Part shown: positions 1-64,000 of the stretch, in pieces
How positions within the stretch are numbered: the first letter of the stretch is position 1
Layout of the letters: every line of letters begins with the position of its first letter
From: Streptomyces sp. Root1304
GTDB lineage: Bacteria > Actinomycetota > Actinomycetes > Streptomycetales > Streptomycetaceae
NCBI RefSeq assembly: GCF_001426405.1
Contig: NZ_LMEP01000003.1
Location: 124,001-188,000, forward strand
Length of the DNA stretch: 64,000 nucleotides
Reading direction: 5' to 3'
The notes under the pieces: model-generated
Told to the model about the DNA's origin: nothing
Databases searched by the model: none
Seen by the model: the letters and a program-made list of their open reading frames with translations, nothing else
Program-made: the position numbers and the translations under genes

Positions 1-348
1 GTACGTACCGGAGTGGGCGTGGATGTCGGCGACGGCGCGGTCGGTGAGCCGGTCGATGTCGGCGAGGATCGCGGTGGCGAGGGAGCGCCGGAGCGCGCCG
101 GAGCCACCGACGCCGCCCAGGGGCGTGTGGCTTCCGCCGGGGCGTACGCCGGTGGGCGGGGGCGAGGACGGGAGCGCACCACCGGAGCGTGCCCCGGCGG
201 GCGGCGGTGTCCGGGCGCCGCCGGAGCGCGCTCCCGCGCGTGGCGTGGGCGCGGGACTTCCACCGGAGCGCGCCGAGGCGCGCGGCGGGGGGCCGTCGCC
301 CGTGGGGGTCGCCGGGGGCTCTCCCGGTGCGGCCGAGCTGTGCGTCAT
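1..348 (-). CDS. PucR/CdaR-type transcriptional regulator, N-terminal part (cut by window edge)
   Basis: The minus-strand frame opens with ATG at 348-346 and runs open for 116 codons off the left edge, so only the N-terminus is seen. Residues 1-80 are a Pro/Gly/Arg-rich low-complexity segment with several copies of an A-R-S-G-G element. They are followed by an ordered stretch (LATAILADIDRLTDRAVADI) that resembles the first helices of PucR/CdaR-family regulators, where such helices precede a GGDEF-like region and a C-terminal helix-turn-helix. The gene is divergent from the acyl-CoA ligase at 547, which it may regulate. The family call is inference, because the DNA-binding domain lies outside the window. 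Confidence 0.6.
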   Translation of the reverse strand, partial: MTHSSAAPGEPPATPTGDGPPPRASARSGGSPAPTPRAGARSGGARTPPPAGARSGGALPSSPPPTGVRPGGSHTPLGGVGGSGALRRSLATAILADIDRLTDRAVADIHAHSGTY

Positions 349-546
349 GGCTCGCACCGTAACGTCGGGATTTGGCGAATGCCACGGCTCGGGCGCGACG
401 GCGGGGCCGCTGCCCAGCTCGGCGCGTCACATGGTGGGCAGCTGCACATGGCGTCCGGGCGGTGTCACGGCGGATTCTGTGCCGTGTCAGCCGATCGACA
501 CCCCGTCGTCAACAGCGTTGTCGACTCCGCCTTTCTGGAGCGTGCC

Positions 547-2034
547 ATGTCACTGAGCGTCGCCGGCGTGCTGGGCGAGTCCGCCCGCCACTTCCCCGAC
601 CGGATCGCGGTCGTCGAGGGGGCGACCCGGCTCACCTACGGGGAGCTGTGGACGGAGGCGCTGCGGTGCGCGGCCGGACTGCGCGAGGCGGGGGTGCGTC
701 CGGGCGACCGGCTGGCGGTGCTGCTGCCGAACACGACGGAGTTCCTCCGGGTGTACTACGGGGCGCTCGCCGCCGGTGCGACGGTGGTGCCGGTGCACGC
801 GCTGCTCGTCGCGGACGAGGTGCGGTACGTCCTGGAGCACAGCGGCGCGGTGGGGATCGTGAGCGGCGGCCCGCTGTGGGCGGTGGCCGACGAGGCGGCG
901 CGCGCCGCCGGGGTGCGCGCGTTCCAGGGGGCGCCTTCGGCGGTGGAGCCGCTGGCCGCGCCGGAGCCGGCCGACCCCTCGGATCCGGCGGTGATCCTGT
1001 ACACGAGCGGCACCACGGGCCGCCCGAAGGGGGCGCTGCTCACCCATCTCAACATCGTCATGAACGCGTCCGTGACCTCGCAGGACCTCCTCGGTCTCGG
1101 CGCCGGGGACGTGGTCCTCGGCTGTCTGCCGCTCTTCCACAGCTACGGCCAGACCTGCGCGATGAACGGGACGCTCCGCCAGGGCGCCACGCTGGTCCTC
1201 ATGCCCCGGTTCAGCGGCCCGGCCGCGCTGCGGGTGCTGGCCGACGAGGGGGTGACGGTCTTCATGGGCGTGCCGACGATGTACCACGCGCTGGTGGAGG
1301 CGGCTGCCGGTTCCGAACTGCGTCCGGAGGCCCTGCGCGCCGCCGTGTCGGGCGGTGCGGCGCTGCCGGTCGCCGTCCTGGAGCGCTTCGAGGAGACCTT
1401 CCGCACCCAGGTCCTGGAGGGGTACGGCCTGACGGAGACCTCGCCGGTCGCCACGTTCAACCAGCCGCACCTGGGCCGGCGCCCGGGCACCGTCGGGCAC
1501 CCGGTGTGGGGCGTCGAGGTGGGCGTCGCGGACGCCGCCGTCGACCGGGAGGTCGTCCTGCTCGCGGACGGCGCGATCGGGGAGGTCGTGGTGCGCGGAC
1601 ACAACGTCTTCGCCGGGTACCTGAACGACCCGGAGGCGACGGCGGCGGCGGTCGTGGACGGCTGGTTCCGTACGGGCGACCTGGGCGTACGCGACGAGGA
1701 CGGGTTCCTGCGGATCGTCGACCGGAAGAAGGACCTGGTCATCCGGGGCGGCTTCAACATCTACCCGCGCGAGGTCGAGGAGGTGCTCGTACGCCATCCT
1801 TCGGTCGCGGAGGTCGCCGTGATCGGCGTCCGCGACGAGGCGAAGGGCGAGGAGGTGTGCGCGGTGGTGGTGCGCCGGGACGGCGCGGCCCCGCTCTCCG
1901 AGGAGGAGCTCGTGGACTGGTCGCGGGAGCGTCTCGGGCGCCACAAGTACCCCCGGATCGTGCGCTTCGTCGAGGAACTGCCGCTGGGTCCGACGGGCAA
2001 GGTCCTGAAGCGGGCACTGGCGGGGAACGCGTAA
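547..2034 (+). CDS. AMP-binding acyl-CoA synthetase (fatty-acid--CoA ligase family)
   Basis: This 495-residue protein of the ANL adenylating superfamily activates a carboxylic acid with ATP and transfers it to CoA. The ATP loop (YTSGTTGRPKGALL) is near residue 150. The later motifs are present: GYGLTETSPV, YLNDPEAT, the W-F-R-T-G-D hinge region, DRKKDLVIRGGFNIYPREVE, and the C-terminal catalytic Lys in PLGPTGKVLKR. The start is the ATG at 547, which gives the usual MSLSVAGVLGESARHFPDR beginning; the open frame upstream of it is low-complexity and is not counted. Length is typical for the medium/long-chain acyl-CoA ligase group; the exact substrate cannot be read. A carboxylesterase follows on the same strand after about 100 nt. 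Confidence 0.9.
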   Translation: MSLSVAGVLGESARHFPDRIAVVEGATRLTYGELWTEALRCAAGLREAGVRPGDRLAVLLPNTTEFLRVYYGALAAGATVVPVHALLVADEVRYVLEHSGAVGIVSGGPLWAVADEAARAAGVRAFQGAPSAVEPLAAPEPADPSDPAVILYTSGTTGRPKGALLTHLNIVMNASVTSQDLLGLGAGDVVLGCLPLFHSYGQTCAMNGTLRQGATLVLMPRFSGPAALRVLADEGVTVFMGVPTMYHALVEAAAGSELRPEALRAAVSGGAALPVAVLERFEETFRTQVLEGYGLTETSPVATFNQPHLGRRPGTVGHPVWGVEVGVADAAVDREVVLLADGAIGEVVVRGHNVFAGYLNDPEATAAAVVDGWFRTGDLGVRDEDGFLRIVDRKKDLVIRGGFNIYPREVEEVLVRHPSVAEVAVIGVRDEAKGEEVCAVVVRRDGAAPLSEEELVDWSRERLGRHKYPRIVRFVEELPLGPTGKVLKRALAGNA

Positions 2035-2137
2035 CCACGGAGGAATCGGGGCACGCGCGCGTGGCCCGGGACGCCGGCCGGGAGAAGCCGGTCGGTGAGG
2101 AGCGGTCGGCGGGCCGGCCGGAGAAGGGGTTGGGGCG

Positions 2138-3700
2138 ATGTCGGAGAGCGGTGGGCTCGGTCCTGAGGTCCGGACGCGGAGCGGAGTGCTGCGGGGCTCC
2201 CTGAAGGACGGGGTGGCCGCCTTCCTCGGCGTGCCGTACGCGCGGGCGCCGGTCGGCGCGCTGCGGTTCCGGGCGCCGGAACCGGCCGAGCCGTGGGACG
2301 GGGTCCTGGAGGCCACGGCCTTCGGTCCGACGGCGCCGAAACGCCCGTACGCCCCGCCGCTCGACGCCCTCCTGCCCGACCCGGAGGTCGCGGGAGAGGC
2401 CTGTCTCAACCTGAACGTCTGGGCGCCGTGGCCACCGGCCGGGGACGCGCGGGAGGGCGGCGACGGGCGCCCCGGTGACGGCGGGGAGCGGAGGCCCGGC
2501 GACGGTGGCGGCCGGGGGCGGGCCGGCGGCGCGGGCCCCGCCGGCCGGCCGGTCATGGTCTGGATCCACGGCGGTTCGCTCGTCCACGGTTCCTCGGCGG
2601 TCCCCGTCTACGACGGCACCGCCTTCGCCCGGGACGGCGTGGTGCTCGTCTCGGTCAACTACCGGCTCGGCGTGGAGGGTTTCGGGGTCTTCCCGGACGC
2701 ACCCGGCAATCTCGGTCTGCGTGACCAGATCGCCGCGCTCGGCTGGGTCCGGGACACCATCGGGGCCTTCGGCGGGGATCCGGAGCGGGTGACGGTGTTC
2801 GGCGAGTCGGCGGGCGCGATCTCGATCGCGGCGCTGCTGACCTCGCCGCTCGCGAAGGGCCTGTTCCGGCGTGCGGTGGTGCAGAGCGGGGCGCCGATGG
2901 CCCTGCCGCTCGCCGAGGCCCGCCGGACCACCGAGGCGGTGGCCGCGCGGCTCAAGGTGCCGGCGACGGCGAAGGCCTTCGCGCGCGTGGACCGGGACCG
3001 GCTGCTGGCCGCGCAGACGGAGGTGACCGGCAAGGGCTCGCCGCTGTCCGGCGGGAAGTCCTTCCAGATCGCCGTCGACGGCGAGGTCGTCCCGCGCGAC
3101 CCGGCGGAGGCGCTCGCGGAGGGGGCCTCGGCGGACGTGGACCTGCTGATGGGCACGACCGCGGAGGAGTACCGGCTGTGGTTCGTGCCGGGCGGGGTCA
3201 CGGACCGGGTGGGTCCCTGGGTGCAGCGGCTGCTGCTGTGGAAGGCGAAGGTGCCGTCGGCCACGGCCCGGGTGTACCGGGCGGGGCGTCCGCTGGAGAA
3301 GCCGGGCGAGGTGCTGGGGGCGCTGGCCACGGACAAACTGCTGCGGATCCCGCTGAACAGGCTCGCGGACGCCCGGCTCCGTACCGGCGCCCCCGGCGGT
3401 ACGTATCTCTACGAGTTCGGCTGGCGCTCTCCCGTCCTGGACCTCGGCGCCTGTCACGCGCTCGAACTCGGCTTCGTCTTCGACACGCTCGGCCTGCCGG
3501 AGACGCGCGCCCTGACGGGCCCGGACGCGCCCCGGGACCTGGCGTCGGCGATGCACGCGGCCTGGGTGGCGTTCGCGGCGACCGGCGACCCCGGCTGGCG
3601 CGGATGGGACCCGGCACGGCCGGTGATGACCTTCGGTCCGGGTCTTCCGTCCCTCGTGGAGGGGCCCCGGGAGGCCGAAAGGCTTGCCTGGGAGGTCTGA
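2138..3700 (+). CDS. Type-B carboxylesterase/lipase family protein
   Basis: This 520-residue alpha/beta hydrolase of the COesterase family has the nucleophile elbow FGESAGA with Ser224, the oxyanion motif WIHGGS near residue 143, and the family signature EACLNLNVW near residue 88. It is predicted to hydrolyse carboxylic esters. No signal peptide is visible, so it is probably cytoplasmic. Residues about 101-135 are an inserted Gly/Arg/Asp-rich low-complexity loop just before the HGG motif. The ATG at 2138 has a purine-rich upstream region (GAGAAGGGG). It lies downstream of the acyl-CoA ligase, and a shared role in acyl metabolism is possible but unproven. Confidence 0.88.
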   Translation: MSESGGLGPEVRTRSGVLRGSLKDGVAAFLGVPYARAPVGALRFRAPEPAEPWDGVLEATAFGPTAPKRPYAPPLDALLPDPEVAGEACLNLNVWAPWPPAGDAREGGDGRPGDGGERRPGDGGGRGRAGGAGPAGRPVMVWIHGGSLVHGSSAVPVYDGTAFARDGVVLVSVNYRLGVEGFGVFPDAPGNLGLRDQIAALGWVRDTIGAFGGDPERVTVFGESAGAISIAALLTSPLAKGLFRRAVVQSGAPMALPLAEARRTTEAVAARLKVPATAKAFARVDRDRLLAAQTEVTGKGSPLSGGKSFQIAVDGEVVPRDPAEALAEGASADVDLLMGTTAEEYRLWFVPGGVTDRVGPWVQRLLLWKAKVPSATARVYRAGRPLEKPGEVLGALATDKLLRIPLNRLADARLRTGAPGGTYLYEFGWRSPVLDLGACHALELGFVFDTLGLPETRALTGPDAPRDLASAMHAAWVAFAATGDPGWRGWDPARPVMTFGPGLPSLVEGPREAERLAWEV

Positions 3701-3778
3701 GGCGGGGGTGGGGAATCACGGCACGGGGCGGCTCGTTGAGCGGGTGGACGGGCCGCGCCGAGGAAAGGCAGCACAACG

Positions 3779-4246
3779 ATGAGCGTCGACACCACGACCA
3801 CCGACACCGCCGGCACGACGGAGGGCGCCGGGACCGCCGGGTACTCCGCGTCGGAGGCGGTACGGAGGATCCTCACGTCCACGGGCGACACCTGGGCGGT
3901 GGTGGGCCTCTCGTCGAACACGGCGCGTGCCGCGTACGGCGTGGCGGCCGTGCTCCAGCGCTTCGGGAAGCGGATCGTTCCGGTCCACCCGAAGGCGGAG
4001 ACGGTCCACGGCGAGCGGGGTTACGCCTCCCTCGCCGACATCCCGTTCCCGGTGGACGTCGTCGACGTGTTCGTGAACGCCGAGCTGGCCGGGGCGGTGG
4101 CCGACGAGGCCGTCGCGATCGGGGCCAAAGCAGTCTGGTTCCAGCTCGACGTCGTCGACGAGGCCGCGTTCGAGCGCACCCGTGCGGCGGGCCTGGACAT
4201 GGTCATGGACCGGTGCCCCGCCATCGAGATCCCGCGCCTGGGCTGA
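3779..4246 (+). CDS. CoA-binding domain protein (YccU-like)
   Basis: This 155-residue protein of the single-domain CoA-binding family has a Rossmann-like fold related to the N-terminus of succinyl-CoA synthetase alpha. The core reads TWAVVGLSSNTARAAYGVA, then R-I-V-P-V-H-P, then VDVVDVFVNAE and AKAVWFQLDVVDE, matching the family. The first 25 residues are Thr/Gly-rich. The ATG at 3779 is preceded by GAGGAAAGG at good distance. The family binds CoA or an acyl-CoA; no catalytic role is established. Confidence 0.85.
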   Translation: MSVDTTTTDTAGTTEGAGTAGYSASEAVRRILTSTGDTWAVVGLSSNTARAAYGVAAVLQRFGKRIVPVHPKAETVHGERGYASLADIPFPVDVVDVFVNAELAGAVADEAVAIGAKAVWFQLDVVDEAAFERTRAAGLDMVMDRCPAIEIPRLG

Positions 4247-4294
4247 GCCGCGTCCGGCTTCCGGGCGCCGCGCCGGGTCCCCGGTCGGCGGTGT

Positions 4295-4858
4295 TCAGCC
4301 GACCGGGACGCCGAGGCCCTCCAGGACGACCCCGCCCGGCAGTTGGGCGAAGGCCTTGCCCGGGACGATGAGCTTGCCGCGGCGTCGGCCGCTGCCGATC
4401 AGGACCCAGTCGGTGTCGACGACGGCGGCGTCCACGAGGAGCGGCCAGCCGTCCGGGAGGCCGATCGGGGTGATGCCGCCGTACTCCATGCCGGTCTCGC
4501 CGGTCGCGGTGTCCATCGGGGCGAACGAGACCTTGCGTGCGCCGAGATGCTTGCGCACGACCCCGTTGACGTCGACCCGTGTCGCCGACTTCACGACGCA
4601 GGCGGCCAGGGTGGTGGTCTCGCCGCGCCTGCCCGCGACGACCACGCAGTTCGCCGACGCGTCGAGCAGCTCGGAGCCGTGGTGCTCGACGAACGCGGCG
4701 GTGTCGGCGATGTCCGGGTCGGTGTCCACGTACAGCAGCTGATCGGCCGGTACGGGGCCGGTCCAGGCGCGGACGGCGGCGGCGACGGGCCCGGTCAGCA
4801 GGTCGAGGCGGTCGGGGGCGGGCCGGGCGTCGTCGAAGGTTCCGATGGGTGCGCGCAT
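4295..4858 (-). CDS. YbaK/EbsC-type aminoacyl-tRNA deacylase-like protein
   Basis: This 187-residue protein resembles the YbaK/ProX domain, which hydrolyses mischarged aminoacyl-tRNAs in trans. Visible family features are RGETTTLAACVVKSATRVDVNGVV in the middle and the late EYGGITPIGLP and G-S-G-R-R-R-G-K segments. The start is placed at ATG 4858 (MRAPIGTFDDARPAP); an upstream in-frame GTG at 4882 would add 8 residues. It is convergent with the CoA-binding gene. Substrate specificity is not readable. Confidence 0.8.
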   Translation of the reverse strand: MRAPIGTFDDARPAPDRLDLLTGPVAAAVRAWTGPVPADQLLYVDTDPDIADTAAFVEHHGSELLDASANCVVVAGRRGETTTLAACVVKSATRVDVNGVVRKHLGARKVSFAPMDTATGETGMEYGGITPIGLPDGWPLLVDAAVVDTDWVLIGSGRRRGKLIVPGKAFAQLPGGVVLEGLGVPVG

Positions 4859-4907
4859 GCGCCTCACGCTAGGGCCTGTCACCGCCGCCCCGTGCGGGCG
4901 GGGTGTC

Positions 4908-5480
4908 TCAGCGTACGGGCGGGATGGAGACGGCCATCGTCATCTCGACGGGGTCGGCACCGTCGTTGCGGTAGGCGTGCGTCGTGTTGGCCTCGAAGAC
5001 GGCGGACGTACCGGCGGGCAGGGTGTGTTCCTCGCCGTCCACGACGAGGGTGAGGACGCCGGCGGTCACGTTCAGGAGCTCGACCGTGCCGTCGGGATGC
5101 GGGTCGGAGGCGCTGCCGTCGCCCGGCATGAGCGCCCAGGACCACAGCTCCAGGGGGCCGCGGGCCTCGGTGCCGACGAGCAGGGTGGTGTGGCTGCCGG
5201 TGGAGGTGGACCACATGCGGACGGCCTGGTCCGGCGGGACGAGACGGACCTGGGGGCCCTGCTCGTAGTCGAGGAGGGTCGTGATGGAGACGCCCAGGGC
5301 GTCGGCCAGCTTCACCGTGGTGCCGACGCTGGGGTTCGTGCGGGCCTGTTCGATCTGGATGATCATGCCGCGGCTGACGCCCGACCGTGCGGCGAGGGCG
5401 TCCAGGGTGAGTCCCCGCTCCTTGCGCCAGCGCTTCAGGTTCCGGGCGAGCGACTGCGTGAGCTGATCGAGGTCCGACAC
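4908..5480 (-). CDS. XRE-family regulator with C-terminal cupin domain
   Basis: The N-terminal helix-turn-helix (residues about 8-65: LKRWRKERGLTLDALAARSG then RGMIIQIEQARTNPS) is followed by a linker and a cupin_2 barrel (residues about 100-185, with HPDGTVELLNVTAGVLTL and the later GTSAVFEANTTHAYRN). Proteins of this layout are ligand-sensing DNA-binding repressors or activators. GTG 5480, preceded by GGACGG, is chosen as start; a TTG at 5513 would add 11 residues but lies inside the apparent promoter and operator. It is divergent from the EamA transporter at 5585, which it probably controls through the inverted repeat at 5514-5554. Confidence 0.87.
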   Translation of the reverse strand: MSDLDQLTQSLARNLKRWRKERGLTLDALAARSGVSRGMIIQIEQARTNPSVGTTVKLADALGVSITTLLDYEQGPQVRLVPPDQAVRMWSTSTGSHTTLLVGTEARGPLELWSWALMPGDGSASDPHPDGTVELLNVTAGVLTLVVDGEEHTLPAGTSAVFEANTTHAYRNDGADPVEMTMAVSIPPVR

Positions 5481-5513
5481 ATTCCGTCCAATATTCTGGA
5501 TGACAGAGTTCAA

Positions 5514-5554
5514 TGCAGTGAACTACGGTGAGGTGTACCCCATGGTTCACTGCA
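5514..5554. promoter_or_regulatory. 10-bp inverted repeat, probable operator of the XRE-cupin/EamA pair
   Basis: TGCAGTGAAC at 5514-5523 is matched exactly, inverted, by GTTCACTGCA at 5545-5554, with a 21-nt spacer. Extra half-site-like copies (GTTCA at 5509-5513) extend the pattern. Centre-to-centre distance is 31 bp, about three helical turns, as expected for two dimers or a looped dimer. It lies between the two divergent genes, so autoregulation plus control of the transporter is the natural reading. Confidence 0.7.
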
Positions 5555-5584
5555 CTGTACTGCCGTCTGTCACTGCGAGGCCTC

Positions 5585-6448
5585 ATGACCGCCCTGTTCG
5601 CCCTGGCCACCAGCCTTCTCTGGGGCCTCGCCGACTTCGGCGGCGGTCTGCTGACCCGCCGGATCCCCGCGCTCACCGTCGTGGTGGTCTCGCAGGCCCT
5701 CGCCGTCCTCGTCCTCGGCACCGTCGTCCTCGCGACCGGCGCGTGGACCGAGGCCGGCCCCCAGCTCTGGTACGCGGTCGGGGCGGGCGTCGTGGGCCCG
5801 GCGGCCATGCTCGCCTTCTACAAGGCGCTGGCGCTCGGCCCGATGGGAGTGGTCTCCCCGCTCGGCTCGCTCGGCGTGGTCGTCCCGGTCTCGGTCGGGC
5901 TGCTCGTCGGCGACCGGCCGGGGCTCGCGCAGTTCGCGGGGATCGCGGTGGCGATCCTGGGCGTGGTCCTCGCCGGCGGACCGGAGCTGCGCGGCGCGCC
6001 GGTCCAGCGCCAGGCGGTCCTGCTCACCCTCGTCGCGGCCTTCGGCTTCGGTTCGGTGATGGCGCTGATCGCCGAGGCCTCCACGACCGTCACCGGCCTC
6101 TTCCTCGCCCTGTTCGTCCAGCGGGTCACCAACGTCCTGGTGGGCGGCGGCGCCCTGTACGCCTCGGTACGGCGCGGCGGCCGGGCGGTCCCGGAGGCCG
6201 GCCCCGGGGTCATCCGCGCGGCGCTCCCGGCCCTCGCCTTCGTCGGCCTCGCGGACGTCGCCGCCAACGGCACGTACGCCGTCGCCGCCCAGCAGGGGCC
6301 GGTCACCGTCGCGGCCGTGCTCGCCAGCCTCTACCCGGTGGTGACGGCCCTCGCGGCCTTCGGCGTCCTCAAGGAACGTCTCCGCGCGATCCAGGCGGCG
6401 GGCGCGGGGCTCGCGCTCGTCGGCACGGTGCTGCTGGCCACGGGCTGA
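5585..6448 (+). CDS. EamA-family (DMT superfamily) transporter
   Basis: This 287-residue inner-membrane protein has about ten hydrophobic segments arranged as two EamA repeats. The first (MTALFALATSLLWGLADFGG) opens at residue 1 and the second near residue 145. Such proteins export or import small metabolites; the substrate is unknown. The start is ATG 5585, matching the family beginning; an upstream in-frame ATG at 5528 would add a non-family extension inside the operator. It is divergent from the XRE-cupin regulator. Confidence 0.85.
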   Translation: MTALFALATSLLWGLADFGGGLLTRRIPALTVVVVSQALAVLVLGTVVLATGAWTEAGPQLWYAVGAGVVGPAAMLAFYKALALGPMGVVSPLGSLGVVVPVSVGLLVGDRPGLAQFAGIAVAILGVVLAGGPELRGAPVQRQAVLLTLVAAFGFGSVMALIAEASTTVTGLFLALFVQRVTNVLVGGGALYASVRRGGRAVPEAGPGVIRAALPALAFVGLADVAANGTYAVAAQQGPVTVAAVLASLYPVVTALAAFGVLKERLRAIQAAGAGLALVGTVLLATG

Positions 6449-6569
6449 GGCCCGTACCACGCTGGTGAAGCTCCCGGCCGGGACGGCGAACGCGCTTCCC
6501 CGGCCCGCCGGAACCGGGACCACCGACGTCCTCGCCCACGACGCGCACCGGTCCGCGACAGCCCTGAGG

Positions 6570-7325
6570 TCAGCGGGCCCCTTCGGCCTCCGGGGCGGCG
6601 AGCGCGGCCAGCGCGGCGAGTTGTTCCGGCGTCACATGGTCCGGGATCGGAGTCGGGGCCGGGGTGCGGAGCGGGGGCTGCCAGCCCTTGTCCCGGTCCC
6701 AGCTGCGGACGACCTTGGCGGGGGCGCCCGCCACGACCGAGTGGTCCGGCACCTCTCCCCGTACGACCGCGCCCGCCGCGACCACCACGTTCCGGCCGAG
6801 CCGGGCTCCGGGGAGGATCACCGCGCCGGTGCCGAGCCAGCAGCCGGGCCCGATGGAGACGGGTTCCGAACGGGGCCACTGACGGCCGACGGGCTCGTCC
6901 GGGTCGTCGTAGCTGTGGTTGGTCGAGGTGATGTAGACGTACGGCCCGCAGTACGTGTCCGAGCCGATGGTCACCTTCGCGTCGGCGATGACGTGGCTGC
7001 CCCGCCCGAGGACGACGCCGTCACCGAGCGTCAGAACCGTGTCCGTGCCGAGGTCGAGGCCCGGCAGCATGCCCGCCGTGAGCGTGACCTGCTCGGCGAC
7101 GATGCAGCACTCGCCGATCTCGATCCACTGCTCGCCGAAGACGGTGCCCTGCGGGAAGGCGAGTCTGGTGCCCGCGCCCAGCCTGCGGAACCGCAGCCCG
7201 CCGGGGTGCTCGGCGGTCACGGAGCCGGTCTCCTGCACCCAGCGCCAGCCGCTGCGCACGGCGTTGGCGAGGACCCGCCGCCGCCAGGCGGACAGGGAGG
7301 AGAACGTGTTTCTGTTCCTGGGCAC
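6570..7325 (-). CDS. Hexapeptide-repeat (left-handed beta-helix) O-acyltransferase
   Basis: This 251-residue protein belongs to the maltose/xenobiotic O-acetyltransferase-like group. It has hexapeptide-type repeats from about residue 60 (VVLGRGSHVIADAKVTIGSD and GCWLGTGAVILPGARLGRNV) and the catalytic-type histidine in the loop STNHSYDDPDEP. A basic N-terminal segment with a hydrophobic stretch precedes the coil. It probably transfers an acetyl or other acyl group from CoA to an unknown acceptor. It lies 130 bp from, and divergent to, another left-handed beta-helix gene at 7457. Confidence 0.85.
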   Translation of the reverse strand: MPRNRNTFSSLSAWRRRVLANAVRSGWRWVQETGSVTAEHPGGLRFRRLGAGTRLAFPQGTVFGEQWIEIGECCIVAEQVTLTAGMLPGLDLGTDTVLTLGDGVVLGRGSHVIADAKVTIGSDTYCGPYVYITSTNHSYDDPDEPVGRQWPRSEPVSIGPGCWLGTGAVILPGARLGRNVVVAAGAVVRGEVPDHSVVAGAPAKVVRSWDRDKGWQPPLRTPAPTPIPDHVTPEQLAALAALAAPEAEGAR

Positions 7326-7456
7326 CCCGACACCGTAGTCGGCGCCGTCGTGCCTGTTCAGTGCGGTGCGCTGTGATGTCGGTCATGAGCACGGCATAGG
7401 GTGCGCCCGGGGGCACCCCCGGGCGCGACACCACCGCTGACGAGCAGGAGCGAACC

Positions 7457-7984
7457 ATGACAGAGGCGTTGATCAAGGCTGTGGGCGGCAAGGAGCCGCA
7501 GATCGATCCGACCGCCTTCACCGCCCCCACCTCCGTGGTGCTCGGCGAGGTGACCCTCGGTGCCCGCGCCAGCGTCTGGTACCACGCCGTGCTCCGCGCG
7601 GACTGCGGCCCCATCGCCATCGGCGAGGACTCCAACATCCAGGACAACTGCACCGTGCACGTCGACCCCGGCTTCCCCGTCTCGATCGGGGCGCGGGTGA
7701 CCGTCGGGCACAACGCGACCGTGCACGGCTGTGTCATCGAGGACGACGTCCTCGTGGGCATGGGCGCGACCGTCCTCAACGGCGCCCGGATCGGCGCCGG
7801 CTCCCTGATCGCCGCCCAGGCGCTCGTCCCGCAGGGCATGGAGGTCCCGCCCGGCTCGCTGGTCGCGGGCGTCCCCGCGAAGGTGCGCCGCCCGCTGACC
7901 GAGGAGGAGAAGGCGGGCATCCAGCTGAACGCCGAGATGTACCTGCTGCTCGCGAAGGGCCACGCCGAGGCCTTCGAGGGCTGA
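7457..7984 (+). CDS. Gamma-carbonic anhydrase-like protein (YrdA/PaaY type)
   Basis: This 175-residue trimeric left-handed beta-helix protein has the family core RADCGPIAIGEDSNIQDNC, TVHVD, and VTVGHNATVHGCVIEDD followed by VGMGATVLNGARIG. The three metal-ligand histidine positions of gamma carbonic anhydrases (H in TVHVD, VGHNAT, VHGC) are present. Family members are either carbonic anhydrases or have uncertain activity. ATG 7457 follows GCAGGAGCG. It ends just before a strong hairpin at 8012-8047. Confidence 0.87.
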   Translation: MTEALIKAVGGKEPQIDPTAFTAPTSVVLGEVTLGARASVWYHAVLRADCGPIAIGEDSNIQDNCTVHVDPGFPVSIGARVTVGHNATVHGCVIEDDVLVGMGATVLNGARIGAGSLIAAQALVPQGMEVPPGSLVAGVPAKVRRPLTEEEKAGIQLNAEMYLLLAKGHAEAFEG

Positions 7985-8011
7985 GCGGCCGTACGGTCTG
8001 CGACGACGCGG

Positions 8012-8047
8012 AGGAGGGCGGCACCCGTCGACGGGTGCCGCCCTCCT
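8012..8047. terminator. 36-bp perfect palindrome, bidirectional terminator
   Basis: The 36 bases 8012-8047 are a perfect palindrome centred on GTCGAC (8027-8032), giving a very stable stem. It sits between the convergent gamma-carbonic-anhydrase gene (ends 7984) and the DedA gene (ends 8078). There is no U-tract, as is common for Streptomyces terminators. Confidence 0.85.
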
Positions 8048-8077
8048 GCTTCTGCCCGTACGTTCCGGGGCTCGCGC

Positions 8078-8725
8078 TCAGTCCGCGACCGGGACCGGTT
8101 CCGCCGCCGTCTCCGAACGTGCCGCCGCCTTCTTCGCGCGGTTCTTGACAATCAGCATCGAGGCCAGGCCGATGAGGACGGCGAGCACCAGGCCGAGCCA
8201 GGAGAAGCGCTTGAGCCAGGCCTCCGCGACGACGCCCACCGAGTAGATGACGGCCGTCGTGCCGCCGGCCCACAGGATGCCGCCGAGGACGTTGGCGACG
8301 AGGAACTTCCAGTACGGCATCTGGAGCACGCCCGCGAGGGGTCCCGCGAAGATGCGCAGCAGGGCGATGAAGCGGCCGAAGAAGACCGCCCACATGCCCC
8401 ACTTCTGGAAGGAGCTCTCGGCGAGCCCGATGTTGGCCTCGCTGAAGTGCTTGGGGAACCTCTTCCCCAGCCGGGCGAGCAGCGGCCGTCCACCCTTGCG
8501 GCCGATCGCGTAGCCGATCGAGTCGCCGATGATCGCGCCGGCGGTGGCGCAGGCGCCGAGGACGTACGGGTTGATGTCGCCGTGCTGCGACGCGAGCAGC
8601 GCCGAGCTCACGAGCACGATCTCGCCCGGCAGCGGGATGCCCAGGCTCTCCAGCCCGATCACCACCCCCACCAGGACGTAGACGGCGACCGCGGGGATCG
8701 TCTCCAGCCACTCCTGGACGTGCAA
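8078..8725 (-). CDS. DedA-family integral membrane protein
   Basis: This 215-residue protein carries the VTT/DedA signature: LGIPLPGEIVLVSSALLA near residue 30, then GDSIGYAIGRKGG, and the conserved FFGRFIALLRIFAGPLAG near residue 115. About five hydrophobic segments are followed by a charged C-terminal tail. DedA proteins act in membrane lipid (undecaprenyl phosphate, phosphatidylethanolamine) translocation. The start is TTG 8725, with GGGAGG seven bases upstream. It is convergent with the gene at 7457. Confidence 0.88.
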   Translation of the reverse strand: MHVQEWLETIPAVAVYVLVGVVIGLESLGIPLPGEIVLVSSALLASQHGDINPYVLGACATAGAIIGDSIGYAIGRKGGRPLLARLGKRFPKHFSEANIGLAESSFQKWGMWAVFFGRFIALLRIFAGPLAGVLQMPYWKFLVANVLGGILWAGGTTAVIYSVGVVAEAWLKRFSWLGLVLAVLIGLASMLIVKNRAKKAAARSETAAEPVPVAD

Positions 8726-8906
8726 CGCGGTTCCTCCCGTATCGGCAGCTCAGCTGCTCGTTCGCCCGGCGCGCACCGCGGCGGGCGCGCCGCTGAAGCC
8801 TACCGGGTCGGGACGGACGGACCTCGACGCCGAGGCGGCCCGGGAAGCACGGCCGCCCCCGCGCCCGGTGGACGCGGGGGTGCGAGGGCGGTACGTGGTG
8901 TCCGGC

Positions 8907-9359
8907 TCAGGCGTTCGGGCGGAGGGTCCAGACGACGGTCATCTCGCCGGTGACGGCGCCGTCCTCGCGGGTGATGTCGATCCGCACCGGGAACTCCGGC
9001 CGCTGCCCGGCGTCGAGTTCGGCGACGACCTCGGCGACCGGGCGGCCCAGGGTGGCGGTGGCCGTGACGACGCCCATGGCGAGCTTCTTGTAGCCGATCT
9101 CCGCCTTGACGGCGAGCGGCACGGCGCGGCTCAGCTGGTCGCCGAAGGCGGCGATGACGATGGCGCCGCTGGCGGACTCGGCCAGGGTGAACATCGCGCC
9201 GGCGTGCGGGCCGCCGACGTGGTTGTGGTAGGCGGACTGGTCCGGCAGGCGCACGACGGCCCGCTCGGCGGTGGTCTCCAGGAACTCCAGGTTGAGGGTT
9301 CCTGCCATGGGCACCGTGGCGGCGAGCATCTCGCCGACGGTCATCTGGTCTGCGCTCAT
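8907..9359 (-). CDS. Hotdog-fold thioesterase-like protein (DUF4442/PaaI type)
   Basis: This 150-residue single hotdog domain has the motif SAYHNHVGGPHAGAMFTLAE, which matches the helix-capping N-H-x-G-G-x-H-x-G-A pattern of PaaI/YiiD-like thioesterases. It probably hydrolyses an acyl-CoA of unknown identity. The start is ATG 9359 (MSADQMTVGEML); the frame is open further upstream but runs into the divergent promoter. Confidence 0.8.
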   Translation of the reverse strand: MSADQMTVGEMLAATVPMAGTLNLEFLETTAERAVVRLPDQSAYHNHVGGPHAGAMFTLAESASGAIVIAAFGDQLSRAVPLAVKAEIGYKKLAMGVVTATATLGRPVAEVVAELDAGQRPEFPVRIDITREDGAVTGEMTVVWTLRPNA

Positions 9360-9477
9360 GAACCCAGAGGTTACCGACCAGTAGAAGCCTTGGCCATCCC
9401 CCGCGGACACCTTCACGCGCGCCCGCTCAGGGGGCGGGCGTGGTCGAGCGGTCCCCGCACCTCTATGGTTACTGGCC

Positions 9478-10599
9478 ATGTGGCCAGGACAGCAGCCGCC
9501 CGGGGGCGAGCAGAACCCGCAGGACCAGAATCAGAACCCCTACCAGCAGTCGGGGTACCAGCAGCCGAACCCGTATCAGCAGCCGCCGACCCAGCCCGGG
9601 TACCCGCAGCCGCCGACGCAGCCCGGCTACCCGCAGCAGCCGCCCGCGGGTCCGGGCTACCCGCAGCAGGGGTACGGCCAGCAGCCGGGTTACGGGCAGC
9701 CGAACCCGTACCAGCAGCCGACCGCGCCCGCGCAGTACGCGGTGCCGGGACCGGGCGGGCCCGGCGGCCCCGACGGCGGGAAGAAGAAGCAGACCACCCT
9801 GATCGCGATCGTCGCCGCGACGGCCGTGGTCGTCGCCGCCGGTGTCACCGGGTTCCTGGTGCTCGGTGACGACGACGACAAGAAGCCCGAGGCCGACGGC
9901 AAGAAGCCGTCCGTGACGGCCTCGGTGGACCCGTCCGCCGACCCGTCGACGGATCCGAGCAGCTCGCCGACCATCGCCAACCCGCGCGACGGCGCCGCCC
10001 AGCAGCCGACGATCCCGGGCTGGAAGGTCGTCTACAACCCGAAGTACGGCACCCTCTTCGACGTACCGCCGGAGTGGGAGGTGCTCAAGCCCGGGACGAT
10101 CACCTTCTTCGAGGACGAGAAGAAGAACGACGGCAGCCCGCTCGTCACGATGTCGAGCCCCACCCGCCTCAAGAGCGAGTGGTGCACCTTCGACACCGAC
10201 AAGAACGGCACCAACGAGACCTGGGGCCTCAGCACCGCCGGCACCAAGGGCGGCCAGGGCGCCAAGAACACCTCGGACGCCGCGTACAGCGAGGCCGGTA
10301 CCTGGGTGTGGGGCGGCTACGCGCAGCACATGCCGCAGAGCACCATCAAGATCACCAAGGCCGTGCCGTACAAGACCAAGTCCGGTCTCACCGGCAGCAT
10401 GGCGACGGCCAAGGCGCCGAACGTCAAGAAGCGCAACAAGTGCGAGACCGACGGCAAGTCGCTCGCCTTCACCTTCAAGAACGCCAAGGGCGACTTCTCG
10501 ACCTTCGTGCTCTACGCGGCCGACGGCGTCGCGGACGAGCTGCCGGACGCGACGATCATGCAGATCCTCTCCACGGTCCGGCTCTCCTCGGGCTCCTGA
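9478..10599 (+). CDS. Membrane-anchored protein with YPQ-rich cytoplasmic N-terminus
   Basis: This 373-residue protein has three zones. Residues 1-100 are Gln/Pro/Tyr/Gly-rich with tandem repeats. Residues about 105-128 form one transmembrane helix after a KKK stop (TTLIAIVAATAVVVAAGVTG). After a Thr/Ser/Asp-rich linker, residues about 190-373 form a soluble, presumably extracellular domain (VPPEWEVLKPGTITFFEDE) with two cysteines that could pair (SEWCTF and KCETDG). The layout is common in Streptomyces secreted-domain proteins of unknown function; I do not recognise the outer domain. Confidence 0.75.
   Translation: MWPGQQPPGGEQNPQDQNQNPYQQSGYQQPNPYQQPPTQPGYPQPPTQPGYPQQPPAGPGYPQQGYGQQPGYGQPNPYQQPTAPAQYAVPGPGGPGGPDGGKKKQTTLIAIVAATAVVVAAGVTGFLVLGDDDDKKPEADGKKPSVTASVDPSADPSTDPSSSPTIANPRDGAAQQPTIPGWKVVYNPKYGTLFDVPPEWEVLKPGTITFFEDEKKNDGSPLVTMSSPTRLKSEWCTFDTDKNGTNETWGLSTAGTKGGQGAKNTSDAAYSEAGTWVWGGYAQHMPQSTIKITKAVPYKTKSGLTGSMATAKAPNVKKRNKCETDGKSLAFTFKNAKGDFSTFVLYAADGVADELPDATIMQILSTVRLSSGS
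9538..9730 (+). repeat. In-gene tandem repeats encoding PQ/PGYPQ units
   Basis: About 190 bases encode tandem units of the type Q-P-P-T-Q-P-G-Y-P-Q, with the two clearest copies back to back at about 9586-9640. They form the low-complexity N-terminus of the membrane protein at 9478. Confidence 0.75.
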
Positions 10600-10781
10600 G
10601 ACGACGGGTCCCCGGCACGCGGCAAGCCCGCGCGCCGGGGCCCGACTTGCCGTACCGGGACACGCGGCACCCGCGCGCGCCGGGGCCCGGGGGCCGTCCC
10701 GGGAACGCATTTCACGGTCCGAGGGCGGGCTGTCCGGATATCCGGTTGGCGTCACGCGCCGTCGGCAGGGATAGTCCCCGG

Positions 10782-12110
10782 GTGAACAGACCCGAGGCCA
10801 CCGAGCGCCGCACCCCGTTCCGTACCCGCCGGCCCGGGTGGGCCGGTCGGAACTACGTCCTCCTCACCGCTGCCACGGTCGTGACCAACCTCGGCACGCA
10901 CGGCGCGCTGATCGCCACGACCTGGGCGGTCTTCGAGACGGGGGGCGACGCGGGCGACGTCGGTCTCGTGGCGATGGCCCGGTTCCTGCCGCTCGTCCTC
11001 TTCCTGCTGGTCGGCGGCGCCGTCGCCGACCGGCTTCCCCGGCACCGGGTGATGGTCGCGGCCAACGCCCTCAACTGCGTCTCGCAGGCGGCCTTCGCGG
11101 CCCTCGTCCTCACCGGCGAGGCGCAGATCTGGCAGATGATGGTGCTCACCGGGCTGTGCGGCACCGGGCAGGCCTTCTTCAACCCGGCGGCCGAGGCCAT
11201 GCTGATGTCCAGCGTCACCGGGGAGCAGGCGAGCCGGGCCTTCGCCGTCTACCGGATGGCCATGCACGGCGCGGCCATCGGCGGCGCCGCGCTCGGCGGC
11301 GCGCTCGTCGCCTTCGTCGGGCCCGGCTGGGTCCTCGTGATCGACGCGATCGGGTTCGCGGTCGCGGGCGGGCTGCGCGCCTTCCTCGACGTGAGCGGCA
11401 CCCCGGAGCGCGCTCCGGGCGGGGGGCTCTTCGCCGATCTGCGGGAGGGCTGGCAGGAGTTCGTCGGCCGGCCGTGGCTGTGGTCGATCGTCGCCCAGTT
11501 CTCGGTGGTCGTGGGACTGATCGGGGCGGTCGAGTCGGTGTTCGGGCCGCTGGTGGCCAGGGACCAGCTGGGCGGATCGCGCCCCTGGGGCATCGCGCTC
11601 GCGGCGTACGGAGCGGGGACGGTCGCCGGTGCCGTCCTGATGACCCGCTGGAAGCCGCGCCGGATGCTGTTCGTCGGGACGCTGTGCGTCTTCCCGATCG
11701 CGCTGCCCTCGGCGGCGCTGGCCGTACCGCTCGGCGCGGCGGGGCTCACCGCCGCGATGTTCGTCAGCGGTGTCGCGATCGAGGTGTTCGGTGTGTCGTG
11801 GATGACGACGATGCACCAGGAGATCCCGGAGGAGAAGCTGTCCCGGGTCTCGGCGTACGACTGGTTCGGCTCGACGGCGCTGCTGCCGCTGACGACGGCC
11901 TTGGCCGGCCCCGCGGAGAGCGCCTTCGGCCGGAGCGAGGCGCTGTGGGGCGCGGCGGCGCTGATGACGGTCGTCACGGCGCTGGTGCTGCTGGTGCCCG
12001 ACGTACGGAATCTGACCCGCCGTCCGCACACGAAGGAGGTCGGCGGCGCCGTCCCGCCGCCGGCGGCCCCGTCAGCCGATCCCGAAGGCGCCCTCCGGGG
12101 GAACGGGTGA
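10782..12110 (+). CDS. MFS transporter (enterobactin-exporter-like group)
   Basis: This 442-residue protein has about twelve hydrophobic segments in two halves, starting YVLLTAATVVTNLGTHGALI. A motif-A-like loop after TM2 (VADRLPRHRVMVAAN) identifies the major facilitator superfamily. GTG 10782 is taken as start because the frame upstream is out-of-frame coding for the previous gene. Substrate unknown; the TM4-5 region and length fit small-molecule efflux MFS proteins. Its 3' end overlaps the convergent gene at 12072 by 39 nt. Confidence 0.83.
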   Translation: MNRPEATERRTPFRTRRPGWAGRNYVLLTAATVVTNLGTHGALIATTWAVFETGGDAGDVGLVAMARFLPLVLFLLVGGAVADRLPRHRVMVAANALNCVSQAAFAALVLTGEAQIWQMMVLTGLCGTGQAFFNPAAEAMLMSSVTGEQASRAFAVYRMAMHGAAIGGAALGGALVAFVGPGWVLVIDAIGFAVAGGLRAFLDVSGTPERAPGGGLFADLREGWQEFVGRPWLWSIVAQFSVVVGLIGAVESVFGPLVARDQLGGSRPWGIALAAYGAGTVAGAVLMTRWKPRRMLFVGTLCVFPIALPSAALAVPLGAAGLTAAMFVSGVAIEVFGVSWMTTMHQEIPEEKLSRVSAYDWFGSTALLPLTTALAGPAESAFGRSEALWGAAALMTVVTALVLLVPDVRNLTRRPHTKEVGGAVPPPAAPSADPEGALRGNG

Positions 12111-12917
12111 GGGTACGGCCCCGGCGTCGAGGACCGGTTCCGCGCCCCTGGTGAACCGGTCGAGCGTCTCCCCGTGCTCCACGCGCGCGGGGAACGCGTC
12201 CGAGGCGGCCCGCCGCGCAAGGTGGGCGGTGTCGATCGCGCGGCCGGAGGCGACGAGGACGGCATTCCCGAAGCGGCGGCCGCGCAGCACGGCGGGCTCG
12301 GCGACGAGCGCCAGCTCGGGGAAGACGGTGGCGAAGGTGGCGAGCTGGGAGCGGAGGAAGGCGAAGGGCGCGCCGTCGGCGAGGTTGGCGGCGTAGACCC
12401 CCTCGGCCCGCAGGACGCGCCGCACTTCGCGCGCGTACTCGACGGAGGTCAGATGGGCGGGCACGCGCGAGCCGCCGAAGACATCGCCGACGATGAGGTC
12501 GGCGGAGGCCGCCGGCGCGGCCTCCAGCCAGCTCCGGGCGTCCGCGCCGTGCACGGCGATGCCGGACCCCTCGGGCAGCGGCAGGTGCTCCGCGACGAGG
12601 TCGAGCAGCCCGCGGTCGGCCTCGACGACGTCCTGCCGCGACCCCGGCCGGGTGACGGCGACGTACCGGGGCAGGGAGAGCGCCCCGCCGCCCAGGTGCA
12701 GGACGTCGAGCGGCTCACCGTCGTCCGCGACCCCGTCGGCGACGTGCGCGAGCCGACGCGCGTACTCGAACTCCAGGTACGCGGGATCGTCGAGATCGAC
12801 GTACGACTGCGGCGCACCGTCGACGGTCAACAGCCACGCCCGCTCCCGGTCTACGTCGGGCATGAGGCGCGCGGTGCCGTGGTCGACCTCGCGAAGGACG
12901 GGAATGTGCTCGTTCAC
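12072..12917 (-). CDS. Spermidine-synthase-like methyltransferase-fold protein
   Basis: This 281-residue class-I SAM-fold protein resembles the spermine/spermidine synthase family. It has a nucleotide-binding strand DVLHLGGGALSLPRYVA near residue 70, the acidic strand end (DVVEADRGLLDLV) and the DVFGG active-site-like segment. Actinobacterial proteins of this type are often of unproven activity, so a polyamine role is not claimed. The start is GTG 12917. It overlaps the end of the convergent MFS gene. Confidence 0.77.
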   Translation of the reverse strand: MNEHIPVLREVDHGTARLMPDVDRERAWLLTVDGAPQSYVDLDDPAYLEFEYARRLAHVADGVADDGEPLDVLHLGGGALSLPRYVAVTRPGSRQDVVEADRGLLDLVAEHLPLPEGSGIAVHGADARSWLEAAPAASADLIVGDVFGGSRVPAHLTSVEYAREVRRVLRAEGVYAANLADGAPFAFLRSQLATFATVFPELALVAEPAVLRGRRFGNAVLVASGRAIDTAHLARRAASDAFPARVEHGETLDRFTRGAEPVLDAGAVPSPVPPEGAFGIG

Positions 12918-13004
12918 GGTCTCATTGTGCCGGGAGGGTTCGACGACGGATACGCCCGCCCACGCGCGTGCGTGGTCCGGCCGCTCCGCACCCCCGGGAT
13001 GGCG

Positions 13005-13856
13005 TCACAGGTGCTTGAGGGCCTCGCGGACCGAGAGGGGGGAGAGGCGGTCCGTGTGGGTGGTGACGAAGGCGCGGACCTCGCCGGGGGCGGTCTTCGC
13101 GTATTCGCGCAGGCTCCAGCCGATCGCCTTGCGGAGGAAGAAGTCCGTGTCCGCGGCGCGGCGCAGGCAGTGGGCGAAGAGCCGGTCTGCGTCGGTGTCC
13201 TCCTTGAAGCGGAGCTGGTGGAGGAGCGCCGTACGGGCCACCCACAGGTCCTCGTCCTCGATCCACTCGTCCATCCGCGCCCCGAGGGCCGGATCGGCGG
13301 CGACGAGGCCGCCGACGACGTGCGCGGCGAGGTGGTCGACCGTGTCCCACCAGGACGTGGTGGTGACCAGACGGCGGGCGACGGGCAGGAACCCGGAGGA
13401 GCAGCGCTTCACGTGGCGGCGCAGGTAGTCGACGGCGAAGTAGTGGTACTCGCGCTCGGGCAGCGCGAAGCAGCGCAGGGCGACGGCGGCGCAGTCGCGT
13501 TCGTCGGGGCGGGGCGTGCCGTCGAGGACGGTACGGGACAGGGCGCGGCGCTCGGGAGTGCGCAGCCCGAGGAAGGGGGCCACGCCCTTCATGTACGCGA
13601 CCATCTCCTGCGCCCGGAAGGGGTTCCCGGCGGCGGGGTAGAGGGCGGTGAGCCGCTCCATGACCGTGTCGGCCAGCTCGCTGGGCGGGATGGCGGGGGT
13701 ACCGGGGGTGTCTGGGGCGTCTGGAGTTTCGGAGATCCCCGGGATGCCGCCCGTGTCAGGGGTGTCCGTGGTCGACTTCGCGTCGTTGGCCACGGCCGCG
13801 TCGTTGGCCCCGGCGCCTGCCGTTTCGGCGTCGGATGCTTCGGCGGTCTCCGTCAC
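13005..13856 (-). CDS. DNA alkylation repair (AlkD-like HEAT-repeat) protein
   Basis: This protein of about 283 residues has an AlkD-family HEAT-like helical repeat domain beginning near residue 60 (ALYPAAGNPFRAQEMVAYMK) and the conserved WWDTVDHLAAHVVG, the D-L-W-V-A-R-T-A-L-L segment and FFLRKAIGWSLREYAK. The family excises bulky alkylated bases by trapping DNA without base flipping. The first about 55 residues are a Thr/Asp/Pro-rich low-complexity tail. GTG 13856 with GGGGAGG just upstream is chosen; longer in-frame starts exist up to 13925. Confidence 0.82.
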   Translation of the reverse strand: MTETAEASDAETAGAGANDAAVANDAKSTTDTPDTGGIPGISETPDAPDTPGTPAIPPSELADTVMERLTALYPAAGNPFRAQEMVAYMKGVAPFLGLRTPERRALSRTVLDGTPRPDERDCAAVALRCFALPEREYHYFAVDYLRRHVKRCSSGFLPVARRLVTTTSWWDTVDHLAAHVVGGLVAADPALGARMDEWIEDEDLWVARTALLHQLRFKEDTDADRLFAHCLRRAADTDFFLRKAIGWSLREYAKTAPGEVRAFVTTHTDRLSPLSVREALKHL

Positions 13857-13951
13857 GGTGCCTCCCCGTCCTTGAGTGCTCCGGGGGCCGGCCCGGACGG
13901 ACATGACGCACATTACGGCGATCATACGGACGCGTCCGTTACTCTCCCCGA

Positions 13952-14773
13952 ATGCTCGCTCCCGTGCCCCGGCCGCCGGGCTCCTTCGCCGTCCGCTGCT
14001 CCCGGGCCCTGCTCTCGCCGCGCTCGCGGCTCTCGCTGCTCGCCCTGATGCTGCTCTCGGCGGCGGCCCTCGTCCTTCTCTACGAACCGCAGCGACTGCT
14101 CGCCTCGGGCTGGCCCCCGCACACGAGCGGCGCGGGGGCGGTGCTGCTGTTCGGCCTCGCGTACGGCGCGTGCACGGCGGCTTTCGTGCCGCGCCCGGTG
14201 CTCAATCTGGCGGCGGGCGCGCTCTTCGGTTCGGCCTTCGGTCTGACGGCCGCGCTCGCCGGGACGGTGCTGGGCGCAGGGATCTCCTTCACCCTCGGTC
14301 GGTTCCTGGGTCAGGACGCGTTGCGGCCGCTGCTGCGGGGGCGCTGGCTGACGGCGGCGGACGGGCAGCTGAGCAGGCACGGTTTCCGTTCGATGCTGGC
14401 GATCCGGCTGTTCCCGGGCGTGCCCTTCGCGGCGGCGAACTACTGCGCCGCGGTCTCCCGCATGGGGTACGTGCCGTTCCTCCTGGCGACGGGTCTGGGT
14501 TCGGTGCCGAACACGGCGGCGTACGTCGTGGCCGGTTCCCAGGCGGGGTCGCCGGGCTCGCCCGCCTTCCTCTTCTCGGCGGGGTTCATCGTCCTGTCCG
14601 GCCTCGCCGCGGCGGTCGTGGCCTGGCGCAAGCGGCACGCCCTGCGGGCGCCGGCACGGACCCCGGCTCCGACGACGGCTCCGGCCGCGGCTCCGATGCC
14701 GGACGCGGGGCCGGCGTCGGAACCCATGCCGGAACCCGTATCGGCGCCGGAGCCGGTGGGCGGGCCGCACTGA
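13952..14773 (+). CDS. TVP38/TMEM64 (VTT-domain) membrane protein
   Basis: This 273-residue protein has the VTT-domain core: GAGISFTLGRFLGQD, then FRSMLAIRLFPGVPFAAANY and the GLGSVPNTAAYVVAGS re-entrant segment. It has about five to six transmembrane segments and a C-terminal Pro/Ala/Glu-rich tail of about 45 residues. It is related to DedA proteins (one lies at 8078), implicated in lipid scrambling or transport. ATG 13952 is within 100 bp of the divergent AlkD-like gene. Confidence 0.82.
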   Translation: MLAPVPRPPGSFAVRCSRALLSPRSRLSLLALMLLSAAALVLLYEPQRLLASGWPPHTSGAGAVLLFGLAYGACTAAFVPRPVLNLAAGALFGSAFGLTAALAGTVLGAGISFTLGRFLGQDALRPLLRGRWLTAADGQLSRHGFRSMLAIRLFPGVPFAAANYCAAVSRMGYVPFLLATGLGSVPNTAAYVVAGSQAGSPGSPAFLFSAGFIVLSGLAAAVVAWRKRHALRAPARTPAPTTAPAAAPMPDAGPASEPMPEPVSAPEPVGGPH

Positions 14774-14809
14774 GGCACGCCGCCGGGCGGGCCCCACGGA
14801 AGGACCCCG

Positions 14810-15979
14810 TCAGAGCGCCTCGACGATCATCGCGTTGGCCAGGCCTCCCGCCTCGCACATCGCCTGGAGCCCGTAGCGCGCGCCCCGGGCCCGCAGCGCG
14901 TGCACCAGGGTCGTGGTGAGGCGGGTGCCGCTGGCGCCCAGCGGGTGGCCGAGGGCGATGGCGCCTCCGTGGACGTTGACCTTGGCGGGGTCGGCGCCGG
15001 TCTCCTGCTGCCAGGCGAGGACGACGCTCGCGAAGGCCTCGTTGATCTCGAAGAGGTCGATGTCGGAGAGGGAGAGGCCGGAGCGGCGCAGGACCTTCTC
15101 GGTGGCGGGGATGACGCCGGTGAGCATGAGCAGCGGGTCGGAGCCCGTGACGGCGAAGCTGTGCAGCCGGGCGAGCGGGCGCAGCCCGAGGCTCCGGGCG
15201 GTGTCGGCGGCCATGACGAGCACGGCGGAGGCGCCGTCGTTGACGGGGCTGCTGTTGCCGGCGGTGACGGACCAGTCGATCTGCGGGAAGCGCTCGGCGA
15301 ATCCGGGGTCCTCGAAGGACGGCCGGAGCCCGGCGAGGATCTCGGGGGTGGTGGCGGGACGCACGGACTCGTCACGGCGGACGGTGCCGTACGGGGCGAC
15401 CTCGGCGTCGAAGAGTCCGGCGGCCCAGGCGCGGGCCGCCTTGGTGTGCGACGCGGTGGCGAACGCGTCCATGGCCTCGCGGTCGATCGACCACTTGGCC
15501 GCGATGAGTTCGGCGCTGACGCCCTGCGGGACGAGGCCCTCGGGGTAGCGCTCGGCGACGCCGGGGCCGAAGGGATCGGCGCCGGGCGGCACGTTCGACC
15601 ACATGGGGACGCGGCTCATGGACTCGACTCCGCAGGCGACGGCGATGTCGTACGCCCCGGACAGGACGCCCTGGGCGGCGAAGTGGACGGCCTGCTGGGA
15701 GGAACCGCACTGCCGGTCGACGGTGGTGGCGGGCACCGACTCGGGGAACCCGGCGCCGAGCCAGGCGTAGCGGGTGGTGTTCATGGCCTGCTCGCCGACC
15801 TGGTCGACGGTGCCGCCGATGACGTCGTCGACGAGGGCGGGGTCGATGCCGCTGCGTTCGATCAGGGCGCGCAGGGTGTGGGAGAGGAGGGCGACGGGGT
15901 GGACGTGGGAGAGGGTTCCGCCCTCCTTGCCCTTGCCTATGGGGGTCCGGACGGCTTCGACGATGACGGCGTCGCGCAT
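14810..15979 (-). CDS. Acetyl-CoA C-acyltransferase (thiolase II)
   Basis: This 389-residue thiolase has the acylation Cys in VDRQCGSSQQAVH (about residue 90), the late NEAFASVVLAW with His-type catalytic context, and the C-terminal GGAIALGHPLGASGTRL and CEAGGLANAMI motifs with the deprotonating Cys. It catalyses thiolytic cleavage of 3-ketoacyl-CoA or the reverse condensation. ATG 15979 is divergent from an HxlR regulator at 16137, with two operator-like repeats between them, so it is likely under that regulator's control. Confidence 0.9.
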   Translation of the reverse strand: MRDAVIVEAVRTPIGKGKEGGTLSHVHPVALLSHTLRALIERSGIDPALVDDVIGGTVDQVGEQAMNTTRYAWLGAGFPESVPATTVDRQCGSSQQAVHFAAQGVLSGAYDIAVACGVESMSRVPMWSNVPPGADPFGPGVAERYPEGLVPQGVSAELIAAKWSIDREAMDAFATASHTKAARAWAAGLFDAEVAPYGTVRRDESVRPATTPEILAGLRPSFEDPGFAERFPQIDWSVTAGNSSPVNDGASAVLVMAADTARSLGLRPLARLHSFAVTGSDPLLMLTGVIPATEKVLRRSGLSLSDIDLFEINEAFASVVLAWQQETGADPAKVNVHGGAIALGHPLGASGTRLTTTLVHALRARGARYGLQAMCEAGGLANAMIVEAL

Positions 15980-16030
15980 GACTGGCTCCTGAGTTGGAGA
16001 AGTGGACCAACACTCGTCGGTAACATAACC

Positions 16031-16110
16031 CAGTGAGTTGGTTTTTCAAACCCACCTCGGAACCTACTCCCCCGCCACCCTCCCAGTGGATTGGTTTTTC
16101 AAACCGACCT
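16031..16110. promoter_or_regulatory. Two 27-bp operator repeats, likely HxlR binding sites
   Basis: Two direct copies, 16031-16057 and 16084-16110, match at 24 of 27 positions. Each contains the perfect inverted repeat GGTTTTTCAAACC (16040-16052 and 16093-16105). The copies repeat every 53 bp, close to five helical turns, which puts both on the same DNA face. They lie between the divergent thiolase and HxlR genes, and HxlR-type winged helices bind such short palindromes, so these are the expected operators. Confidence 0.8.
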
Positions 16111-16136
16111 GGCCGCCGCTGCCCTACGCTGGACCC

Positions 16137-16607
16137 ATGAAGGCCGCCCCCCGCCCCTGCTCGATCGCGGACACCCTCGCGCTCGTCGGTGAGAAGTACT
16201 CCCTGCTGGTGCTCCGCGAGGTCTCCCTCGGTGTGCGCCGCTTCGACCGAATCGCACGCAACACCGGCGCCCCCCGCGACATCCTCACCGCCCGCCTCAA
16301 GCGGCTCGTCGAGGCCGGGGTCCTGGAGAAGGTGCCGTACAGCGAACGCCCGCAGCGCTTCGAGTACCGGGCCACGCCCGCCGGCGAGGAACTCCAGCCG
16401 GTGCTCGTGACCCTGATGGCCTGGGGCGACCGCCACCTCAACGCGGACGCCCGGCCGGTCGTCCTGGAGCACCGGTGCGGCGAGGTCCTCAGCCCCCGGG
16501 TCGTGTGCGCCCACTGCGGCGGAGAGGCCGACACGGAGTCCCTCAGCCACCACGTCCGGAGCCCCGGCTGGACCACGGCCGGTCCGACGGCCCCTCAGGA
16601 GGCCTGA
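16137..16607 (+). CDS. HxlR-family winged-helix transcriptional regulator
   Basis: This 156-residue protein is a DUF24/HxlR domain at residues about 8-105: SIADTLALVGEKYSLLVLRE, then RNTGAPRDILTARLKRLVEA and the GVLEKVPYSERPQRFEYRAT wing. A C-terminal segment with three cysteines and a histidine (EHRCGE, VVCAHCGG) could bind metal or sense redox. ATG 16137 is the natural start; the frame continues upstream only through the operator repeats. It probably represses the divergent thiolase gene. Confidence 0.88.
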   Translation: MKAAPRPCSIADTLALVGEKYSLLVLREVSLGVRRFDRIARNTGAPRDILTARLKRLVEAGVLEKVPYSERPQRFEYRATPAGEELQPVLVTLMAWGDRHLNADARPVVLEHRCGEVLSPRVVCAHCGGEADTESLSHHVRSPGWTTAGPTAPQEA

Positions 16608-16688
16608 GCACGGGCCCGTCATCTGGGGACGGTACGCTGCGCACGACCTTCTGACCGCACACGTACATAACGGGACGGCCCTAGCCCC

Positions 16689-17561
16689 ATGAGTTGGTTC
16701 GAATCGTTCATCCTCGGACTCGTCCAGGGGCTGACGGAGTTCCTTCCCATCTCCTCCAGCGCGCACCTCCGCCTCACGGCGGCGTTCGCCGGCTGGGAAG
16801 ACCCGGGTGCGGCGTTCACCGCGATCACCCAGATCGGGACGGAGGCCGCGGTACTGATCTACTTCCGCAAGGACATCGCCCGGATCGTCACGGCCTGGTT
16901 CCGTTCCCTCACCGACAAGTCGATGCGCTCCGACCACGACGCCCAGATGGGCTGGCTGGTGATCGTCGGCTCGATCCCGATCGGTGTCCTCGGCGTCACG
17001 TTCAAGGACCAGATCGAGGGCCCCTTCCGGGACCTGCGGCTCATCGCCACCACGCTCATCGTGATGGGCATCGTCCTCGGCGTCGCGGACCGGCTGGCCG
17101 CCAGGGACGAGATCGGCGGCCGCCACCGGGTGGTCCGCGAACGCAAGACGCTCCGTGACCTCGGCGTCAAGGACGGTCTGATCTTCGGCTTCTGCCAGGC
17201 GATGGCCCTGGTCCCGGGCGTCTCCCGCTCGGGCGCGACCATCTCCGGCGGCCTGCTCATGGGCTACACCCGTGAGGCGGCCGCGCGGTACTCCTTCCTC
17301 CTCGCGGTCCCGGCGGTCCTGGCCTCGGGCGTGTTCGAGCTGAAGGACGCGGGCGAGGGCCACGTCTCCTGGGGCCCGACGATCTTCGCCACCCTCATCG
17401 CCTTCGGCGTCGGCTACGCGGTGATCGCCTGGTTCATGAAGTTCATCACCACGAAGTCCTTCATGCCGTTCGTGATCTACCGGATCGTGCTGGGCATCCT
17501 GCTGCTGATCCTGGTGGGCACGGACGTCCTGAGCCCCCACGCGGGCGAGTCGGCGGGCTGA
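16689..17561 (+). CDS. uppP: Undecaprenyl-diphosphatase (UppP/BacA)
   Basis: This 290-residue integral membrane phosphatase recycles undecaprenyl pyrophosphate to the monophosphate carrier for cell-wall synthesis. Both family signatures are present: GLVQGLTEFLPISSSAHL at residues about 8-25 (catalytic Glu and Ser) and PGVSRSGATISGGLLMG near residue 175 (catalytic Arg). Length is normal and about eight hydrophobic segments are visible. The gene stands alone. Confidence 0.95.
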   Translation: MSWFESFILGLVQGLTEFLPISSSAHLRLTAAFAGWEDPGAAFTAITQIGTEAAVLIYFRKDIARIVTAWFRSLTDKSMRSDHDAQMGWLVIVGSIPIGVLGVTFKDQIEGPFRDLRLIATTLIVMGIVLGVADRLAARDEIGGRHRVVRERKTLRDLGVKDGLIFGFCQAMALVPGVSRSGATISGGLLMGYTREAAARYSFLLAVPAVLASGVFELKDAGEGHVSWGPTIFATLIAFGVGYAVIAWFMKFITTKSFMPFVIYRIVLGILLLILVGTDVLSPHAGESAG

Positions 17562-17798
17562 CGGCGGTACGGACGTACTCCCAGCCCTCGCGGCGCGTCG
17601 CCTCGGTAGCGGTGTCGGCCGCCGTGATCGCGCTGCCGACCTCGGGCTCGGTCACCGACAGCGCCACCGGCCGATGGTGCCGCAGCGCCCGCGAGGACGG
17701 TGCCGTCGTGGTGACCCGCCCGACCGGTGAGCGGCGTACGCACCCGGTCCGGGACGGCTCCTGGATCTGCCGCTGACCGTCCGCCGGGCGCGGGACCC
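17562..17798. other. Intergenic stretch with a startless open frame on the plus strand
   Basis: Between uppP and the minus-strand membrane gene, a plus-strand frame stays open to a TGA at 17774-17776. It would encode a twin-Arg/hydrophobic signal-like stretch followed by a short segment with two Cys. It has no ATG, GTG or TTG in the right place, so it is either a decayed secreted-peptide gene or chance. Nothing else is visible here. Confidence 0.25.
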
Positions 17799-18095
17799 TC
17801 AGGGCGTGGGGCGGCGGCGTGTGCGGAGCAGGTGGATGCCCTTCGCCGCGTAACCGCCCGCCATGAGCGCCAGGCCGGCGAGGGCGAGCCAGGCCCAGAC
17901 CGGGGTCACCCAGAGGCTCAGCATCAGGCCGACGAACATGAGCAGGCTGCCGACGGTCTCCAGCAGGTCGAACCGTGCCTTGACACGCAGCTCGGGGTCG
18001 GTTCCGCGCAGCCGGCGGGTCACCGGGACGAGGCCGATGACCTGAAGGGCCGTCAGGCCGAGGGCGATCCAGACGAACCAGTCGGGTATGTCCAC
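17799..18095 (-). CDS. Small membrane protein, three predicted helices, unknown function
   Basis: This 98-residue protein starts at GTG 18095 (VDIPDWFVWIALGLTALQ). Hydrophobic segments are at about residues 6-24, 46-63 and 66-84, with a basic C-terminus (RTRRRPTP). I do not recognise a named family. It lies 10 nt downstream of the ABC-F gene on the same strand, so the two may be cotranscribed. Confidence 0.65.
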   Translation of the reverse strand: MDIPDWFVWIALGLTALQVIGLVPVTRRLRGTDPELRVKARFDLLETVGSLLMFVGLMLSLWVTPVWAWLALAGLALMAGGYAAKGIHLLRTRRRPTP

Positions 18096-18105
18096 GGCGC
18101 GCACC

Positions 18106-19812
18106 CTACCGCCCCGCCCTCCGCTCCGCCTCGCCCTTTTCGCCCTCCTCCCGGCCGGTTCGGACCGGGATGCCCGGGCCCCAGTACGGGCCGTCGTGTT
18201 CGCGGACCTTCCCGTCGTCGTCGAGGACGACGAAGCGGTCGAAGGTGCGGGCGAACCAGCGGTCGTGGGTGACCGCGAGGACCGTGCCCTCGAAGCGTTC
18301 GAGAGCGGTCTCCAGCGCCTCGGCGCTGTGCAGGTCCAGGTTGTCCGTGGGCTCGTCCAGCAACAGCAGCGTGGCGCCCTGCAGTTCGAGCAGCAGGATC
18401 TGGAAGCGGGCCTGCTGGCCGCCGGAGAGCGACTCGAAGGTCTGGTCCGCCTGGCTCTGGAGTTCGTAGCGCCGCAGCGCGGACACCGCCCCGCCGCGTT
18501 CCCGGCCGTCCCGATCACCGTCGCCCCGGCCCAGGATCTCCACCAGCGTGCGCCCGATCAGGTCCGGCCGCTGCTGGGTCTGCGCGAACCAGCCGGGCCT
18601 GACCCGACCGCCGAGGCGGGCGGTGCCCGTGTGGGCGACCGGATCGCCGTGCCGGTCGGGCTCGTGGAGCTCCAGGTCGCTGCCGCCGGCCGCGAGCAGC
18701 CGCAGCAGATGGGACTTGCCGGTGCCGTTGGCGCCCAGCACCGCGACCCGCTCCCCGAAGAACACCTCCAGGTCGAACGGCCGCGTCAGCCCCTTCAGTT
18801 CGAGGCCCTCGCAGCGCACCGCGCGAAGAGCCGTGCGGTCGCCGCGCAGCCTCATCCGGACGTTCTGCTCGACCGGGCGCTCCGGCGGCGGACCGGCCTC
18901 CTCGAAGCGGGCCAGCCGGGTCTGCGTCGCCCGGTACTTGCCCGCCACCGACGCCGAGATCTTCGCCTGCTGCTGGAGGGTGCGGACCAGGTCCTTGAGC
19001 CGCTGGTGCTCCTCGGACCAGCGGCGGTGCAGCTCGTCGAGGCGTTCCAGCCGCGCCGAGCGGGCCTCGTGGTAGTCGCGGAAACCACCGCCGTGCACCC
19101 ACACGCCCCCGGCCTCCAGGGTCAGCACCCGGGTGGCGGTCGCGGCGAGCAGCTCGCGGTCGTGGCTGACGTACAGCACCGTCTTCGAGGAGGCCGCCAT
19201 GGTCTCCTCCAGCTGCCGCTTGCCGGGTACGTCGAGGTAGTTGTCCGGCTCGTCCAGAAGCAGCACCTCGGCGCTGCCCCGGAACAGCGCCTCCAGGGCG
19301 AGCCGCTTCTGCTCTCCGCCGGAGAGAGTGCGCAGCTCACGGAACCGGGCCAGGTCGAAGGGCAGCCGCAGCGCGGCCTGGGTGACGAGATCCCATTCGA
19401 CCTCGGCGTCGTAGCCGCCGGCATCGCCCCACACGGACAGCGCTTCGGCATATCGGATCTGGACGGCCTCGCTGTCCGATTCCATCATGGCGAGTTCCGC
19501 TCGTTCCATGTCTGAAAATGCACGCCGCAATTCCGGTCGTGCGAGGGACACCAGGAATTCGTGCACCGTGGTCGAATCCCGTACCGAACCGATGAACTGG
19601 GGCATCACTCCCAGCCCGCCGACCACCCGTACGGTTCCGGATTCCGGCTTCAACTCGCCTGTGATCAGGCGCAACAGGGTTGTCTTCCCCAGTCCGTTCG
19701 CGCCGATCAGGGCTACCTTGTCACCGTCCCCGACCCTGAAGGACGCATCGTGAAAAAGCATCCGACCGTCGGCCAACCAGTATTCAAGTCCGGAAACCTC
19801 CAGAAACCCCAT
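18106..19812 (-). CDS. ABC-F family ATPase, candidate ribosome-protection/self-resistance protein
   Basis: This 568-residue protein has two ABC domains and no membrane segments. Domain 1 has Walker A GANGLGKTT (about residues 38-46), signature LSGGEQ and Walker B VLLLDEPDNYLD. Domain 2 has GANGTGKSH, LSGGQQ and LLLLDEPTDNLD. A charged inter-domain linker (about residues 245-330) contains the coiled region typical of ABC-F factors that reach into the ribosomal E site. Members act in translation or confer resistance to peptidyl-transferase-centre antibiotics. It is divergent from the RiPP precursor gene, so self-protection is a reasonable inference. Codon use at its first about 120 codons is noticeably less GC-rich than the rest. 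Confidence 0.85.
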   Translation of the reverse strand: MGFLEVSGLEYWLADGRMLFHDASFRVGDGDKVALIGANGLGKTTLLRLITGELKPESGTVRVVGGLGVMPQFIGSVRDSTTVHEFLVSLARPELRRAFSDMERAELAMMESDSEAVQIRYAEALSVWGDAGGYDAEVEWDLVTQAALRLPFDLARFRELRTLSGGEQKRLALEALFRGSAEVLLLDEPDNYLDVPGKRQLEETMAASSKTVLYVSHDRELLAATATRVLTLEAGGVWVHGGGFRDYHEARSARLERLDELHRRWSEEHQRLKDLVRTLQQQAKISASVAGKYRATQTRLARFEEAGPPPERPVEQNVRMRLRGDRTALRAVRCEGLELKGLTRPFDLEVFFGERVAVLGANGTGKSHLLRLLAAGGSDLELHEPDRHGDPVAHTGTARLGGRVRPGWFAQTQQRPDLIGRTLVEILGRGDGDRDGRERGGAVSALRRYELQSQADQTFESLSGGQQARFQILLLELQGATLLLLDEPTDNLDLHSAEALETALERFEGTVLAVTHDRWFARTFDRFVVLDDDGKVREHDGPYWGPGIPVRTGREEGEKGEAERRAGR

Positions 19813-19857
19813 CGATCTCCCGCCCCTCGCCGACCGGTGTGCCGCGTCTGAATCGGT

Positions 19858-19908
19858 TCAATCTCTCACGGCGGTCTTGAGCGAGAGAAATTGCCGTGAC
19901 ACCGTCAC
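19858..19908 (-). CDS. Possible 16-residue leader peptide upstream of the ABC-F gene
   Basis: GTG 19908 opens a 16-codon frame (VTVSRQFLSLKTAVRD) ending at TGA 19860-19858, 45 nt before the ABC-F start. The frame overlaps an inverted repeat (TCACGGC 19866-19872 with GCCGTGA 19893-19899), and TGAATCGGTTCA at 19849-19860 follows. Short upstream ORFs of this kind control many ABC-F and erm genes by drug-induced ribosome stalling. Whether this one is translated is unknown. Confidence 0.4.
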   Translation of the reverse strand: MTVSRQFLSLKTAVRD

Positions 19909-19946
19909 CACCGACCGCCCGTTCGGGGCACCTCCCGTCCGGTCGG

Positions 19947-19963
19947 CGACCACTGGGTGGTCG
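19947..19963. promoter_or_regulatory. 7-bp inverted repeat upstream of the RiPP precursor
   Basis: CGACCAC (19947-19953) and GTGGTCG (19957-19963) form a perfect inverted repeat with a 3-nt centre, ending 58 nt before the precursor ATG. It may be an operator or a leader hairpin. No dedicated regulator gene lies in the cluster. Confidence 0.45.
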
Positions 19964-20021
19964 GAGGCGGGCAACACACGTGCTCCCGGCCGCCCGTCCA
20001 CTCGAAGAGAGGGGAAACACC

Positions 20022-20171
20022 ATGGAGTCCAACGCACAGCGTCCGGAGACCCAGGAGACCGCCGAGCTGCAGCAGGCGGACACGGCCGGCACGCCGGAGC
20101 TCGAGACCGACGGTCTCGTCTTCAAGCGTGAGCTGCTCAACGAGTTCCTCGGCAACCGCGTCCGCAGCTGA
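20022..20171 (+). CDS. RiPP precursor peptide (49 residues)
   Basis: ATG 20022 follows the strong ribosome site GAGAGGGG. The peptide begins with an acidic, Gln/Glu/Thr-rich leader with no hydrophobic signal (MESNAQRPETQETAELQQAD) and continues through ELETDGLVFKRELLNEFLGN to a basic tail ending R-V-R-S. The LVFKRELLNEFLG part looks like an amphipathic recognition helix, and the C-terminal GNRVRS or a little more is the likely core. It lies 43 nt before a run of tailoring, peptidase and export genes. No Cys is present, so thioether or disulfide chemistry is excluded; Arg, Asn, Val and Ser are the candidate modified residues. Confidence 0.75.
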   Translation: MESNAQRPETQETAELQQADTAGTPELETDGLVFKRELLNEFLGNRVRS

Positions 20172-20214
20172 TCACCACCGCCGGCAGCCGACCGACAGAC
20201 CGACGGGGGGAATC

Positions 20215-21714
20215 GTGACCGCAGTGGGCACCCGGTACGCCCGAGCCGAGGGACGCGACACCGCTCTCGTCGTGGACCTCGACGCCTGGCCGCTCAGCCT
20301 GGATCCGTTCCACGTCGTGGATTTCAACCAGGCCCTCGTCCTGGACGCCCTGGTCGACCCGCTCACCCGCGACCTCGCCGAGGGCCCCGGCACGGCGCCG
20401 TCCGCGCTCGCCGCGCTCACCCCGCTCGACGGGGATCGGACCTGGCTGCTCCGGCCGGCCCCCGGCCAGTGCTGGGACGACGGCAGCCCGGTGCGGCCCG
20501 AGGAGATCGCCGCCGGAGTCCACCGGGCCTGGGGACCCACCGGCCTGCCGCTGCCCGCCGCCCACGATCCCGGGGGCACCGGTTCCCCGGTGACCACCCG
20601 GATCGTCCGCGACGAGGCCGACGGCGCCGCGGTCGTCGAAATGCGCTCCCCGCTGCCGCTGCCCCATCTGCCGCAGCTCCTCGCCTTCCCGGGCGCCGCG
20701 CCCGTCCGCGAGACGCCCGACGGCGGCTGGACCGCGAGCGGCCCCTTCCGGCCGGTCCTGGCCGACCGCACCCGCGGCCGCATCGAACTGCGCCGCAAGC
20801 CGTCCCGCCGCACCGGTCCCGGCACCCCGGAACGGCTCGCCTTCCAGGTGTACGCCGACCGCGCCGAGGCCTTCGCCGCCCTGGCCGACGGCCGGCTCGA
20901 CCTCTCGGTCAACACCGGCCTCACCCCGTACGAGTTCACGGCGGCGGCCGCCCGTCCGGGCGCGACCGTACGCGCCCTGTCCATGGCCTGCCAGCTCTGG
21001 GTGCGCCCCGGCCTCGACAGCCCCCTCGCCACCCCGGCCGGGCGCCGCGCCTTCTCGGCCGGCTTCGACCGGCGGGCGGCGAGCGTCCTCCTCCGGCGGG
21101 CGGCCCTCCCGCTCCCGCGCTACACGGACCTGTGGGAGCCGCGCGGGACGAGCCGGGACGGCGAGAGCGGGGCCGCGGTGCCGCCGCCCCCCGGCCGTAT
21201 CCCCCCGCCGGGACGCCGGGCCGAACTGACCCTGAGCTACGCCGACTTCGCCCCGAACGGGGAGGCCGCGGCGCTCGTCGCGGCGGACCTCCGCGCGCGC
21301 TTCGGCCATCCCGTACGGCTGCGCCCGCTGGCGTACGAGGACTTCGCGCGGGCCGCCGCCACGCTCGACTACGAGCTGCTGTACGGCATCAACCCGGCCC
21401 CGCTGGCCCATGTGGCGGGCTTCCTCACCGGCTTCCACAGCACCTCGGGGCAGGCCCGCGCGTTCGGGTTCGCCGAGCCGGCCGTGGACGCGGCGCTCGA
21501 CCGGGCGCTGCGCACGGCCGGAGGGCCGGAGGCGGCGCGGGCCTGGCGGGAGGCGGAGGCGGTGGTGCTCGACCACGCGCCGGTGGTGCCGCTGTTCCAG
21601 GTCAACAGCGTCACCCTGACCGGCCCCGGGTGTCCCGCGCCCGTCGTGGCCGCCACCGGCACCGCGCAGCTGGACGACCTGACCCGTACCGCCGTGCCCG
21701 ACCGCGACCACTGA
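20215..21714 (+). CDS. Family-5 solute-binding-like protein without signal peptide
   Basis: This 499-residue protein resembles the extracellular oligopeptide-binding (SBP_bac_5) fold: WPLSLDPFHVVDFNQALVLD matches the family's N-terminal L-D-P motif, and PGQCWDDGSPVRPEEIAAGV matches the central D-G-x-P-x-x-A-x-D-V segment. Yet it begins VTAVGTRYARAEGRDTALVV, with no signal peptide or lipobox, so it should stay in the cytoplasm. GTG 20215 has GGGGGG upstream; no better start exists. No permease or ABC ATPase of an Opp system accompanies it. Inside a RiPP operon it may bind the precursor or the mature peptide; this is inference. Confidence 0.75.
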   Translation: MTAVGTRYARAEGRDTALVVDLDAWPLSLDPFHVVDFNQALVLDALVDPLTRDLAEGPGTAPSALAALTPLDGDRTWLLRPAPGQCWDDGSPVRPEEIAAGVHRAWGPTGLPLPAAHDPGGTGSPVTTRIVRDEADGAAVVEMRSPLPLPHLPQLLAFPGAAPVRETPDGGWTASGPFRPVLADRTRGRIELRRKPSRRTGPGTPERLAFQVYADRAEAFAALADGRLDLSVNTGLTPYEFTAAAARPGATVRALSMACQLWVRPGLDSPLATPAGRRAFSAGFDRRAASVLLRRAALPLPRYTDLWEPRGTSRDGESGAAVPPPPGRIPPPGRRAELTLSYADFAPNGEAAALVAADLRARFGHPVRLRPLAYEDFARAAATLDYELLYGINPAPLAHVAGFLTGFHSTSGQARAFGFAEPAVDAALDRALRTAGGPEAARAWREAEAVVLDHAPVVPLFQVNSVTLTGPGCPAPVVAATGTAQLDDLTRTAVPDRDH

Positions 21715-21727
21715 AGGGCCGTACCGC

Positions 21728-22621
21728 ATGACGCACAGCCCGGCCACCACCGCACCCGGCGCCGACGCCTCCGCCGCACCAGACGCCTCCCCCACCACCG
21801 CCGGACCCATCGGGCCCACCGCACCGGCCGCGCCCGACGCACCCCACGCACCCCACGCACCCGACGGCCGCAACGCCCCGGCGGCGGCGGCCGCCCTCGG
21901 CCCCTTCCGCCCGGTCGACCGCTCCCCCGCCGAACGGGCCGCGCTCGCCGCGCTGCTGCGCGCCGACCCCGCCCGCCCCGTCCATCTCGACGGCTTCCTG
22001 CCGGACGAGCAGGCGCGGGCGCTCGGCGAGACGGTGCGGGCCCTGCCCGTCTGGGAGACCTCGGCCGTCCTGTGGAACCCGGACCGGGCCGCCACCCGGC
22101 CGGCGAGCCCGGAGGAGTGGCGGGCCGCGCCTCCCGAGGAACGGGCCGCCGTCCGTGACGTGGCACGGGACATCCCGGCCCTGTTCGACGAGGGCTCGCG
22201 CTACGCGGCCGAGCACCGCGCGCGGCTCTCCGACTTCTTCGTCTTCGCCGGAATGGGCACGGTCCTGCGCGATCTGCTCGACCGGTGGACGGACCCCGGC
22301 GGGCCGCTCACCACCAACATCGAGTTCGCTCGCTACCGGTCCGGCGACACGCTCGGGGAGCACTCCGACGCCGAGTCGGACACCCTGTTCGTCCTCAACC
22401 TGTACCTGGACCCCGCTTATCGGGCGGGCGACGGGGGCGTCCTCGGGTTCCGCGACGAGGAGGGCCGCGAGCATCTGATGCCGCCCCGCTTCAACAGCCT
22501 GTCCGTGATGCCGATCCGGCCCGGCTGCGTGCACTGGGTCACCCCCTGGCGCGCCGACCGCGTCGGACGCCACACGGTCAGCATCGCCGCCGTTCCCGCG
22601 ACTCCCGGTGAGGTGAAGTGA
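21728..22621 (+). CDS. Fe(II)/2-oxoglutarate-dependent oxygenase 1 (prolyl-4-hydroxylase-like)
   Basis: This 297-residue protein starts with about 55 low-complexity Ala/Pro residues, then a domain opening VHLDGFLPDEQARAL. The jelly-roll core carries the metal triad H212-x-D214 (GEHSDAESD) and H269 (GCVHW), with R281 (GRHTVSI) positioned for 2-oxoglutarate. Such enzymes hydroxylate or desaturate unactivated carbons. It is clearly a paralogue of the enzyme at 24761, sharing FNS-x-S-x-MPIR around the distal His. The substrate is most likely the precursor peptide. It starts 13 nt after the binding-protein gene and ends 1 nt before the radical SAM gene. Confidence 0.85.
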   Translation: MTHSPATTAPGADASAAPDASPTTAGPIGPTAPAAPDAPHAPHAPDGRNAPAAAAALGPFRPVDRSPAERAALAALLRADPARPVHLDGFLPDEQARALGETVRALPVWETSAVLWNPDRAATRPASPEEWRAAPPEERAAVRDVARDIPALFDEGSRYAAEHRARLSDFFVFAGMGTVLRDLLDRWTDPGGPLTTNIEFARYRSGDTLGEHSDAESDTLFVLNLYLDPAYRAGDGGVLGFRDEEGREHLMPPRFNSLSVMPIRPGCVHWVTPWRADRVGRHTVSIAAVPATPGEVK

Positions 22622-22622
22622 C

Positions 22623-24707
22623 ATGACATCCGGCATCGACATCGGCCCCGCCGTGCCCGAGGAGGCCGGGCCCGGCACCGCGGGCCCCAGTGGCGGCGGC
22701 TCCGTCGTCCTGGCCTTCCCTCCGCTGGTCGAGTCCAGCTTCGGCCGCTACTTCCCGTCGAGCGCCGTCCTCGCCGGGTTCCTGCAGAGCCGCAAGGTCC
22801 GCACCCATCAGTGGGACCTCAACGAGGAGTTCGCCCTCCATCTGCTCGACCCCGGCCATCTGGCCGAGGCGGGGGCGGGCCGGCTCGTCGGTCTCGAAGG
22901 CTGCTACCCCGAGGAGATGTGCGCGGTCGCGGGCCGCTGGCTCGGCAGCCACCGCGACGCCCTCTTCGACGAGCTCGGGCGGCACACCTTCGCCGCCGAG
23001 ACCGGCCCGGCGTTCCTGCTCTCCGCGCTGGCGCAGCCGTATCTGATCGACCCCGAGGCCGAGTGGCTGAGCGACCCGGCGCTGCTGCGCTCGGACCGGA
23101 CGCTGGTCTTCCGTGCGTACTACGCCTCGCTCGGTCTGGCCGACCGGCTGCCCGCGGACGCCCGGCTCCTCGGCGTGTCCGTCCCCATGGGCCCCCAGCT
23201 CGTCCCCGCGCTGCTGCTCGCCGAGGCCGTCAAGCGGATCCGGCCCGACGTGCGGATCGTGCTCGGCGGCCCGACGCTCTCCCTCATGAACGAGGACGAC
23301 CTCGCCCGCCTCCTGGAGGTCCACCGTCAGGTCGACGCGGTCGTCCGCTTCGACGGCGAGGCCCCGCTGCTCGCCCTGTACCGGCAGGCCGACAGCGGCG
23401 ACTGGCGGCCGACCGAGGTCGCGGGGGTCTCCGCCCTCACCGCCGAGACCACGGTCACCGCCGACACCGACGGGACCGACAGCACCGACAAGGCCGCCGG
23501 GCCCGAGGGAGGCGCCGCGACCGACGGTGCCGTGAGGACCGCCGTCCACACCCCGCCCGCTCCGGGCCTGCACCCCAACGCGCTCCCGCCCGCCGCGTAC
23601 GACCCCGCCCTGATGGCCCGGCTCGTCGGCCACGAGATGGGCATCGTCCAGGCGCGCGGCTGCTACTGGGGCAAGTGCGACTACTGCGACTTCGTCGAGC
23701 TGTACGACGGCTCCCCGCCCTACCGGGGGCGCTCCGTGCAGAGCTTCATGGCCGAGCTGGAGCACCAGGTCAGCACGCACGGGGTGCGCCGCTTCGAGCT
23801 GATCACGGAGTCCATCCCGCCCGCGTTCGCCCGACGCTTCTCCCAGGCGGTCCTCGACCGCGGCCTCGACATCACCTGGAACTCCTTCGCCATGGTGGAC
23901 CGGCGCTTCGACGCCGAGCTCCTCCAGCTGATGGTCCGGGCCGGCTGCGAGTACCTCGTCATCGGCATGGAGACCACGAACACCCGCGTCCTGAAGCTGG
24001 TCCACAAGTCCGCGGACCGCGAGGAGAACCTCCGCTTCATCCGCGAGGCCCACCAGGCCGGCATGAAGCTGCGGATCAACCTGATCCCCGATCTGCCCTC
24101 CACCACCCTGGAGGAGGCCATGGAGTCGCTGCGGGACGTGGCCGAACTCGCCGACTGCGTCGAGTCCTTCACCGTCTTCCCGTTCGAGGCGACCCGCTCC
24201 TCCGAGGTCGGCCGCCGTCCCGAGCGCTTCGGTCTGGTCGTCGGGGACGAGGACTCCGGGCTCGCGAACCAGGCGCAGTACGCGCTCAACCACCTCGGCA
24301 ACATCGACCCGGCCATGACCCGCGAGGAGCGCACCGGGGTCCACCGCGCCTTCCAGGACTTCGCGATCGGCCACGGCTCCGCCCACATGCGCCGCACCGG
24401 GGACGAGTTCCTCGACCGGCTACCCGGCGACGAGGAGACGTTCCGGCTGGGTGTCTCCTCCCTGGACGTCCTGCCCCGCGGCGACGAGCTGGTCGTCACC
24501 CACGTCCTGCGCCGTGAGCGCACCGTCCTGCCCGCCGCCGTGGCCAGGGGGCTCGCCCCCTGGCTGGACGGGACGCCGCTGACCCGCCGCGACCTGACGG
24601 ACGCGTACGGAACGGCCGGCGGCACCGCGGTCCTGCGACAGCTCGTCGAGGCGCGGATGCTGACCGCCGCGGCCGCCACCGGACATCCGGAGCCGGTCCT
24701 GACCTGA
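22623..24707 (+). CDS. B12-binding-type radical SAM enzyme
   Basis: This 694-residue protein has an N-terminal region (residues about 25-265) resembling the Rossmann B12-binding domain of BchE-like radical SAM proteins, with LLGVSVPMGPQLVPALLLAE, VLGGPTLS and RFDGEAPLLAL but no D-x-H-x-x-G. A Thr/Asp/Ala-rich linker (about 271-310) precedes the radical SAM core with C347, C352 and C355 in GCYWGKCDYC. Spacing is CX4CX2C, one longer than the canonical CX3CX2C. A C-terminal extension follows. Such enzymes methylate inert carbons or rearrange side chains. ATG is 1 nt after the preceding stop. Confidence 0.85.
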   Translation: MTSGIDIGPAVPEEAGPGTAGPSGGGSVVLAFPPLVESSFGRYFPSSAVLAGFLQSRKVRTHQWDLNEEFALHLLDPGHLAEAGAGRLVGLEGCYPEEMCAVAGRWLGSHRDALFDELGRHTFAAETGPAFLLSALAQPYLIDPEAEWLSDPALLRSDRTLVFRAYYASLGLADRLPADARLLGVSVPMGPQLVPALLLAEAVKRIRPDVRIVLGGPTLSLMNEDDLARLLEVHRQVDAVVRFDGEAPLLALYRQADSGDWRPTEVAGVSALTAETTVTADTDGTDSTDKAAGPEGGAATDGAVRTAVHTPPAPGLHPNALPPAAYDPALMARLVGHEMGIVQARGCYWGKCDYCDFVELYDGSPPYRGRSVQSFMAELEHQVSTHGVRRFELITESIPPAFARRFSQAVLDRGLDITWNSFAMVDRRFDAELLQLMVRAGCEYLVIGMETTNTRVLKLVHKSADREENLRFIREAHQAGMKLRINLIPDLPSTTLEEAMESLRDVAELADCVESFTVFPFEATRSSEVGRRPERFGLVVGDEDSGLANQAQYALNHLGNIDPAMTREERTGVHRAFQDFAIGHGSAHMRRTGDEFLDRLPGDEETFRLGVSSLDVLPRGDELVVTHVLRRERTVLPAAVARGLAPWLDGTPLTRRDLTDAYGTAGGTAVLRQLVEARMLTAAAATGHPEPVLT

Positions 24708-24760
24708 GCCCGTGCCCCGCCCGGGAACCCGCCCACCCCACCCCGTCCGTGAGGAGAACC

Positions 24761-25519
24761 ATGTCCAGCACCACGACACGGCCGTCGTCGCCGGTTCCGC
24801 CGGCCCTCGCCGGCGCCGCACCCTACGTCGCACCGGAGTACCTGACCGCCTCGACGGTCGACCGGCTGCGCGACTGGTACCACGGGGAGGCGGTCCACCC
24901 CCTGCACCTGCGGAACTTCCTGCGTCCCGAGTTCGCCGCGGACCTCGCCGCCGCGATGCGCGCCATCCCGACCTGGTCGCGGCACGCCGCCAAGTACGAA
25001 GGGCGCCTGGGAAAGACCGAGTTCTGGGACGAGGACGTCGACGAGCAGGACGAGGTGACCATCGCCCAGTTCGTCGTCAAGGACATCCACGCCCTGCTCG
25101 ACGAGGGCGCCATGGACCCGGCGCACCAGCGCACCCTCCAGGAGTTCTTCGTCTTCTCGGTGCTCTCCGACGCGCTGCGCGACTGGATCGGCTCCGGCAC
25201 CGGTCTCGTCCTGCGCAAGCGGACCACCATGGAGCTGGCCGCGTACCGCCGTTCCGACGCCCTCGGCGCCCACCAGGACCTGGTGCCGGGGCGGGTCCTC
25301 GCCGTCAACTTCTACCTCGACGAGGAATACACCCCCGACTCCGGCGGGCGGCTCGCCTTCCGCCGCGGCGAGGACGAGGAGTTCTTCGTCGAGCCCGTCT
25401 TCAACAGCGTCTCCCTGATGCCCATCCGGGAGGACTGCTGGCACCGGGTCGAGCCCTTCACCCGGGACACCGTCGGCCGCTACACCATCGCCATGGGCCA
25501 GCACCTGGAGGGGAGCTGA
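24761..25519 (+). CDS. Fe(II)/2-oxoglutarate-dependent oxygenase 2
   Basis: This 252-residue paralogue of the enzyme at 21728 lacks the long Ala/Pro N-terminus. The triad is H171-x-D173 (GAHQDLVPG) and H228 (DCWHRVEPF), with R240 (VGRYTIAMG) for 2-oxoglutarate. The segment before the distal His, FNSVSLMPIRE, mirrors FNSLSVMPIRP in the first enzyme. ATG 24761 has GAGGAG at ideal distance. Two related oxygenases suggest two hydroxylation or desaturation steps on the peptide. The stop overlaps the next gene by 4 nt. Confidence 0.85.
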   Translation: MSSTTTRPSSPVPPALAGAAPYVAPEYLTASTVDRLRDWYHGEAVHPLHLRNFLRPEFAADLAAAMRAIPTWSRHAAKYEGRLGKTEFWDEDVDEQDEVTIAQFVVKDIHALLDEGAMDPAHQRTLQEFFVFSVLSDALRDWIGSGTGLVLRKRTTMELAAYRRSDALGAHQDLVPGRVLAVNFYLDEEYTPDSGGRLAFRRGEDEEFFVEPVFNSVSLMPIREDCWHRVEPFTRDTVGRYTIAMGQHLEGS

Positions 25520-26547
25520 ACACCGTACGCCTGCTGCCCGCCGTCGCCGTCCACGAGACCCCGGACGAGACGCTGCTGACCCTCGGCCCCCGGCTGCTCC
25601 GCATCGGCGGGGCCCGGCCGGGTCTGGGCGAGGCGCTGCGGCGGCTGCGGGAAGGGACCACGCGGGAGGCGCTCGGCGCGGACTGGCGTCCCGAAGCGGC
25701 CTCCGCGCTCCTGTCCGAGCTCCGCGAGCTGGGCTGGGTCACGGGCGAACCGGCCGCGAACGGTACGGAGTTCACCGGCGAGCCGTTCGAGCGGCAGGTC
25801 GACTACCTCGGCCTGTTCACTCCGGACACCGGCGCGGCGCAGCACCGGCTGCTCACCGCCCGGATCGGGGTGATCGGCCTGGGCGGCATCGGCGGCATCG
25901 TCGCCCAGCACCTGGCGGCGGCCGGCGTGGGGCGGTTCTGGCTCGTCGACGACGACCGGGTGGCCCTGCACAACCTCAACCGGCAGTTCACGTACGCCCG
26001 TTCCGACCTGGGGCGACCCAAGACCGTGGCGCTGGCCGCGTACCTGGGCGGGATCCGGGAGGGCGCCGAGATCGTCGGCGTACGGAGGAGGATCGCCGCG
26101 GCCGGTGATCTCGCGGCGTCGCTGCCCGGGGACCTGGACCTGGTGGTCGTGGCCGCCGACACCCCGCCCGAGCTGCCCGCCGTGGTCGCGGAGTGGGCGG
26201 CCGGCACCGGCACGCCGACCGCGATCGGCGCGGTCGCCGTCGGCGTCGGTCTCTGGGGTCCGGTGGTCGACCCGGCCCGGGGTGGCTGCTGGACCTGTTT
26301 CGAACGGGCCCGGCGCGCCGGTCTCAGCGCCCGCGACCGGGAGTTCGAGGACCGGTCCACCGAACCCGCCCCCTTCTCCTTCGGCCCCGCCAATACAGTG
26401 GTCGCCGCCATGCTCGCGCATGACATCGTCGAGTTCCTGTGCAGCGGAACATGCCCCACTCTGGGGCGCCGGGCGGCCCTGGACTTCACGCGTCAGCAGA
26501 TCACCCACAGCGAAGAGAGCACGTGCACGTGTCCGACGACCTCATGA
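25516..26547 (+). CDS. ThiF/MoeB/E1-like adenylating enzyme with N-terminal RRE-like domain
   Basis: This 343-residue protein reads from the CTG at 25516, which forms a CTGA overlap with the preceding stop and has GGAGG at about 5 nt; no ATG, GTG or TTG is available in frame nearby. Residues about 12-78 have the strand-plus-winged-helix pattern of RiPP recognition elements (LRRLREGTTREALGADW, then LLSELRELGWV). The E1 fold follows: GLGGIGG (121-127), D145-D147, NLNRQ (153-157) and the AADTP loop with D215. Cysteine pairs C258/C261 and C309/C313 could bind Zn. Related enzymes are MccB (microcin C), PaaA (pantocin) and TOMM C-proteins, but no YcaO lies nearby, so peptide adenylation resembling MccB/PaaA is favoured. 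Confidence 0.82.
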   Translation: MNTVRLLPAVAVHETPDETLLTLGPRLLRIGGARPGLGEALRRLREGTTREALGADWRPEAASALLSELRELGWVTGEPAANGTEFTGEPFERQVDYLGLFTPDTGAAQHRLLTARIGVIGLGGIGGIVAQHLAAAGVGRFWLVDDDRVALHNLNRQFTYARSDLGRPKTVALAAYLGGIREGAEIVGVRRRIAAAGDLAASLPGDLDLVVVAADTPPELPAVVAEWAAGTGTPTAIGAVAVGVGLWGPVVDPARGGCWTCFERARRAGLSARDREFEDRSTEPAPFSFGPANTVVAAMLAHDIVEFLCSGTCPTLGRRAALDFTRQQITHSEESTCTCPTTS

Positions 26548-28049
26548 CCGATCAGCAGCACCTGCCGGAACCGCGGGCGGGCGAGAAGCCGCCCCCGGGG
26601 GACGGGTCCACCGGCGAGAGGGCCACCGGCGAACGGCCCGGGGGGAAGCCGAAGAAGACGCCGTTCCGGGGCACCGGGTTCCTCCGGCTGTGGACCGGCG
26701 AGACCCTGTCCCTCGCCGGCACCGAGATCACCTTCATGGCGATCGGCATCACCGCCGCGACCACCCTCGCCGCCACCCCGTGGCAGATGGGCGTCCTTGA
26801 GGCCGCGGAATCCGCCGCTGTCCTGCTGCTCGGGCTGTCGGCGGGCGTCTGGGCGGACCGGTACGAGCGGCGCGCGCTGATGCTCGTCGCCAACGTCGCC
26901 CGGGGACTGCTGCTCTTCGCGATCCCGCTGCTCTTCTGGTTCGACGCGCTCACCATGCCGGTCCTGTACGGGGTCGTCTTCCTGGTCGGCGCCTTCACGC
27001 TGCTCTTCGACAGCGCCATGTCGGCCTATCTGCCCCGGCTGCTGCCGCGAGGGCAGCTGGAGCGCGCCAACTCGTGGATGGAGGCGAGCACCTCCGTCGG
27101 CACCGTCGCGGGGCCGGGTCTCGCCGGTCTGCTCATCCAGGTCGTGAGCGCGCCGGTCGCCCTGGTCGTGGACTGCTTCTCGTATCTGATCAGCTGCTTC
27201 ACGCTGGCCGGCCTGCCCAAGGCGGCGCCGGCGCCCGCCGACCCGCAGGACGGCAAGGGTGAAGGCGACGGAGCGGTGGCAGGCGCGGGGGCGTCGGCCG
27301 GGGAGCCGGAGCCGCGGGAATCGCACCGCAAGGCCGTGCTCAAGGGGCTGCTCGTCCTCCGGGACGACCGCATCCAGCGGCCGATGATCCTCGCCGCCAC
27401 CCACTTCAACATCTTCCACGCGATGTTCTTCGCGGTGCACACCCTCTTCGTGCTCCGCGTCCTCGGCTTCAGCCCGGGTCTGCTCGGCGCCACCAGCATG
27501 GCGGGCGGTGTCGCCGGTCTGCTCGGCGCGTCCTCCACCCCCTTCCTCACCCGGCTGTTCGGCCAGGGCCGCGCCCTCGTCCTGGCGTACGCCGCCCCCG
27601 GCGTCTCTGCGGTCCTGGTCCCGCTCGCCGAGCAGTGGGACAACCGCGCGCTCTCCATCGTCCTGGTGTCGGCCTCCACCTTCACCTGGACCTTCGCGGT
27701 CGTGGTCAACCTGGTCATCAGCGAGACGGTGAAGCAGAGCCTGGTCCCCGACCACCTGCTCGGCCGGGTCACCGCCACCACCCGCTTCGTCAGCTGGGGC
27801 TGCCAGCCGGTGGGCGCGCTGCTCGGCGGCTGGCTCGGCGGACGGTTCGGCCTCGCCGAGGTCATGTACGTGTCGGCGGCCGGCCTCCTCACCTCGGCGC
27901 TCTGGCCCCTGCTCAGCCCGGTCCGCGCCCTCCGGGGCACCGAGGGCGGGGAGAGCGAAGCGGACGACGCGCCGGCCGGAACGACGGCCGCGTCCGCCGG
28001 CACCGACGACGACCCCCGCCCGAAGACCGCGCCTCCCACCGAGCCGTAG
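26544..28049 (+). CDS. MFS efflux transporter, probable RiPP exporter
   Basis: This 501-residue protein has a charged N-terminus of about 45 residues, then about twelve hydrophobic segments beginning FLRLWTGETLSLAGTEITFM. The motif-A-like loop VWADRYERRALMLVAN is after TM2, and a long Gly/Ala/Asp-rich central loop (about residues 240-275) joins the halves. ATG 26544 overlaps the previous stop as ATGA, giving translational coupling; an in-frame GTG at 26529 is an alternative. Its place in the operon points to export of the product. The C-terminus is a low-complexity acidic tail. Confidence 0.83.
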   Translation: MTDQQHLPEPRAGEKPPPGDGSTGERATGERPGGKPKKTPFRGTGFLRLWTGETLSLAGTEITFMAIGITAATTLAATPWQMGVLEAAESAAVLLLGLSAGVWADRYERRALMLVANVARGLLLFAIPLLFWFDALTMPVLYGVVFLVGAFTLLFDSAMSAYLPRLLPRGQLERANSWMEASTSVGTVAGPGLAGLLIQVVSAPVALVVDCFSYLISCFTLAGLPKAAPAPADPQDGKGEGDGAVAGAGASAGEPEPRESHRKAVLKGLLVLRDDRIQRPMILAATHFNIFHAMFFAVHTLFVLRVLGFSPGLLGATSMAGGVAGLLGASSTPFLTRLFGQGRALVLAYAAPGVSAVLVPLAEQWDNRALSIVLVSASTFTWTFAVVVNLVISETVKQSLVPDHLLGRVTATTRFVSWGCQPVGALLGGWLGGRFGLAEVMYVSAAGLLTSALWPLLSPVRALRGTEGGESEADDAPAGTTAASAGTDDDPRPKTAPPTEP

Positions 28050-28056
28050 GAGCACC

Positions 28057-29355
28057 GTGCCCGTCCTCAGCCCCGCCCGCCACACCCTCTCAAACGGTCT
28101 GCGGGTGGTCGTCTCCAAGGATCCGACCGTGCCGGTGGCCGCGGTCTGCCTCTGGTACGAGGTGGGTTCCCGCGACGAGCCGCGCGGCCGGACCGGGCTC
28201 GCGCACCTCTTCGAGCACCTGATGTTCCAGGGCTCGACGCAGGTGCCCGCCGGCGGGCACACCGCGGCCGTCGAGGACGCCGGCGGGCACACCAACGCCG
28301 CCACCGGCTTCGAGCGCACGGTCTTCCACAGCCTCGTCCCGGTGGGCCAGCTGGAGCTGGTGCTCTGGCTGGAGGCCGACCGCATGGGCGGGCTGCCCGA
28401 CGCGCTGACCGCCGAGAGCCTGGCCACCCAGCGGGACGTGGTCCTGAACGAGCGCCGCGAGCGGTACGACAACGTCCCCTACGGGACCGGCTGGGAACAG
28501 CTGGTCGCCATGTCCTTCCCGCCCGGGCACCCCTTCCGCGCCCTGCCGGCCGGCAGCCCGGAGGACCTGCGGGCGGTCACCCTCGACGACTGCCGTGCGT
28601 TCTTCGGCCGCCACTACACCCCGGACCGGGCGATCCTCTCCGTGGTCGGCGACGTCTCCCCCGAGGCGGTCGTCGACCTGGCCGAGCGCCACTTCGGGCA
28701 CATCCCGCCGTCCGGTACGGGACCCGGCGCCGCCGGCCCCCTGACGCGCACCGTCGTACCGGGCGCGCCCGAGAAGCCGGTCGAGGCGCGGCGCCACGTC
28801 GTGGAGCCGGTGCCGGGGCCCGCGTTCATGGCCGCGTACCAGCTTCCCGCGTACGGCGAACCCGGGTACGCGGCCGCCGACCTGGCCCTGACCCTCCTCG
28901 GCGGGATGAGCAGCCGGGGCCTGCACGACCGTCTGGTGCGGCGCGAACAGATCGCCCACACGGCGCGCGCGTCGCTGATGCCGCTGCGGTGGGCCCCGTC
29001 CCTCGGTCAGCTCAACGTACGGGCCCCGGCCGGGTCCGCACTCGCGGACGTGGAGCGCGCGGTGGACGCGGAGATCGAGCGGCTGGCCGACGGCGGGGTC
29101 ACGGAGGACGCGCTGGAGGGGGCGCGGGCCCAGATCCGCCGGGACTGGCACGACCGGCTCGCCCACCCGGCCGGCCGGGCCGACGAACTCTGCGCCCAGG
29201 AGGCGTACTTCGGCGACGCCACCCGCTGCGACCGGCACCTGGCGAGCGTCCTCGACATCGGTGCGGCGGAGGTCGGCGCGGCGGCCGCGGAGCTGCTCGC
29301 CCCGGCGCGGCGCGCGGTCCTCACGTACGAGCCCGCGGGGGATGCGGGACCGTGA
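28057..29355 (+). CDS. M16-family zinc metallopeptidase, catalytic subunit
   Basis: This 432-residue protein is a complete M16B-type peptidase (PqqF/MPP-beta group). The inverted zinc motif H50-L-F-E53-H54 lies in TGLAHLFEHLMFQGS, and a downstream acidic residue in the A-A-T-G-F-E-R-T segment is the expected third ligand region. A second domain begins around residue 215. It probably cleaves the leader from the modified precursor. GTG 28057 has GTAGGAG upstream, 7 nt after the exporter stop. Its partner at 29495 lacks the zinc motif. Confidence 0.87.
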   Translation: MPVLSPARHTLSNGLRVVVSKDPTVPVAAVCLWYEVGSRDEPRGRTGLAHLFEHLMFQGSTQVPAGGHTAAVEDAGGHTNAATGFERTVFHSLVPVGQLELVLWLEADRMGGLPDALTAESLATQRDVVLNERRERYDNVPYGTGWEQLVAMSFPPGHPFRALPAGSPEDLRAVTLDDCRAFFGRHYTPDRAILSVVGDVSPEAVVDLAERHFGHIPPSGTGPGAAGPLTRTVVPGAPEKPVEARRHVVEPVPGPAFMAAYQLPAYGEPGYAAADLALTLLGGMSSRGLHDRLVRREQIAHTARASLMPLRWAPSLGQLNVRAPAGSALADVERAVDAEIERLADGGVTEDALEGARAQIRRDWHDRLAHPAGRADELCAQEAYFGDATRCDRHLASVLDIGAAEVGAAAAELLAPARRAVLTYEPAGDAGP

Positions 29356-29498
29356 GCCGCACCTGGCACGACCCTCTGCCCGCGCCTCCGGCGACGACGC
29401 CGTCACTGCCACCGGCACCTGCACCGGCACTCGCCACTCGCCACCGAGACTTCCCGGCCGCCCGTCCCGCCGGTCCTTCGCGAAGGGTCCCCGTATGA
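29352..29498 (+). CDS. 48-residue ORF wedged between the two M16 genes
   Basis: GTG 29352 overlaps the stop of the first M16 gene as GTGA, and the TGA at 29496-29498 overlaps the ATG of the second as ATGA. The predicted peptide is Pro/Ala/Arg-rich (VSRTWHDPLPAPPATTPSLP and onwards, ending R-R-V-P-V) with no recognisable domain. The two-sided 4-nt overlap suggests it is translated to couple the subunits, but its composition is also what a non-coding GC-rich spacer would give. Confidence 0.4.
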   Translation: MSRTWHDPLPAPPATTPSLPPAPAPALATRHRDFPAARPAGPSRRVPV

Positions 29499-30889
29499 AC
29501 GCGCCCGTCTCCCTCTCCCCGGCCGTCACCGGCCGTCGGGCCGCCGCGCCGCGGCCGAAACGGCCCTTGCCGGCGCCGGCCGAGACCTGGCTCTTCCCCG
29601 CGCTGCACGAGGACGTCCTCGCCAACGGCGTGACGCTGCTGACGTGCGACCGCCCGGGCCAGGAGGTGCTGAGCGTCGAGATCGTCGTGGCCGCGCCCCT
29701 CGCCCTCGAACCCCGTGAGCTGGAGGGCGTCCTCGGCATCACCACCAGCGCCCTCGTCGAGGGCGTCCCCGGCCTGAGTTCGCTCGACTTCATCCGGGAA
29801 CTGGAGAACTGCGGCGCGACCCTCGGGGTCGGCGCCGAGCACGCGGGGCTGCGGATCACCCTCGACGTCCCCGTCCCGCACCTCGCCCGCGCCCTGTCCC
29901 TGCTGGTCCTGGCCATGCGCGAACCGCTGCTCCCGGCCGCCTCGGTGGACCGGCTGGCCCGCTCGCGCGTCCACGCCCTGGTCCGTCACCGGGCGGACCC
30001 CGAGCGCCGGGCCGCCGTGGAACTGCACGCGGCCGTCTTCGATCCCGCGGACCGGCGCAGCCGTCCCGCGCGCGGCACGGAGGAGACGGTCCGCCGGGTC
30101 GACCGGGACGCGGTCGTGGCCTGTCACCGCCGGTTCCTGCGCCCCGCCGTCACCACCGTGGTCGTCGCGGGCGACCTCTCCGGCAACGGCACCGAGGAGG
30201 TGCTGCGCCGGGTCCTGTCCACCTGGGAGGGCGAGCAGGGGAAGCTGTCGGCGCCGCCCGCCCCTCCGCTGCGGGAGGACCCGGCGGTGATCGTGGTCGA
30301 CCGGCCCGGGGCCGTCCAGACCCGGCTGGTCCTCGGCCGCGCCGCGTCCGCGCGCACGGATCCGGGCTGGGACCCGCTGCTGATCGGGAACCACAGTCTC
30401 GGCGGCTCCGTCAACGCGCGCCTCGACCGGGAACTCCGGGAGACCAAGGGGTACACGTACGGCTTCCACAGCCGGCTGCTCGCGGTCGTGCAGCACTCGC
30501 TCGCCGTGGTCACCGGCGCGGTGGAGACCTCCGTGACGGGCGAGGCGCTCGGTGACGTCCGGCGCATCCTGCGGGAGGTGACCGAGCACGGGATCAGCGA
30601 GCGGGAGCGGTCGGCGGCGGTCGCGCAGATCGTGGACGCCGCGCCGCTGCGCTACCTCACGGCCTCCGCCGTCGCGGACGAGATCGCCCTTCTGGTGCTC
30701 GACGGGCGTGCGCCGGGCACGCTGCCGGGCGCGTTCCGGCGGGCCGCGGCCGTCTCCGCGGAGGAGGCGTCGGCGGCCCTGCGCGAGGCGTTCGCACCGG
30801 ACCGTCTGGTGACGGTGGCGGTCGGCGACGCCGCGCGGATCGGTGACGCCGTCCGGGAGGTGGCGGGTCGGCCGCCGCGTACCGGCTGA
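29495..30889 (+). CDS. M16-family peptidase-like protein, non-catalytic subunit
   Basis: This 464-residue M16-fold protein lacks HxxEH: the equivalent region reads LEGVLGITTSALVEG. It keeps the substrate-side R/Y signature of the non-catalytic partner in RLDRELRETKGYTYGFHSR (about residues 310-328). Active/inactive M16 pairs form heterodimers, as with mitochondrial processing peptidase and PqqF/PqqG-type proteases. ATG 29495 follows GAAGGG. It is the last gene of the compact run; a 123-nt gap follows. Confidence 0.85.
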   Translation: MNAPVSLSPAVTGRRAAAPRPKRPLPAPAETWLFPALHEDVLANGVTLLTCDRPGQEVLSVEIVVAAPLALEPRELEGVLGITTSALVEGVPGLSSLDFIRELENCGATLGVGAEHAGLRITLDVPVPHLARALSLLVLAMREPLLPAASVDRLARSRVHALVRHRADPERRAAVELHAAVFDPADRRSRPARGTEETVRRVDRDAVVACHRRFLRPAVTTVVVAGDLSGNGTEEVLRRVLSTWEGEQGKLSAPPAPPLREDPAVIVVDRPGAVQTRLVLGRAASARTDPGWDPLLIGNHSLGGSVNARLDRELRETKGYTYGFHSRLLAVVQHSLAVVTGAVETSVTGEALGDVRRILREVTEHGISERERSAAVAQIVDAAPLRYLTASAVADEIALLVLDGRAPGTLPGAFRRAAAVSAEEASAALREAFAPDRLVTVAVGDAARIGDAVREVAGRPPRTG

Positions 30890-31012
30890 GCGACGTCCGG
30901 GGAGACGTCCGTCGCCGGGCGGCCGGTCACCGTGGCGGGAATCGGTCCACCCGAACCGGCGGGGTCGTGCACGCCCCTTGGCCCCGGGCGTGCCCTGCCG
31001 GACACTGAGGCG

Positions 31013-31456
31013 ATGACGCAGCGCGTGGACCTCGCGACCGTGATGGACCGGCTCGCTCTCGACGATCTCCTCACCGGCTACGCGACCGCCGTGGACGACG
31101 GCGACTGGCCCGCCTACCGGGCCCTGTTCACCCCCGACGGCCGGGCCGACTACCGGGGCTCGGGCGGGATCGAGGGGACCGCCGCCGCTGTCGCGGAGTG
31201 GCTGGCCGAGACGATGCCGCTCTTTCCCGTACGCCAGCACCTCATCGTGAACCGGCGGGTCCGATTCCGTGACCCCCTCGGCTATCCGCAGACCGGCGAT
31301 CTGGCCGACATCGGCGCCGACTACGTCAATCCGATGCGCTTCGCCTCCGGCGAGGACTTCGTGTGCGGCGGCCGCTACGCCTTCGCCGCGCGCCGCACCG
31401 CCGACGGCTGGCGGCTCCGCTCGGTCGTCGTCGACGAGCGGTGGCGCCGCACCTGA
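31013..31456 (+). CDS. SnoaL/NTF2-like protein
   Basis: This 147-residue single-domain protein has the alpha-beta barrel pattern of the SnoaL_4 group: ALDDLLTGYATAVDDGDWPA then ALFTPDGRADYRGSGG, and late GGRYAFAARRTADGWRL. Members are dehydratases, cyclases or simply ligand-binding barrels. ATG 31013 follows ACTGAGGCG. It could be the last member of the RiPP transcript, but the gap and the common family make this uncertain. Confidence 0.78.
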   Translation: MTQRVDLATVMDRLALDDLLTGYATAVDDGDWPAYRALFTPDGRADYRGSGGIEGTAAAVAEWLAETMPLFPVRQHLIVNRRVRFRDPLGYPQTGDLADIGADYVNPMRFASGEDFVCGGRYAFAARRTADGWRLRSVVVDERWRRT

Positions 31457-31477
31457 GGCCCCCGGGGCCCGGCCGGC

Positions 31478-32383
31478 TCAGGAAGCCTGGGTCAGCGCCT
31501 CGCGGACCACGCGCTCGCACAGTTCGTGGGTCAGCAGGGCGTCGCGCGCGCTGAGGACCCGGCCCTCGCGGACCGCGTCGAGGAAGGCCAGTACGGCCTG
31601 CTCGATGCCGCGCTGACGGGCCACCGGCACCCAGTCGCCGCGCCGCCGCAGGGTCGGCTGGCCCTTGTGGTCGACGACGTCGGAGAGGTTGAGGACCTGG
31701 CGCTTGGTGTCCTGCCCGGAGACCTCCAGGATCTCCTCGGTGGAGCCGTTCATCCGGTTCATCATGCCGATGGCGGTGAACCCGTCGCCGGAGAGCTGCA
31801 GCACGACGTGGTGCATGAGCCCCTCGCGGATCCTGGCCCGCACGTCGATGTGCTCGACCTCGCCGGGGAGGAGGAACCGCAGGGTGTCGACGACGTGGAT
31901 GAAGTCGTCGAGCACGAGCGTGCGCGGGTCCTCGGGGAGGCCGACCCGGTTCTTCTGGAGGACGATCAGTTCGCGCGGGTGCTCGACGCACTGGGCGTAC
32001 GACGGGGCGAGACGCCGGTTGAAGCCGACGGCGAGACCGACCGAACGCTTCTCCGCGAGCTCCACGATCCGCTCGGAGTCGGCGTACTCGTACGCGAGGG
32101 GCTTGTCGACGTACGTGGGGACGCCGGCTTCGATGAGCCGCTCGGCGATCTCCGCGTGGGCGGAGGTCGGCGCGTGGACGAACGCGGCGTCGAGTCCGGC
32201 CGCGAGCAGTGAGTCGAGGTCGCGGTGGCGCTGCGCGGCGGGCAGGTGGAGGGTGCCGGCGACCCGGTCGAGGGTCGCGGCGGTACGGGTCTGGAGGTGG
32301 AGTTCGACCCCGGGGAGGGTGGCGAGGACGGGGAGGTAGGCCTTCTGCGCGATGTCGCCGAGTCCGATGCAGCCAACCTTCAC
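31478..32383 (-). CDS. Gfo/Idh/MocA-family oxidoreductase
   Basis: This 301-residue protein has an N-terminal NAD(P)-binding Rossmann domain starting MKVGCIGLGDIAQKAYLPVL, the HAPTSAHAEIAERLIEAG strand-loop, and the diagnostic DKPLAYEY. The C-terminal domain carries the expected FIHVVDTLRFLL helix (a D-x-x-x-H-type catalytic region). It is a bit shorter than sugar dehydrogenases of the family (about 330-380). Substrate unknown. ATG 32383. Confidence 0.85.
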   Translation of the reverse strand: MKVGCIGLGDIAQKAYLPVLATLPGVELHLQTRTAATLDRVAGTLHLPAAQRHRDLDSLLAAGLDAAFVHAPTSAHAEIAERLIEAGVPTYVDKPLAYEYADSERIVELAEKRSVGLAVGFNRRLAPSYAQCVEHPRELIVLQKNRVGLPEDPRTLVLDDFIHVVDTLRFLLPGEVEHIDVRARIREGLMHHVVLQLSGDGFTAIGMMNRMNGSTEEILEVSGQDTKRQVLNLSDVVDHKGQPTLRRRGDWVPVARQRGIEQAVLAFLDAVREGRVLSARDALLTHELCERVVREALTQAS

Positions 32384-32442
32384 GGGGTCTCCCTTGTCGT
32401 GTCCACAGGCCCCGCTCGTGGGGGCCGTTCGCGCCGGTCAGC

Positions 32443-33630
32443 TTACGCGGGCCGGGCCGGGGCGACCGGCGGGCGCCAGTCCGCGATGCCGTCGAAGCCC
32501 CGCAGGACGAGCCCGGGACCGAAGGCGGAGACGGCGCGGACCAGGGTGGAGCGGAGGGCGACGGCGGGGCGGGCCGAGAGCAGGGTGACGGCTCCCGTCC
32601 GGGCGGCCTTGCGGACGATGGCGGTGGTACGGGGCAGGCGGTCGGCCGTGTAGGCGGCGAGCGCGGGTCCCGGGACGAACTCGGCCGCGGAGCCTGCGTG
32701 ATGGGCGAGGACGACGGCGTCCTCGATGGCCTGGTTCCCGCCCTGGCCGAGGCTCGGCATCATCGCGTGCGCGGCGTCCCCGAGGAGCGCGACCCGGCCC
32801 CGGTGGAAGGCCGGCAGCGGGTCGGGCAGGTGGTGGACGTCGTGGCGCAGGACCTGGCCGGGCTCGACGGCGGCGAGGATCTCGGGGACGGGGTGGTGCC
32901 AGTCCCCGAAGAGGCGCAGGAGTTCGGCCCGCTCGTCGTCGGGCGCGTGGGCCCCGGCGGGGGCGGTGGCCATGGCGTACGCGTAGATCCGGCCGTCCTT
33001 GAGGGGCTGGGTGCCCCACAGGCGTCCGGCGCCCCAGGTCTCGTGCGGGGCGAAGGGCCGCTCGGGGGCCGGGACGACGACCCGCCAGGTGGTGCAGCCG
33101 GCGTACCGGGGGCCGGGGTGCCCGGGGAAGAGGGTGTGCCTCGTCGCGGAGCGGATGCCGTCGGCGGCGACGACGAGTTCGGCTTCGAGTTCGCCCTGCG
33201 GGGTGGCGAGGCGGGCGGGGCGCCGGTCGTCGCCGGGGTCGAGCACGGTGGCGGCCGCTCCGGTACGTACGGCTCCGGCGGGGAGCGCCGAGGTGAGGAT
33301 GTCGACGAGGGTGGCGCGGTGGAGGAGGACCAGCGGCCCGCCGAAGCGCGCGGCGGCCGCCTTGGCGTCGGTGCGGGCGAGCCAGCGGCCGTCGGGGGCG
33401 CGCATGCCGCCGTCGCCCTGCCAGGCGGCGAGCTCGCGGACGCGGTCGCCGAGGCCGATGACGTCCAGCGCGCGCTGGGAGTTGGGGGCGAGGCCGATGC
33501 CGGCGCCGACGGGGGCGAGGTCGGCGGCGCGTTCGAGGACGGTGACCCGCCAGCCCTTGCGGTGGAGGGCGACGGCGGCGGTGAGACCGCCGACTCCGGC
33601 TCCGACGACGACGGCACGGCGCTGTTCCAT
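32443..33630 (-). CDS. FAD-dependent monooxygenase (group A flavin hydroxylase)
   Basis: This 395-residue protein has the dinucleotide-binding start AVVVGAGVGGLTAAVALHRK, the middle ADGIRSATRHTLFPG segment and the FAD-ribityl motif GRVALLGDAAHAMMPSLGQG. It hydroxylates an aromatic or similar substrate using NAD(P)H and O2. It is divergent from the TetR regulator at 33723, with two identical palindromes in between, the typical arrangement for an inducible detoxifying oxygenase. Confidence 0.9.
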   Translation of the reverse strand: MEQRRAVVVGAGVGGLTAAVALHRKGWRVTVLERAADLAPVGAGIGLAPNSQRALDVIGLGDRVRELAAWQGDGGMRAPDGRWLARTDAKAAAARFGGPLVLLHRATLVDILTSALPAGAVRTGAAATVLDPGDDRRPARLATPQGELEAELVVAADGIRSATRHTLFPGHPGPRYAGCTTWRVVVPAPERPFAPHETWGAGRLWGTQPLKDGRIYAYAMATAPAGAHAPDDERAELLRLFGDWHHPVPEILAAVEPGQVLRHDVHHLPDPLPAFHRGRVALLGDAAHAMMPSLGQGGNQAIEDAVVLAHHAGSAAEFVPGPALAAYTADRLPRTTAIVRKAARTGAVTLLSARPAVALRSTLVRAVSAFGPGLVLRGFDGIADWRPPVAPARPA

Positions 33631-33650
33631 GACTGCTCCTCCGACGGGAA

Positions 33651-33699
33651 ACTACAGGTGTAGTACGACCGACGGGAGTGACGCTACTACAGGTGTAGT
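33651..33699. promoter_or_regulatory. Twin 14-bp palindromes, probable TetR operators
   Basis: ACTACAGGTGTAGT occurs at 33651-33664 and again, identical, at 33686-33699. Each has perfect ACTACA/TGTAGT arms around a 2-bp centre, and centres are 35 bp apart. They lie between the divergent monooxygenase and TetR genes; the second ends 23 bp before the TetR ATG. Confidence 0.85.
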
Positions 33700-33722
33700 C
33701 AGCCCGGTAGTAGGTTGTCCCC

Positions 33723-34472
33723 ATGACCGCATCGGCCGCCTCCTCCGCGTCGGAACCCACCGCCCCCTCCGAAGCCACCGCCCCTCCGGAACCCCTCGGC
33801 TCCCGCGCCGAGCGGATCGGTGACGCCGCCCTCGACCTGCTCGTCGAGCGCGGCATGCGCGGGCTGACACACCGCGCCGTGGACGAGCGGGCCGGACTGC
33901 CGCAGGGCTCGACGTCCAATCACGCCCGGACGCGCCAGGCCCTCCTGGAAGCGGCCGTGCGACGCCAGGTCCAGCTGGAGGCCCGGGTCCTGACCCCGGA
34001 GGAGATGCCGGGCGCGGCCGGGGGCAGGGTCCGCCCGGGTGCCGACGGCCGCCCGGGTGCCGACAACCGTCCCGAGGCCCACGACCGCCCGGACCCCGAC
34101 GGCCACCCCGCCCCCGACGCGCTCGTCGACGCCCTGGCCCTCGCCCTGCACCGCTATCTCACCGACCACCGCGCGCTGCTCGTCTCCCGCTACGAGCTGG
34201 CCCTCGAAGCCACCCGCCGCCCCGAGCTGCGCGCCTTCTTCGACGACGCGGGCTCCGTCTTCCACGGCCCGCTGGTCGCGATGATGACGGCGGCGGGCTC
34301 ACCGGCGCCGGAGCGGCACGCCCTCTCCCTCATCGCCTGGTGCGAGGGCCTGATGTTCTCCTGCGCGGCCGGCTCCTTCCACTCCGCCGTACCGAGCCGC
34401 ACCGAACTCCGCACCGGCTTCGACGAACTGCTCCGCGGCATGCTCGGGAACCGGTCCCCGCGCCCGGCGTGA
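33723..34472 (+). CDS. TetR-family transcriptional regulator
   Basis: This 249-residue protein starts with about 25 low-complexity residues, then the helix-turn-helix (AERIGDAALDLLVERGMRGL, then VDERAGLPQGSTSNHARTRQ). A Pro/Asp-rich insertion occupies about residues 95-140, and the ligand-binding helical domain follows (DALALALHRYLTDHRALLVS). It probably represses the divergent flavin monooxygenase and itself. Confidence 0.88.
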   Translation: MTASAASSASEPTAPSEATAPPEPLGSRAERIGDAALDLLVERGMRGLTHRAVDERAGLPQGSTSNHARTRQALLEAAVRRQVQLEARVLTPEEMPGAAGGRVRPGADGRPGADNRPEAHDRPDPDGHPAPDALVDALALALHRYLTDHRALLVSRYELALEATRRPELRAFFDDAGSVFHGPLVAMMTAAGSPAPERHALSLIAWCEGLMFSCAAGSFHSAVPSRTELRTGFDELLRGMLGNRSPRPA

Positions 34473-34514
34473 AAGCGGTGGCGCCGCCGGGGGCCATGGG
34501 GCACGATGCCGCGC

Positions 34515-35042
34515 ATGACCACCGAACGCACCGAATCCGTCCCCCGCGTCGACCCGTCCACCACCTCGGGCGAGCGCGAGGCGCTGGAGCAGTGGCTCGA
34601 CTTCCATCGCGCGACCCTCGCGTCGAAGTGCGAGGGGCTCGACGACGCCCAGCTGCGCACCCCCTCCGCCCCGCCCTCGGACCTCAACCTGCTCGGCCTC
34701 GTGCGCCACATGGCGGAGGTCGAGCGCGGCTGGTTCCGCAACGTCCTGGCCGGCGAGAAGGCGGAGTGGATCTACTCGACGCAGGAGGACCGCGACGGGG
34801 ACATCCACGCCACGGAGGGGGACACCTACGAGGAGGCCTTCGCCACCTGGCAGGCGGAGATCGCCCACGCGCGCGCCCTGGCCGCCCCGCACGGTCTCGA
34901 CGACCTGGGCGTGGGCGAGCACCGCAGCGGGGAGTCCTTCAACCTGCGCTGGATCTACCTCCACATGATCGAGGAGTACGCCCGCCACAACGGCCACGCG
35001 GACCTCATCAGGGAGCGCATCGACGGCGCGACCGGCGACTGA
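34515..35042 (+). CDS. DinB/DUF664-like protein
   Basis: This 175-residue four-helix-bundle protein has the histidine triad layout of DinB-like metal-binding proteins: LGLVRHMAEVERGWFRN in the first half and IYLHMIEEYARHNGHADLIR at the end. Actinobacterial members include mycothiol-dependent transferases, but many are uncharacterised. ATG 34515 is preferred; ATG 34506 would add three residues. Confidence 0.83.
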   Translation: MTTERTESVPRVDPSTTSGEREALEQWLDFHRATLASKCEGLDDAQLRTPSAPPSDLNLLGLVRHMAEVERGWFRNVLAGEKAEWIYSTQEDRDGDIHATEGDTYEEAFATWQAEIAHARALAAPHGLDDLGVGEHRSGESFNLRWIYLHMIEEYARHNGHADLIRERIDGATGD

Positions 35043-35128
35043 CCGGTCAAGGCGGGTCCCACGGGGCCTCACCCGTGCGGGGCATTCCCCGCCGGTAGGG
35101 GCGCGAAGATCGTCGTGGGACCAGCAGA

Positions 35129-35620
35129 GTGGCGCGGGTGCATGGAACCCGAACCACAGCGAAGATCCTGGTCGGGGCGGCCGTCGCCGCCCTCGCGGGC
35201 TGCGTGTCGGTGGACGCCCCGCCGAAGGCTCCCGTCCCCGCGCCCGCCGCGGAGACCGTACGCCCCGCCCAGGACGTGGCACCGCAGATCGTCGAGGGCC
35301 CGGCCCGCGAGGCCCTTGAGGCGGCGCTCCCCGCTCCCCCGCCGTCCGCCGCGCCCCGCGCGTCGCCGACGGCCGAGCCGCACCGGCGGGCGGGGGCCCC
35401 GCACAGGACCGAGGCGCCGCGCCCGGACCTCGTACCCCGGCAGCGGGAGCGTCCGCGCCCGGCGGCCCGGCCGCCGCTGCCCGAACTGCCGCGGCTGAGC
35501 GACCTGCGGAAGAAGCCACCGGTCTCGCGGGCGGACGTCTGCGATCTGGGCGAGCGGTACGGGGGCTGGGGACCCGGCAGCGACCCGTCCCGCATCTGCC
35601 ACGGCACCTACGGCCATTGA
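35129..35620 (+). CDS. Putative lipoprotein, Pro-rich
   Basis: This 163-residue protein has a lipoprotein signal (ILVGAAVAALAGC, lipobox L-A-G-C). The middle is Pro/Ala/Arg-rich and disordered. The end is a small Cys-containing domain (SRADVCDLGERYGGW and later R-I-C-H-G-T-Y) whose two cysteines may form a disulfide outside the cell. Start GTG 35129. No recognised family; similar short C-terminal modules occur in other Streptomyces surface proteins, which I cannot verify here. Confidence 0.65.
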   Translation: MARVHGTRTTAKILVGAAVAALAGCVSVDAPPKAPVPAPAAETVRPAQDVAPQIVEGPAREALEAALPAPPPSAAPRASPTAEPHRRAGAPHRTEAPRPDLVPRQRERPRPAARPPLPELPRLSDLRKKPPVSRADVCDLGERYGGWGPGSDPSRICHGTYGH

Positions 35621-35701
35621 CCGGCCGGGCCGTCCGCGCCCGGGTCCGCAAGCCCGGCCCGGAACGGGCTCGCGCCCGGAGCGGCCCCTCGCCGGGACCC
35701 C

Positions 35702-36175
35702 TCACTCTCCCCCGAGCCGCAGCTCCAGCCGTTCGATCGCCGCCCTGACCCCGTTGCCGTAGCCGTCGTCGTCCAGATGGTCCGAGGCCGCGCGGGCCCG
35801 GTCGAGGTGGGTCCGCGCGGCGTCGGGTCGCTGGAGCTTCAGATAGTCGGCGGCGAGGTTGAGGTGGAGCGAGGGGTACAGCGCCCGGAGCGCCGCCGTC
35901 GAGTCATGGGCGGCGAGCCGCTCCTCCGCGAGGCCCTCGGCGGCGCTCAGTGCCCGCAGGTCCCAGGCCAGCTCCGTGTCGGGGTCGTCCTGCGCGTCCG
36001 CCATGTAGTGGGCGAGGGTGCAGCGGTGGAGGGGGTCCCCGTCCGGGCCGATCTGCTGCCACAGGAGCCCGAAGCGGTTGCGGGCCTCCTCACGGTCGCC
36101 GCCGTGGAGCAGCATCATGGCCTGCCCGATCCTGGTCATGACCCCGTCGTCCGACACCTGCTGCTGCTCGGTCAC
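35702..36175 (-). CDS. Hypothetical helical protein (TPR-like)
   Basis: This 157-residue protein starts at GTG 36175 with GGAGG five bases upstream. The sequence is entirely helical in appearance, with paired A-R-N-R-F-G / A-R-T-H-L-D-R-A-R type segments (DREEARNRFGLLWQQIG; RPDAARTHLDRARAASDHL) suggesting tetratricopeptide-like hairpins. I do not recognise a named family. It lies 70 bp downstream of ung on the same strand. Confidence 0.65.
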   Translation of the reverse strand: MTEQQQVSDDGVMTRIGQAMMLLHGGDREEARNRFGLLWQQIGPDGDPLHRCTLAHYMADAQDDPDTELAWDLRALSAAEGLAEERLAAHDSTAALRALYPSLHLNLAADYLKLQRPDAARTHLDRARAASDHLDDDGYGNGVRAAIERLELRLGGE

Positions 36176-36245
36176 CGCGACCTCCACCGCCTCACCCACT
36201 GGGAGTGCCGACGCTAGCCGCACCTGCCCCCGATCGGGCCGAGGC

Positions 36246-36929
36246 TCAGCCGAGGTCCGGGACGCGCCAGTCGATCGGCTCGTGCCCCTGGGCCGCGACG
36301 GCCGCGTCGATCCGGGTGAACGGCTGCGATCCGAAGAACTTCTTCGCGGAGAGCGGCGAGGGGTGCGCGCCCTTCACGACCACGTGCCGCTCCTCGTCGA
36401 TGAGCGGCAGCTTCTTCTGGGCGTAGTTGCCCCAGAGGACGAAGACGGCGGGGTCGGGCCGCGAGGCGACGGCGGTGATCACCGCGTCGGTGAACTTCTC
36501 CCAGCCCTTGCCCTTGTGCGAGTTCGCCTCGCCGGAGCGGACCGTCAGCACGGCGTTGAGCAGGAGGACGCCCTGCTCGGCCCAGGGCATCAGATAGCCG
36601 TTGTCCGGGATCGGGTGGCCGAGCTCGGCCTGCATCTCCTTGTAGATGTTCCGCAGGGAGGGCGGGGTCCTGACCCCGGGCCGGACGGAGAAGCAGAGGC
36701 CGTGCCCCTGGCCCTCTCCGTGGTACGGGTCCTGACCGAGGATCAGGACCTTGACCTTGTCGTACGGGGTGGCGTCGAGGGCGGCGAAGACCTCGTCCTT
36801 CGGAGGGAAGACCGGACCCCTGGCGCGCTCCTCCTCGACGAACTCGGTGAGCTGCGCGAAGTAGGGCTTGCGCAGTTCCTCGCCGAGAACGCCCCGCCAG
36901 GACTCGGGCAGCATGCTGGTGTCGGTCAC
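36246..36929 (-). CDS. ung: Uracil-DNA glycosylase (family 1)
   Basis: This 227-residue enzyme removes uracil from DNA. Hallmarks are the water-activating motif GQDPYHGEGQGHG (catalytic Asp), LLLNAVLTV, VLWGNYAQKK and the leucine-loop HPSPLSAKKFFG. The start is GTG 36929, with GGAGG eight bases upstream, giving the normal family length. Confidence 0.95.
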   Translation of the reverse strand: MTDTSMLPESWRGVLGEELRKPYFAQLTEFVEEERARGPVFPPKDEVFAALDATPYDKVKVLILGQDPYHGEGQGHGLCFSVRPGVRTPPSLRNIYKEMQAELGHPIPDNGYLMPWAEQGVLLLNAVLTVRSGEANSHKGKGWEKFTDAVITAVASRPDPAVFVLWGNYAQKKLPLIDEERHVVVKGAHPSPLSAKKFFGSQPFTRIDAAVAAQGHEPIDWRVPDLG

Positions 36930-37009
36930 GGTCAACAACCTCCGGTGGACGTTCCTGTCTACGCCCCAGAACCTACCGGGGGCCACTGACAGTGGCCCCC
37001 GCAGGCCTC

Positions 37010-38587
37010 CTACCAGCTGGCCCGGCGCTCCAGCTCCCAGAGCTGCATGACCGTCTGCGGGTCGAGGGCGCGCTCGCCGCCGCCGATGTCCTCACGGGCC
37101 GCGATGTACAGCTTGCCCTGCCACAGCGGCAGCAGCCGGACGTCCTGGACCATGATCTCCTGGGCCTCCACGAACTCGTTCGTGACGGTTCCCCGGTCGC
37201 TCTCGCGGCGGGACTTCGGGATCAGGACATCGGTGATCCTGGGGCTCACGTACGGGGTGCCGAGGACGTTCTCCTTGCCCATGAACGGCGCGACGAAGTT
37301 GTCCGGGTCCGGGAAGTCGGGGAACCAGCCGCGGCCGAAGACCGGGTACTCGCCCTTCTGGTAGCCCGCCGCGAACTCCTTCCAGGGCTTGCCGTGCAGG
37401 GTGATCTTGAAGAGGCCGGACTCCTCGAGCTGCCGCTTGAGCTCGGCGAACTCGGCGGCCGTGGAGGAGCCGTACCGGTCCGTCGTGTACCAGAAGGTCA
37501 GCTCGACGGGATCGGTGATGTCGGCGTCGCGGAGGATCTTCTTGGCCTTGGCGGCGTCGGGCGAACCGTAGCGGTCGAAGAACTTGGTGGTGTGGGCGGC
37601 GATGCCCTTGGGCACCATCGAGTACAGGGGCTCGGCGGTGCCCTGGTAGACCTTGTTGACCAGTTCGTCGCGGTCGACGAGCTGGGCGATGGCCTTGCGG
37701 ACGGCCGGCTCGGCGACCGAAGGGTCCTGGGTGTTGAAGACCAGGTAGCGGATGTCCGCGCCCGTCGACTCGACGAGCTGGAGGCCCTTGTTCTCGGGCT
37801 TGTCGTCCTGGAGCGACACGACCTCCTCGGCGGTGAGGCCGCGGTAGGTGGCGTCGATCTCGTTCTTCTTGAGCGCGGCGACCATCGCGTCGGACTCGTC
37901 GTAGTACCGGATGGTCACGCCGCCGTTCTTGCGGTCGGCGAAACCCTTGTACATCGCGTTCTTCGTCAGCTCCGCCGTCTTGCGCTCGGAGTACGAGTCG
38001 AGGACGTACGGCCCCGAGCCGGTGATCTTGCCGTCCTTGCGGAGCGCGTCGGCCGGGTAGTCGGCCGGGTCCACGAGGGACATCGCCGGCGTGGCCAGGA
38101 TGAACGGGAAGGTGGCGTCCGACTTGTTGAGCCGGAAGACGACGGTGCGGTCGCCGACGGTCTCGATCTTGTCGAGCGAGCCGAGCATCCCGTTGGGGCC
38201 GCCCTTGAAGTTGATCGTGCGGATGCGCTCGATCGAGTACTGCACGGCCTTGGCGTCCAGCTTGTGCCCGTTGGAGAACACGAGGCCCTCCAGGAGCTTG
38301 CATTCGAAGACCCGGCTCGACGTGTCGGTGAACTTGCAGTCGGCGGCGTCCGACTGCGGAGTCGTGCTTCCCGTCGGGAAACTGACCAGGGTCTGGAAGA
38401 CATTCCGGAAGAGCTCCCAGGAATTGTCCCAGGCGGCGGCCGGATCAAGCGTGGTGGGAGAACTCGTCGTACCGATGACGATTCTCTGATCCCCGGCGGA
38501 ATCACTGTCCGAGAAGACACTGCATCCGGTTACCAGGGATATGGACACAAGGGCTGCAGCGGCCTGCAGACTGGTCCGGTTGAACAC
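37010..38587 (-). CDS. ABC transporter oligopeptide-binding lipoprotein (family 5)
   Basis: This 525-residue protein has a signal peptide with lipobox (SISLVTGC), then a full SBP_bac_5 fold (TTSSPTTLDPAAAWDNSWEL; VFSNGHKLDAKAVQYSIERI). It should sit on the outer face of the membrane and deliver peptides or similar ligands to a permease not encoded nearby. GTG 38587, with GAGGAG at 7 nt, is preferred over GTG 38593. The 5' part of the gene and its promoter are less GC-rich than neighbours. It contrasts with the signal-less paralogue at 20215. Confidence 0.88.
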   Translation of the reverse strand: MFNRTSLQAAAALVSISLVTGCSVFSDSDSAGDQRIVIGTTSSPTTLDPAAAWDNSWELFRNVFQTLVSFPTGSTTPQSDAADCKFTDTSSRVFECKLLEGLVFSNGHKLDAKAVQYSIERIRTINFKGGPNGMLGSLDKIETVGDRTVVFRLNKSDATFPFILATPAMSLVDPADYPADALRKDGKITGSGPYVLDSYSERKTAELTKNAMYKGFADRKNGGVTIRYYDESDAMVAALKKNEIDATYRGLTAEEVVSLQDDKPENKGLQLVESTGADIRYLVFNTQDPSVAEPAVRKAIAQLVDRDELVNKVYQGTAEPLYSMVPKGIAAHTTKFFDRYGSPDAAKAKKILRDADITDPVELTFWYTTDRYGSSTAAEFAELKRQLEESGLFKITLHGKPWKEFAAGYQKGEYPVFGRGWFPDFPDPDNFVAPFMGKENVLGTPYVSPRITDVLIPKSRRESDRGTVTNEFVEAQEIMVQDVRLLPLWQGKLYIAAREDIGGGERALDPQTVMQLWELERRASW

Positions 38588-38620
38588 GTGCACGCTCCTC
38601 GTTCGGCCGGGGGTCGGCCG

Positions 38621-38648
38621 ACGATACCGCAGCACCCCGTCAGGTCAA
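38621..38648 (-). promoter_or_regulatory. Probable sigma-70-type promoter of the binding-protein gene
   Basis: On the minus strand TTGACC (38648-38643) and TATCGT (38626-38621) are separated by 16 nt, matching -35 and -10 hexamers, about 35 bp upstream of the start. Confidence 0.6.
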
Positions 38649-38698
38649 TCGTCGAGCCCGACGGGGCACTTGAGTCATTCGACGTATAACCGGGCCCA

Positions 38699-38730
38699 AT
38701 CCGGACACTGCTTCCGGAGAGTGTCCGGAT
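38699..38730 (-). terminator. Hairpin terminator after the SDR pair
   Basis: ATCCGGACACT (38699-38709) pairs perfectly with AGTGTCCGGAT (38720-38730) across a 10-nt loop, just downstream of the SDR stop at 38736. Confidence 0.75.
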
Positions 38731-38735
38731 ATCGG

Positions 38736-39503
38736 TCACCCGACTCCGGCGTTCAGGAAAATCCCGCCGTCGACGACGAGCGTCTGACCTGTGATCCACT
38801 CCGACTGCGAGGAGGTCAGGAACGCCGCCGCGCCACCGATGTCCTCGGGCTCGCCGAGCCGGCCGAGCGGATAGGAGGCGGCCGCCTCCGCCTCCCGGCC
38901 CTCGTAGAGCGCCTGCGCGAATTTCGTCTTCACGACGGCCGGGGCGATGGCATTGACGCGTACGAGCGGTGCGAATTCATGCGCCAGCTGCAGGGTCAGA
39001 TTGACCATCGCGGCCTTGCTCATTCCGTACGCGCCGATGAACGGCGAGGCGGAGACGCCGGCGATCGAGGCGATGTTCACGATCGCGCCGCCGTTCTCCT
39101 TCTGCCAGGCGTGCCAGCTGCGCTGGGCGAAACCGAGCGCCGAGACCACGTTCGTCTCGAAGACCTTGCGGGCCACCCCGAGGTCCAGGTCCGCGATGGG
39201 GCCGAAGACCGGATTCGTCCCGGCGTTGTTGACCAGGAAGTCGAGACGGCCGAAGCCGTCCATCGCCGCCTCGACGGCGGCGGCCTGGTGGACCTCGTCG
39301 TGGGCCTTGCCGGGGACGCCGACGGCCCGGTCGGCCCCGAGGCGCTCGACGGCCTCCTTGAGGGCCTCCTCGCCGCGTCCGGTGATGACGACCCGGTCGC
39401 CGCGCGCGACGAGCGCCTCGGCGATGCCGTAGCCGATGCCCCGGCTCGCGCCGGTGACGAGGGCGACCTTGCCGGACAGCTCCGGCCGTGCCTGTGCGGT
39501 CAT
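38736..39503 (-). CDS. Short-chain dehydrogenase/reductase (SDR)
   Basis: This 255-residue classical SDR has the cofactor motif VTGASRGIGYGIAEAL, NNAG, Ser in NIASIAGVSA and YGMSK as catalytic Tyr/Lys. An NAD(P)-dependent 3-oxoacyl or alcohol oxidoreductase is expected. It is cotranscribed with a second SDR 29 nt upstream. Start ATG 39503. Confidence 0.9.
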   Translation of the reverse strand: MTAQARPELSGKVALVTGASRGIGYGIAEALVARGDRVVITGRGEEALKEAVERLGADRAVGVPGKAHDEVHQAAAVEAAMDGFGRLDFLVNNAGTNPVFGPIADLDLGVARKVFETNVVSALGFAQRSWHAWQKENGGAIVNIASIAGVSASPFIGAYGMSKAAMVNLTLQLAHEFAPLVRVNAIAPAVVKTKFAQALYEGREAEAAASYPLGRLGEPEDIGGAAAFLTSSQSEWITGQTLVVDGGIFLNAGVG

Positions 39504-39532
39504 GTCTGCCGTGCTCCTCTCGCTGCCGGGCG

Positions 39533-40294
39533 TCAGTTGAGCGGGCCGCCGGCCACGTACATGACCTGGCCGGAGACGAAGCCGGCGTCGTCGCCCGCGA
39601 AGAAGGCGATGGCGTTGGCGACGTCCTCGGGACGGCCGACCCGCTGCACCGGGATCATGGAGGCGGCGGCGGCCTGGAACTCCTCGAAGCCCATGCCGAC
39701 CCGCTCGGCGGTCTGCGCGGTCATCTCGGTGACGATGAAGCCCGGGGCGACGGCGTTGGCGGTGATGCCGAACTTTCCGAGCTCCTTGGCGAGGGTCTTG
39801 GTCAGCCCCTGCAGACCGGCCTTCACGGCCGAGTAGTTCGCCTGGCCGCGGTTGCCGAGGGCCGAGGACGAGGAGAGCGAGACGATCCGGCCGAAGCCCG
39901 CGTCCACCATGTGCTTCTGGCAGGCCTTCGCCATCAGGAAGGCGCCCTTGAGGTGCACGTTCATGACGAGGTCCCAGTCGGACTCGGACATCTTGAAGAG
40001 CAGGTTGTCGCGGAGCACGCCCGCGTTGTTGACGAGGATCGTCGGCGCGCCGAGCTCGGCGGCGACGCGCGCGACGGCGGCCTCCACCTGGGCGCTGTCG
40101 GAGACGTCGCAGCCGACCGCGAGGGCGGTGCCGCCCGCCGCGGTGATCTTCTCGACGGTGTCCTTGCAGGCCGCCTCGTCGAGGTCGAGTACGGCGACGG
40201 CGCGGCCCTCGGCCGCGAGGCGCAGCGCGGTGGCGGCGCCGATTCCCCGTGCGGCACCCGTGACGACGGCTACGCGCTGCTCGGTGGTGGACAT
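39533..40294 (-). CDS. FabG-like 3-oxoacyl reductase (SDR)
   Basis: This 253-residue classical SDR has VTGAARGIGAATALRLA, NNAG, Ser in SLSSSSALGN and YSAVK. It resembles FabG-type 3-oxoacyl-ACP/CoA reductases of beta-oxidation or polyketide-like pathways. First gene of a two-SDR operon, with a palindromic TAAGCGGTCGCTCA-type site about 75 bp upstream. Confidence 0.9.
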   Translation of the reverse strand: MSTTEQRVAVVTGAARGIGAATALRLAAEGRAVAVLDLDEAACKDTVEKITAAGGTALAVGCDVSDSAQVEAAVARVAAELGAPTILVNNAGVLRDNLLFKMSESDWDLVMNVHLKGAFLMAKACQKHMVDAGFGRIVSLSSSSALGNRGQANYSAVKAGLQGLTKTLAKELGKFGITANAVAPGFIVTEMTAQTAERVGMGFEEFQAAAASMIPVQRVGRPEDVANAIAFFAGDDAGFVSGQVMYVAGGPLN

Positions 40295-40366
40295 GCTTGG
40301 TTCTCCTCGCCCTTGGATCGTCCCTGGTAGCGGCCGAACCGTTCACCCGCTCCTGCGTCCCACACA

Positions 40367-40380
40367 TGAGCGACCGCTTA
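40367..40380. promoter_or_regulatory. Near-palindromic operator upstream of the SDR operon
   Basis: TGAGCGACCGCTTA is palindromic except for one pair (AGCG/CGCT core, 2-bp centre). Similar AAGCR-YGCTT sites are bound by TetR regulators of fatty-acid and acyl-CoA genes; no such regulator is adjacent. Confidence 0.5.
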
Positions 40381-40507
40381 GTATCGTCCGCAGAACGAGA
40401 CGCTAGAAGCACGGACACCCGGTGTCAACGGCCCACCGGGTGCACCTGGTCACTCCCCGTCCCCGGGCGCGTGCGCTCGGCGCACCGTCCCGTCCGCGCG
40501 CCCGCCC

Positions 40508-40891
40508 TCAGCGCACCAGCAGGTCGAGGAGCCGCTCCACCTCGGCCTCGGGATCGAGCGTGAGGCCCGTGTGCACGGGGCCGGGCTGGACGACCGTGGA
40601 GCGCGGGGCGATGAGCCAGCGGAAGCGGCGCCCGGCGTCGTCGCCGGCGGCCTGGCCGGCGGCGTCGCCCCCGAGGCAGACCCCCTCGACGGCCCGCAGC
40701 GCGGCCCGGACGCCGGTCACGTCGGCGGCCGGATCCAGCACCGAGAGCTTCGCCTCGTCCAGATGGGTGCGGGCGGCCACGTAGGACCGGGCGCGGCAGT
40801 AGACGACCACGCCCGCGTTGAAGCACTCGCCGCGCTCGACCCGGGGCACCACGCGCAGCAGCGCGTACTCGAAGACGTCGCGGTCGGTCAC
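40508..40891 (-). CDS. DUF3037 protein
   Basis: This 127-residue protein opens VTDRDVFEYALLRVVPRVER, the standard DUF3037 beginning, and continues FNAGVVVYCRARSY. Function unknown. GTG 40891 overlaps the stop of the HipA-like gene as GTGA, so the two are translationally coupled; this two-gene arrangement recurs in many bacteria. Confidence 0.85.
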   Translation of the reverse strand: MTDRDVFEYALLRVVPRVERGECFNAGVVVYCRARSYVAARTHLDEAKLSVLDPAADVTGVRAALRAVEGVCLGGDAAGQAAGDDAGRRFRWLIAPRSTVVQPGPVHTGLTLDPEAEVERLLDLLVR

Positions 40892-41733
40892 GGGGTGCTG
40901 TCCTTCTCGGTGGTGTGCGGCCGGGGCGCGAGGCGCTCGGCGAGCCAGCCGGGCGGCTGCTGGGGCCTGGTCTCGGTGCGCGGTCCGAGCGTGATCCGCT
41001 CGTGGATGGTGGCGGCGCGCGGCAGCAGCGCCTCGACGTAGGCGGCGCGCACCTCGTCGGTGCTCGCGAAACCGGGCTCGTCGACGAGCCACTCGTCGGG
41101 CACGTCGGCGGCGACCTCGTCGAGGAGTTCCCGGGTGACGAGCGGGGCGAGTTCGGCGGCGGCCGCGGCGACGTCCGGCGCGAAGCGGGCGAGGACGTGG
41201 TCGGAGGCGTCGTAGGGCTTGGCGGCGGAGGCCTGGGCGCCGGGCCAGTTGTGGTGCCAGATCATGGTGGCGCCGTGGTCGATGAGCCACAGGTCGCCGT
41301 GCCAGACGAGCATGTTCGGGTTCCGCCAGGACCGGTCGACGTTGTTGATGACCGCGTCGAACCAGACGATCCGGCCGGCCTCGACCGGGTCCACCTCGTA
41401 CGCCAGCGGGTCGAAGCCCAGCGAACCGGGCAGGAAGTCCATGCCCAGGTTGAGCCCGCCGCTCGCCTTGAGCAGCTCCTGCACCTCCTGGTCGGGTTCG
41501 GAGAGCCCGATGACCGGGTCGAGCTGGATGGTCACCAGCTCCGGCACCCGCAGGCCGAGCCTCCGGCCGAGCTGCCCGCAGATGACCTCGGCGACCAGCG
41601 TCTTGCGCCCCTGTCCGGCGCCGGTGAACTTCATGACGTACGTGCCGAAGTCGTCGGCCTCGACGATCCCGGGGAGCGAGCCGCCCTCACGCAAGGGCGT
41701 GGCATAGCGGGTCGCTGTCACCTCTGTAAGCAT
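40888..41733 (-). CDS. HipA-like kinase family protein
   Basis: This 281-residue protein resembles the HipA-related single-domain kinase group: it opens MLTEVTATRYATPLREGGSL, has KFTGAGQGRKTLVAEVICG, then RIVWFDAVINNVDRSWRNPN with the catalytic-loop-like D-x-x-x-N-x-D/R-N, and LWLIDHGATM as the metal-binding D-H-G. No HipB antitoxin is adjacent; the DUF3037 gene follows instead. ATG 41733. A degenerate copy of its first 31 codons lies 200 bp upstream. Confidence 0.82.
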   Translation of the reverse strand: MLTEVTATRYATPLREGGSLPGIVEADDFGTYVMKFTGAGQGRKTLVAEVICGQLGRRLGLRVPELVTIQLDPVIGLSEPDQEVQELLKASGGLNLGMDFLPGSLGFDPLAYEVDPVEAGRIVWFDAVINNVDRSWRNPNMLVWHGDLWLIDHGATMIWHHNWPGAQASAAKPYDASDHVLARFAPDVAAAAAELAPLVTRELLDEVAADVPDEWLVDEPGFASTDEVRAAYVEALLPRAATIHERITLGPRTETRPQQPPGWLAERLAPRPHTTEKDSTP

Positions 41734-42040
41734 TTCCTCAGGCTATACGCCTCAGTCCCCTGGCAATCAACGGAAGGACTCTGCGGTCTACGACCGGGCG
41801 GACCACACCCTGGGGAGAATCTGGGGAGTTTGGACGACAAAGTGCCGAGGTCGGCGACCTCGACGATCCCTGACAGCGGACCAACCTCACACATGGACGC
41901 TACATAACAGGTCGCCACGACCTCTTCCAGCACTTTCCCAGGCCACTCGCCTATTCAGCCTTGCAATCCATGGGCTACTTCTTCGGGGTGTAGAGGCAGG
42001 AATCGCCGGCCAACGACGCTGGGGAGAATCTGGGGAGTTT
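41642..42040. repeat. Diverged ~200-bp tandem duplication of the hipA-like 5' region
   Basis: The segment covering the first about 30 codons of the HipA-like gene and its upstream region (about 41642-41831) is repeated, diverged, at about 41842-42040. Start codons are 200 bp apart (41733 and 41933). Each copy ends in the same 22 bp beginning CTGGGGAGAATCTGGGGAG (41810-41831 and 42019-42040). Confidence 0.8.
41840..41933 (-). pseudogene. Truncated duplicate of the HipA-like N-terminus
   Basis: The minus-strand frame from ATG 41933 reads MLEEVVATCYVASMCEVGPL then S-G-I-V-E-V-A-D-L-G-T, matching the HipA-like start MLTEVTATRYATPLREGGSL then P-G-I-V-E-A-D-D-F-G-T. Homology stops after 31 codons at the repeat copy 41810-41831, so this is a dead fragment. 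Confidence 0.8.
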
Positions 42041-42177
42041 CGACTGCGAGCCAGTCTCCCGGCTCCTCAAGCAGACCGTCGATGGTGCCGTGCCCCTAAC
42101 TGCCGGCCTCCGGCATGAAGAGAGCGCAGTAACCGAGGGTGATCGCTGGCGAGGGTGTCCGAGCCGGCGGGCCAGGG

Positions 42178-42291
42178 TTACAAAGGACGCCCACTGCCGG
42201 TTTTGTGACGCTTCAGTTCCTCGGCCACCGAGGGGACAGCCACCGTGCGGATCTTCTTCCCCTTCGGGAGAGCGAAGTACAGCCTTCCGTG
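42178..42291 (-). pseudogene. Tyrosine-recombinase (integrase) remnant
   Basis: The minus strand encodes GRLYFALPKGKKIRTVAVPS then V-A-E-E-L-K-R-H, ending in TAA. This matches the segment of phage/ICE-type integrases in which a P-K-x-x-K-x-R-x-V motif precedes the catalytic domain. The catalytic parts are absent. It marks a lost mobile element. Confidence 0.65.
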
Positions 42292-42627
42292 AACGGCGGA
42301 GACGTCCTCGCCCACATCGGCGCGCTGCGCTCGTTCTACGCCGACGCCTTCTGCGCACCGCCCTGGAACGAGGACGAGTTCACCAAGCGGCTCGCCCGTG
42401 ACGCCCGGCGTCCGGGTTTCACCGCCGCGGTGGCCGTGGCAGGCGGATACGTGGTCGGCTTCGCCTGCGGGTGGACCACCCTCCCGCCCTTCCCCACGAG
42501 CCGCTGCTATCCGCAGGCCGCCGCGGGCCTCGGCGCGCGACGGACACACAGCTGGCTGTGCGGCGCCTTCGAGGTGGACGAACTCGCCGTCCGGCCCGGC
42601 GCGCACGGCAGTGGGCTCGCCGCAGGT
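42289..42627 (+). pseudogene. Truncated GNAT acetyltransferase
   Basis: From GTG 42289 the frame reads like a GNAT domain: GALRSFYADAFCAPPWNEDE, VAVAGGYVVGFACGWTTLP, and the CoA-loop region FEVDELAVRPGAHGSGLA. Family similarity breaks immediately after the loop, where the second half of the domain should begin, and the sequence switches to an unrelated gene tail. Confidence 0.7.
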
Positions 42628-43024
42628 TCACGCCCGGACGGCGGCGAACAAGCTGTGCACCGGCACATGGGCGCACGCAGCATCGACCGTCACCTTCCAG
42701 CGCGCGCCGGGCGGCACCCTCGCCGGGGGATTCAAGCCGTCCAACACAGCCCGCGCGAACCTCGGTTCTCCGGTCACGGTGACGATGCCTTACGCATATG
42801 TCAACGGCAGGGCTGTCAACCCGCCGTACAGTCCGCACACCGCGGTCAGCACATGCGACTTCCACGGCAGCATGAACAAGTACCGTTACGTCGGAGGCGG
42901 TTCCGGCACGATCGTCACCGGCAACAAGCTGACCTTCTCCTGGTTCCTGAAGGGCTCCAAGCCCAGCTCGGCCGCCGATCGTTACGTTTTCACCTCTCAG
43001 GTTCCCCAGCCCGGAAGCGCGTGA
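42628..43024 (+). pseudogene. C-terminal fragment of an unrecognised, probably secreted protein
   Basis: A second plus-strand frame runs to TGA 43022-43024 with ordered, non-low-complexity sequence (TWAHAASTVTFQRAPGGTLA; STCDFHGSMNKYRYVGGGSG; NKLTFSWFLKGSKPSSAADR). Two Cys and the Ser/Thr/Gly-rich strands suggest a beta-rich exported domain. It has no start of its own and is joined in a different frame to the truncated GNAT gene. The base composition is lower in G+C than the surroundings. Confidence 0.55.
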
Positions 43025-43030
43025 TCCCCC

Positions 43031-43416
43031 ATGAACAGCCGAACCCCCCGCCCCGCCTCCCTCGTCCTCGGCGGCAGCCACGAGCTCGTCGTCGACAGTC
43101 TGTCGCTGGATGAGGACTCGTTCACCGTCCGTTACACGGTCAGGCCGCCACTCCCCGAGGGGCAGGAAGGCGGGTCGCCCGTCCTGCTGGCGCTGGAGGC
43201 ACGTGACGACGTCGGCAACGAGTACACCGACTGGGGGCGGTGCGTACGGCTCGAGCGAGGACGGCGGTCACACGGACGGCGCGGATCACCGGGCGGCCGG
43301 CCGTCGCCCCGTCCGCGCGCGTCCTCACGGTCCGCCTCACGTTCCTGCGGGAAGGGCGGGAGTACCCCTGCGACCTGCCGCTTGAGGTGCCGGGCGCCCG
43401 CCCGGACTCCTACTGA
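43031..43416 (+). pseudogene. Hypothetical protein gene with two frameshifts
   Basis: ATG 43031 starts MNSRTPRPASLVLGGSHELV and continues to GNEYTDWG. The sensible continuation (G-A-Y-G-S-S-E-D-G-G-H-T-D-G) is in the next frame. After another shift the third frame gives VLTVRLTFLREGREYPCDLP and a stop at 43414-43416. Two +1-type shifts within about 60 bp either inactivate the gene or reflect assembly errors. Function unknown. Confidence 0.65.
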
Positions 43417-43439
43417 CACGGTCAGGTCCGCCACCGGCC

Positions 43440-45983
43440 TCAGGTCGTCTTCTCCCGGGAGACTCCTGTGCTCGACGGAGGGAGGCCGTCCGCCGTAGGC
43501 AGGCCGAGCACCATGGTCAGTCCGCCCCCTGGGGTGTCCTCCGCCGTCACCGTGCCGCCCATCGCCTCCAGGAAGCCGCGCGCCACGGCGAGGCCGAGGC
43601 CGACGCCCTCGCCGCGCGGAGCGTCCCCGTACCGCTGGAAGGCCCCGAAGATGCGGTCCTTGGCCTCGTCGGGGACGCCGGGACCGCGGTCGACGACACG
43701 GAGTTCGACACGATCGGCGAGGGCGCTCGCCGCGACGAGGACCGGTTCTTCGGGCGGGCTGTACTTGACGGCGTTCTCGACGATGTTGGCGACGGCCCGC
43801 TCCAGCAGTCCGCGGTCGACCGCGACCATCGGAAGCGTCTCGGGGATGTCCAGTTCGACGCTGTCCTCGGGAACGCCGAGGAGCGCCATCGGGACGACCT
43901 CGTCGAGGTCGGTCTCCCTGATCACGGCCGTGACGGTGCCGGTCTCCAGGCGGGACACGTCGAGGAGATTGCCGACGAGGTGGTCCAGCCGGTCGGCGCC
44001 GTCCTCGATGGTCCCGAGGAGTTCCGCCCGGTCCTCGTCCGACCACTCCACGTCGTCCGCCCGCAGGGAGGAGACCGACGCCTTGATGCCGGCGAGCGGA
44101 GTACGCAGATCGTGGCTGACCGCGGCGAGGAGTGAGGTGCGGATCTTGTTGCCCTCGGCGAGCCTGCGGGCTTCCTCCGCCTGGTCCACGAGGCGTTGGC
44201 GGTCGAGGACGACGGCGGCCTGGGCGGCGAAGGCGCCGAGGACGCGCCGGTCCTCGGCCGGCAGCACGCGGCCGGCCAGGGCGAGGGTCAAGTGGTCGCC
44301 GACGGGCATGTCCACGTCGGCGTCTTCGGGGCGTCCGATGGTGGGGTGGCCGACGGCGGTGACGCACGACCACGGTTCGGTGTCCTCGCCGCGTTCCAGG
44401 AGCGCCACCGATTCCATGGAGAAGGTCTCCCGGAGCCGTTCGAGCAGGGCATCAAGACTGGTCTCGCCGCGCAGGACGCTGCCCGCGAGGAAGGATAGCG
44501 TCTCCGCCTCCGCCCGCAGCCGGGCCGCCTGATGGGTACGGCGGGCGGCGACGTCCACGACCGAGGCGACCGAGATCGCGACTCCGACGAAGATCACCAA
44601 GGCGACGATGTTGCGCGGGTCGGCGATCGTGAGCTGGTGGAGCGGCGGGGTGAAGTACCAGTTGAGCAGGAGCGATCCGACGGCCGCGGACGCCAGGGCG
44701 GGTCTGAGGCCGCCGAGGAGGGCCGCGGCCACGGTCAGGGTCAGGAAGAGCAGGACGTCGTTGGCCAGGCCGACGTCGGGCAGGGCGCTGCTCAGCAGGA
44801 GGGTGAGCAGGACGGGCCCGGCGAGGCCGACGGCCCAGCCCCACAGGGTGCGGGACCGGCCGAGCCGCGTCCGGCCGGCGGTGGGGAGGCCGCGGCCCTT
44901 GGCGGCTTCGTCGTGGGTGACGATGTGGACGTCGAGGTCGGGGCCGGAGTCGCGGGCGACGGTGGCGCTGACGCCGGGCCCGAAGGCGTACTGCCAGGTC
45001 CGGCGGCGGCTGACGCCGAGGACGATCTGGGTGGCGTTGACGCCTCGGGCGAATTCGAGCAGCCCGGTGGGGACGTCGTCGCCGACGACGTGGTGGAAGG
45101 TGCCGCCGAGGTCTTCGACAAGCGTGCGCTGGACCGCCAGTTCCTTCGGTGAGGCGGCGGTGAGGCCGTCGCTGCGGGAAATGTAGACGGCGAGGACCTC
45201 GCCGCCTGCGCCCTTCTCCGCGAGGCGGACGGCTCGCCGGATGAGGGTGCGTCCCTCGGGGCCTCCGGTGAGGCCGACGACGATCCGCTCACGGGAGCCC
45301 CAGATCTTCGAGACCCGGTGCTCGGTCCGGTACTCCTGAAGGTACTCGTCGACCCGGTCCGCGGTCCACAGGAGGGCGAGTTCCCGCAGGGCGGTGAGGT
45401 TTCCGGGGCGGAAGTAGTTGGACAGGGCGGCGTCGACCTTGTCCGGCTTGTAGACGTTGCCGTGGGCCATCCGCCGCCGCAGGGCCTGCGGGGACATGTC
45501 GACGAGCTCGATCTGGTCGGCCCGGCGGACAACCTCGTCGGGGACGGTCTCCTTCTGCCGTACGCCGGTGATCGACTCGACGACGTCCCCGAGGGACTCC
45601 AGGTGCTGGATGTTGACCGCGGATATGACGTCGATGCCCGCCGCGAGGAGCTCCTCGACGTCCTGCCAGCGCTTGGCGTTGCGGGAGCCGGGAACGTTGG
45701 TGTGCGCGAGCTCGTCGACGAGCGCGACGGCCGGACGGCGGGCGAGGACCGCGTCGACGTCCATCTCGGTGAAGACGGTGTCCCGGTACGCGATCTCCTT
45801 GCGCGGCACTGTCTCCAGGCCGTGCAGCATGACCTCCGTACGCGGTCGGTGGTGGTGTTCGACGAAGGCGACGACGCAGTCGGTGCCGCGTTCGACCCGG
45901 CGGTGGGCCTCCGAGAGCATCGCGTACGTCTTGCCGACGCCGGGTGCCGCGCCGAGGTAGATGCGGAACTTTCCACGTCCCAT
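43440..45983 (-). CDS. kdpD: Sensor histidine kinase KdpD (first copy)
   Basis: This 847-residue full-length KdpD has an N-terminal KdpD domain with Walker A GAAPGVGKTY (residues 11-20), a USP-like domain (VVGLTGGPEGRTLIRRAVRL), four transmembrane segments of DUF4118 at about residues 395-500, a GAF-like region, the phosphorylation site AAVSHDLRTPLAG and a HATPase domain ending GEGVGLGLAVARGFLEAMGG. It senses low K+ or turgor and phosphorylates KdpE. ATG 45983 lies 44 nt downstream of kdpE on the same strand. A second KdpD is at 51669-54233. Confidence 0.95.
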   Translation of the reverse strand: MGRGKFRIYLGAAPGVGKTYAMLSEAHRRVERGTDCVVAFVEHHHRPRTEVMLHGLETVPRKEIAYRDTVFTEMDVDAVLARRPAVALVDELAHTNVPGSRNAKRWQDVEELLAAGIDVISAVNIQHLESLGDVVESITGVRQKETVPDEVVRRADQIELVDMSPQALRRRMAHGNVYKPDKVDAALSNYFRPGNLTALRELALLWTADRVDEYLQEYRTEHRVSKIWGSRERIVVGLTGGPEGRTLIRRAVRLAEKGAGGEVLAVYISRSDGLTAASPKELAVQRTLVEDLGGTFHHVVGDDVPTGLLEFARGVNATQIVLGVSRRRTWQYAFGPGVSATVARDSGPDLDVHIVTHDEAAKGRGLPTAGRTRLGRSRTLWGWAVGLAGPVLLTLLLSSALPDVGLANDVLLFLTLTVAAALLGGLRPALASAAVGSLLLNWYFTPPLHQLTIADPRNIVALVIFVGVAISVASVVDVAARRTHQAARLRAEAETLSFLAGSVLRGETSLDALLERLRETFSMESVALLERGEDTEPWSCVTAVGHPTIGRPEDADVDMPVGDHLTLALAGRVLPAEDRRVLGAFAAQAAVVLDRQRLVDQAEEARRLAEGNKIRTSLLAAVSHDLRTPLAGIKASVSSLRADDVEWSDEDRAELLGTIEDGADRLDHLVGNLLDVSRLETGTVTAVIRETDLDEVVPMALLGVPEDSVELDIPETLPMVAVDRGLLERAVANIVENAVKYSPPEEPVLVAASALADRVELRVVDRGPGVPDEAKDRIFGAFQRYGDAPRGEGVGLGLAVARGFLEAMGGTVTAEDTPGGGLTMVLGLPTADGLPPSSTGVSREKTT

Positions 45984-46027
45984 GGTGATGTGCGCTGCCG
46001 TTCTCGTGCGGTGGTGTCCGGAGGGGG

Positions 46028-46714
46028 TCAGGGTTCGAAGCGGTAGCCCATGCCGGGCTCGGTGACGAGGTGACGGGGGTGCGCCGGGTCCGATTCCAGC
46101 TTGCGCCGGAGCTGGGCCATGTACACCCGGAGGTAGTTGGTCTTGGTGCCGGAGCTGGGCCCCCAGACCTCGGTAAGAAGGCGCCTCTGGCTGATGAGAA
46201 CGCCCGGGTTGCAGACGAGGATCTCCAGGAGGTGCCACTCGGTCGGCGTCAGCCGTACGTCACGGTCCTGCCGTCGGACCTTCTTGGCCACGAGGTCGAC
46301 CGTGAACGACTCGGCCGTGACCAGACTCGTCGTGAGCGGTCGGGTGGACGCCTCTTCGGTACGCCGGGTCGCCGCCCGCACGCGGGCGAGCAGCTCGTCC
46401 ATGCTGAACGGTTTCGTCATGTAGTCGTCGGCGCCGGAGTCGAGCGCTCGGACCTTGTCCTCGGAACCGCTGCGCGCGGAGAGCACGAGCACCGGGGCCC
46501 TGCTCCATCCCCGGAGTGCCTTGATGACGTCGACCCCGTCCATGTCGGGCAGGCCGAGGTCGAGCAGGATCATGTCCGGACGCTCCGAGGCCACCAGGCG
46601 CAGCGCCGTGGCGCCGTCGGGTGCGGCGTCCACGGAGTACTTCCGCGCCTGCAGGTTGATCACCAGTGCGCGTGCGAGCTGCGCGTCGTCCTCGACGACC
46701 AGCACCCGGGTCAT
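46028..46714 (-). CDS. kdpE: Response regulator KdpE
   Basis: This 228-residue OmpR/PhoB-type regulator has a receiver domain with the phospho-acceptor Asp in MILLDLGLPDMDG and Thr/Lys in KPFSMDELLARV, then a winged-helix DNA-binding domain (DVRLTPTEWHLLEILVCNPG; TKTNYLRVYMAQLRRKLE). It activates kdp genes. Only one kdpE exists for two KdpD sensors in the window, so both may feed into it. ATG 46714; kdpC lies 100 nt upstream. Confidence 0.95.
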   Translation of the reverse strand: MTRVLVVEDDAQLARALVINLQARKYSVDAAPDGATALRLVASERPDMILLDLGLPDMDGVDVIKALRGWSRAPVLVLSARSGSEDKVRALDSGADDYMTKPFSMDELLARVRAATRRTEEASTRPLTTSLVTAESFTVDLVAKKVRRQDRDVRLTPTEWHLLEILVCNPGVLISQRRLLTEVWGPSSGTKTNYLRVYMAQLRRKLESDPAHPRHLVTEPGMGYRFEP

Positions 46715-46814
46715 CGGTGCTGCCCCTCCTGTCGTGGTTCGGTGTGCGGCGGAAGCCGGCGGGCCGTGGATCGTCCATGGCCGCGCCGGCTCCGCTGTCG
46801 TTCGGTTAAGCCCA

Positions 46815-47486
46815 TCAGCCCTTGGCCACCAGGTCCTTGAGTGCGATGTTGAGCTTCAGGACATTGACGCGGGGTTCGCCGATGAAGCCGAGGATCCGGT
46901 CGTCGGTGTGGTCGGCGACCAGCTTCTCGACCGTCGCGACGTCGAGTTTGTTGCGTTCGGCGACGCGGTGGACCTGAAGCTTCGCGTACTCCGGGGAGAT
47001 GTGCGGGTCCAGTCCGGAGCCCGAGGAGGTGACGGCCTCGGCGGGCACGTCGGAGGGCTTCACCTTGTAGCTGTCCGTGGAGTTGTCCTTGACCACGGCG
47101 GCCTTGGCGTCCTTGACCCACTGGATCAGGTCGGCGTTGTCGCCGGAGCGGTTCGTGGCGCCGGAGAGGATGATCGAGTACTGGGTGTTGACGCTGTTGG
47201 TGCCGAGGCCGTTGGACGGGCGGGGCTGGAACCAGCGCAGGTCGGGGGCCGGGGTCTCCTCTCCGTCCTTCAGGGGCAGGGTGTAGGTCTGGCCGATGAG
47301 TTCGGAGCCGACGACCTTCCCGCTCGCGTCCTCGATCTCGGAGCCGTTGGCCTTGCCGGGCATGGCGAGTTGGGCGATGCCGGTGACGGCGAGCGGGTAG
47401 AGGACGCCACAGAGGACGGTGAGGACGAGGAGGGCGCGCAGGCCCGCCCACAGCACTCGGCCGGTGTTCGCTGCTGAGTTGTTCAT
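46815..47486 (-). CDS. kdpC: K+-transporting ATPase subunit KdpC
   Basis: This 223-residue protein has one N-terminal transmembrane helix (LRALLVLTVLCGVLYPLAVT) and the KdpC signatures SQ-L/IGQTYTLP-like and LDPHISPEYA with the terminal N-V-L-x-L-N. It is the periplasmic-side stabilising subunit of the high-affinity K+ pump. ATG 47486 follows kdpB by 6 nt. Confidence 0.94.
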   Translation of the reverse strand: MNNSAANTGRVLWAGLRALLVLTVLCGVLYPLAVTGIAQLAMPGKANGSEIEDASGKVVGSELIGQTYTLPLKDGEETPAPDLRWFQPRPSNGLGTNSVNTQYSIILSGATNRSGDNADLIQWVKDAKAAVVKDNSTDSYKVKPSDVPAEAVTSSGSGLDPHISPEYAKLQVHRVAERNKLDVATVEKLVADHTDDRILGFIGEPRVNVLKLNIALKDLVAKG

Positions 47487-47492
47487 CGTGGG

Positions 47493-49637
47493 TCAGCCGA
47501 TTCCGGGGATGAGGGAGATGAGCAGGTCGATGATCTTGATGCCGATGAACGGGGCGATCAGGCCGCCGAGTCCGTACAGGCCGAGGTTGCGCCGGAGCAT
47601 CGAGTCGGCACTGGACGGCCGGTAGCGCACGCCCTTCAACGCCAGCGGGACGAGGGCGACGATGATCAGCGCGTTGAAGATCACGGCGGAGAGGATCGCG
47701 GACTCCGGCGAGGCCAGGCCCATGATGTTGAGCTTGTCCAGCGACGGGTAGGCGACGGCGAACATCGCGGGGATGATCGCGAAGTACTTCGCGACATCGT
47801 TGGCGATGGAGAAGGTGGTCAGGGCTCCCCGGGTGATGAGGAGTTGCTTGCCGATCTCGACGATCTCGATGAGCTTGGTCGGGTTGGAGTCGAGGTCGAC
47901 CATGTTGCCGGCCTCCTTCGCGGCCGACGTGCCCGTGTTCATCGCCACGCCGACGTCCGCCTGCGCGAGCGCGGGAGCGTCGTTCGTGCCGTCACCGGTC
48001 ATCGCCACGAGCTTGCCGCCGGCCTGCTCGCGCTTGATGAGGGCCATCTTGTCCTCGGGCGTGGCCTCGGCGAGGAAGTCGTCGACGCCCGCCTCCTCGG
48101 CGATGGCCTTCGCGGTGAGCGGGTTGTCACCGGTGATCATGATGGTCTTGATGCCCATGCGGCGCAGTTCGTCGAACCGCTCCCGCATGCCCTCCTTGAC
48201 GACGTCCTTGAGGTGGATGACGCCGAGAACCCTGGCACCCTTGTCGTCGTGCACAGCCACGAGCAGCGGCGTGCCGCCGGCCTGCGAGATCCGGTCCGTG
48301 AGCGCCTGCGCGTCCTCGGCGACCGTACCGCCCTGCTCCTGCACCCACGCGACGACCGAACCGGTCGCTCCCTTGCGCACCTTGCGTCCGTCCACGTCCA
48401 CGCCCGACATGCGGGTCTGGGCGGTGAACTCGATCCACTCGGCGCCGGGCAGTTCGCCCTGGTGGCGTTCGCGCAGGCCGTACTTCTCCTTGGCAAGGAC
48501 GACGATCGAGCGGCCTTCGGGCGTCTCGTCCGCGAGGGAGGAGAGCTGGGCGGCGTCGGCCACCCCGGCCTCGGTGGTTCCGCGCACGGGGACGAACTCC
48601 GACGCCTGGCGGTTGCCGAGGGTGATGGTGCCGGTCTTGTCGAGCAGCAGCGTCGAGACGTCGCCGGCGGCTTCGACCGCGCGGCCGGACATGGCGAGGA
48701 CGTTGCGCTGGACCAGCCGGTCCATGCCGGCGATGCCGATCGCGGAGAGCAGCGCGCCGATCGTCGTCGGGATCAGGCAGACCAGGAGCGCGGTGAGGAC
48801 GATGAGGGAGGTCTGCTCGTCGGCCCCGGCGTAGATCGCGAACGGCTTCAGTGTCACGACCGCAAGCAGGAAGACGATGGTGAGGGACGCCAGCAAGATG
48901 TTGAGGGCGATCTCGTTGGGGGTCTTCTGCCGGGCGGCGCCCTCGACCAGGTTGATCATCCTGTCGATGAAGGTCTCGCCGGGCTTCGTCGTGATCTTGA
49001 TGACGATGCGGTCGGAGAGCACCTTCGTGCCGCCCGTGACCGCGCACCGGTCGCCGCCGGACTCGCGGATCACGGGCGCCGACTCGCCGGTGATGGCCGA
49101 CTCGTCAACGCTCGCGACGCCCTCGACGACGTCACCGTCGCCGGGGATGACGTCACCGGCCTCGCAGACCACCAGGTCTCCGACGCGCAGATCGGTACCG
49201 GCGACCTCTTCCTCACCCTGGCCTTCCGTGGTCAGACGGCGGGCGACGGTGTCGGTCTTGGCCTTGCGCAGGGTGTCGGCCTGCGCCTTGCCCCGGCCCT
49301 CCGCGACCGCCTCGGCGAGGTTGGCGAAGACCGTGGTCAGCCACAGCCAGACGGTGATCGCCCAGCCGAACCAGTCCCCCGGGGTCCTCACCGCGAGGAC
49401 GGTGGTGACGACGGAGCCGACCAGCACCACGAACATGACCGGCGACTTGATCATCACCCGCGGGTCGAGCTTGCGGAGCGCGTCCGGGAAAGACGCGATC
49501 AACTGCTTCGGATCGAAGAGGCCGCCGCCGACCCGGCCGGCCGACGGGTGCCCGCCGGACAGGTCGCCGTGTGGTGCTTTCGTCGAGGGGACGGAGGTGG
49601 ACATGTCGTCCTCGTGCTTCTTGACGTCGATGGTCAT
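47493..49637 (-). CDS. kdpB: K+-transporting P-type ATPase subunit KdpB
   Basis: This 714-residue catalytic subunit has the phosphorylation motif [12 protein letters not shown], the actuator TGES ([10 protein letters not shown]) and the hinge [22 protein letters not shown] helices are placed as in other KdpBs. It hydrolyses ATP to drive K+ uptake through KdpA. ATG 49637 overlaps the kdpA stop as ATGA. A second, orphan KdpB is at 55199. Confidence 0.96.
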
Positions 49638-51298
49638 GCCGCGAGCCCTTCGGCGAGCGGTCCAAGGGCGAGGGCCGGGAAGTAGGTGAGACCAGTGATG
49701 ATCATGATCGTGCCGACCAGGAGGCCGGTGAACAGCGGCTTCTCGGTACGGAGGGTGCCCGCGGTCTCGGGGACGGGCTTTTGCTCGGCCAGCGAGCCGG
49801 CGAGGGCGAGGACGAACACCATCGGAAGGAACCGGCCGAGCAGCATCGCGATGCCGATGGTCGAGTTGAACCACTGGGTGTCCGCGTTCAGTCCGGCGAA
49901 GGCGGAGCCGTTGTTGTTGGCGCCGGAGGTGTAGGCGTAGAGGATCTCGGAGAAGCCGTGCGCGCCGGAGTTGGTCATGGAGTTCGCCGGGGTGTCCAGC
50001 ACGAACGAGGCGGCGGTGAAGCAGAGGACGAGGGCCGGGGTGACCAGGATGTAGCAGGCCGCGAACTTGATCTCGCGGGTGCCGATCTTCTTGCCCAGGT
50101 ACTCCGGGGTGCGGCCGACCATCAGGCCCGCGATGAACACCGCGATGATCGCCATGATCAGCATGCCGTAGAGGCCGGAGCCGACGCCGCCGGGCGCGAT
50201 CTCGCCGAGCTGCATGCCCAGCAGATTGATTCCACCGCCGAAGCCGGTGTTCGACGAGTGGAAGGAGTTCACCGCGCCGGTCGAGGTCAGCGTGGTGGCA
50301 ACCGAGAAGATCGCGGACGCGCCGATGCCGAACCGGGTCTCCTTGCCCTCCATCGCCCCGCTGGCCAGCTCGAACGCCGGGCCGTTGCCCGCGAACTCGG
50401 TCCACATCATCAGCGCGGTGAACCCGATCCAGATCACCGCCATCGTGCCGAGGATCGCGTACCCCTGCCGGAGTGAGCCGACCATCCGGCCGAAGGTCCG
50501 CGTCAGCGCGAAGGGGATGACGAGGATCAGATAGATCTCGAAGAGGTTCGACAGCCCGTTGGGGTTCTCGAAGGGGTGGGCGGAGTTGGCGTTGAAGTAG
50601 CCGCCGCCGTTCGTGCCCAGCTCCTTGATGACCTCCTGGGAGGCCACCGCGCCGCCGTTCCACTGCTGGGTGCCGCCGCCGAACTGGCCGACCTCGTGGA
50701 TGCCGGAGAAGTTCTGGATCGCGCCGCACGCGACGAGGACGAGGGCGCCGATCACGGAGATCGGGAGCAGGATGCGGACGACTCCTCGGACCAGGTCGGC
50801 CCAGAAGTTGCCCAGCTCACCGGAGCGCGAGCGGGCGAAGCCGCGGACGAGGGCGACCGCGACGGCCATGCCGACCGCCGCCGACACGAAGTTCTGCACC
50901 GCCAGGCCGCCGGTCTGCACGACGTGCCCCATGGCCTGCTCGCCGTAGTACGACTGCCAGTTGGTGTTCGCCACGAACGACGCGGCCGTGTTGAACGCCT
51001 GGTCCGGGTCGATCGACACGAAGCCGAGCGAGCCGGGCAGGGAACCCTGCACCCGCTGGAGCAGGTACAGGAAGAGGACGCTCACGGCGGAGAAGGCGAG
51101 GACCCCGCGCAGGTAGGCGGGCCAGCGCATCTCGACCGACGGGTTCGCGCCGATCGCCTTGTAGATCCACTTCTCGGGCCGGAGGTGCTTCTCCGAGGAG
51201 TAGACGCGCGCCATGTGGTCGCCCAGCGGCCGGTACGACAGGCCGAGCGCGGCGACGAGCGCCAGGAGCTGGAGGACTCCAGCCAGGACAGGACTCAT
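49634..51298 (-). CDS. kdpA: K+-transporting ATPase subunit KdpA
   Basis: This 554-residue membrane subunit has about ten transmembrane helices and the four selectivity-loop repeats of the KtrB-like pore (for example [40 protein letters not shown]). It forms the K+ channel-like entry of Kdp. It starts 8 nt after the kdpF stop. No second kdpA exists in the window. Confidence 0.95.
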
Positions 51299-51306
51299 CT
51301 CGGGGC

Positions 51307-51396
51307 TCAGAACCTCTCCGGCTTGACCAGCGCGAGGACGAGGTATCCCAGCAGGGCGGCGGCGACGAGCAGACCGACGATGTTCTCGGCACTCAC
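51307..51396 (-). CDS. kdpF: KdpF, small K+-ATPase subunit
   Basis: 29 residues, one transmembrane helix: VSAENIVGLLVAAALLGYLV, then L-A-L-V-K-P-E-R-F. This matches KdpF in length and in the terminal K-P-E-x-F. GTG 51396 overlaps the stop of the 27-residue upstream ORF as GTGA. KdpF stabilises the KdpABC complex. Confidence 0.88.
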   Translation of the reverse strand: MSAENIVGLLVAAALLGYLVLALVKPERF

Positions 51397-51476
51397 AGCT
51401 TCGCCACCCCCTTGGCGATGAACGCCACCAGCGCGAAGACCGCGATCGTGGTGACGACGAAGGCCACGTCGGCCAT
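51393..51476 (-). CDS. 27-residue single-helix peptide upstream of kdpF
   Basis: ATG 51476 encodes MADVAFVVTTIAVFALVAFI then A-K-G-V-A-K-L, a single transmembrane helix with a basic end. It overlaps kdpF by 4 nt and is first in the kdp operon. Equivalent mini-ORFs precede kdpF in other actinomycetes as I recall, so it is probably an extra small Kdp-associated subunit; this is inference. Confidence 0.7.
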   Translation of the reverse strand: MADVAFVVTTIAVFALVAFIAKGVAKL

Positions 51477-51554
51477 CGTGAACTCCCGGAAGAAGGAAGA
51501 GCGGATTCTCTGACGAGATGAGGAAACAGCCTTTTCGGCCGCTCTCCGTCGTCG

Positions 51555-51592
51555 TTGACGCCGCTCTAACGTCCTTGACGCCGCTCTTGACG
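51555..51592. promoter_or_regulatory. TTGACG direct-repeat cluster in the kdpF promoter region
   Basis: TTGACG starts at 51555, 51575 and 51587, with CTAACG at 51566. TTGACGCCGCTCT occurs twice exactly 20 bp apart (51555-51567, 51575-51587). The cluster is 79-116 bp upstream of the first ORF of the kdp operon, and the same hexamer pattern recurs at 54459, 54795, 54827 and 60876. Candidate KdpE box; here it is in the orientation opposite to transcription. Confidence 0.55.
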
Positions 51593-51668
51593 CGTCCCCT
51601 ACGCGACGGGCCCGCGACCGGCTCCCGTGCCCGGCTGGAGGGCATCGTTCGCTCGGCCCAGGCCGCTG

Positions 51669-54233
51669 TCAGGGCTCCGTAGGGACGGGGACACCCTGCG
51701 TCCGGGAGTACGCGCAGGGCAGCGTGACAACCATGGTCAGTCCTCCTCCGGGAGTGTCCTCCGGGGTGAGCGTGCCGCCCATCGCCTCGGTGAGCCCTCG
51801 GGCCAGGGCCAGGCCGAGGCCGACACCGGTGGTGTTGTCGGTGTCGCCGAGGCGTTGGAAGGGCTCGAACACGCGCTCACGGTCCGCCGGCGGCAGACCG
51901 GGGCCCCGGTCGACCACGCGCAGTTCGACGCGGCCGGCGAGCGTACTGGCTCCGAGGAGGACGGGGTGCTGGGGCGGGGAGTGGCGTACGGCGTTGGCGA
52001 CGAGGTTGGCGACGACCCGTTCGAGGAGCGGAGGGTCGGCGAGGACGAGCGGTGCCTCTTCCAGTCCGCGGAGGGCCACCCGGCGTCCCGCGTCGTCCGG
52101 GAGGCCGTCCAAGGCCGCTGGGACGACCTCTTCCCAGGCCGTGGGGCGGAGGTCCAGGGTGAGGGCGCCCGCCTGGAGGCGGCTCATGTCGAGGAGGTTG
52201 TCGACGAGTCTGCTGAGCCGGGCCATGGACTCGTCCGCCGTGGCCAGCAGCTCCTCCTGTTCCTCCGGTGTGAAGTCCACGTCGGGGCTCCGCAGGGAGG
52301 CCACGGCTGCCCAGCCCGCGGCGAGCGGGGTCCGCAGGTCGTGGCTGACGGCGGCGAGGAGGGCGGTGCGCATCCGGTCCGCGGACTTCGCGGTCTCCGC
52401 CTCGGCCGCCGCCTCGGCGAGCCGGGCCCGTTCGACGGCGGCCATGAGATGGGCGGCGAACGCGTTGAGAACGCGGCGGTCGGTGGCCGGCAGGGTGCGG
52501 CCACGCAGGACGAGGTGGCTGCCGTCGCCCATCGTGACCTGGCTCGCGGTGGGGTCGTCCACGGGGTGGTCGGTCAGTTCGGCGGCATGGGCGGCGAAGG
52601 TCTCCCGGGTACGGGCGAGCAGGTCGGGCACAGTGTGTTCGCCCCTGACGACGGAGCCGGCGAGCGCCGAGAGGGTCTCGGCCTCGGCCGTGGCGCTCGC
52701 GGCTCTGCGCGACAGCCGCAGCGACCGGTCCACGACCGCGGCGACGGCACCCGCGACCACGACGAACACGCCGAGGGCGAGGACGCTGTCGGGGTCTTCG
52801 AAGGAGAACGCCCCTGTGGGCGGCACGAACCAATAGTTGAGCAGCAGGGAGGCCGTCACGGCCGCGACGAGCGCGGATCCGACGCCGCCGATGCAGGCCA
52901 CACCGACCACGACCAGCAGGAAGAGCAGGGCCTCGCTGGTCAGGTCGACGCTGCCCCTGACCCGGTCGAGCAGCAGGGTGAGGAGGACAGGGAGGACGAC
53001 ACCTGCGAGGGGTCCGGCAATGCGCCGGGACAGCGGCAGGGTGCGTCGGCGCGAGGGGAGCAGGCGTCCCCGGCCCGCCCGCTCGTGGGTGACCATGTGC
53101 ACGTCGATCCCGCCGGAGAGCGAGACGGTGGTCTCACCGATGCCGCGCCCGGTGAGGAAGCGTTCGAGACGGCAGCGTCTGCTCGTGCCGAGGATCAGCT
53201 GGGTGGCGTTCCCGGCCCGGGCGAAGTCCAGCAGCGCGGTCGGCACGTCCTCGCCGACGACCGTGTGGTAGCTGCCGCCAAGGCTCTCGACCAGGCACCG
53301 CTGCCGTGCGAGTGCCGTGGACGAGGCGCCCGCCGTGAGACCGTCGCCCCGCGCGACGTGCACGGCCGACAGCTCGCCGCGGGCCGAGCGGGCGGCGATC
53401 CGGGCGGCGCGCCGTATGAGGGTGTCGCCCTCCGGGCCGCCCGTCAGCCCGACGACCACGCGCTCCCGGGCTTCCCAGATCCCGCCGATGCCGTGGTCGG
53501 TGCGGTATTTACGCAGGGCGTCGTCGACCTGGTCGGCGACCCAGAGCAGGGCGAGTTCTCGCAGGGCGGTGAGGTTGCCGGGGCGGAACCAGCTGGCCAG
53601 GGCCGCGTTCACCATCTCCGGGGGGTGGATGTTCCCGTGTGCCATCCGCCGGCGCAGGTCCTCGGGATCCACGTCGACGAGGACGATCTGGTCGGCGCCG
53701 CGGACGAAGCCGTCCGGGACGCCGTCGCCAGGCGGTACCTCGGTGATCGTCTCGACGACGTCGCTCAGGGACTCCAGGTGCTGGACGTCGATGGTCGTCA
53801 GGACGTCGACGCCGGCCGAGAGGAGTTCCTCGACGTCCTGCCAGCGGCGGGCGTTGCGGTGACCGGGCGGGTTGGTGTGGGCCAGGTCGTCGACGAGGAG
53901 CAGGCCGGGGCGGCGGCGCAGTGCGGCGTCCAGGTCGAAGCCGCCATGACCGTCCGCGGGACGGCCGACGGCCGCGTCATCCTTGCGGTCCAGGAGTTCC
54001 AGGCCGTCGAGGAGTGCCTTGGTGTGCGGTCGGCCGCGGCAGTCGGCGGCGCCGACGACCACGTCCTTCCCCCGTGCCGCCCTGCGGTGGCCCTCGTCGA
54101 GCATCCGGTACGTCTTGCCGACGCCGGGCGCGGCACCGACGAGCACCTTGAGCCGCCCCCGGCGTCCGACGGGTGGGCCCGCCTGCGGGCGTCCGGCGAG
54201 CGACTCCGTCGCCGGACGCCCGGCACGGTTCAG
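51669..54233 (-). CDS. Second KdpD-type sensor histidine kinase
   Basis: This 854-residue paralogue of KdpD has Walker A VGAAPGVGKTY (residues 32-42), a USP-like part (VVGLTGGPEGDTLIRRAARI), four DUF4118 transmembrane segments, the H-box AAVSHDLRTPLAAGWAAVAS and a HATPase with TGVGLGLALARGLTEAMGG. CTG 54233 is used as start because it overlaps the kdpF2 stop as CTGA and no in-frame ATG/GTG/TTG precedes Walker A closely. It has no cognate response regulator beside it, so KdpE at 46028 is the likely partner. It lies upstream of the kdpF1 operon. Confidence 0.85.
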   Translation of the reverse strand: MNRAGRPATESLAGRPQAGPPVGRRGRLKVLVGAAPGVGKTYRMLDEGHRRAARGKDVVVGAADCRGRPHTKALLDGLELLDRKDDAAVGRPADGHGGFDLDAALRRRPGLLLVDDLAHTNPPGHRNARRWQDVEELLSAGVDVLTTIDVQHLESLSDVVETITEVPPGDGVPDGFVRGADQIVLVDVDPEDLRRRMAHGNIHPPEMVNAALASWFRPGNLTALRELALLWVADQVDDALRKYRTDHGIGGIWEARERVVVGLTGGPEGDTLIRRAARIAARSARGELSAVHVARGDGLTAGASSTALARQRCLVESLGGSYHTVVGEDVPTALLDFARAGNATQLILGTSRRCRLERFLTGRGIGETTVSLSGGIDVHMVTHERAGRGRLLPSRRRTLPLSRRIAGPLAGVVLPVLLTLLLDRVRGSVDLTSEALLFLLVVVGVACIGGVGSALVAAVTASLLLNYWFVPPTGAFSFEDPDSVLALGVFVVVAGAVAAVVDRSLRLSRRAASATAEAETLSALAGSVVRGEHTVPDLLARTRETFAAHAAELTDHPVDDPTASQVTMGDGSHLVLRGRTLPATDRRVLNAFAAHLMAAVERARLAEAAAEAETAKSADRMRTALLAAVSHDLRTPLAAGWAAVASLRSPDVDFTPEEQEELLATADESMARLSRLVDNLLDMSRLQAGALTLDLRPTAWEEVVPAALDGLPDDAGRRVALRGLEEAPLVLADPPLLERVVANLVANAVRHSPPQHPVLLGASTLAGRVELRVVDRGPGLPPADRERVFEPFQRLGDTDNTTGVGLGLALARGLTEAMGGTLTPEDTPGGGLTMVVTLPCAYSRTQGVPVPTEP

Positions 54234-54319
54234 AACTTCTCCGGGCGGATCAGCGCGGCCACCAGGTAACCGACGAGACTCAGGGCGACGACGAGACCGA
54301 CAACGTTCTCGACACTCAC
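54230..54319 (-). CDS. Second KdpF
   Basis: 29 residues: VSVENVVGLVVALSLVGYLV, then A-A-L-I-R-P-E-K-F. It aligns along its whole length with KdpF at 51307. It sits directly before the second kdpD, with no kdpA, kdpB or kdpC between them, which suggests that an ancestral kdpFABC-D copy lost its ABC part here. GTG 54319. Confidence 0.82.
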   Translation of the reverse strand: MSVENVVGLVVALSLVGYLVAALIRPEKF

Positions 54320-54426
54320 GAAAGATCAACTCCCCATGGGGTACGGCCGAGGCCGGCACACGAAGGGCACCGGAACACGGTCGCCCACTGCCATCGAAGC
54401 CCGCACCGGGCGGCAGCCCGCCCACC

Positions 54427-54475
54427 TTGACGTCGTCCTGTCGACCACGCCCCGGAAGCTGACGGGGCCTTGACG
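54427..54475. promoter_or_regulatory. YTGACG direct repeats, kdpF2 side
   Basis: CTGACG (54459-54464) and TTGACG (54470-54475) are 11 bp apart within CTGACGGGGCCTTGACG, and a further TTGACG is at 54427-54432. The 16-bp TGACGGGGCCTTGACG recurs exactly at 54828-54843. Confidence 0.55.
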
Positions 54476-54794
54476 CTTCCTGTACGGGCGGTTCACACGG
54501 CCGGGCGTGCATGCCCGCCGATCCGGGGTCTCGACGTCTCGGCATGGGAGGGGGAGGCTGTCGTACAGGAGAGCTCGTCCGGCCCGCGGCCACCCCCTGG
54601 CGCCGCGGGCCGGAACGTCCCTCTCGCCGGACGGTCCCGCTCGCTCGTACCGAGGTGTCGGTCCGGGCCGTCGGTCACGGACCATGCGCGCCGCCTCAGC
54701 GACGCGCCCCCTCACACCTCACACGCTCGAACGGTCGTCCGATCCCCCGTGAGGAGATCATCCTGTGCCACGACCTGACGGAGATCCGGCCCTC

Positions 54795-54843
54795 TTGACG
54801 CCGTTCTGACGCCAGGTCACCTCGCCTTGACGGGGCCTTGACG
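54795..54843 (+). promoter_or_regulatory. Two YTGACG repeat boxes upstream of the orphan kdpB
   Basis: TTGACG 54795-54800 with CTGACG 54806-54811, and TTGACG 54827-54832 with TTGACG 54838-54843; both pairs have an 11-bp period. They lie about 75-120 bp before a possible -10 element at 54916. OmpR/PhoB-family regulators bind 11-bp-period direct repeats, so these are candidate KdpE sites. Confidence 0.6.
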
Positions 54844-54915
54844 AACGCGTCCAACGGCTCGTAAGAGGCTCGTCAAAGCCTGCGTCGAGCGGGCTTCCCC
54901 CGGACGTCGAGCGTC

Positions 54916-54921
54916 TAGATT
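54916..54921 (+). promoter_or_regulatory. Possible -10 element for the orphan kdpB
   Basis: TAGATT at 54916-54921, in a short relatively AT-richer stretch, has no good -35, as expected for an activator-dependent promoter with the repeat boxes upstream. Confidence 0.4.
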
Positions 54922-55198
54922 CATCCTCGGTCGCTCACCGGCCCAGGGACGTCAGTGGCCTGATCGTCCCGGCCGCGGGGGCACGGTACGCCCTCCCATC
55001 CGGCGTTCCGTGCCCCCGCGTCGCGACCGCGCTGCCCGTCCACAGCCGCACCACGGGTGCCGGATCCACACGGCCCGGCACCCGCAGGCGCGGGCCGGAC
55101 AGTCCACTCCTCCGGGACTTCTTCCCGGGAGGGGCCCAGCCGTTTCTCCTCGGCCTCCGCCGCACGGCCGGCCGGGATCTTCCCGAAGGTCTTCCGCG

Positions 55199-57433
55199 AT
55201 GCATTCCGCCGCGCCCCGACCGGCGCACCCTCCCGCCGGCCCGCCCTCTTCCGCCGGCCCGCATGTCCCTGCCGGTTCACCGTCTTCCGACGGACCGCCC
55301 TTCCCCGGCCCCTCGCCGGCCCCGCACCGCGATCCCGCCCCCCGCTTCCGTCCCGGGCGCCGGCGCGCAGGGCACGGCGGGCTCCTCGACCCCGTGCAGC
55401 TCGTGAAGTCGTTCCCCGAAGCCCTGCGCAAGCTGCACCCGCGCACCCTCGTCCGGAAGCCCGTGCTCTTCGTGGTGGCCGTCGGCTCGGCGCTGACCAC
55501 GCTCTCGGCGCTGTTCGACCCCTCCGTGTTCACCTGGACGGTCAGCGTCTGGCTCTGGCTGACCGTGGTCTTCGCGAACCTGGCGGAGGCCGTCGCCGAG
55601 GGCCGGGGCCGCGCGCAGGCCGAGTCGCTGCGCAGAGCCCGAACGGACACGGTCGCGCTGCGGCTCACGCACTGGCGATACGGCACGGACGTCGACCGCG
55701 CGGCGACGGAGGCGGTGGCCGCGACCGACCTCAAGCAGTTCGACTTCGTCCTCGTCGAGGCGGGCGAGCTGATCCCGGCGGACGGGGACGTCGTCGCCGG
55801 GATCGCCTCGGTCGACGAGTCCGCCGTCACGGGCGAGTCCGCGCCCGTGATCCGGGAGGCGGGCGGCGACCGCTCCGGGGTCACCGGCGGGACGACGGTG
55901 CTCTCGGACCGGGTCGTCGTACGGGTCACCGCCCGGCCCGGCCACTCCTTCATGGACCGGATGATCGCCCTCATCGAGGGCGCGGAACGGCAGAAGACCC
56001 CGAACGAGATCGCCCTCAACATTCTCCTCTTCGCGCTGACCGTCGTCTTCGTCCTGGTGGTCGTCGCGCTGAAGCCGATGGCGGGGTACGCGGACGCCGC
56101 CCCGTCCACGACCGTGCTCGTCGCCCTCCTGGTGACCCTCATCCCCACGACGATCGGCGCGCTGCTCTCGGCGATCGGCATCGCGGGCATGGACCGGTTG
56201 GTGCAGCGCAACGTCCTCGCCATGTCCGGACGGGCGGTGGAGGCGGCCGGCGACGTGAACACCCTGCTGCTCGACAAGACCGGCACCATCACCCTCGGCA
56301 ACCGCGAGGCCGCCGCCTTCATCCCGCTCCCCGGTGTCGAGCCCGCGCTCCTCGCCGACGCCGCCCAGCTCTCCTCCCTCGCCGACGAGACCCCCGAGGG
56401 CCGGTCCGTCGCCGCGCTCGCCCGGCGCCAGTACGGCCTGGAGGCGCCCGCCGAGCGCGAGTTGGCGAACCCCCGGTTCGTCGAGTTCAGCGCGCAGACG
56501 CGGATGAGCGGGCTCGACCTGCGCTGGGACGGCGGCGCCTGCCACATCCGCAAGGGGGCCGCGGCCCAGGTCGTGGCCTGGGTGGAGATGTACGGGGGCA
56601 CGGTGCCGCCCGAGGCCCGCACGTGGTCCGACGCGATCGCTGACGCCGGCGGGACTCCCCTCCTGGTGGCGGTCCACGACGCCGACGGGCCCCGGGTCCT
56701 GGGGATCGTCCACCTCAAGGACGTCGTGAAGGACGGCATCAGGGAACGGTTCGCCGAGCTGCGCCGCATGGGGATCCGTACCGTCATGGTCACCGGCGAC
56801 AACCCGCTCACGGCCCGGGCCATCGCCCACGAGGCCGGGGTCGACGACTTCCTCGCCGAGGCCACCCCCGAGGACAAGATGGCCCTCATCAAACGCGAGC
56901 AGGCCGGCGGCAAACTCGTCGCGATGACCGGCGACGGCACCAACGACGCCCCCGCGCTCGCCCAGGCCGACGTCGGCGTGGCGATGAACACCGGCACGTC
57001 GGCCGCCAAGGAGGCCGGCAACATGGTCGACCTCGACTCCAACCCGACCAAGCTCATCGAGATCGTCGAGATCGGCAAACAACTCCTCATCACCCGCGGA
57101 GCCCTGACCACCTTCTCCATCACGAACGACGTCGCGAAGTACTTCGCGATCATCCCCGCGATGTTCGCGGGCGCCCATCCCGGCCTCGAAGCCCTGAACA
57201 TCATGGGACTGCACAGCCCGACCTCGGCGATCACCTCGGCGATCGTCTTCAACGCCCTGATCATCGTGGCCCTGATCCCGCTCGCCCTGCGCGGCGTCCG
57301 CTACACCCCGGCGTCCGCGCACGACCTGCTGCGCCGCAACCTGCTGGTGTACGGACTCGGCGGCCTCGCCCTCCCCTTCGTCGGCATCAAGGTCATCGAC
57401 CTTCTCGTCTCGGCGATCCCCGGTCTCGGGTGA
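55199..57433 (+). CDS. Second, orphan KdpB-type P-type ATPase
   Basis: This 744-residue protein has about 60 Pro/Ser-rich N-terminal residues, then a complete Kdp[26 protein letters not shown] and [20 protein letters not shown] all intact. From about residue 560 a stretch of about 90 residues is almost identical to KdpB at 47493, and the DNA is also very similar, which suggests strong constraint or gene conversion. No kdpA or kdpC accompanies it, so it must either use the KdpA/C of the other operon or work differently. ATG 55199 follows GAAGG; the open frame upstream is low complexity. Confidence 0.87.
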
Positions 57434-57696
57434 ATTCCCGTCAGAAGGCCGTCAGGGAAAGCCCGTCCGGCTTGAGGACGGCCGGCCGCTCCGCTTCGAT
57501 GGAACGCATGGACAGCACGTGGCTCCTGCTCGACCGGCCGCCCCATCGGGCGCCCCGTCGTGAGCCCCGCTGCCCGGAGACCGCAGCACTGCGCTGATCC
57601 TCTCCGGCTCGTCCCCGGGGCGTCGTGACCTCTTTCCGTCCGGCGCCCCTTCTTCGTACCCGTACACACACGACACCCGTAAGGGACTGACCAGTC

Positions 57697-58506
57697 ATGT
57701 CCGTTTCCGACCTTTCCTCCCGCACCGTTCTGGTGACCGGCGCCACCTCCGGCATCGGCCACCAGACGGCCCGGCTCCTAGCCGAGCGCGGCGCCACCGT
57801 CCTCGTCCACGGCCGCACCACCGAGGAGGCGCACGCCGCCACCGACCGGCTGATCACCCTGGCCGACATCGACGAAACCCGCCTGCGCCCGCTCGGCGCG
57901 GACTTCACCCGCCTGGAGGAGGTCGAGCGCCTCGCGCACCGCGTCCTGGCCGAGCACCCGCGCCTCGACGTGCTCGTCAACAACGCCGGCATGGCCGCAC
58001 CCGAACGCCACACCGTCACCGCCGACGGCAACGAGATCGCCTTCCAGGTCAACTTCCTCGCCCACTACCTCCTCACCCACCTCCTCGAACCCGCCCTCAC
58101 CAGCGAGCCCGGCGGCCGTGTCGTCAACGTCTCCTCCGTGCTCCACCGCACCGGCTCGATCCAGTGGAACGACCCCAACCGCGTCCGCCGCTACTCCCGC
58201 CTCGCCGCCTACGCCCAGTCGCAGCTGGCCCTCACCGTCTTCGCCGCCGACCCGCGCGTCACCGCCGTCTCCGTCCACCCCGGCATCTGCGCCACCAGCC
58301 TCCTGCCCCTGTACGCGCACGAGGGCACCGCCCCGGCCGAGGGCGCCGCCCACGTCGTACGCCTCTGCGACCCGGCCACCGAGATCGTCAACGGCGCCTA
58401 CTACGACCGCGACCAGTGCGTGACCCCGGCACCGGTCGCGACCGAGCCCCGCACGGTCAAGCGGCTCACGAAGCTCGCCGACCTCCTCGTCGGCCAGAGC
58501 GCCTGA
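57697..58506 (+). CDS. SDR-family protein with Gln in place of the catalytic Lys
   Basis: This 269-residue protein is like the retinol-dehydrogenase/WW-oxidoreductase type: VTGATSGIGHQTARLLAERG, NNAG near residue 95 and Ser in NVSSVLHRTG are all present. The Y-x-x-x-K motif reads Y172-A-Q-S-Q176, so the catalytic Lys is replaced. It may be a non-catalytic or altered enzyme. ATG 57697; 263 nt downstream of the orphan kdpB, with no clear promoter. Confidence 0.82.
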   Translation: MSVSDLSSRTVLVTGATSGIGHQTARLLAERGATVLVHGRTTEEAHAATDRLITLADIDETRLRPLGADFTRLEEVERLAHRVLAEHPRLDVLVNNAGMAAPERHTVTADGNEIAFQVNFLAHYLLTHLLEPALTSEPGGRVVNVSSVLHRTGSIQWNDPNRVRRYSRLAAYAQSQLALTVFAADPRVTAVSVHPGICATSLLPLYAHEGTAPAEGAAHVVRLCDPATEIVNGAYYDRDQCVTPAPVATEPRTVKRLTKLADLLVGQSA

Positions 58507-58520
58507 AGAGGGGCCGGAAC

Positions 58521-58598
58521 ATGTCGAAGCGCGCCCGCAAGAAGAAGGCCCGCCGCAAGAAGAAGGCGAACCACGGCCGCAAGGCCGGCCAGAGCTGA
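58521..58598 (+). CDS. bL37-like 25-residue basic mini-protein
   Basis: ATG 58521 follows GAAGAGGGG and encodes MSKRARKKKARRKKKANHGR then K-A-G-Q-S. Eleven Lys/Arg in the first 15 residues followed by A-N-H-G-(R/K) closely resembles the actinobacterial 24-residue ribosomal protein bL37 as I recall it (M-x-K-R-x-R-K-x-R-A-R-R-K-x-x-A-N-H-G-K-R-P-N). The ending differs, so it may be a paralogue or an alternative version. It starts 14 nt after the SDR stop. Confidence 0.6.
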   Translation: MSKRARKKKARRKKKANHGRKAGQS

Positions 58599-58665
58599 CC
58601 CAGCCGCCCGGGGCGGTCCACCAAGACGGCGGGCCGCCCCACACTCGTACCCGCGGAGGTTCCCC

Positions 58666-59454
58666 GTGCTGATCCCCCACCCCGCCCACCAGCCCCCGGC
58701 CTGCGCACGCTCCTTCCCCGTCGGCGCGCCCGGCACGGCGACGCTGGCCGAGCACGTCCTCACCACCGGTCACGGCACCTGGTGGACCGACCGGCCCGTC
58801 CGGCCCCGTGCCGTCGCCGTCACCAGCGGACGCCACGCCCTCCTGGCCGGCGACCCGACCGCCCTCGCCCCGGCCGACCTGTCCCCGCTGGCCGGTCACC
58901 GCATCGAGGCGGCCGCCCGTTTCCTGCCCGTCCTCACAGCCGCCTTCGACCTCCTCCAGCCGTGGGACCGCATGCTCTACCTCCACCAGACCGATCCGGC
59001 CACCCCCCGCCTCCCCCGCGGCACGGTCGTCCGCCGCCTGCGTACGGAAGACGGTCCGGCGCTCGCCGCCGCCGGTCTCGCCCTCGGCTGGACTTTCGCG
59101 ACATGGGGCGGCGCCGAGGGACTCGCCCGGTCCGGACACGGCTGGGCCGCCTTCCGCAAGGGCCGCGTCCTGGCCGTGGCCTGCGCGCGGTTCACAGGCA
59201 GCCGGTACGAGGACGTGGCCTGCGCAACCGACCCCGGCGCGCGGCGACAGCACCTCGCCCTCGCCTGCGTCACGGGTCTGACCGCCGACATCGCCGCCCG
59301 CGGCCGGACCGCCACCTGGAGCTGTTCCCGCGAGAACCGGGCCAGCCGCCTGCTCGCGTGGACGGCCGGCTTCCGACTCCACCGCGAGTACGTCCACCAC
59401 ACCACCGGACCGGCCACCGTCAGCGGCACGTCAAATCTGCGGGCCGCCGCGTAA
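58666..59454 (+). CDS. GNAT-family N-acetyltransferase
   Basis: This 262-residue protein has an N-terminal all-alpha part and a C-terminal GNAT-like domain (RGTVVRRLRTEDGPALAAAG; VACATDPGARRQHLALACVT; TWSCSRENRASRLLAWTAGF), like the FR47/GNAT acetyltransferase group. The pantetheine loop Q/R-x-x-G-x-G/A is poorly conserved (D-P-G-A-R-R-Q-H). Substrate unknown. GTG 58666 has GGAGG upstream. Confidence 0.75.
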   Translation: MLIPHPAHQPPACARSFPVGAPGTATLAEHVLTTGHGTWWTDRPVRPRAVAVTSGRHALLAGDPTALAPADLSPLAGHRIEAAARFLPVLTAAFDLLQPWDRMLYLHQTDPATPRLPRGTVVRRLRTEDGPALAAAGLALGWTFATWGGAEGLARSGHGWAAFRKGRVLAVACARFTGSRYEDVACATDPGARRQHLALACVTGLTADIAARGRTATWSCSRENRASRLLAWTAGFRLHREYVHHTTGPATVSGTSNLRAAA

Positions 59455-59508
59455 ACAGCGCGTAGCCTCAGCCGGACGCGTACCGCCCGTGGTCCTAGCG
59501 TCAGCGGC

Positions 59509-60039
59509 ATGCAGCCCCCGTTCCCCTCCCCCCGCCCCTCCTCCGACGTGCTGCACGACGCCGGATGGCCCGGTGAGGCCCGGGCCGCCCTCATCTGCTC
59601 GGGCCTCCTGCTCGGCGTCGCGCTGATCGTCGACGCCGGTGTCCACGGCCCGACCCTGCTCGGGAGTCTGGGCTGCATCGCCCTGTCCGCGCTCCTGCTG
59701 GTGGTCCTGCTGCCCGCCCGGGTGAGCGCGGCCCCGGGCCTGCTGACGGTCCAGGGGCTGTGGGCCACCAGGACCGTGCGCACCGACCGGCTCGCGGCGG
59801 CCGTCTGGCCGGCGGACACAGCAGGGCGCCTCTCCCTGCGGGACGAGGACGGAGGACGGGCCGAGATCGATCTCCGCGTCCTGCTCGTCAACCCCGCCCT
59901 GTGGCTGCGGCTCGAAGCCGACGCCCGCGCCTCCCGCGAGCGCGGCACCCTGGACCACGGCTCGGCCGACCTCGCGCGGCTCGCCCTACACGTCCACGCC
60001 GAGACGGCCCGGTCCGTCCTCAAGATCTCCGGTCTGTGA
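59509..60039 (+). CDS. Membrane protein with PH-like cytoplasmic domain, unknown function
   Basis: This 176-residue protein has two adjacent transmembrane segments at about residues 27-46 and 50-70 (ALICSGLLLGVALIVDAGVH; LGCIALSALLLVVLLPARVS), then a small domain (LLTVQGLWATRTVRTDRLAA) of bPH/DUF3093-like appearance. ATG 59509. Its 3' end overlaps the convergent DUF4118 gene by 54 nt. Confidence 0.65.
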   Translation: MQPPFPSPRPSSDVLHDAGWPGEARAALICSGLLLGVALIVDAGVHGPTLLGSLGCIALSALLLVVLLPARVSAAPGLLTVQGLWATRTVRTDRLAAAVWPADTAGRLSLRDEDGGRAEIDLRVLLVNPALWLRLEADARASRERGTLDHGSADLARLALHVHAETARSVLKISGL

Positions 60040-60786
60040 CGGCCGCTCGTCGCCTTCGAGCACGAGCGCGGCGAGGCCCGCCAGGTCGACGGCGACGAGC
60101 CGCGCCTCCGCCGAGGCCGGTACGGCCCCGTGCTCCGGCGTCAGGAGAAAGCGCCCCAGGACTCGGCCGCCCGCCACCGCCGGCAGCTCCATTTCACCTT
60201 CCGGCCACCCCTGCCGGTCCAGGTCCCAGATCCAGCCCTCCACGCGTACCGAACCGTCCGCCCTGAGGCGAGGCGGCGGGGTCCCGTCGGGCTCCACGGC
60301 GGTGGTGAACCGGCATTCCCGCAGCTCCAGGACCTCCACGAGGTCCCGCCTGATCCGGTCGACCAGCTCGGACGCCGTACCGCCGCCCGACAGCACCCGC
60401 CGGAACGTACGGTGCAGTCGCTCCAGTCGCTCCGCGTCGGTCACGGCGACCGACCCCATCACGCGAGCGCGGGCGGCGAGCTGGGAGACGACGAGGCCGA
60501 CGAGGAGCAGCAGGACCGCCGTCTCGACGTCGGCCCGATCCTCGATGTGGAAGCTCTGGTAGGGCTCCGTATGGAAGAAGTCGAACCAGGCCGCCGCCGA
60601 CAGTGCGGCCAGCGCTCCCGCCCACCGGTTGCCCAGGGCGGCGACGGCGACGACCACCACGACCAGCAGGAGCGCGAGGTTGGTCGGCGTGACGCTCGTA
60701 CGCGACGGTACCAAGGCGAGAGCCGCCAGGAAGGGTGCGAGAACCGCAGCCGCCAGAGCGGCCGCGTCCCGGAACGGCATACGCAT
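59986..60786 (-). CDS. DUF4118-domain membrane protein lacking a kinase
   Basis: This 266-residue protein has four transmembrane segments at about residues 5-110 that match the KdpD DUF4118 sensor ([40 protein letters not shown]). A GAF-like cytoplasmic domain follows, ending without the H-box and ATPase of a histidine kinase. It looks like the middle of KdpD as a separate protein. ATG 60786; divergent from the large permease at 60992, which it may sense for or regulate. Confidence 0.8.
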
Positions 60787-60875
60787 CGTCGGCCTCCGCA
60801 GTGGCCCCTCGCACGCACCTGGTACGTATCAAGGCTGCGGCCGATGTGAGGAAGGTGACGCCCTACCGGCGGATC

Positions 60876-60892
60876 TTGACGGTTCCCTGACG
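60876..60892 (+). promoter_or_regulatory. YTGACG direct-repeat box upstream of the permease
   Basis: TTGACG (60876-60881) and CTGACG (60887-60892) form the same 11-bp-period box seen in the kdp promoters, matching TTGACGGGGCCTTGACG at 14 of 17 positions. It is 99 nt before the permease ATG and in the 5' region of the divergent DUF4118 gene. Confidence 0.6.
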
Positions 60893-60991
60893 CGCCCGCC
60901 GGGTGTGCCTCCGCACATGCTGCTTACGCTGGCTCGGCCGCGCGACCAGCGGCCGAGAACCGATCATCGAGCAGACTTCAGGAGTACCCCC

Positions 60992-62947
60992 ATGGCCACC
61001 ACGGACGAGACGCGCGGCGGCAGGCTGCGCGCGTGGATGCTGGAGGGGCTGTCCGACATGGGCAAGGGCAAACCCTCGCGTCCGAAGGAAACGGATCCGG
61101 ACGCCGGGCACAAGGGTCAGCCCTGGTGGCGGGTGATGTGCCTGACCGGCGTCGACTACTTCTCCACCCTCGGCTACCAGCCCGGCATCGCCGCCCTCGC
61201 CGCCGGCCTGCTCTCCCCCGTCGCGACGATCGTGCTCGTGATCGTCACGCTGGCCGGCGCGCTGCCGGTCTACCGGCGCGTGGCGGAGGAGTCCCCGCAC
61301 GGGGAGGGCTCGATCGCGATGCTGTCGCGGCTGCTGTCGTTCTGGAAGGGCAAGCTGTTCGTCCTCACCCTGCTGGGCTTCGCGGCGACCGACTTCCTCA
61401 TCACGATCACGCTGTCGGCGGCCGACGCCTCCACCCACCTGGTGGAGAACCCCCACTTGGAATCGGCGCTGCACGACAAGCAGGTGCTGATCACGATGAT
61501 CCTGATCGCGCTGCTCGGCGCGGTCTTCCTCAAGGGGTTCCTGGAGGCGATCGGCGTCGCCGTGGCCCTGGTGGGCATCTACCTGGCGCTGAACGTGGTC
61601 GTCGTGGTCATGGGTCTGTGGCAGGTGATCACCGAGGGCCATGTCATCACCGACTGGACGGCGGCCCTCACCCAGGAACACGGCAACGTCTTTGTGATGA
61701 TCGGCGTCGCGCTGATCGTCTTCCCCAAGCTCGCCCTCGGCCTGTCCGGCTTCGAGACCGGCGTCGCCGTCATGCCGCATGTGAAGGGCGACCCCGGCGA
61801 CACAGAGGCGAGGCCCACCGGCCGCATCCGGGACACCAAGAAGCTCCTCACCACCGCCGCGCTGATCATGAGCGTCTTCCTGATCTGCACCAGTTTCATC
61901 ACCACCGTCCTCATCCCCCACGAGGAGTTTGAGTCCGGTGGCAAAGCCAATGGTCGCGCGCTGGCCTACCTCGCCCATGAGTACCTGGGCAACGCCTTCG
62001 GCACCGTCTACGACGTCTCCACGATCCTCATCCTCTGGTTCGCGGGCGCCTCCGCCATGGCCGGCCTGCTCAACCTGATGCCGCGCTACCTGCCCAAGTA
62101 CGGCATGGCCCCGCACTGGGCCCGGGCCGTGCGCCCCATGGTCATCGTCTTCACCCTCGTCGCCTTCCTGGTGACCTGGATCTTCGACGCCGACGTCGAC
62201 GCCCAGGGCGGCGCCTACGCCACCGGCGTCCTCGTCCTGATCTGCTCGGCCGCCATCGCCGTCACCATCGCGGCCCGCAAGGCAGGGCAGCGCGGCTGGA
62301 CGATCGGGTTCGGGATCATCTCCGTTGTCTTCCTCTACACGACGGTCGTCAACGTCATCGAGCGCCCGGACGGCGTGAAGATCGGCGCCTGCTTCATCGC
62401 CGGCATCATCCTCATCTCCCTCCTCTCCCGGCTCGGCCGCGCCTTCGAGCTGCGCGTCACCCACGTCGAACTCGACGACATGGCCGAGCGCTTCATCCGC
62501 GACATCGCCAGCCGAACCCCGCGGTTCATCGCCAACGAGCCGGACAACCGCGACGCGGAAGAGTACCGGGCGAAGAAGGACCAGATCCGCGCCGACAACG
62601 ACCTGCCCGGCACCGAGGACTTCGTCTTCATCGAGGTGAAGATCACCGACCCGTCCGAGTTCGAGGCCGGCCTCACCGTCCGCGGCGAGGTCATGCACAA
62701 CCGCTACCGCGTGCTCACCGTCGAGTCCTCCTCCGTCCCCAACGCCCTCGCGGCCCTCCTGCTCCACGCCCGGGACATGACCGGCGTCCGCCCGCACGTC
62801 TACTTCGAGTGGACCGAGGGCAACCCGTTCGCCAACTTCCTGCGATTCTTCCTCTTCGGTCAGGGCGAGATCGCCCCCGTCACCCGCGAGATCCTCCGCG
62901 AGGCCGAGTCCGACCGCGACCGCCGCCCCCGCGTCCACGTCGGCTGA
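60992..62947 (+). CDS. APC-superfamily permease, candidate K+ or amino-acid transporter
   Basis: This 651-residue protein has about twelve transmembrane segments from residue 50 ([60 protein letters not shown]) and a soluble C-terminus of about 175 residues. It resembles the large amino-acid/KimA-like APC proteins of Streptomyces; some of these import K+. A K+ role is suggested by the neighbouring kdp genes and the shared promoter box but is not proved by sequence. ATG 60992 follows CAGGAG. Confidence 0.75.
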
Positions 62948-63062
62948 CCAGGCGGCCGCCCATTGGCCCTGGTGACGCGGCCCGTCCTGAACTCCCGTGG
63001 CGACGGGGGCCATATCCGGCGGCATGTCCGCGTCGGAGGCACGGCGGACACGATCAAGCCCG

Positions 63063-64000
63063 CTAACGATCCCGGAGCCGGAACCTCAGTCGGCAGATCA
63101 CGGCGTCGGTGTCCCGGCGTACGGCGTGGGCGACGACGGCGCCGCGCTGGTTCTGGAGCAGTCGCTGCCACAGGCTCTCGGGTTCGGCCTCGGGAATCAG
63201 GACGGTGATACGGGTTCCTGGATCGGCGTCGCGCAGTGCGCGGACGTAGGCGCTGATGGGCCGGCCGAGCGAGCGGCGTTCGAACGGGAGCCGGACGAGC
63301 TGGACGCCCGGGTTCCACAGTGCCCAGTCACGCTCCAGGGCCTCGGTGGCCGCGAGGTCCTCGGGGTCCGGATGGCAGACGGTCACCGCGCGGACCTCGT
63401 CGCCGAGGGAGACCGCGGTGGTGAGGGCCTCGCTGGTGAGCCGGGTGAGCGAGGAGACGGGGACCAGGACCAGGGAGCGCTCACGATGCGGCGGCTCCGG
63501 GATCCTGCCCACGCCGAGGCGCTCGCCGATCCGCCCGTACGCGCGGTGGACGGTCTCGAAGGCGAGGACGAGCGCAGGCAGGGCGATCACGATCAGCCAG
63601 GCCCCGTCGTGGAACTTGGTGGCGGTGACGACGACCGCCGAGACACCGGTCAGAACGGCGCCGAGCCCGTTGAGGAGCGCTTTGCCCCACTGCCGGGTGG
63701 CCCGCCAGTGCAGGACCATGCCGGTCTGGGCGATCGTGAAGCCGACGAACACACCGATCGCGAAGAGCGGCACCAATGTGTTGGTGTCACCTCCGGAGAA
63801 GACCAGCAGCGCCGCCGACACCACCGCCAGCCACACCACGCCGTGCCGGTGCACCTGCCGGTCCGCCTTCAGGCCGAACACGTGCGGCGCGTAGTTGTCA
63901 CGGGCCAGCAGCTTCAGTAGGACGGGCAGACCGCCGAAGGACGTGTTGGCCGAGAGCGCCAACAGCACCATGGTCGCGAACTGGACGACGTAGAAGGCCC
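63063..64000 (-). CDS. APC-superfamily permease, C-terminal part (KimA-like; cut by window edge)
   Basis: The frame is open to the right edge; 312 residues are seen. The visible part has TM helices (TMVLLALSANTSFGGLPVLL; GVVWLAVVSAALLVFSGGDT) and the segment TKFHDGAWLIVIALPALVLA, which matches the KimA (YdaO) K+/H+ symporter C-terminal core, followed by a USP-like tail of about 130 residues. Strong candidate K+ importer; the N-terminal pore helices lie outside the window. Stop TAG at 63063-63065. It is convergent with the permease at 60992. Confidence 0.78.
   Translation of the reverse strand, partial: AFYVVQFATMVLLALSANTSFGGLPVLLKLLARDNYAPHVFGLKADRQVHRHGVVWLAVVSAALLVFSGGDTNTLVPLFAIGVFVGFTIAQTGMVLHWRATRQWGKALLNGLGAVLTGVSAVVVTATKFHDGAWLIVIALPALVLAFETVHRAYGRIGERLGVGRIPEPPHRERSLVLVPVSSLTRLTSEALTTAVSLGDEVRAVTVCHPDPEDLAATEALERDWALWNPGVQLVRLPFERRSLGRPISAYVRALRDADPGTRITVLIPEAEPESLWQRLLQNQRGAVVAHAVRRDTDAVICRLRFRLRDR

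What the first reader, a model, noticed from the sequence alone, without database searches (positions are those of the whole stretch)
18106..30889. Candidate new RiPP pathway combining B12-radical SAM, two 2OG oxygenases, RRE-E1, M16 pair and divergent ABC-F
A 49-residue Cys-free precursor (20022-20171) leads an operon of a signal-less binding-protein fold, two paralogous Fe/2OG oxygenases with intact HxD...H/R, a B12-type radical SAM enzyme, a ThiF-like enzyme with an RRE-like N-terminus, an MFS exporter and an M16 heterodimer. Individual families are known from RiPP chemistry (MccB/PaaA, PoyB/C-type methylation, PqqF-type cleavage), but I do not know a class using all of them together. The ABC-F neighbour suggests that the product acts on the ribosome. 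Arg/Asn/Val/Ser near the precursor C-terminus are the likely modified sites. It may be an undescribed class; novelty itself was not tested.
Basis: partly seen in the sequence, partly recalled or inferred. Interest (0 to 1): 0.93.

Follow-up and report, generated by a model that had tools for sequence, protein, structure and literature searches.

The report
Ribosomal-peptide antibiotic pathway, likely ribosome-directed
This Streptomyces operon encodes a 49-residue peptide next to genes for peptide-modifying enzymes and recurs in other Streptomyces; it is predicted to make a small arginine-containing antibiotic that likely acts on ribosomes, with a gene set that our literature searches did not find described.

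The parts
20022..20171 (+). precursor peptide, 49 aa, ends GNRVRS
   Evidence: profile hits only in E1-positive genomes, 9 of 295; 31 database relatives; control
20215..21714 (+). cytosolic OppA-fold oligopeptide-binding protein (SBP)
   Evidence: Pfam SBP_bac_5 41.3 bits; AF2 model pLDDT 86.6, OppA/MppA folds; no lipobox
21728..22621 (+). OX1, Fe(II)/2OG oxygenase
22623..24707 (+). B12-binding radical SAM enzyme with CX4CX2C motif
24761..25519 (+). OX2, Fe(II)/2OG oxygenase, paralogue of OX1
25516..26547 (+). E1: RRE-fused MccB-fold adenylyltransferase, probable CTG start
26529..28049 (+). MFS exporter
   Evidence: Pfam MFS_1 105.9 bits; present in 9 of 9 loci with a precursor
28057..29355 (+). 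M16A, zinc peptidase subunit with HxxEH
29495..30889 (+). M16B, partner subunit without HxxEH in the window
18106..19812 (-). ABC-F protein, divergent from the operon
   Evidence: both ABC modules with Walker A, LSGG and Walker B motifs

Best explanation
The operon encodes a small peptide together with an RRE-fused, MccB-fold adenylyltransferase (E1), two Fe/2OG oxygenases, a B12-type radical SAM enzyme, a cytosolic OppA-fold protein, an M16 pair, an MFS transporter and an ABC-F, and it likely makes a short arginine-containing antibiotic that is predicted to act on the ribosome. Predicted course: the RRE of the E1 and the OppA-like protein would hold the precursor; the E1 would adenylate a carboxylate and the side chain of the terminal Ser/Thr/Cys would capture it, closing a lactone or thiolactone, most likely onto the Asp/Glu at position -9, as GrcB joins a Glu to the C-terminal Cys of GRC peptides; the oxygenases and the radical SAM enzyme would hydroxylate and C-methylate core residues; the M16 pair would remove the leader; the MFS protein would export the product and the ABC-F would protect the host ribosome. 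Shown: genes, folds, motifs, co-conservation and ABC-F phylogeny. Inferred: every reaction, their order, the ring partner, the cut site and the target.
For: Family of ten genomes out of 392 with a wide gap to other E1s (E<=6.4e-133 against 7.9e-57). Precursor, SBP, E1 and MFS in 9 of 9 loci with an intact precursor, ABC-F in 8 of 9. Five contig lengths occur in the precursor, E1 and SBP database lists alike, three of them (48216, 71646, 8274399) outside my ten genomes. E1 = MccB fold with RRE. Terminal residue always a side-chain nucleophile in the 10 reference precursors and in 24 of 31 database hits; [quoted passage not shown] Number of oxygenases follows the core: two with RVR[S/T], one with HR[S/C], none with NRC, 9 loci. 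M16 peptidase serves a ThiF-like RiPP in the Ind cluster. ABC-F: cluster copies apart from chromosomal copies, one clade sister to ABC-Fs beside blasticidin-S-type genes.
Against: No product is known. Asp/Glu(-9) (23 of 26; the other three have Asp at -10) is no better conserved than an acid at -13 (24 of 26), so the ring partner is open. L021 is an intact-looking cluster without an ABC-F in the 20 kb read. ABC-Fs of this type are chromosomal in most Streptomyces (285 of 295 genomes), and NCBI's resistance cut-offs are not reached (263 of 380 bits). A test for shared change in the ABC-F linker tip was negative. The radical SAM scores 80 of 282 bits for the RiPP C-methyltransferase model. Seven of 31 database precursors do not end R-[STC], all from metagenomic sources.
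Confidence: 0.5

Rival explanations
1. Microcin-C-like reading: the E1 activates the C-terminal carboxylate and couples the peptide to a nucleotide, giving a peptidyl-nucleotide that would hit a tRNA synthetase or the ribosomal P site.
For: MccB is the closest fold and closest solved sequence; an MFS exporter is present; MccB of Bacillus attaches CMP (PMC12250964); the sister ABC-Fs lie beside blasticidin-S-type genes, blasticidin S being a cytosine nucleoside (recalled).
Against: MccB chemistry needs a C-terminal Asn, which is absent from the 26 curated precursors; no gene like MccD, MccE or MccF was seen among the genes called in the nine loci (not searched by profile). PaaA, GrcB, EnfB and IndF show that the fold does not fix the chemistry.
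Confidence: 0.18
2. Other capture at the C-terminus: the E1 activates the terminal carboxylate itself, which is captured by the neighbouring side chain (beta-lactone or beta-thiolactone), by a backbone amide as in enterofaecin, or by an amine.
For: Activation of the C-terminal carboxylate is described for MccB, EnfB and IndF; Ser/Thr/Cys is at the very C-terminus.
Against: I know of no E1 that forms a four-membered ring (recall); an imide or amide would not need Ser/Thr/Cys.
Confidence: 0.2
3. The peptide is a signal or another non-antibiotic molecule and the ABC-F is an unrelated neighbour.
For: Close ABC-F homologues are chromosomal in 285 of 295 genomes; L021 lacks a cluster copy; a signalling role is suggested for GRC and enterofaecin peptides.
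Against: ABC-F beside the cluster in 8 of 9 loci; seven of ten family genomes carry a cluster copy besides another copy (in G037 that other copy is itself a diverged type); cluster copies form their own lineages that track the cluster subtype.
Confidence: 0.12

Closest known systems
Microcin C (MccA/MccB; E. coli, Bacillus)
   Same: RRE-fused adenylyltransferase of the same fold over its whole length; MFS exporter (MccC as MFS is recalled)
   Different: precursor ends in Asn there, R-[STC] here; no oxygenase, radical SAM, OppA-like protein or ABC-F in the described clusters (section 4 part 1)
GRC-type RiPPs (GrcA-GrcF; Streptococcus pneumoniae)
   Same: ThiF-like enzyme with RRE, radical SAM enzymes, C-terminal Cys as nucleophile; precursors here end R-C or R-S/T
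   Different: Glu is four residues from the Cys there, the nearest shared acid is eight residues away here; no 2OG oxygenase, OppA-like protein or ABC-F described there
Ind peptides (IndA/IndF/IndP; Streptococcus)
   Same: RRE-ThiF enzyme plus M16 peptidase and transporter
   Different: C-terminal Ile joined to Trp indole; minimal cluster without oxygenase or radical SAM
Pantocin A (PaaP/PaaA/PaaB; Pantoea)
   Different: Glu-Glu-Asn core; no radical SAM, M16 or ABC-F in the four-gene cluster
Enterofaecin (EnfA/EnfB; Enterococcus)
   Same: RRE-ThiF enzyme activating a carboxylate
   Different: WWIVI core, imide or amide product, ABC transporters
OppA2 (Orf15) of the clavulanic acid cluster
   Same: oligopeptide-binding protein inside a biosynthetic cluster; best single-sequence PDB match of the SBP (E 9.5e-06)
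   Different: the pathway is not a RiPP (recalled); with a profile, generic OppAs rank before it
ABC-Fs beside blasticidin-S-type genes (L113, L114)
   Same: sister group of one clade of the cluster ABC-Fs (98/97 and 100/96)
   Different: nucleoside pathway genes (BlsE and arginine 2,3-aminomutase above curated cut-offs on L113); no precursor, E1 or SBP match

Membership tests
RiPPs made by ThiF-like adenylyltransferases | RRE-ThiF fusion of MccB/PaaA fold | tested here: met
RiPPs made by ThiF-like adenylyltransferases | co-conserved precursor peptide with leader and conserved C-terminus | tested here: met
RiPPs made by ThiF-like adenylyltransferases | ATP-dependent modification of the precursor | not testable with these tools
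   needs enzyme assay; ATP-site residues R156 and K169 invariant and D215 nearly so in 33 sequences (their roles from PMC12250964, by correspondence)
Microcin C | precursor with C-terminal Asn | tested here: not met
   last residue S 17, T 3, C 6 in 26 curated precursors
GRC-type RiPPs | C-terminal Cys with Glu four residues before it | tested here: not met
   Ser/Thr in most; no acid at -5 in 26 curated precursors
GRC-type RiPPs | two radical SAM enzymes and a free-standing RRE | tested here: not met
   one radical SAM gene in 7 of 9 loci; no separate RRE among the genes called
Pantocin A | Glu-Glu-Asn core | tested here: not met
Ind / enterofaecin | aromatic core ending in Ile | tested here: not met
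ABC-F ribosomal protection proteins | two ABC modules with interdomain linker | tested here: met
   motifs at 37/163/184 and 360/462/483
ABC-F ribosomal protection proteins | curated NCBI cut-off (NF000355, 380 bits) | tested here: not met
   263.3 bits; producer model NF000171 216.4 of 800
RiPP radical SAM C-methyltransferase (TIGR03975) | curated cut-off 281.85 bits | tested here: not met
   80 bits, best of the NCBI families
PqqF peptidase (TIGR02110) | curated cut-off 320 bits | tested here: not met
   63 bits for M16A
OppA-type oligopeptide-binding proteins | overall fold | tested here: met
OppA-type oligopeptide-binding proteins | export signal | tested here: not met
   no lipobox or strongly hydrophobic N-terminus in 8 examined
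OppA-type oligopeptide-binding proteins | acidic anchor for a free peptide N-terminus (OppA Asp419, recalled) | tested here: inconclusive
   ADY of OppA aligns with APL by sequence; not checked in the model

The most novel reading that the evidence does not exclude
A ribosome-attacking class of ThiF-adenylyltransferase RiPPs: x-Arg-[Ser/Thr/Cys] cores, held by a cytosolic oligopeptide-binding protein that works as a biosynthetic chaperone, are closed at the terminal Ser/Thr/Cys into a lactone or thiolactone, oxidised and C-methylated, and bind the peptidyl-transferase region as blasticidin S does, with a dedicated ABC-F as the producer's shield.
Probability: 0.25. Interest if true: 0.92.

Novelty: new variant of a known kind. 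Interest (0 to 1): 0.74.

Why it matters
RiPP enzymes of the ThiF type are few and chemically diverse (phosphoramidate, bicycle, thiolactone, imide, indolylamide), and the characterised ones I read about come from Proteobacteria and Firmicutes. This family would bring them to Streptomyces antibiotics, tie one of them to the ribosome through a co-inherited ABC-F, and add an OppA-like protein as a biosynthetic component. Its natural variants (xRVRS/T, KHRS, VHRS/C, AHRC, VNRC), each with its own tailoring genes, make the assignment of enzyme to residue directly testable.

Tried and rejected
Convergent change in the ABC-F linker tip that reaches the drug site: a block table hinted at it, but a sliding-window test put the strongest shared stretch at 419-443 in the second ABC domain. 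Dropped. What remains is 17 sites where the 8 cluster copies share a residue found in none of 13 chromosomal copies.

M16 pair and two oxygenases as definition of the class: rejected, they occur only in the RVR[S/T] loci.

Lower-scoring E1 hits (E between 1e-57 and 1e-40) as members: rejected for the 14 regions examined (one search's twelve plus L024 and L025), none of which gave a precursor or SBP match by tblastn; the other such hits were not read.

Product by recall (antipain-like Arg-Val-Arg aldehyde, guanidine-ring antibiotics): no gene evidence, dropped. Oxygenases acting on the ribosome (nearest solved relative OGFOD1; its substrate is recalled): left as unlikely because their number varies with the peptide core.

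Empty or thin results: Rfam at gathering threshold 0 in the window; the one genome-contig scan gave a single locus, SPB074; plasmid records none at E<=1e-20; radical SAM against PDB sequences none at E<=0.001. A ribosome-binding-site pattern scan was not used as evidence.

Rows dropped before the count of 26 precursors: of the 31 database hits, P0001 and P0008 (near copies), P0009, P0018, P0028 (end RVRP) and P0011, P0021, P0024, P0026 (run on past the motif); window, L020, L023 and the relic were added.

Capped lists: searches scored only the 7996 candidates sharing most words; one search listed only part of its matches.
Full report
OBSERVATION. The genes lie at the coordinates given: ABC-F 18106-19812 (-), then on the plus strand precursor 20022-20171, SBP 20215-21714, OX1 21728-22621, B12-radical SAM 22623-24707, OX2 24761-25519, E1 25516-26547, MFS 26529-28049, M16A 28057-29355, M16B 29495-30889. 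Pfam supports each, with OX1 and the B12 domain slightly under their cut-offs. In the five RVR-type loci compared (window, L016, L017, L018, L026) the E1 frame opens with a CTG that overlaps the OX2 stop, behind GGAGG; since OX2 ends AGC-TGA in all five, the CTG may be a by-product of that ending, and the start is a prediction.

A FAMILY OF LOCI. The E1 protein finds 12 of 295 Streptomyces genomes at E<=1e-30. A ten-row profile built from them sets 10 of 392 Streptomyces genomes (E<=6.4e-133) apart from the rest (best 7.9e-57); among 394 genomes sampled from the class only the window's own reaches that level. Regions were read for all ten (and the window). Nine carry a precursor: window, L016, L017, L018, L019, L020, L021, L022, L023. 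The tenth, L026 (the same contig as L015, Streptomyces sp. SPB074), has an OX1 whose match begins at residue 117 and no match to precursor, SBP gene upstream or ABC-F; a transporter-like ORF (by eye) abuts the break. Gene content of the nine: precursor 9, SBP 9, E1 9, MFS 9, ABC-F 8 (not L021), oxygenase 8 (not L020; two copies in the four RVR loci), radical SAM 7 (not L022, L023), M16 genes in the four RVR loci only (L017 is cut by its contig end in M16A). L020 adds a carbamoyltransferase and a protein with a weak GDSL match, L022 (and by position and sequence L023) a SAM methyltransferase. Database searches give 31 precursors, 38 E1s at E<=1e-50 and 22 SBPs at E<=1e-20, the last two on capped candidate lists. 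Five contig lengths occur in all three lists; 48216 (Dactylosporangium sp.), 71646 and 8274399 are outside my ten genomes, which points to co-location independently of the regions I read.

PRECURSOR. Across 26 curated sequences Arg(-2) is invariant, position -1 is S 17, T 3, C 6, and Phe(-16), Leu(-11) and Leu(-7) are each in 23. C-termini: NRVRS, GRVRS, GRVRT, VRVRS, LRVRS; MKHRS, VKHRS; VVHRS; MVHRC, MAHRC; FVNRC. Of all 31 database hits 24 end R-[STC]; three end RVRP and four run on, all seven with ENA or JGI as only source. The profile finds nothing at E<=1 in 4568 control ORFs and one ORF in each of ten family loci. In 295 genomes it hits 9, all E1-positive, plus a second place in the window's own genome.

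A DECAYED SECOND CLUSTER IN THE SAME GENOME. That second place (G000:C25:364423-364488; L090, L091) is a precursor ending AMAHRC, followed by an SBP whose first part lies in another frame and whose remainder runs in frame into the C-terminal part of a carbamoyltransferase, then a gene 36% identical to the GDSL-like gene of L020: the remnant of an L020-type cluster.

SBP. Present in 9 of 9; directly downstream of the precursor in seven (in L022/L023 the E1 lies between). OppA-like fold, no lipobox in 8 examined. Best single-sequence PDB match: OppA2 of the clavulanic acid cluster, E 9.5e-06; with a profile generic OppAs rank first. In the alignment to OppA the ADY stretch, which holds the anchor of the free peptide amino terminus (Asp419, recalled), reads APL. 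My inference is that it binds peptides whose N-terminus is not free, such as the precursor.

OXYGENASES, RADICAL SAM, PEPTIDASES. HxD...H...R is invariant in 11 oxygenases; the nearest solved relative by profile is OGFOD1 (E 2.2e-12). The radical SAM has CX4CX2C in the 8 examined; a DxHxxG string occurs only in L017. It scores 80 bits against the RiPP C-methyltransferase model, whose cut-off is 282, so C-methylation is a prediction.

Among the ten family genomes seven show two copies, G232 only the cluster copy, G158 (L021) and G010 (truncated cluster) only a chromosomal one; the non-cluster copy of G037 is itself a long-branch type. The cluster copies fall in two clades (the four RVR loci; L019, L020, L022, L023), apart from the chromosomal copies. 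A single origin of all eight is not shown (two changes, one with 81/70). The second clade is joined (98/97; 100/96) by ABC-Fs of G060 and G018. On L113 these lie beside genes that pass curated cut-offs for cytosylglucuronate decarboxylase BlsE (640 of 400 bits) and arginine 2,3-aminomutase (640 of 600 bits); L114 shows the same arrangement by eye. They are blasticidin-S-type clusters, and blasticidin S binds the ribosomal P site (recalled). This is the best evidence for a ribosomal target, and it is indirect.

LITERATURE. Ten searches (61 was on OppA2, 62 on ABC-F) listed no paper on this gene set; most listed papers were seen as titles and abstract starts only. Opened: PMC12250964 (outline, passages, section 4 part 1, sections 14 and 17), PMC12150305 (parts 1 and 2 of 3), and passages of PMC13361665, PMC10885120, PMC6382702, PMC8546547, PMC7136475, PMC12710340 and PMC12707348. 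PMC12250964 treats four types and does not contain the word Streptomyces. PMC12150305 collected 27,400 RRE-ThiF candidates and says that several network groups may encode new chemistry (Figure S1, not seen); this family may be among them.

MECHANISM. In the characterised relatives a carboxylate is adenylated and captured by a nucleophile. Here the residue that is always a side-chain nucleophile is the last one, and GrcB gives a precedent with a C-terminal Cys and an internal Glu. Asp/Glu(-9) is the nearest widely shared acid (23 of 26; Asp at -10 in the rest), but an acid at -13 is as common (24 of 26), so the ring partner stays open. My odds: (thio)lactone with an internal acid about 0.4, other C-terminal capture 0.2, nucleotide conjugate 0.18, the rest undecided. 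The number of oxygenases follows the core (two with RVR, one with HR[SC], none with NRC; nine loci), which fits hydroxylation of the peptide.

VERDICT. A real, conserved RiPP pathway; a new variant of the ThiF-adenylyltransferase RiPPs; chemistry and target are predicted, not shown.

Noticed in passing
L091 about 5909-9535 and L090 (own genome, contig C25): Decayed second cluster of the carbamoyltransferase subtype: precursor ending AMAHRC, broken SBP running into a carbamoyltransferase C-terminus, GDSL-like gene.
   Followed up: partly
L026 8772-11190 (Streptomyces sp. SPB074): Cluster truncated at its 5' side: OX1 lacks its first part; precursor, SBP and ABC-F are gone.
   Followed up: partly
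L113 1290-10774; L114 9186-19537: ABC-Fs of the same type beside blasticidin-S-type genes (BlsE, arginine 2,3-aminomutase; families tested on L113 only), sister to one clade of the cluster ABC-Fs.
   Followed up: partly
L069-L074: Another recurrent cluster type: 315-aa ThiF-like protein, a 413-aa unknown protein, one or two B12-type radical SAM genes, with P450- and MFS-like ORFs (by eye); in L074 an ABC-F 61% identical to the window's lies alongside.
   Followed up: partly
window 22623-24707: Radical SAM cluster motif is CX4CX2C (CYWGKCDYC) instead of CX3CX2C, in all 8 homologues examined.
   Followed up: partly
window 25516: E1 probably starts at a CTG overlapping the OX2 stop behind GGAGG; the same in L016, L017, L018 and L026.
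   Followed up: partly
L020 11119-15022; L022 12332-13078: The Cys-ended subtypes carry extra transferases: a carbamoyltransferase (L020, and its remnant in L091) or a SAM methyltransferase (L022, L023).
   Followed up: partly
window about 47890-48630 (+) and 56280-57035 (-): Three identical 13-base strings recur on the opposite strand in mirrored order, which suggests a pair of inverted paralogous genes.
   Followed up: no
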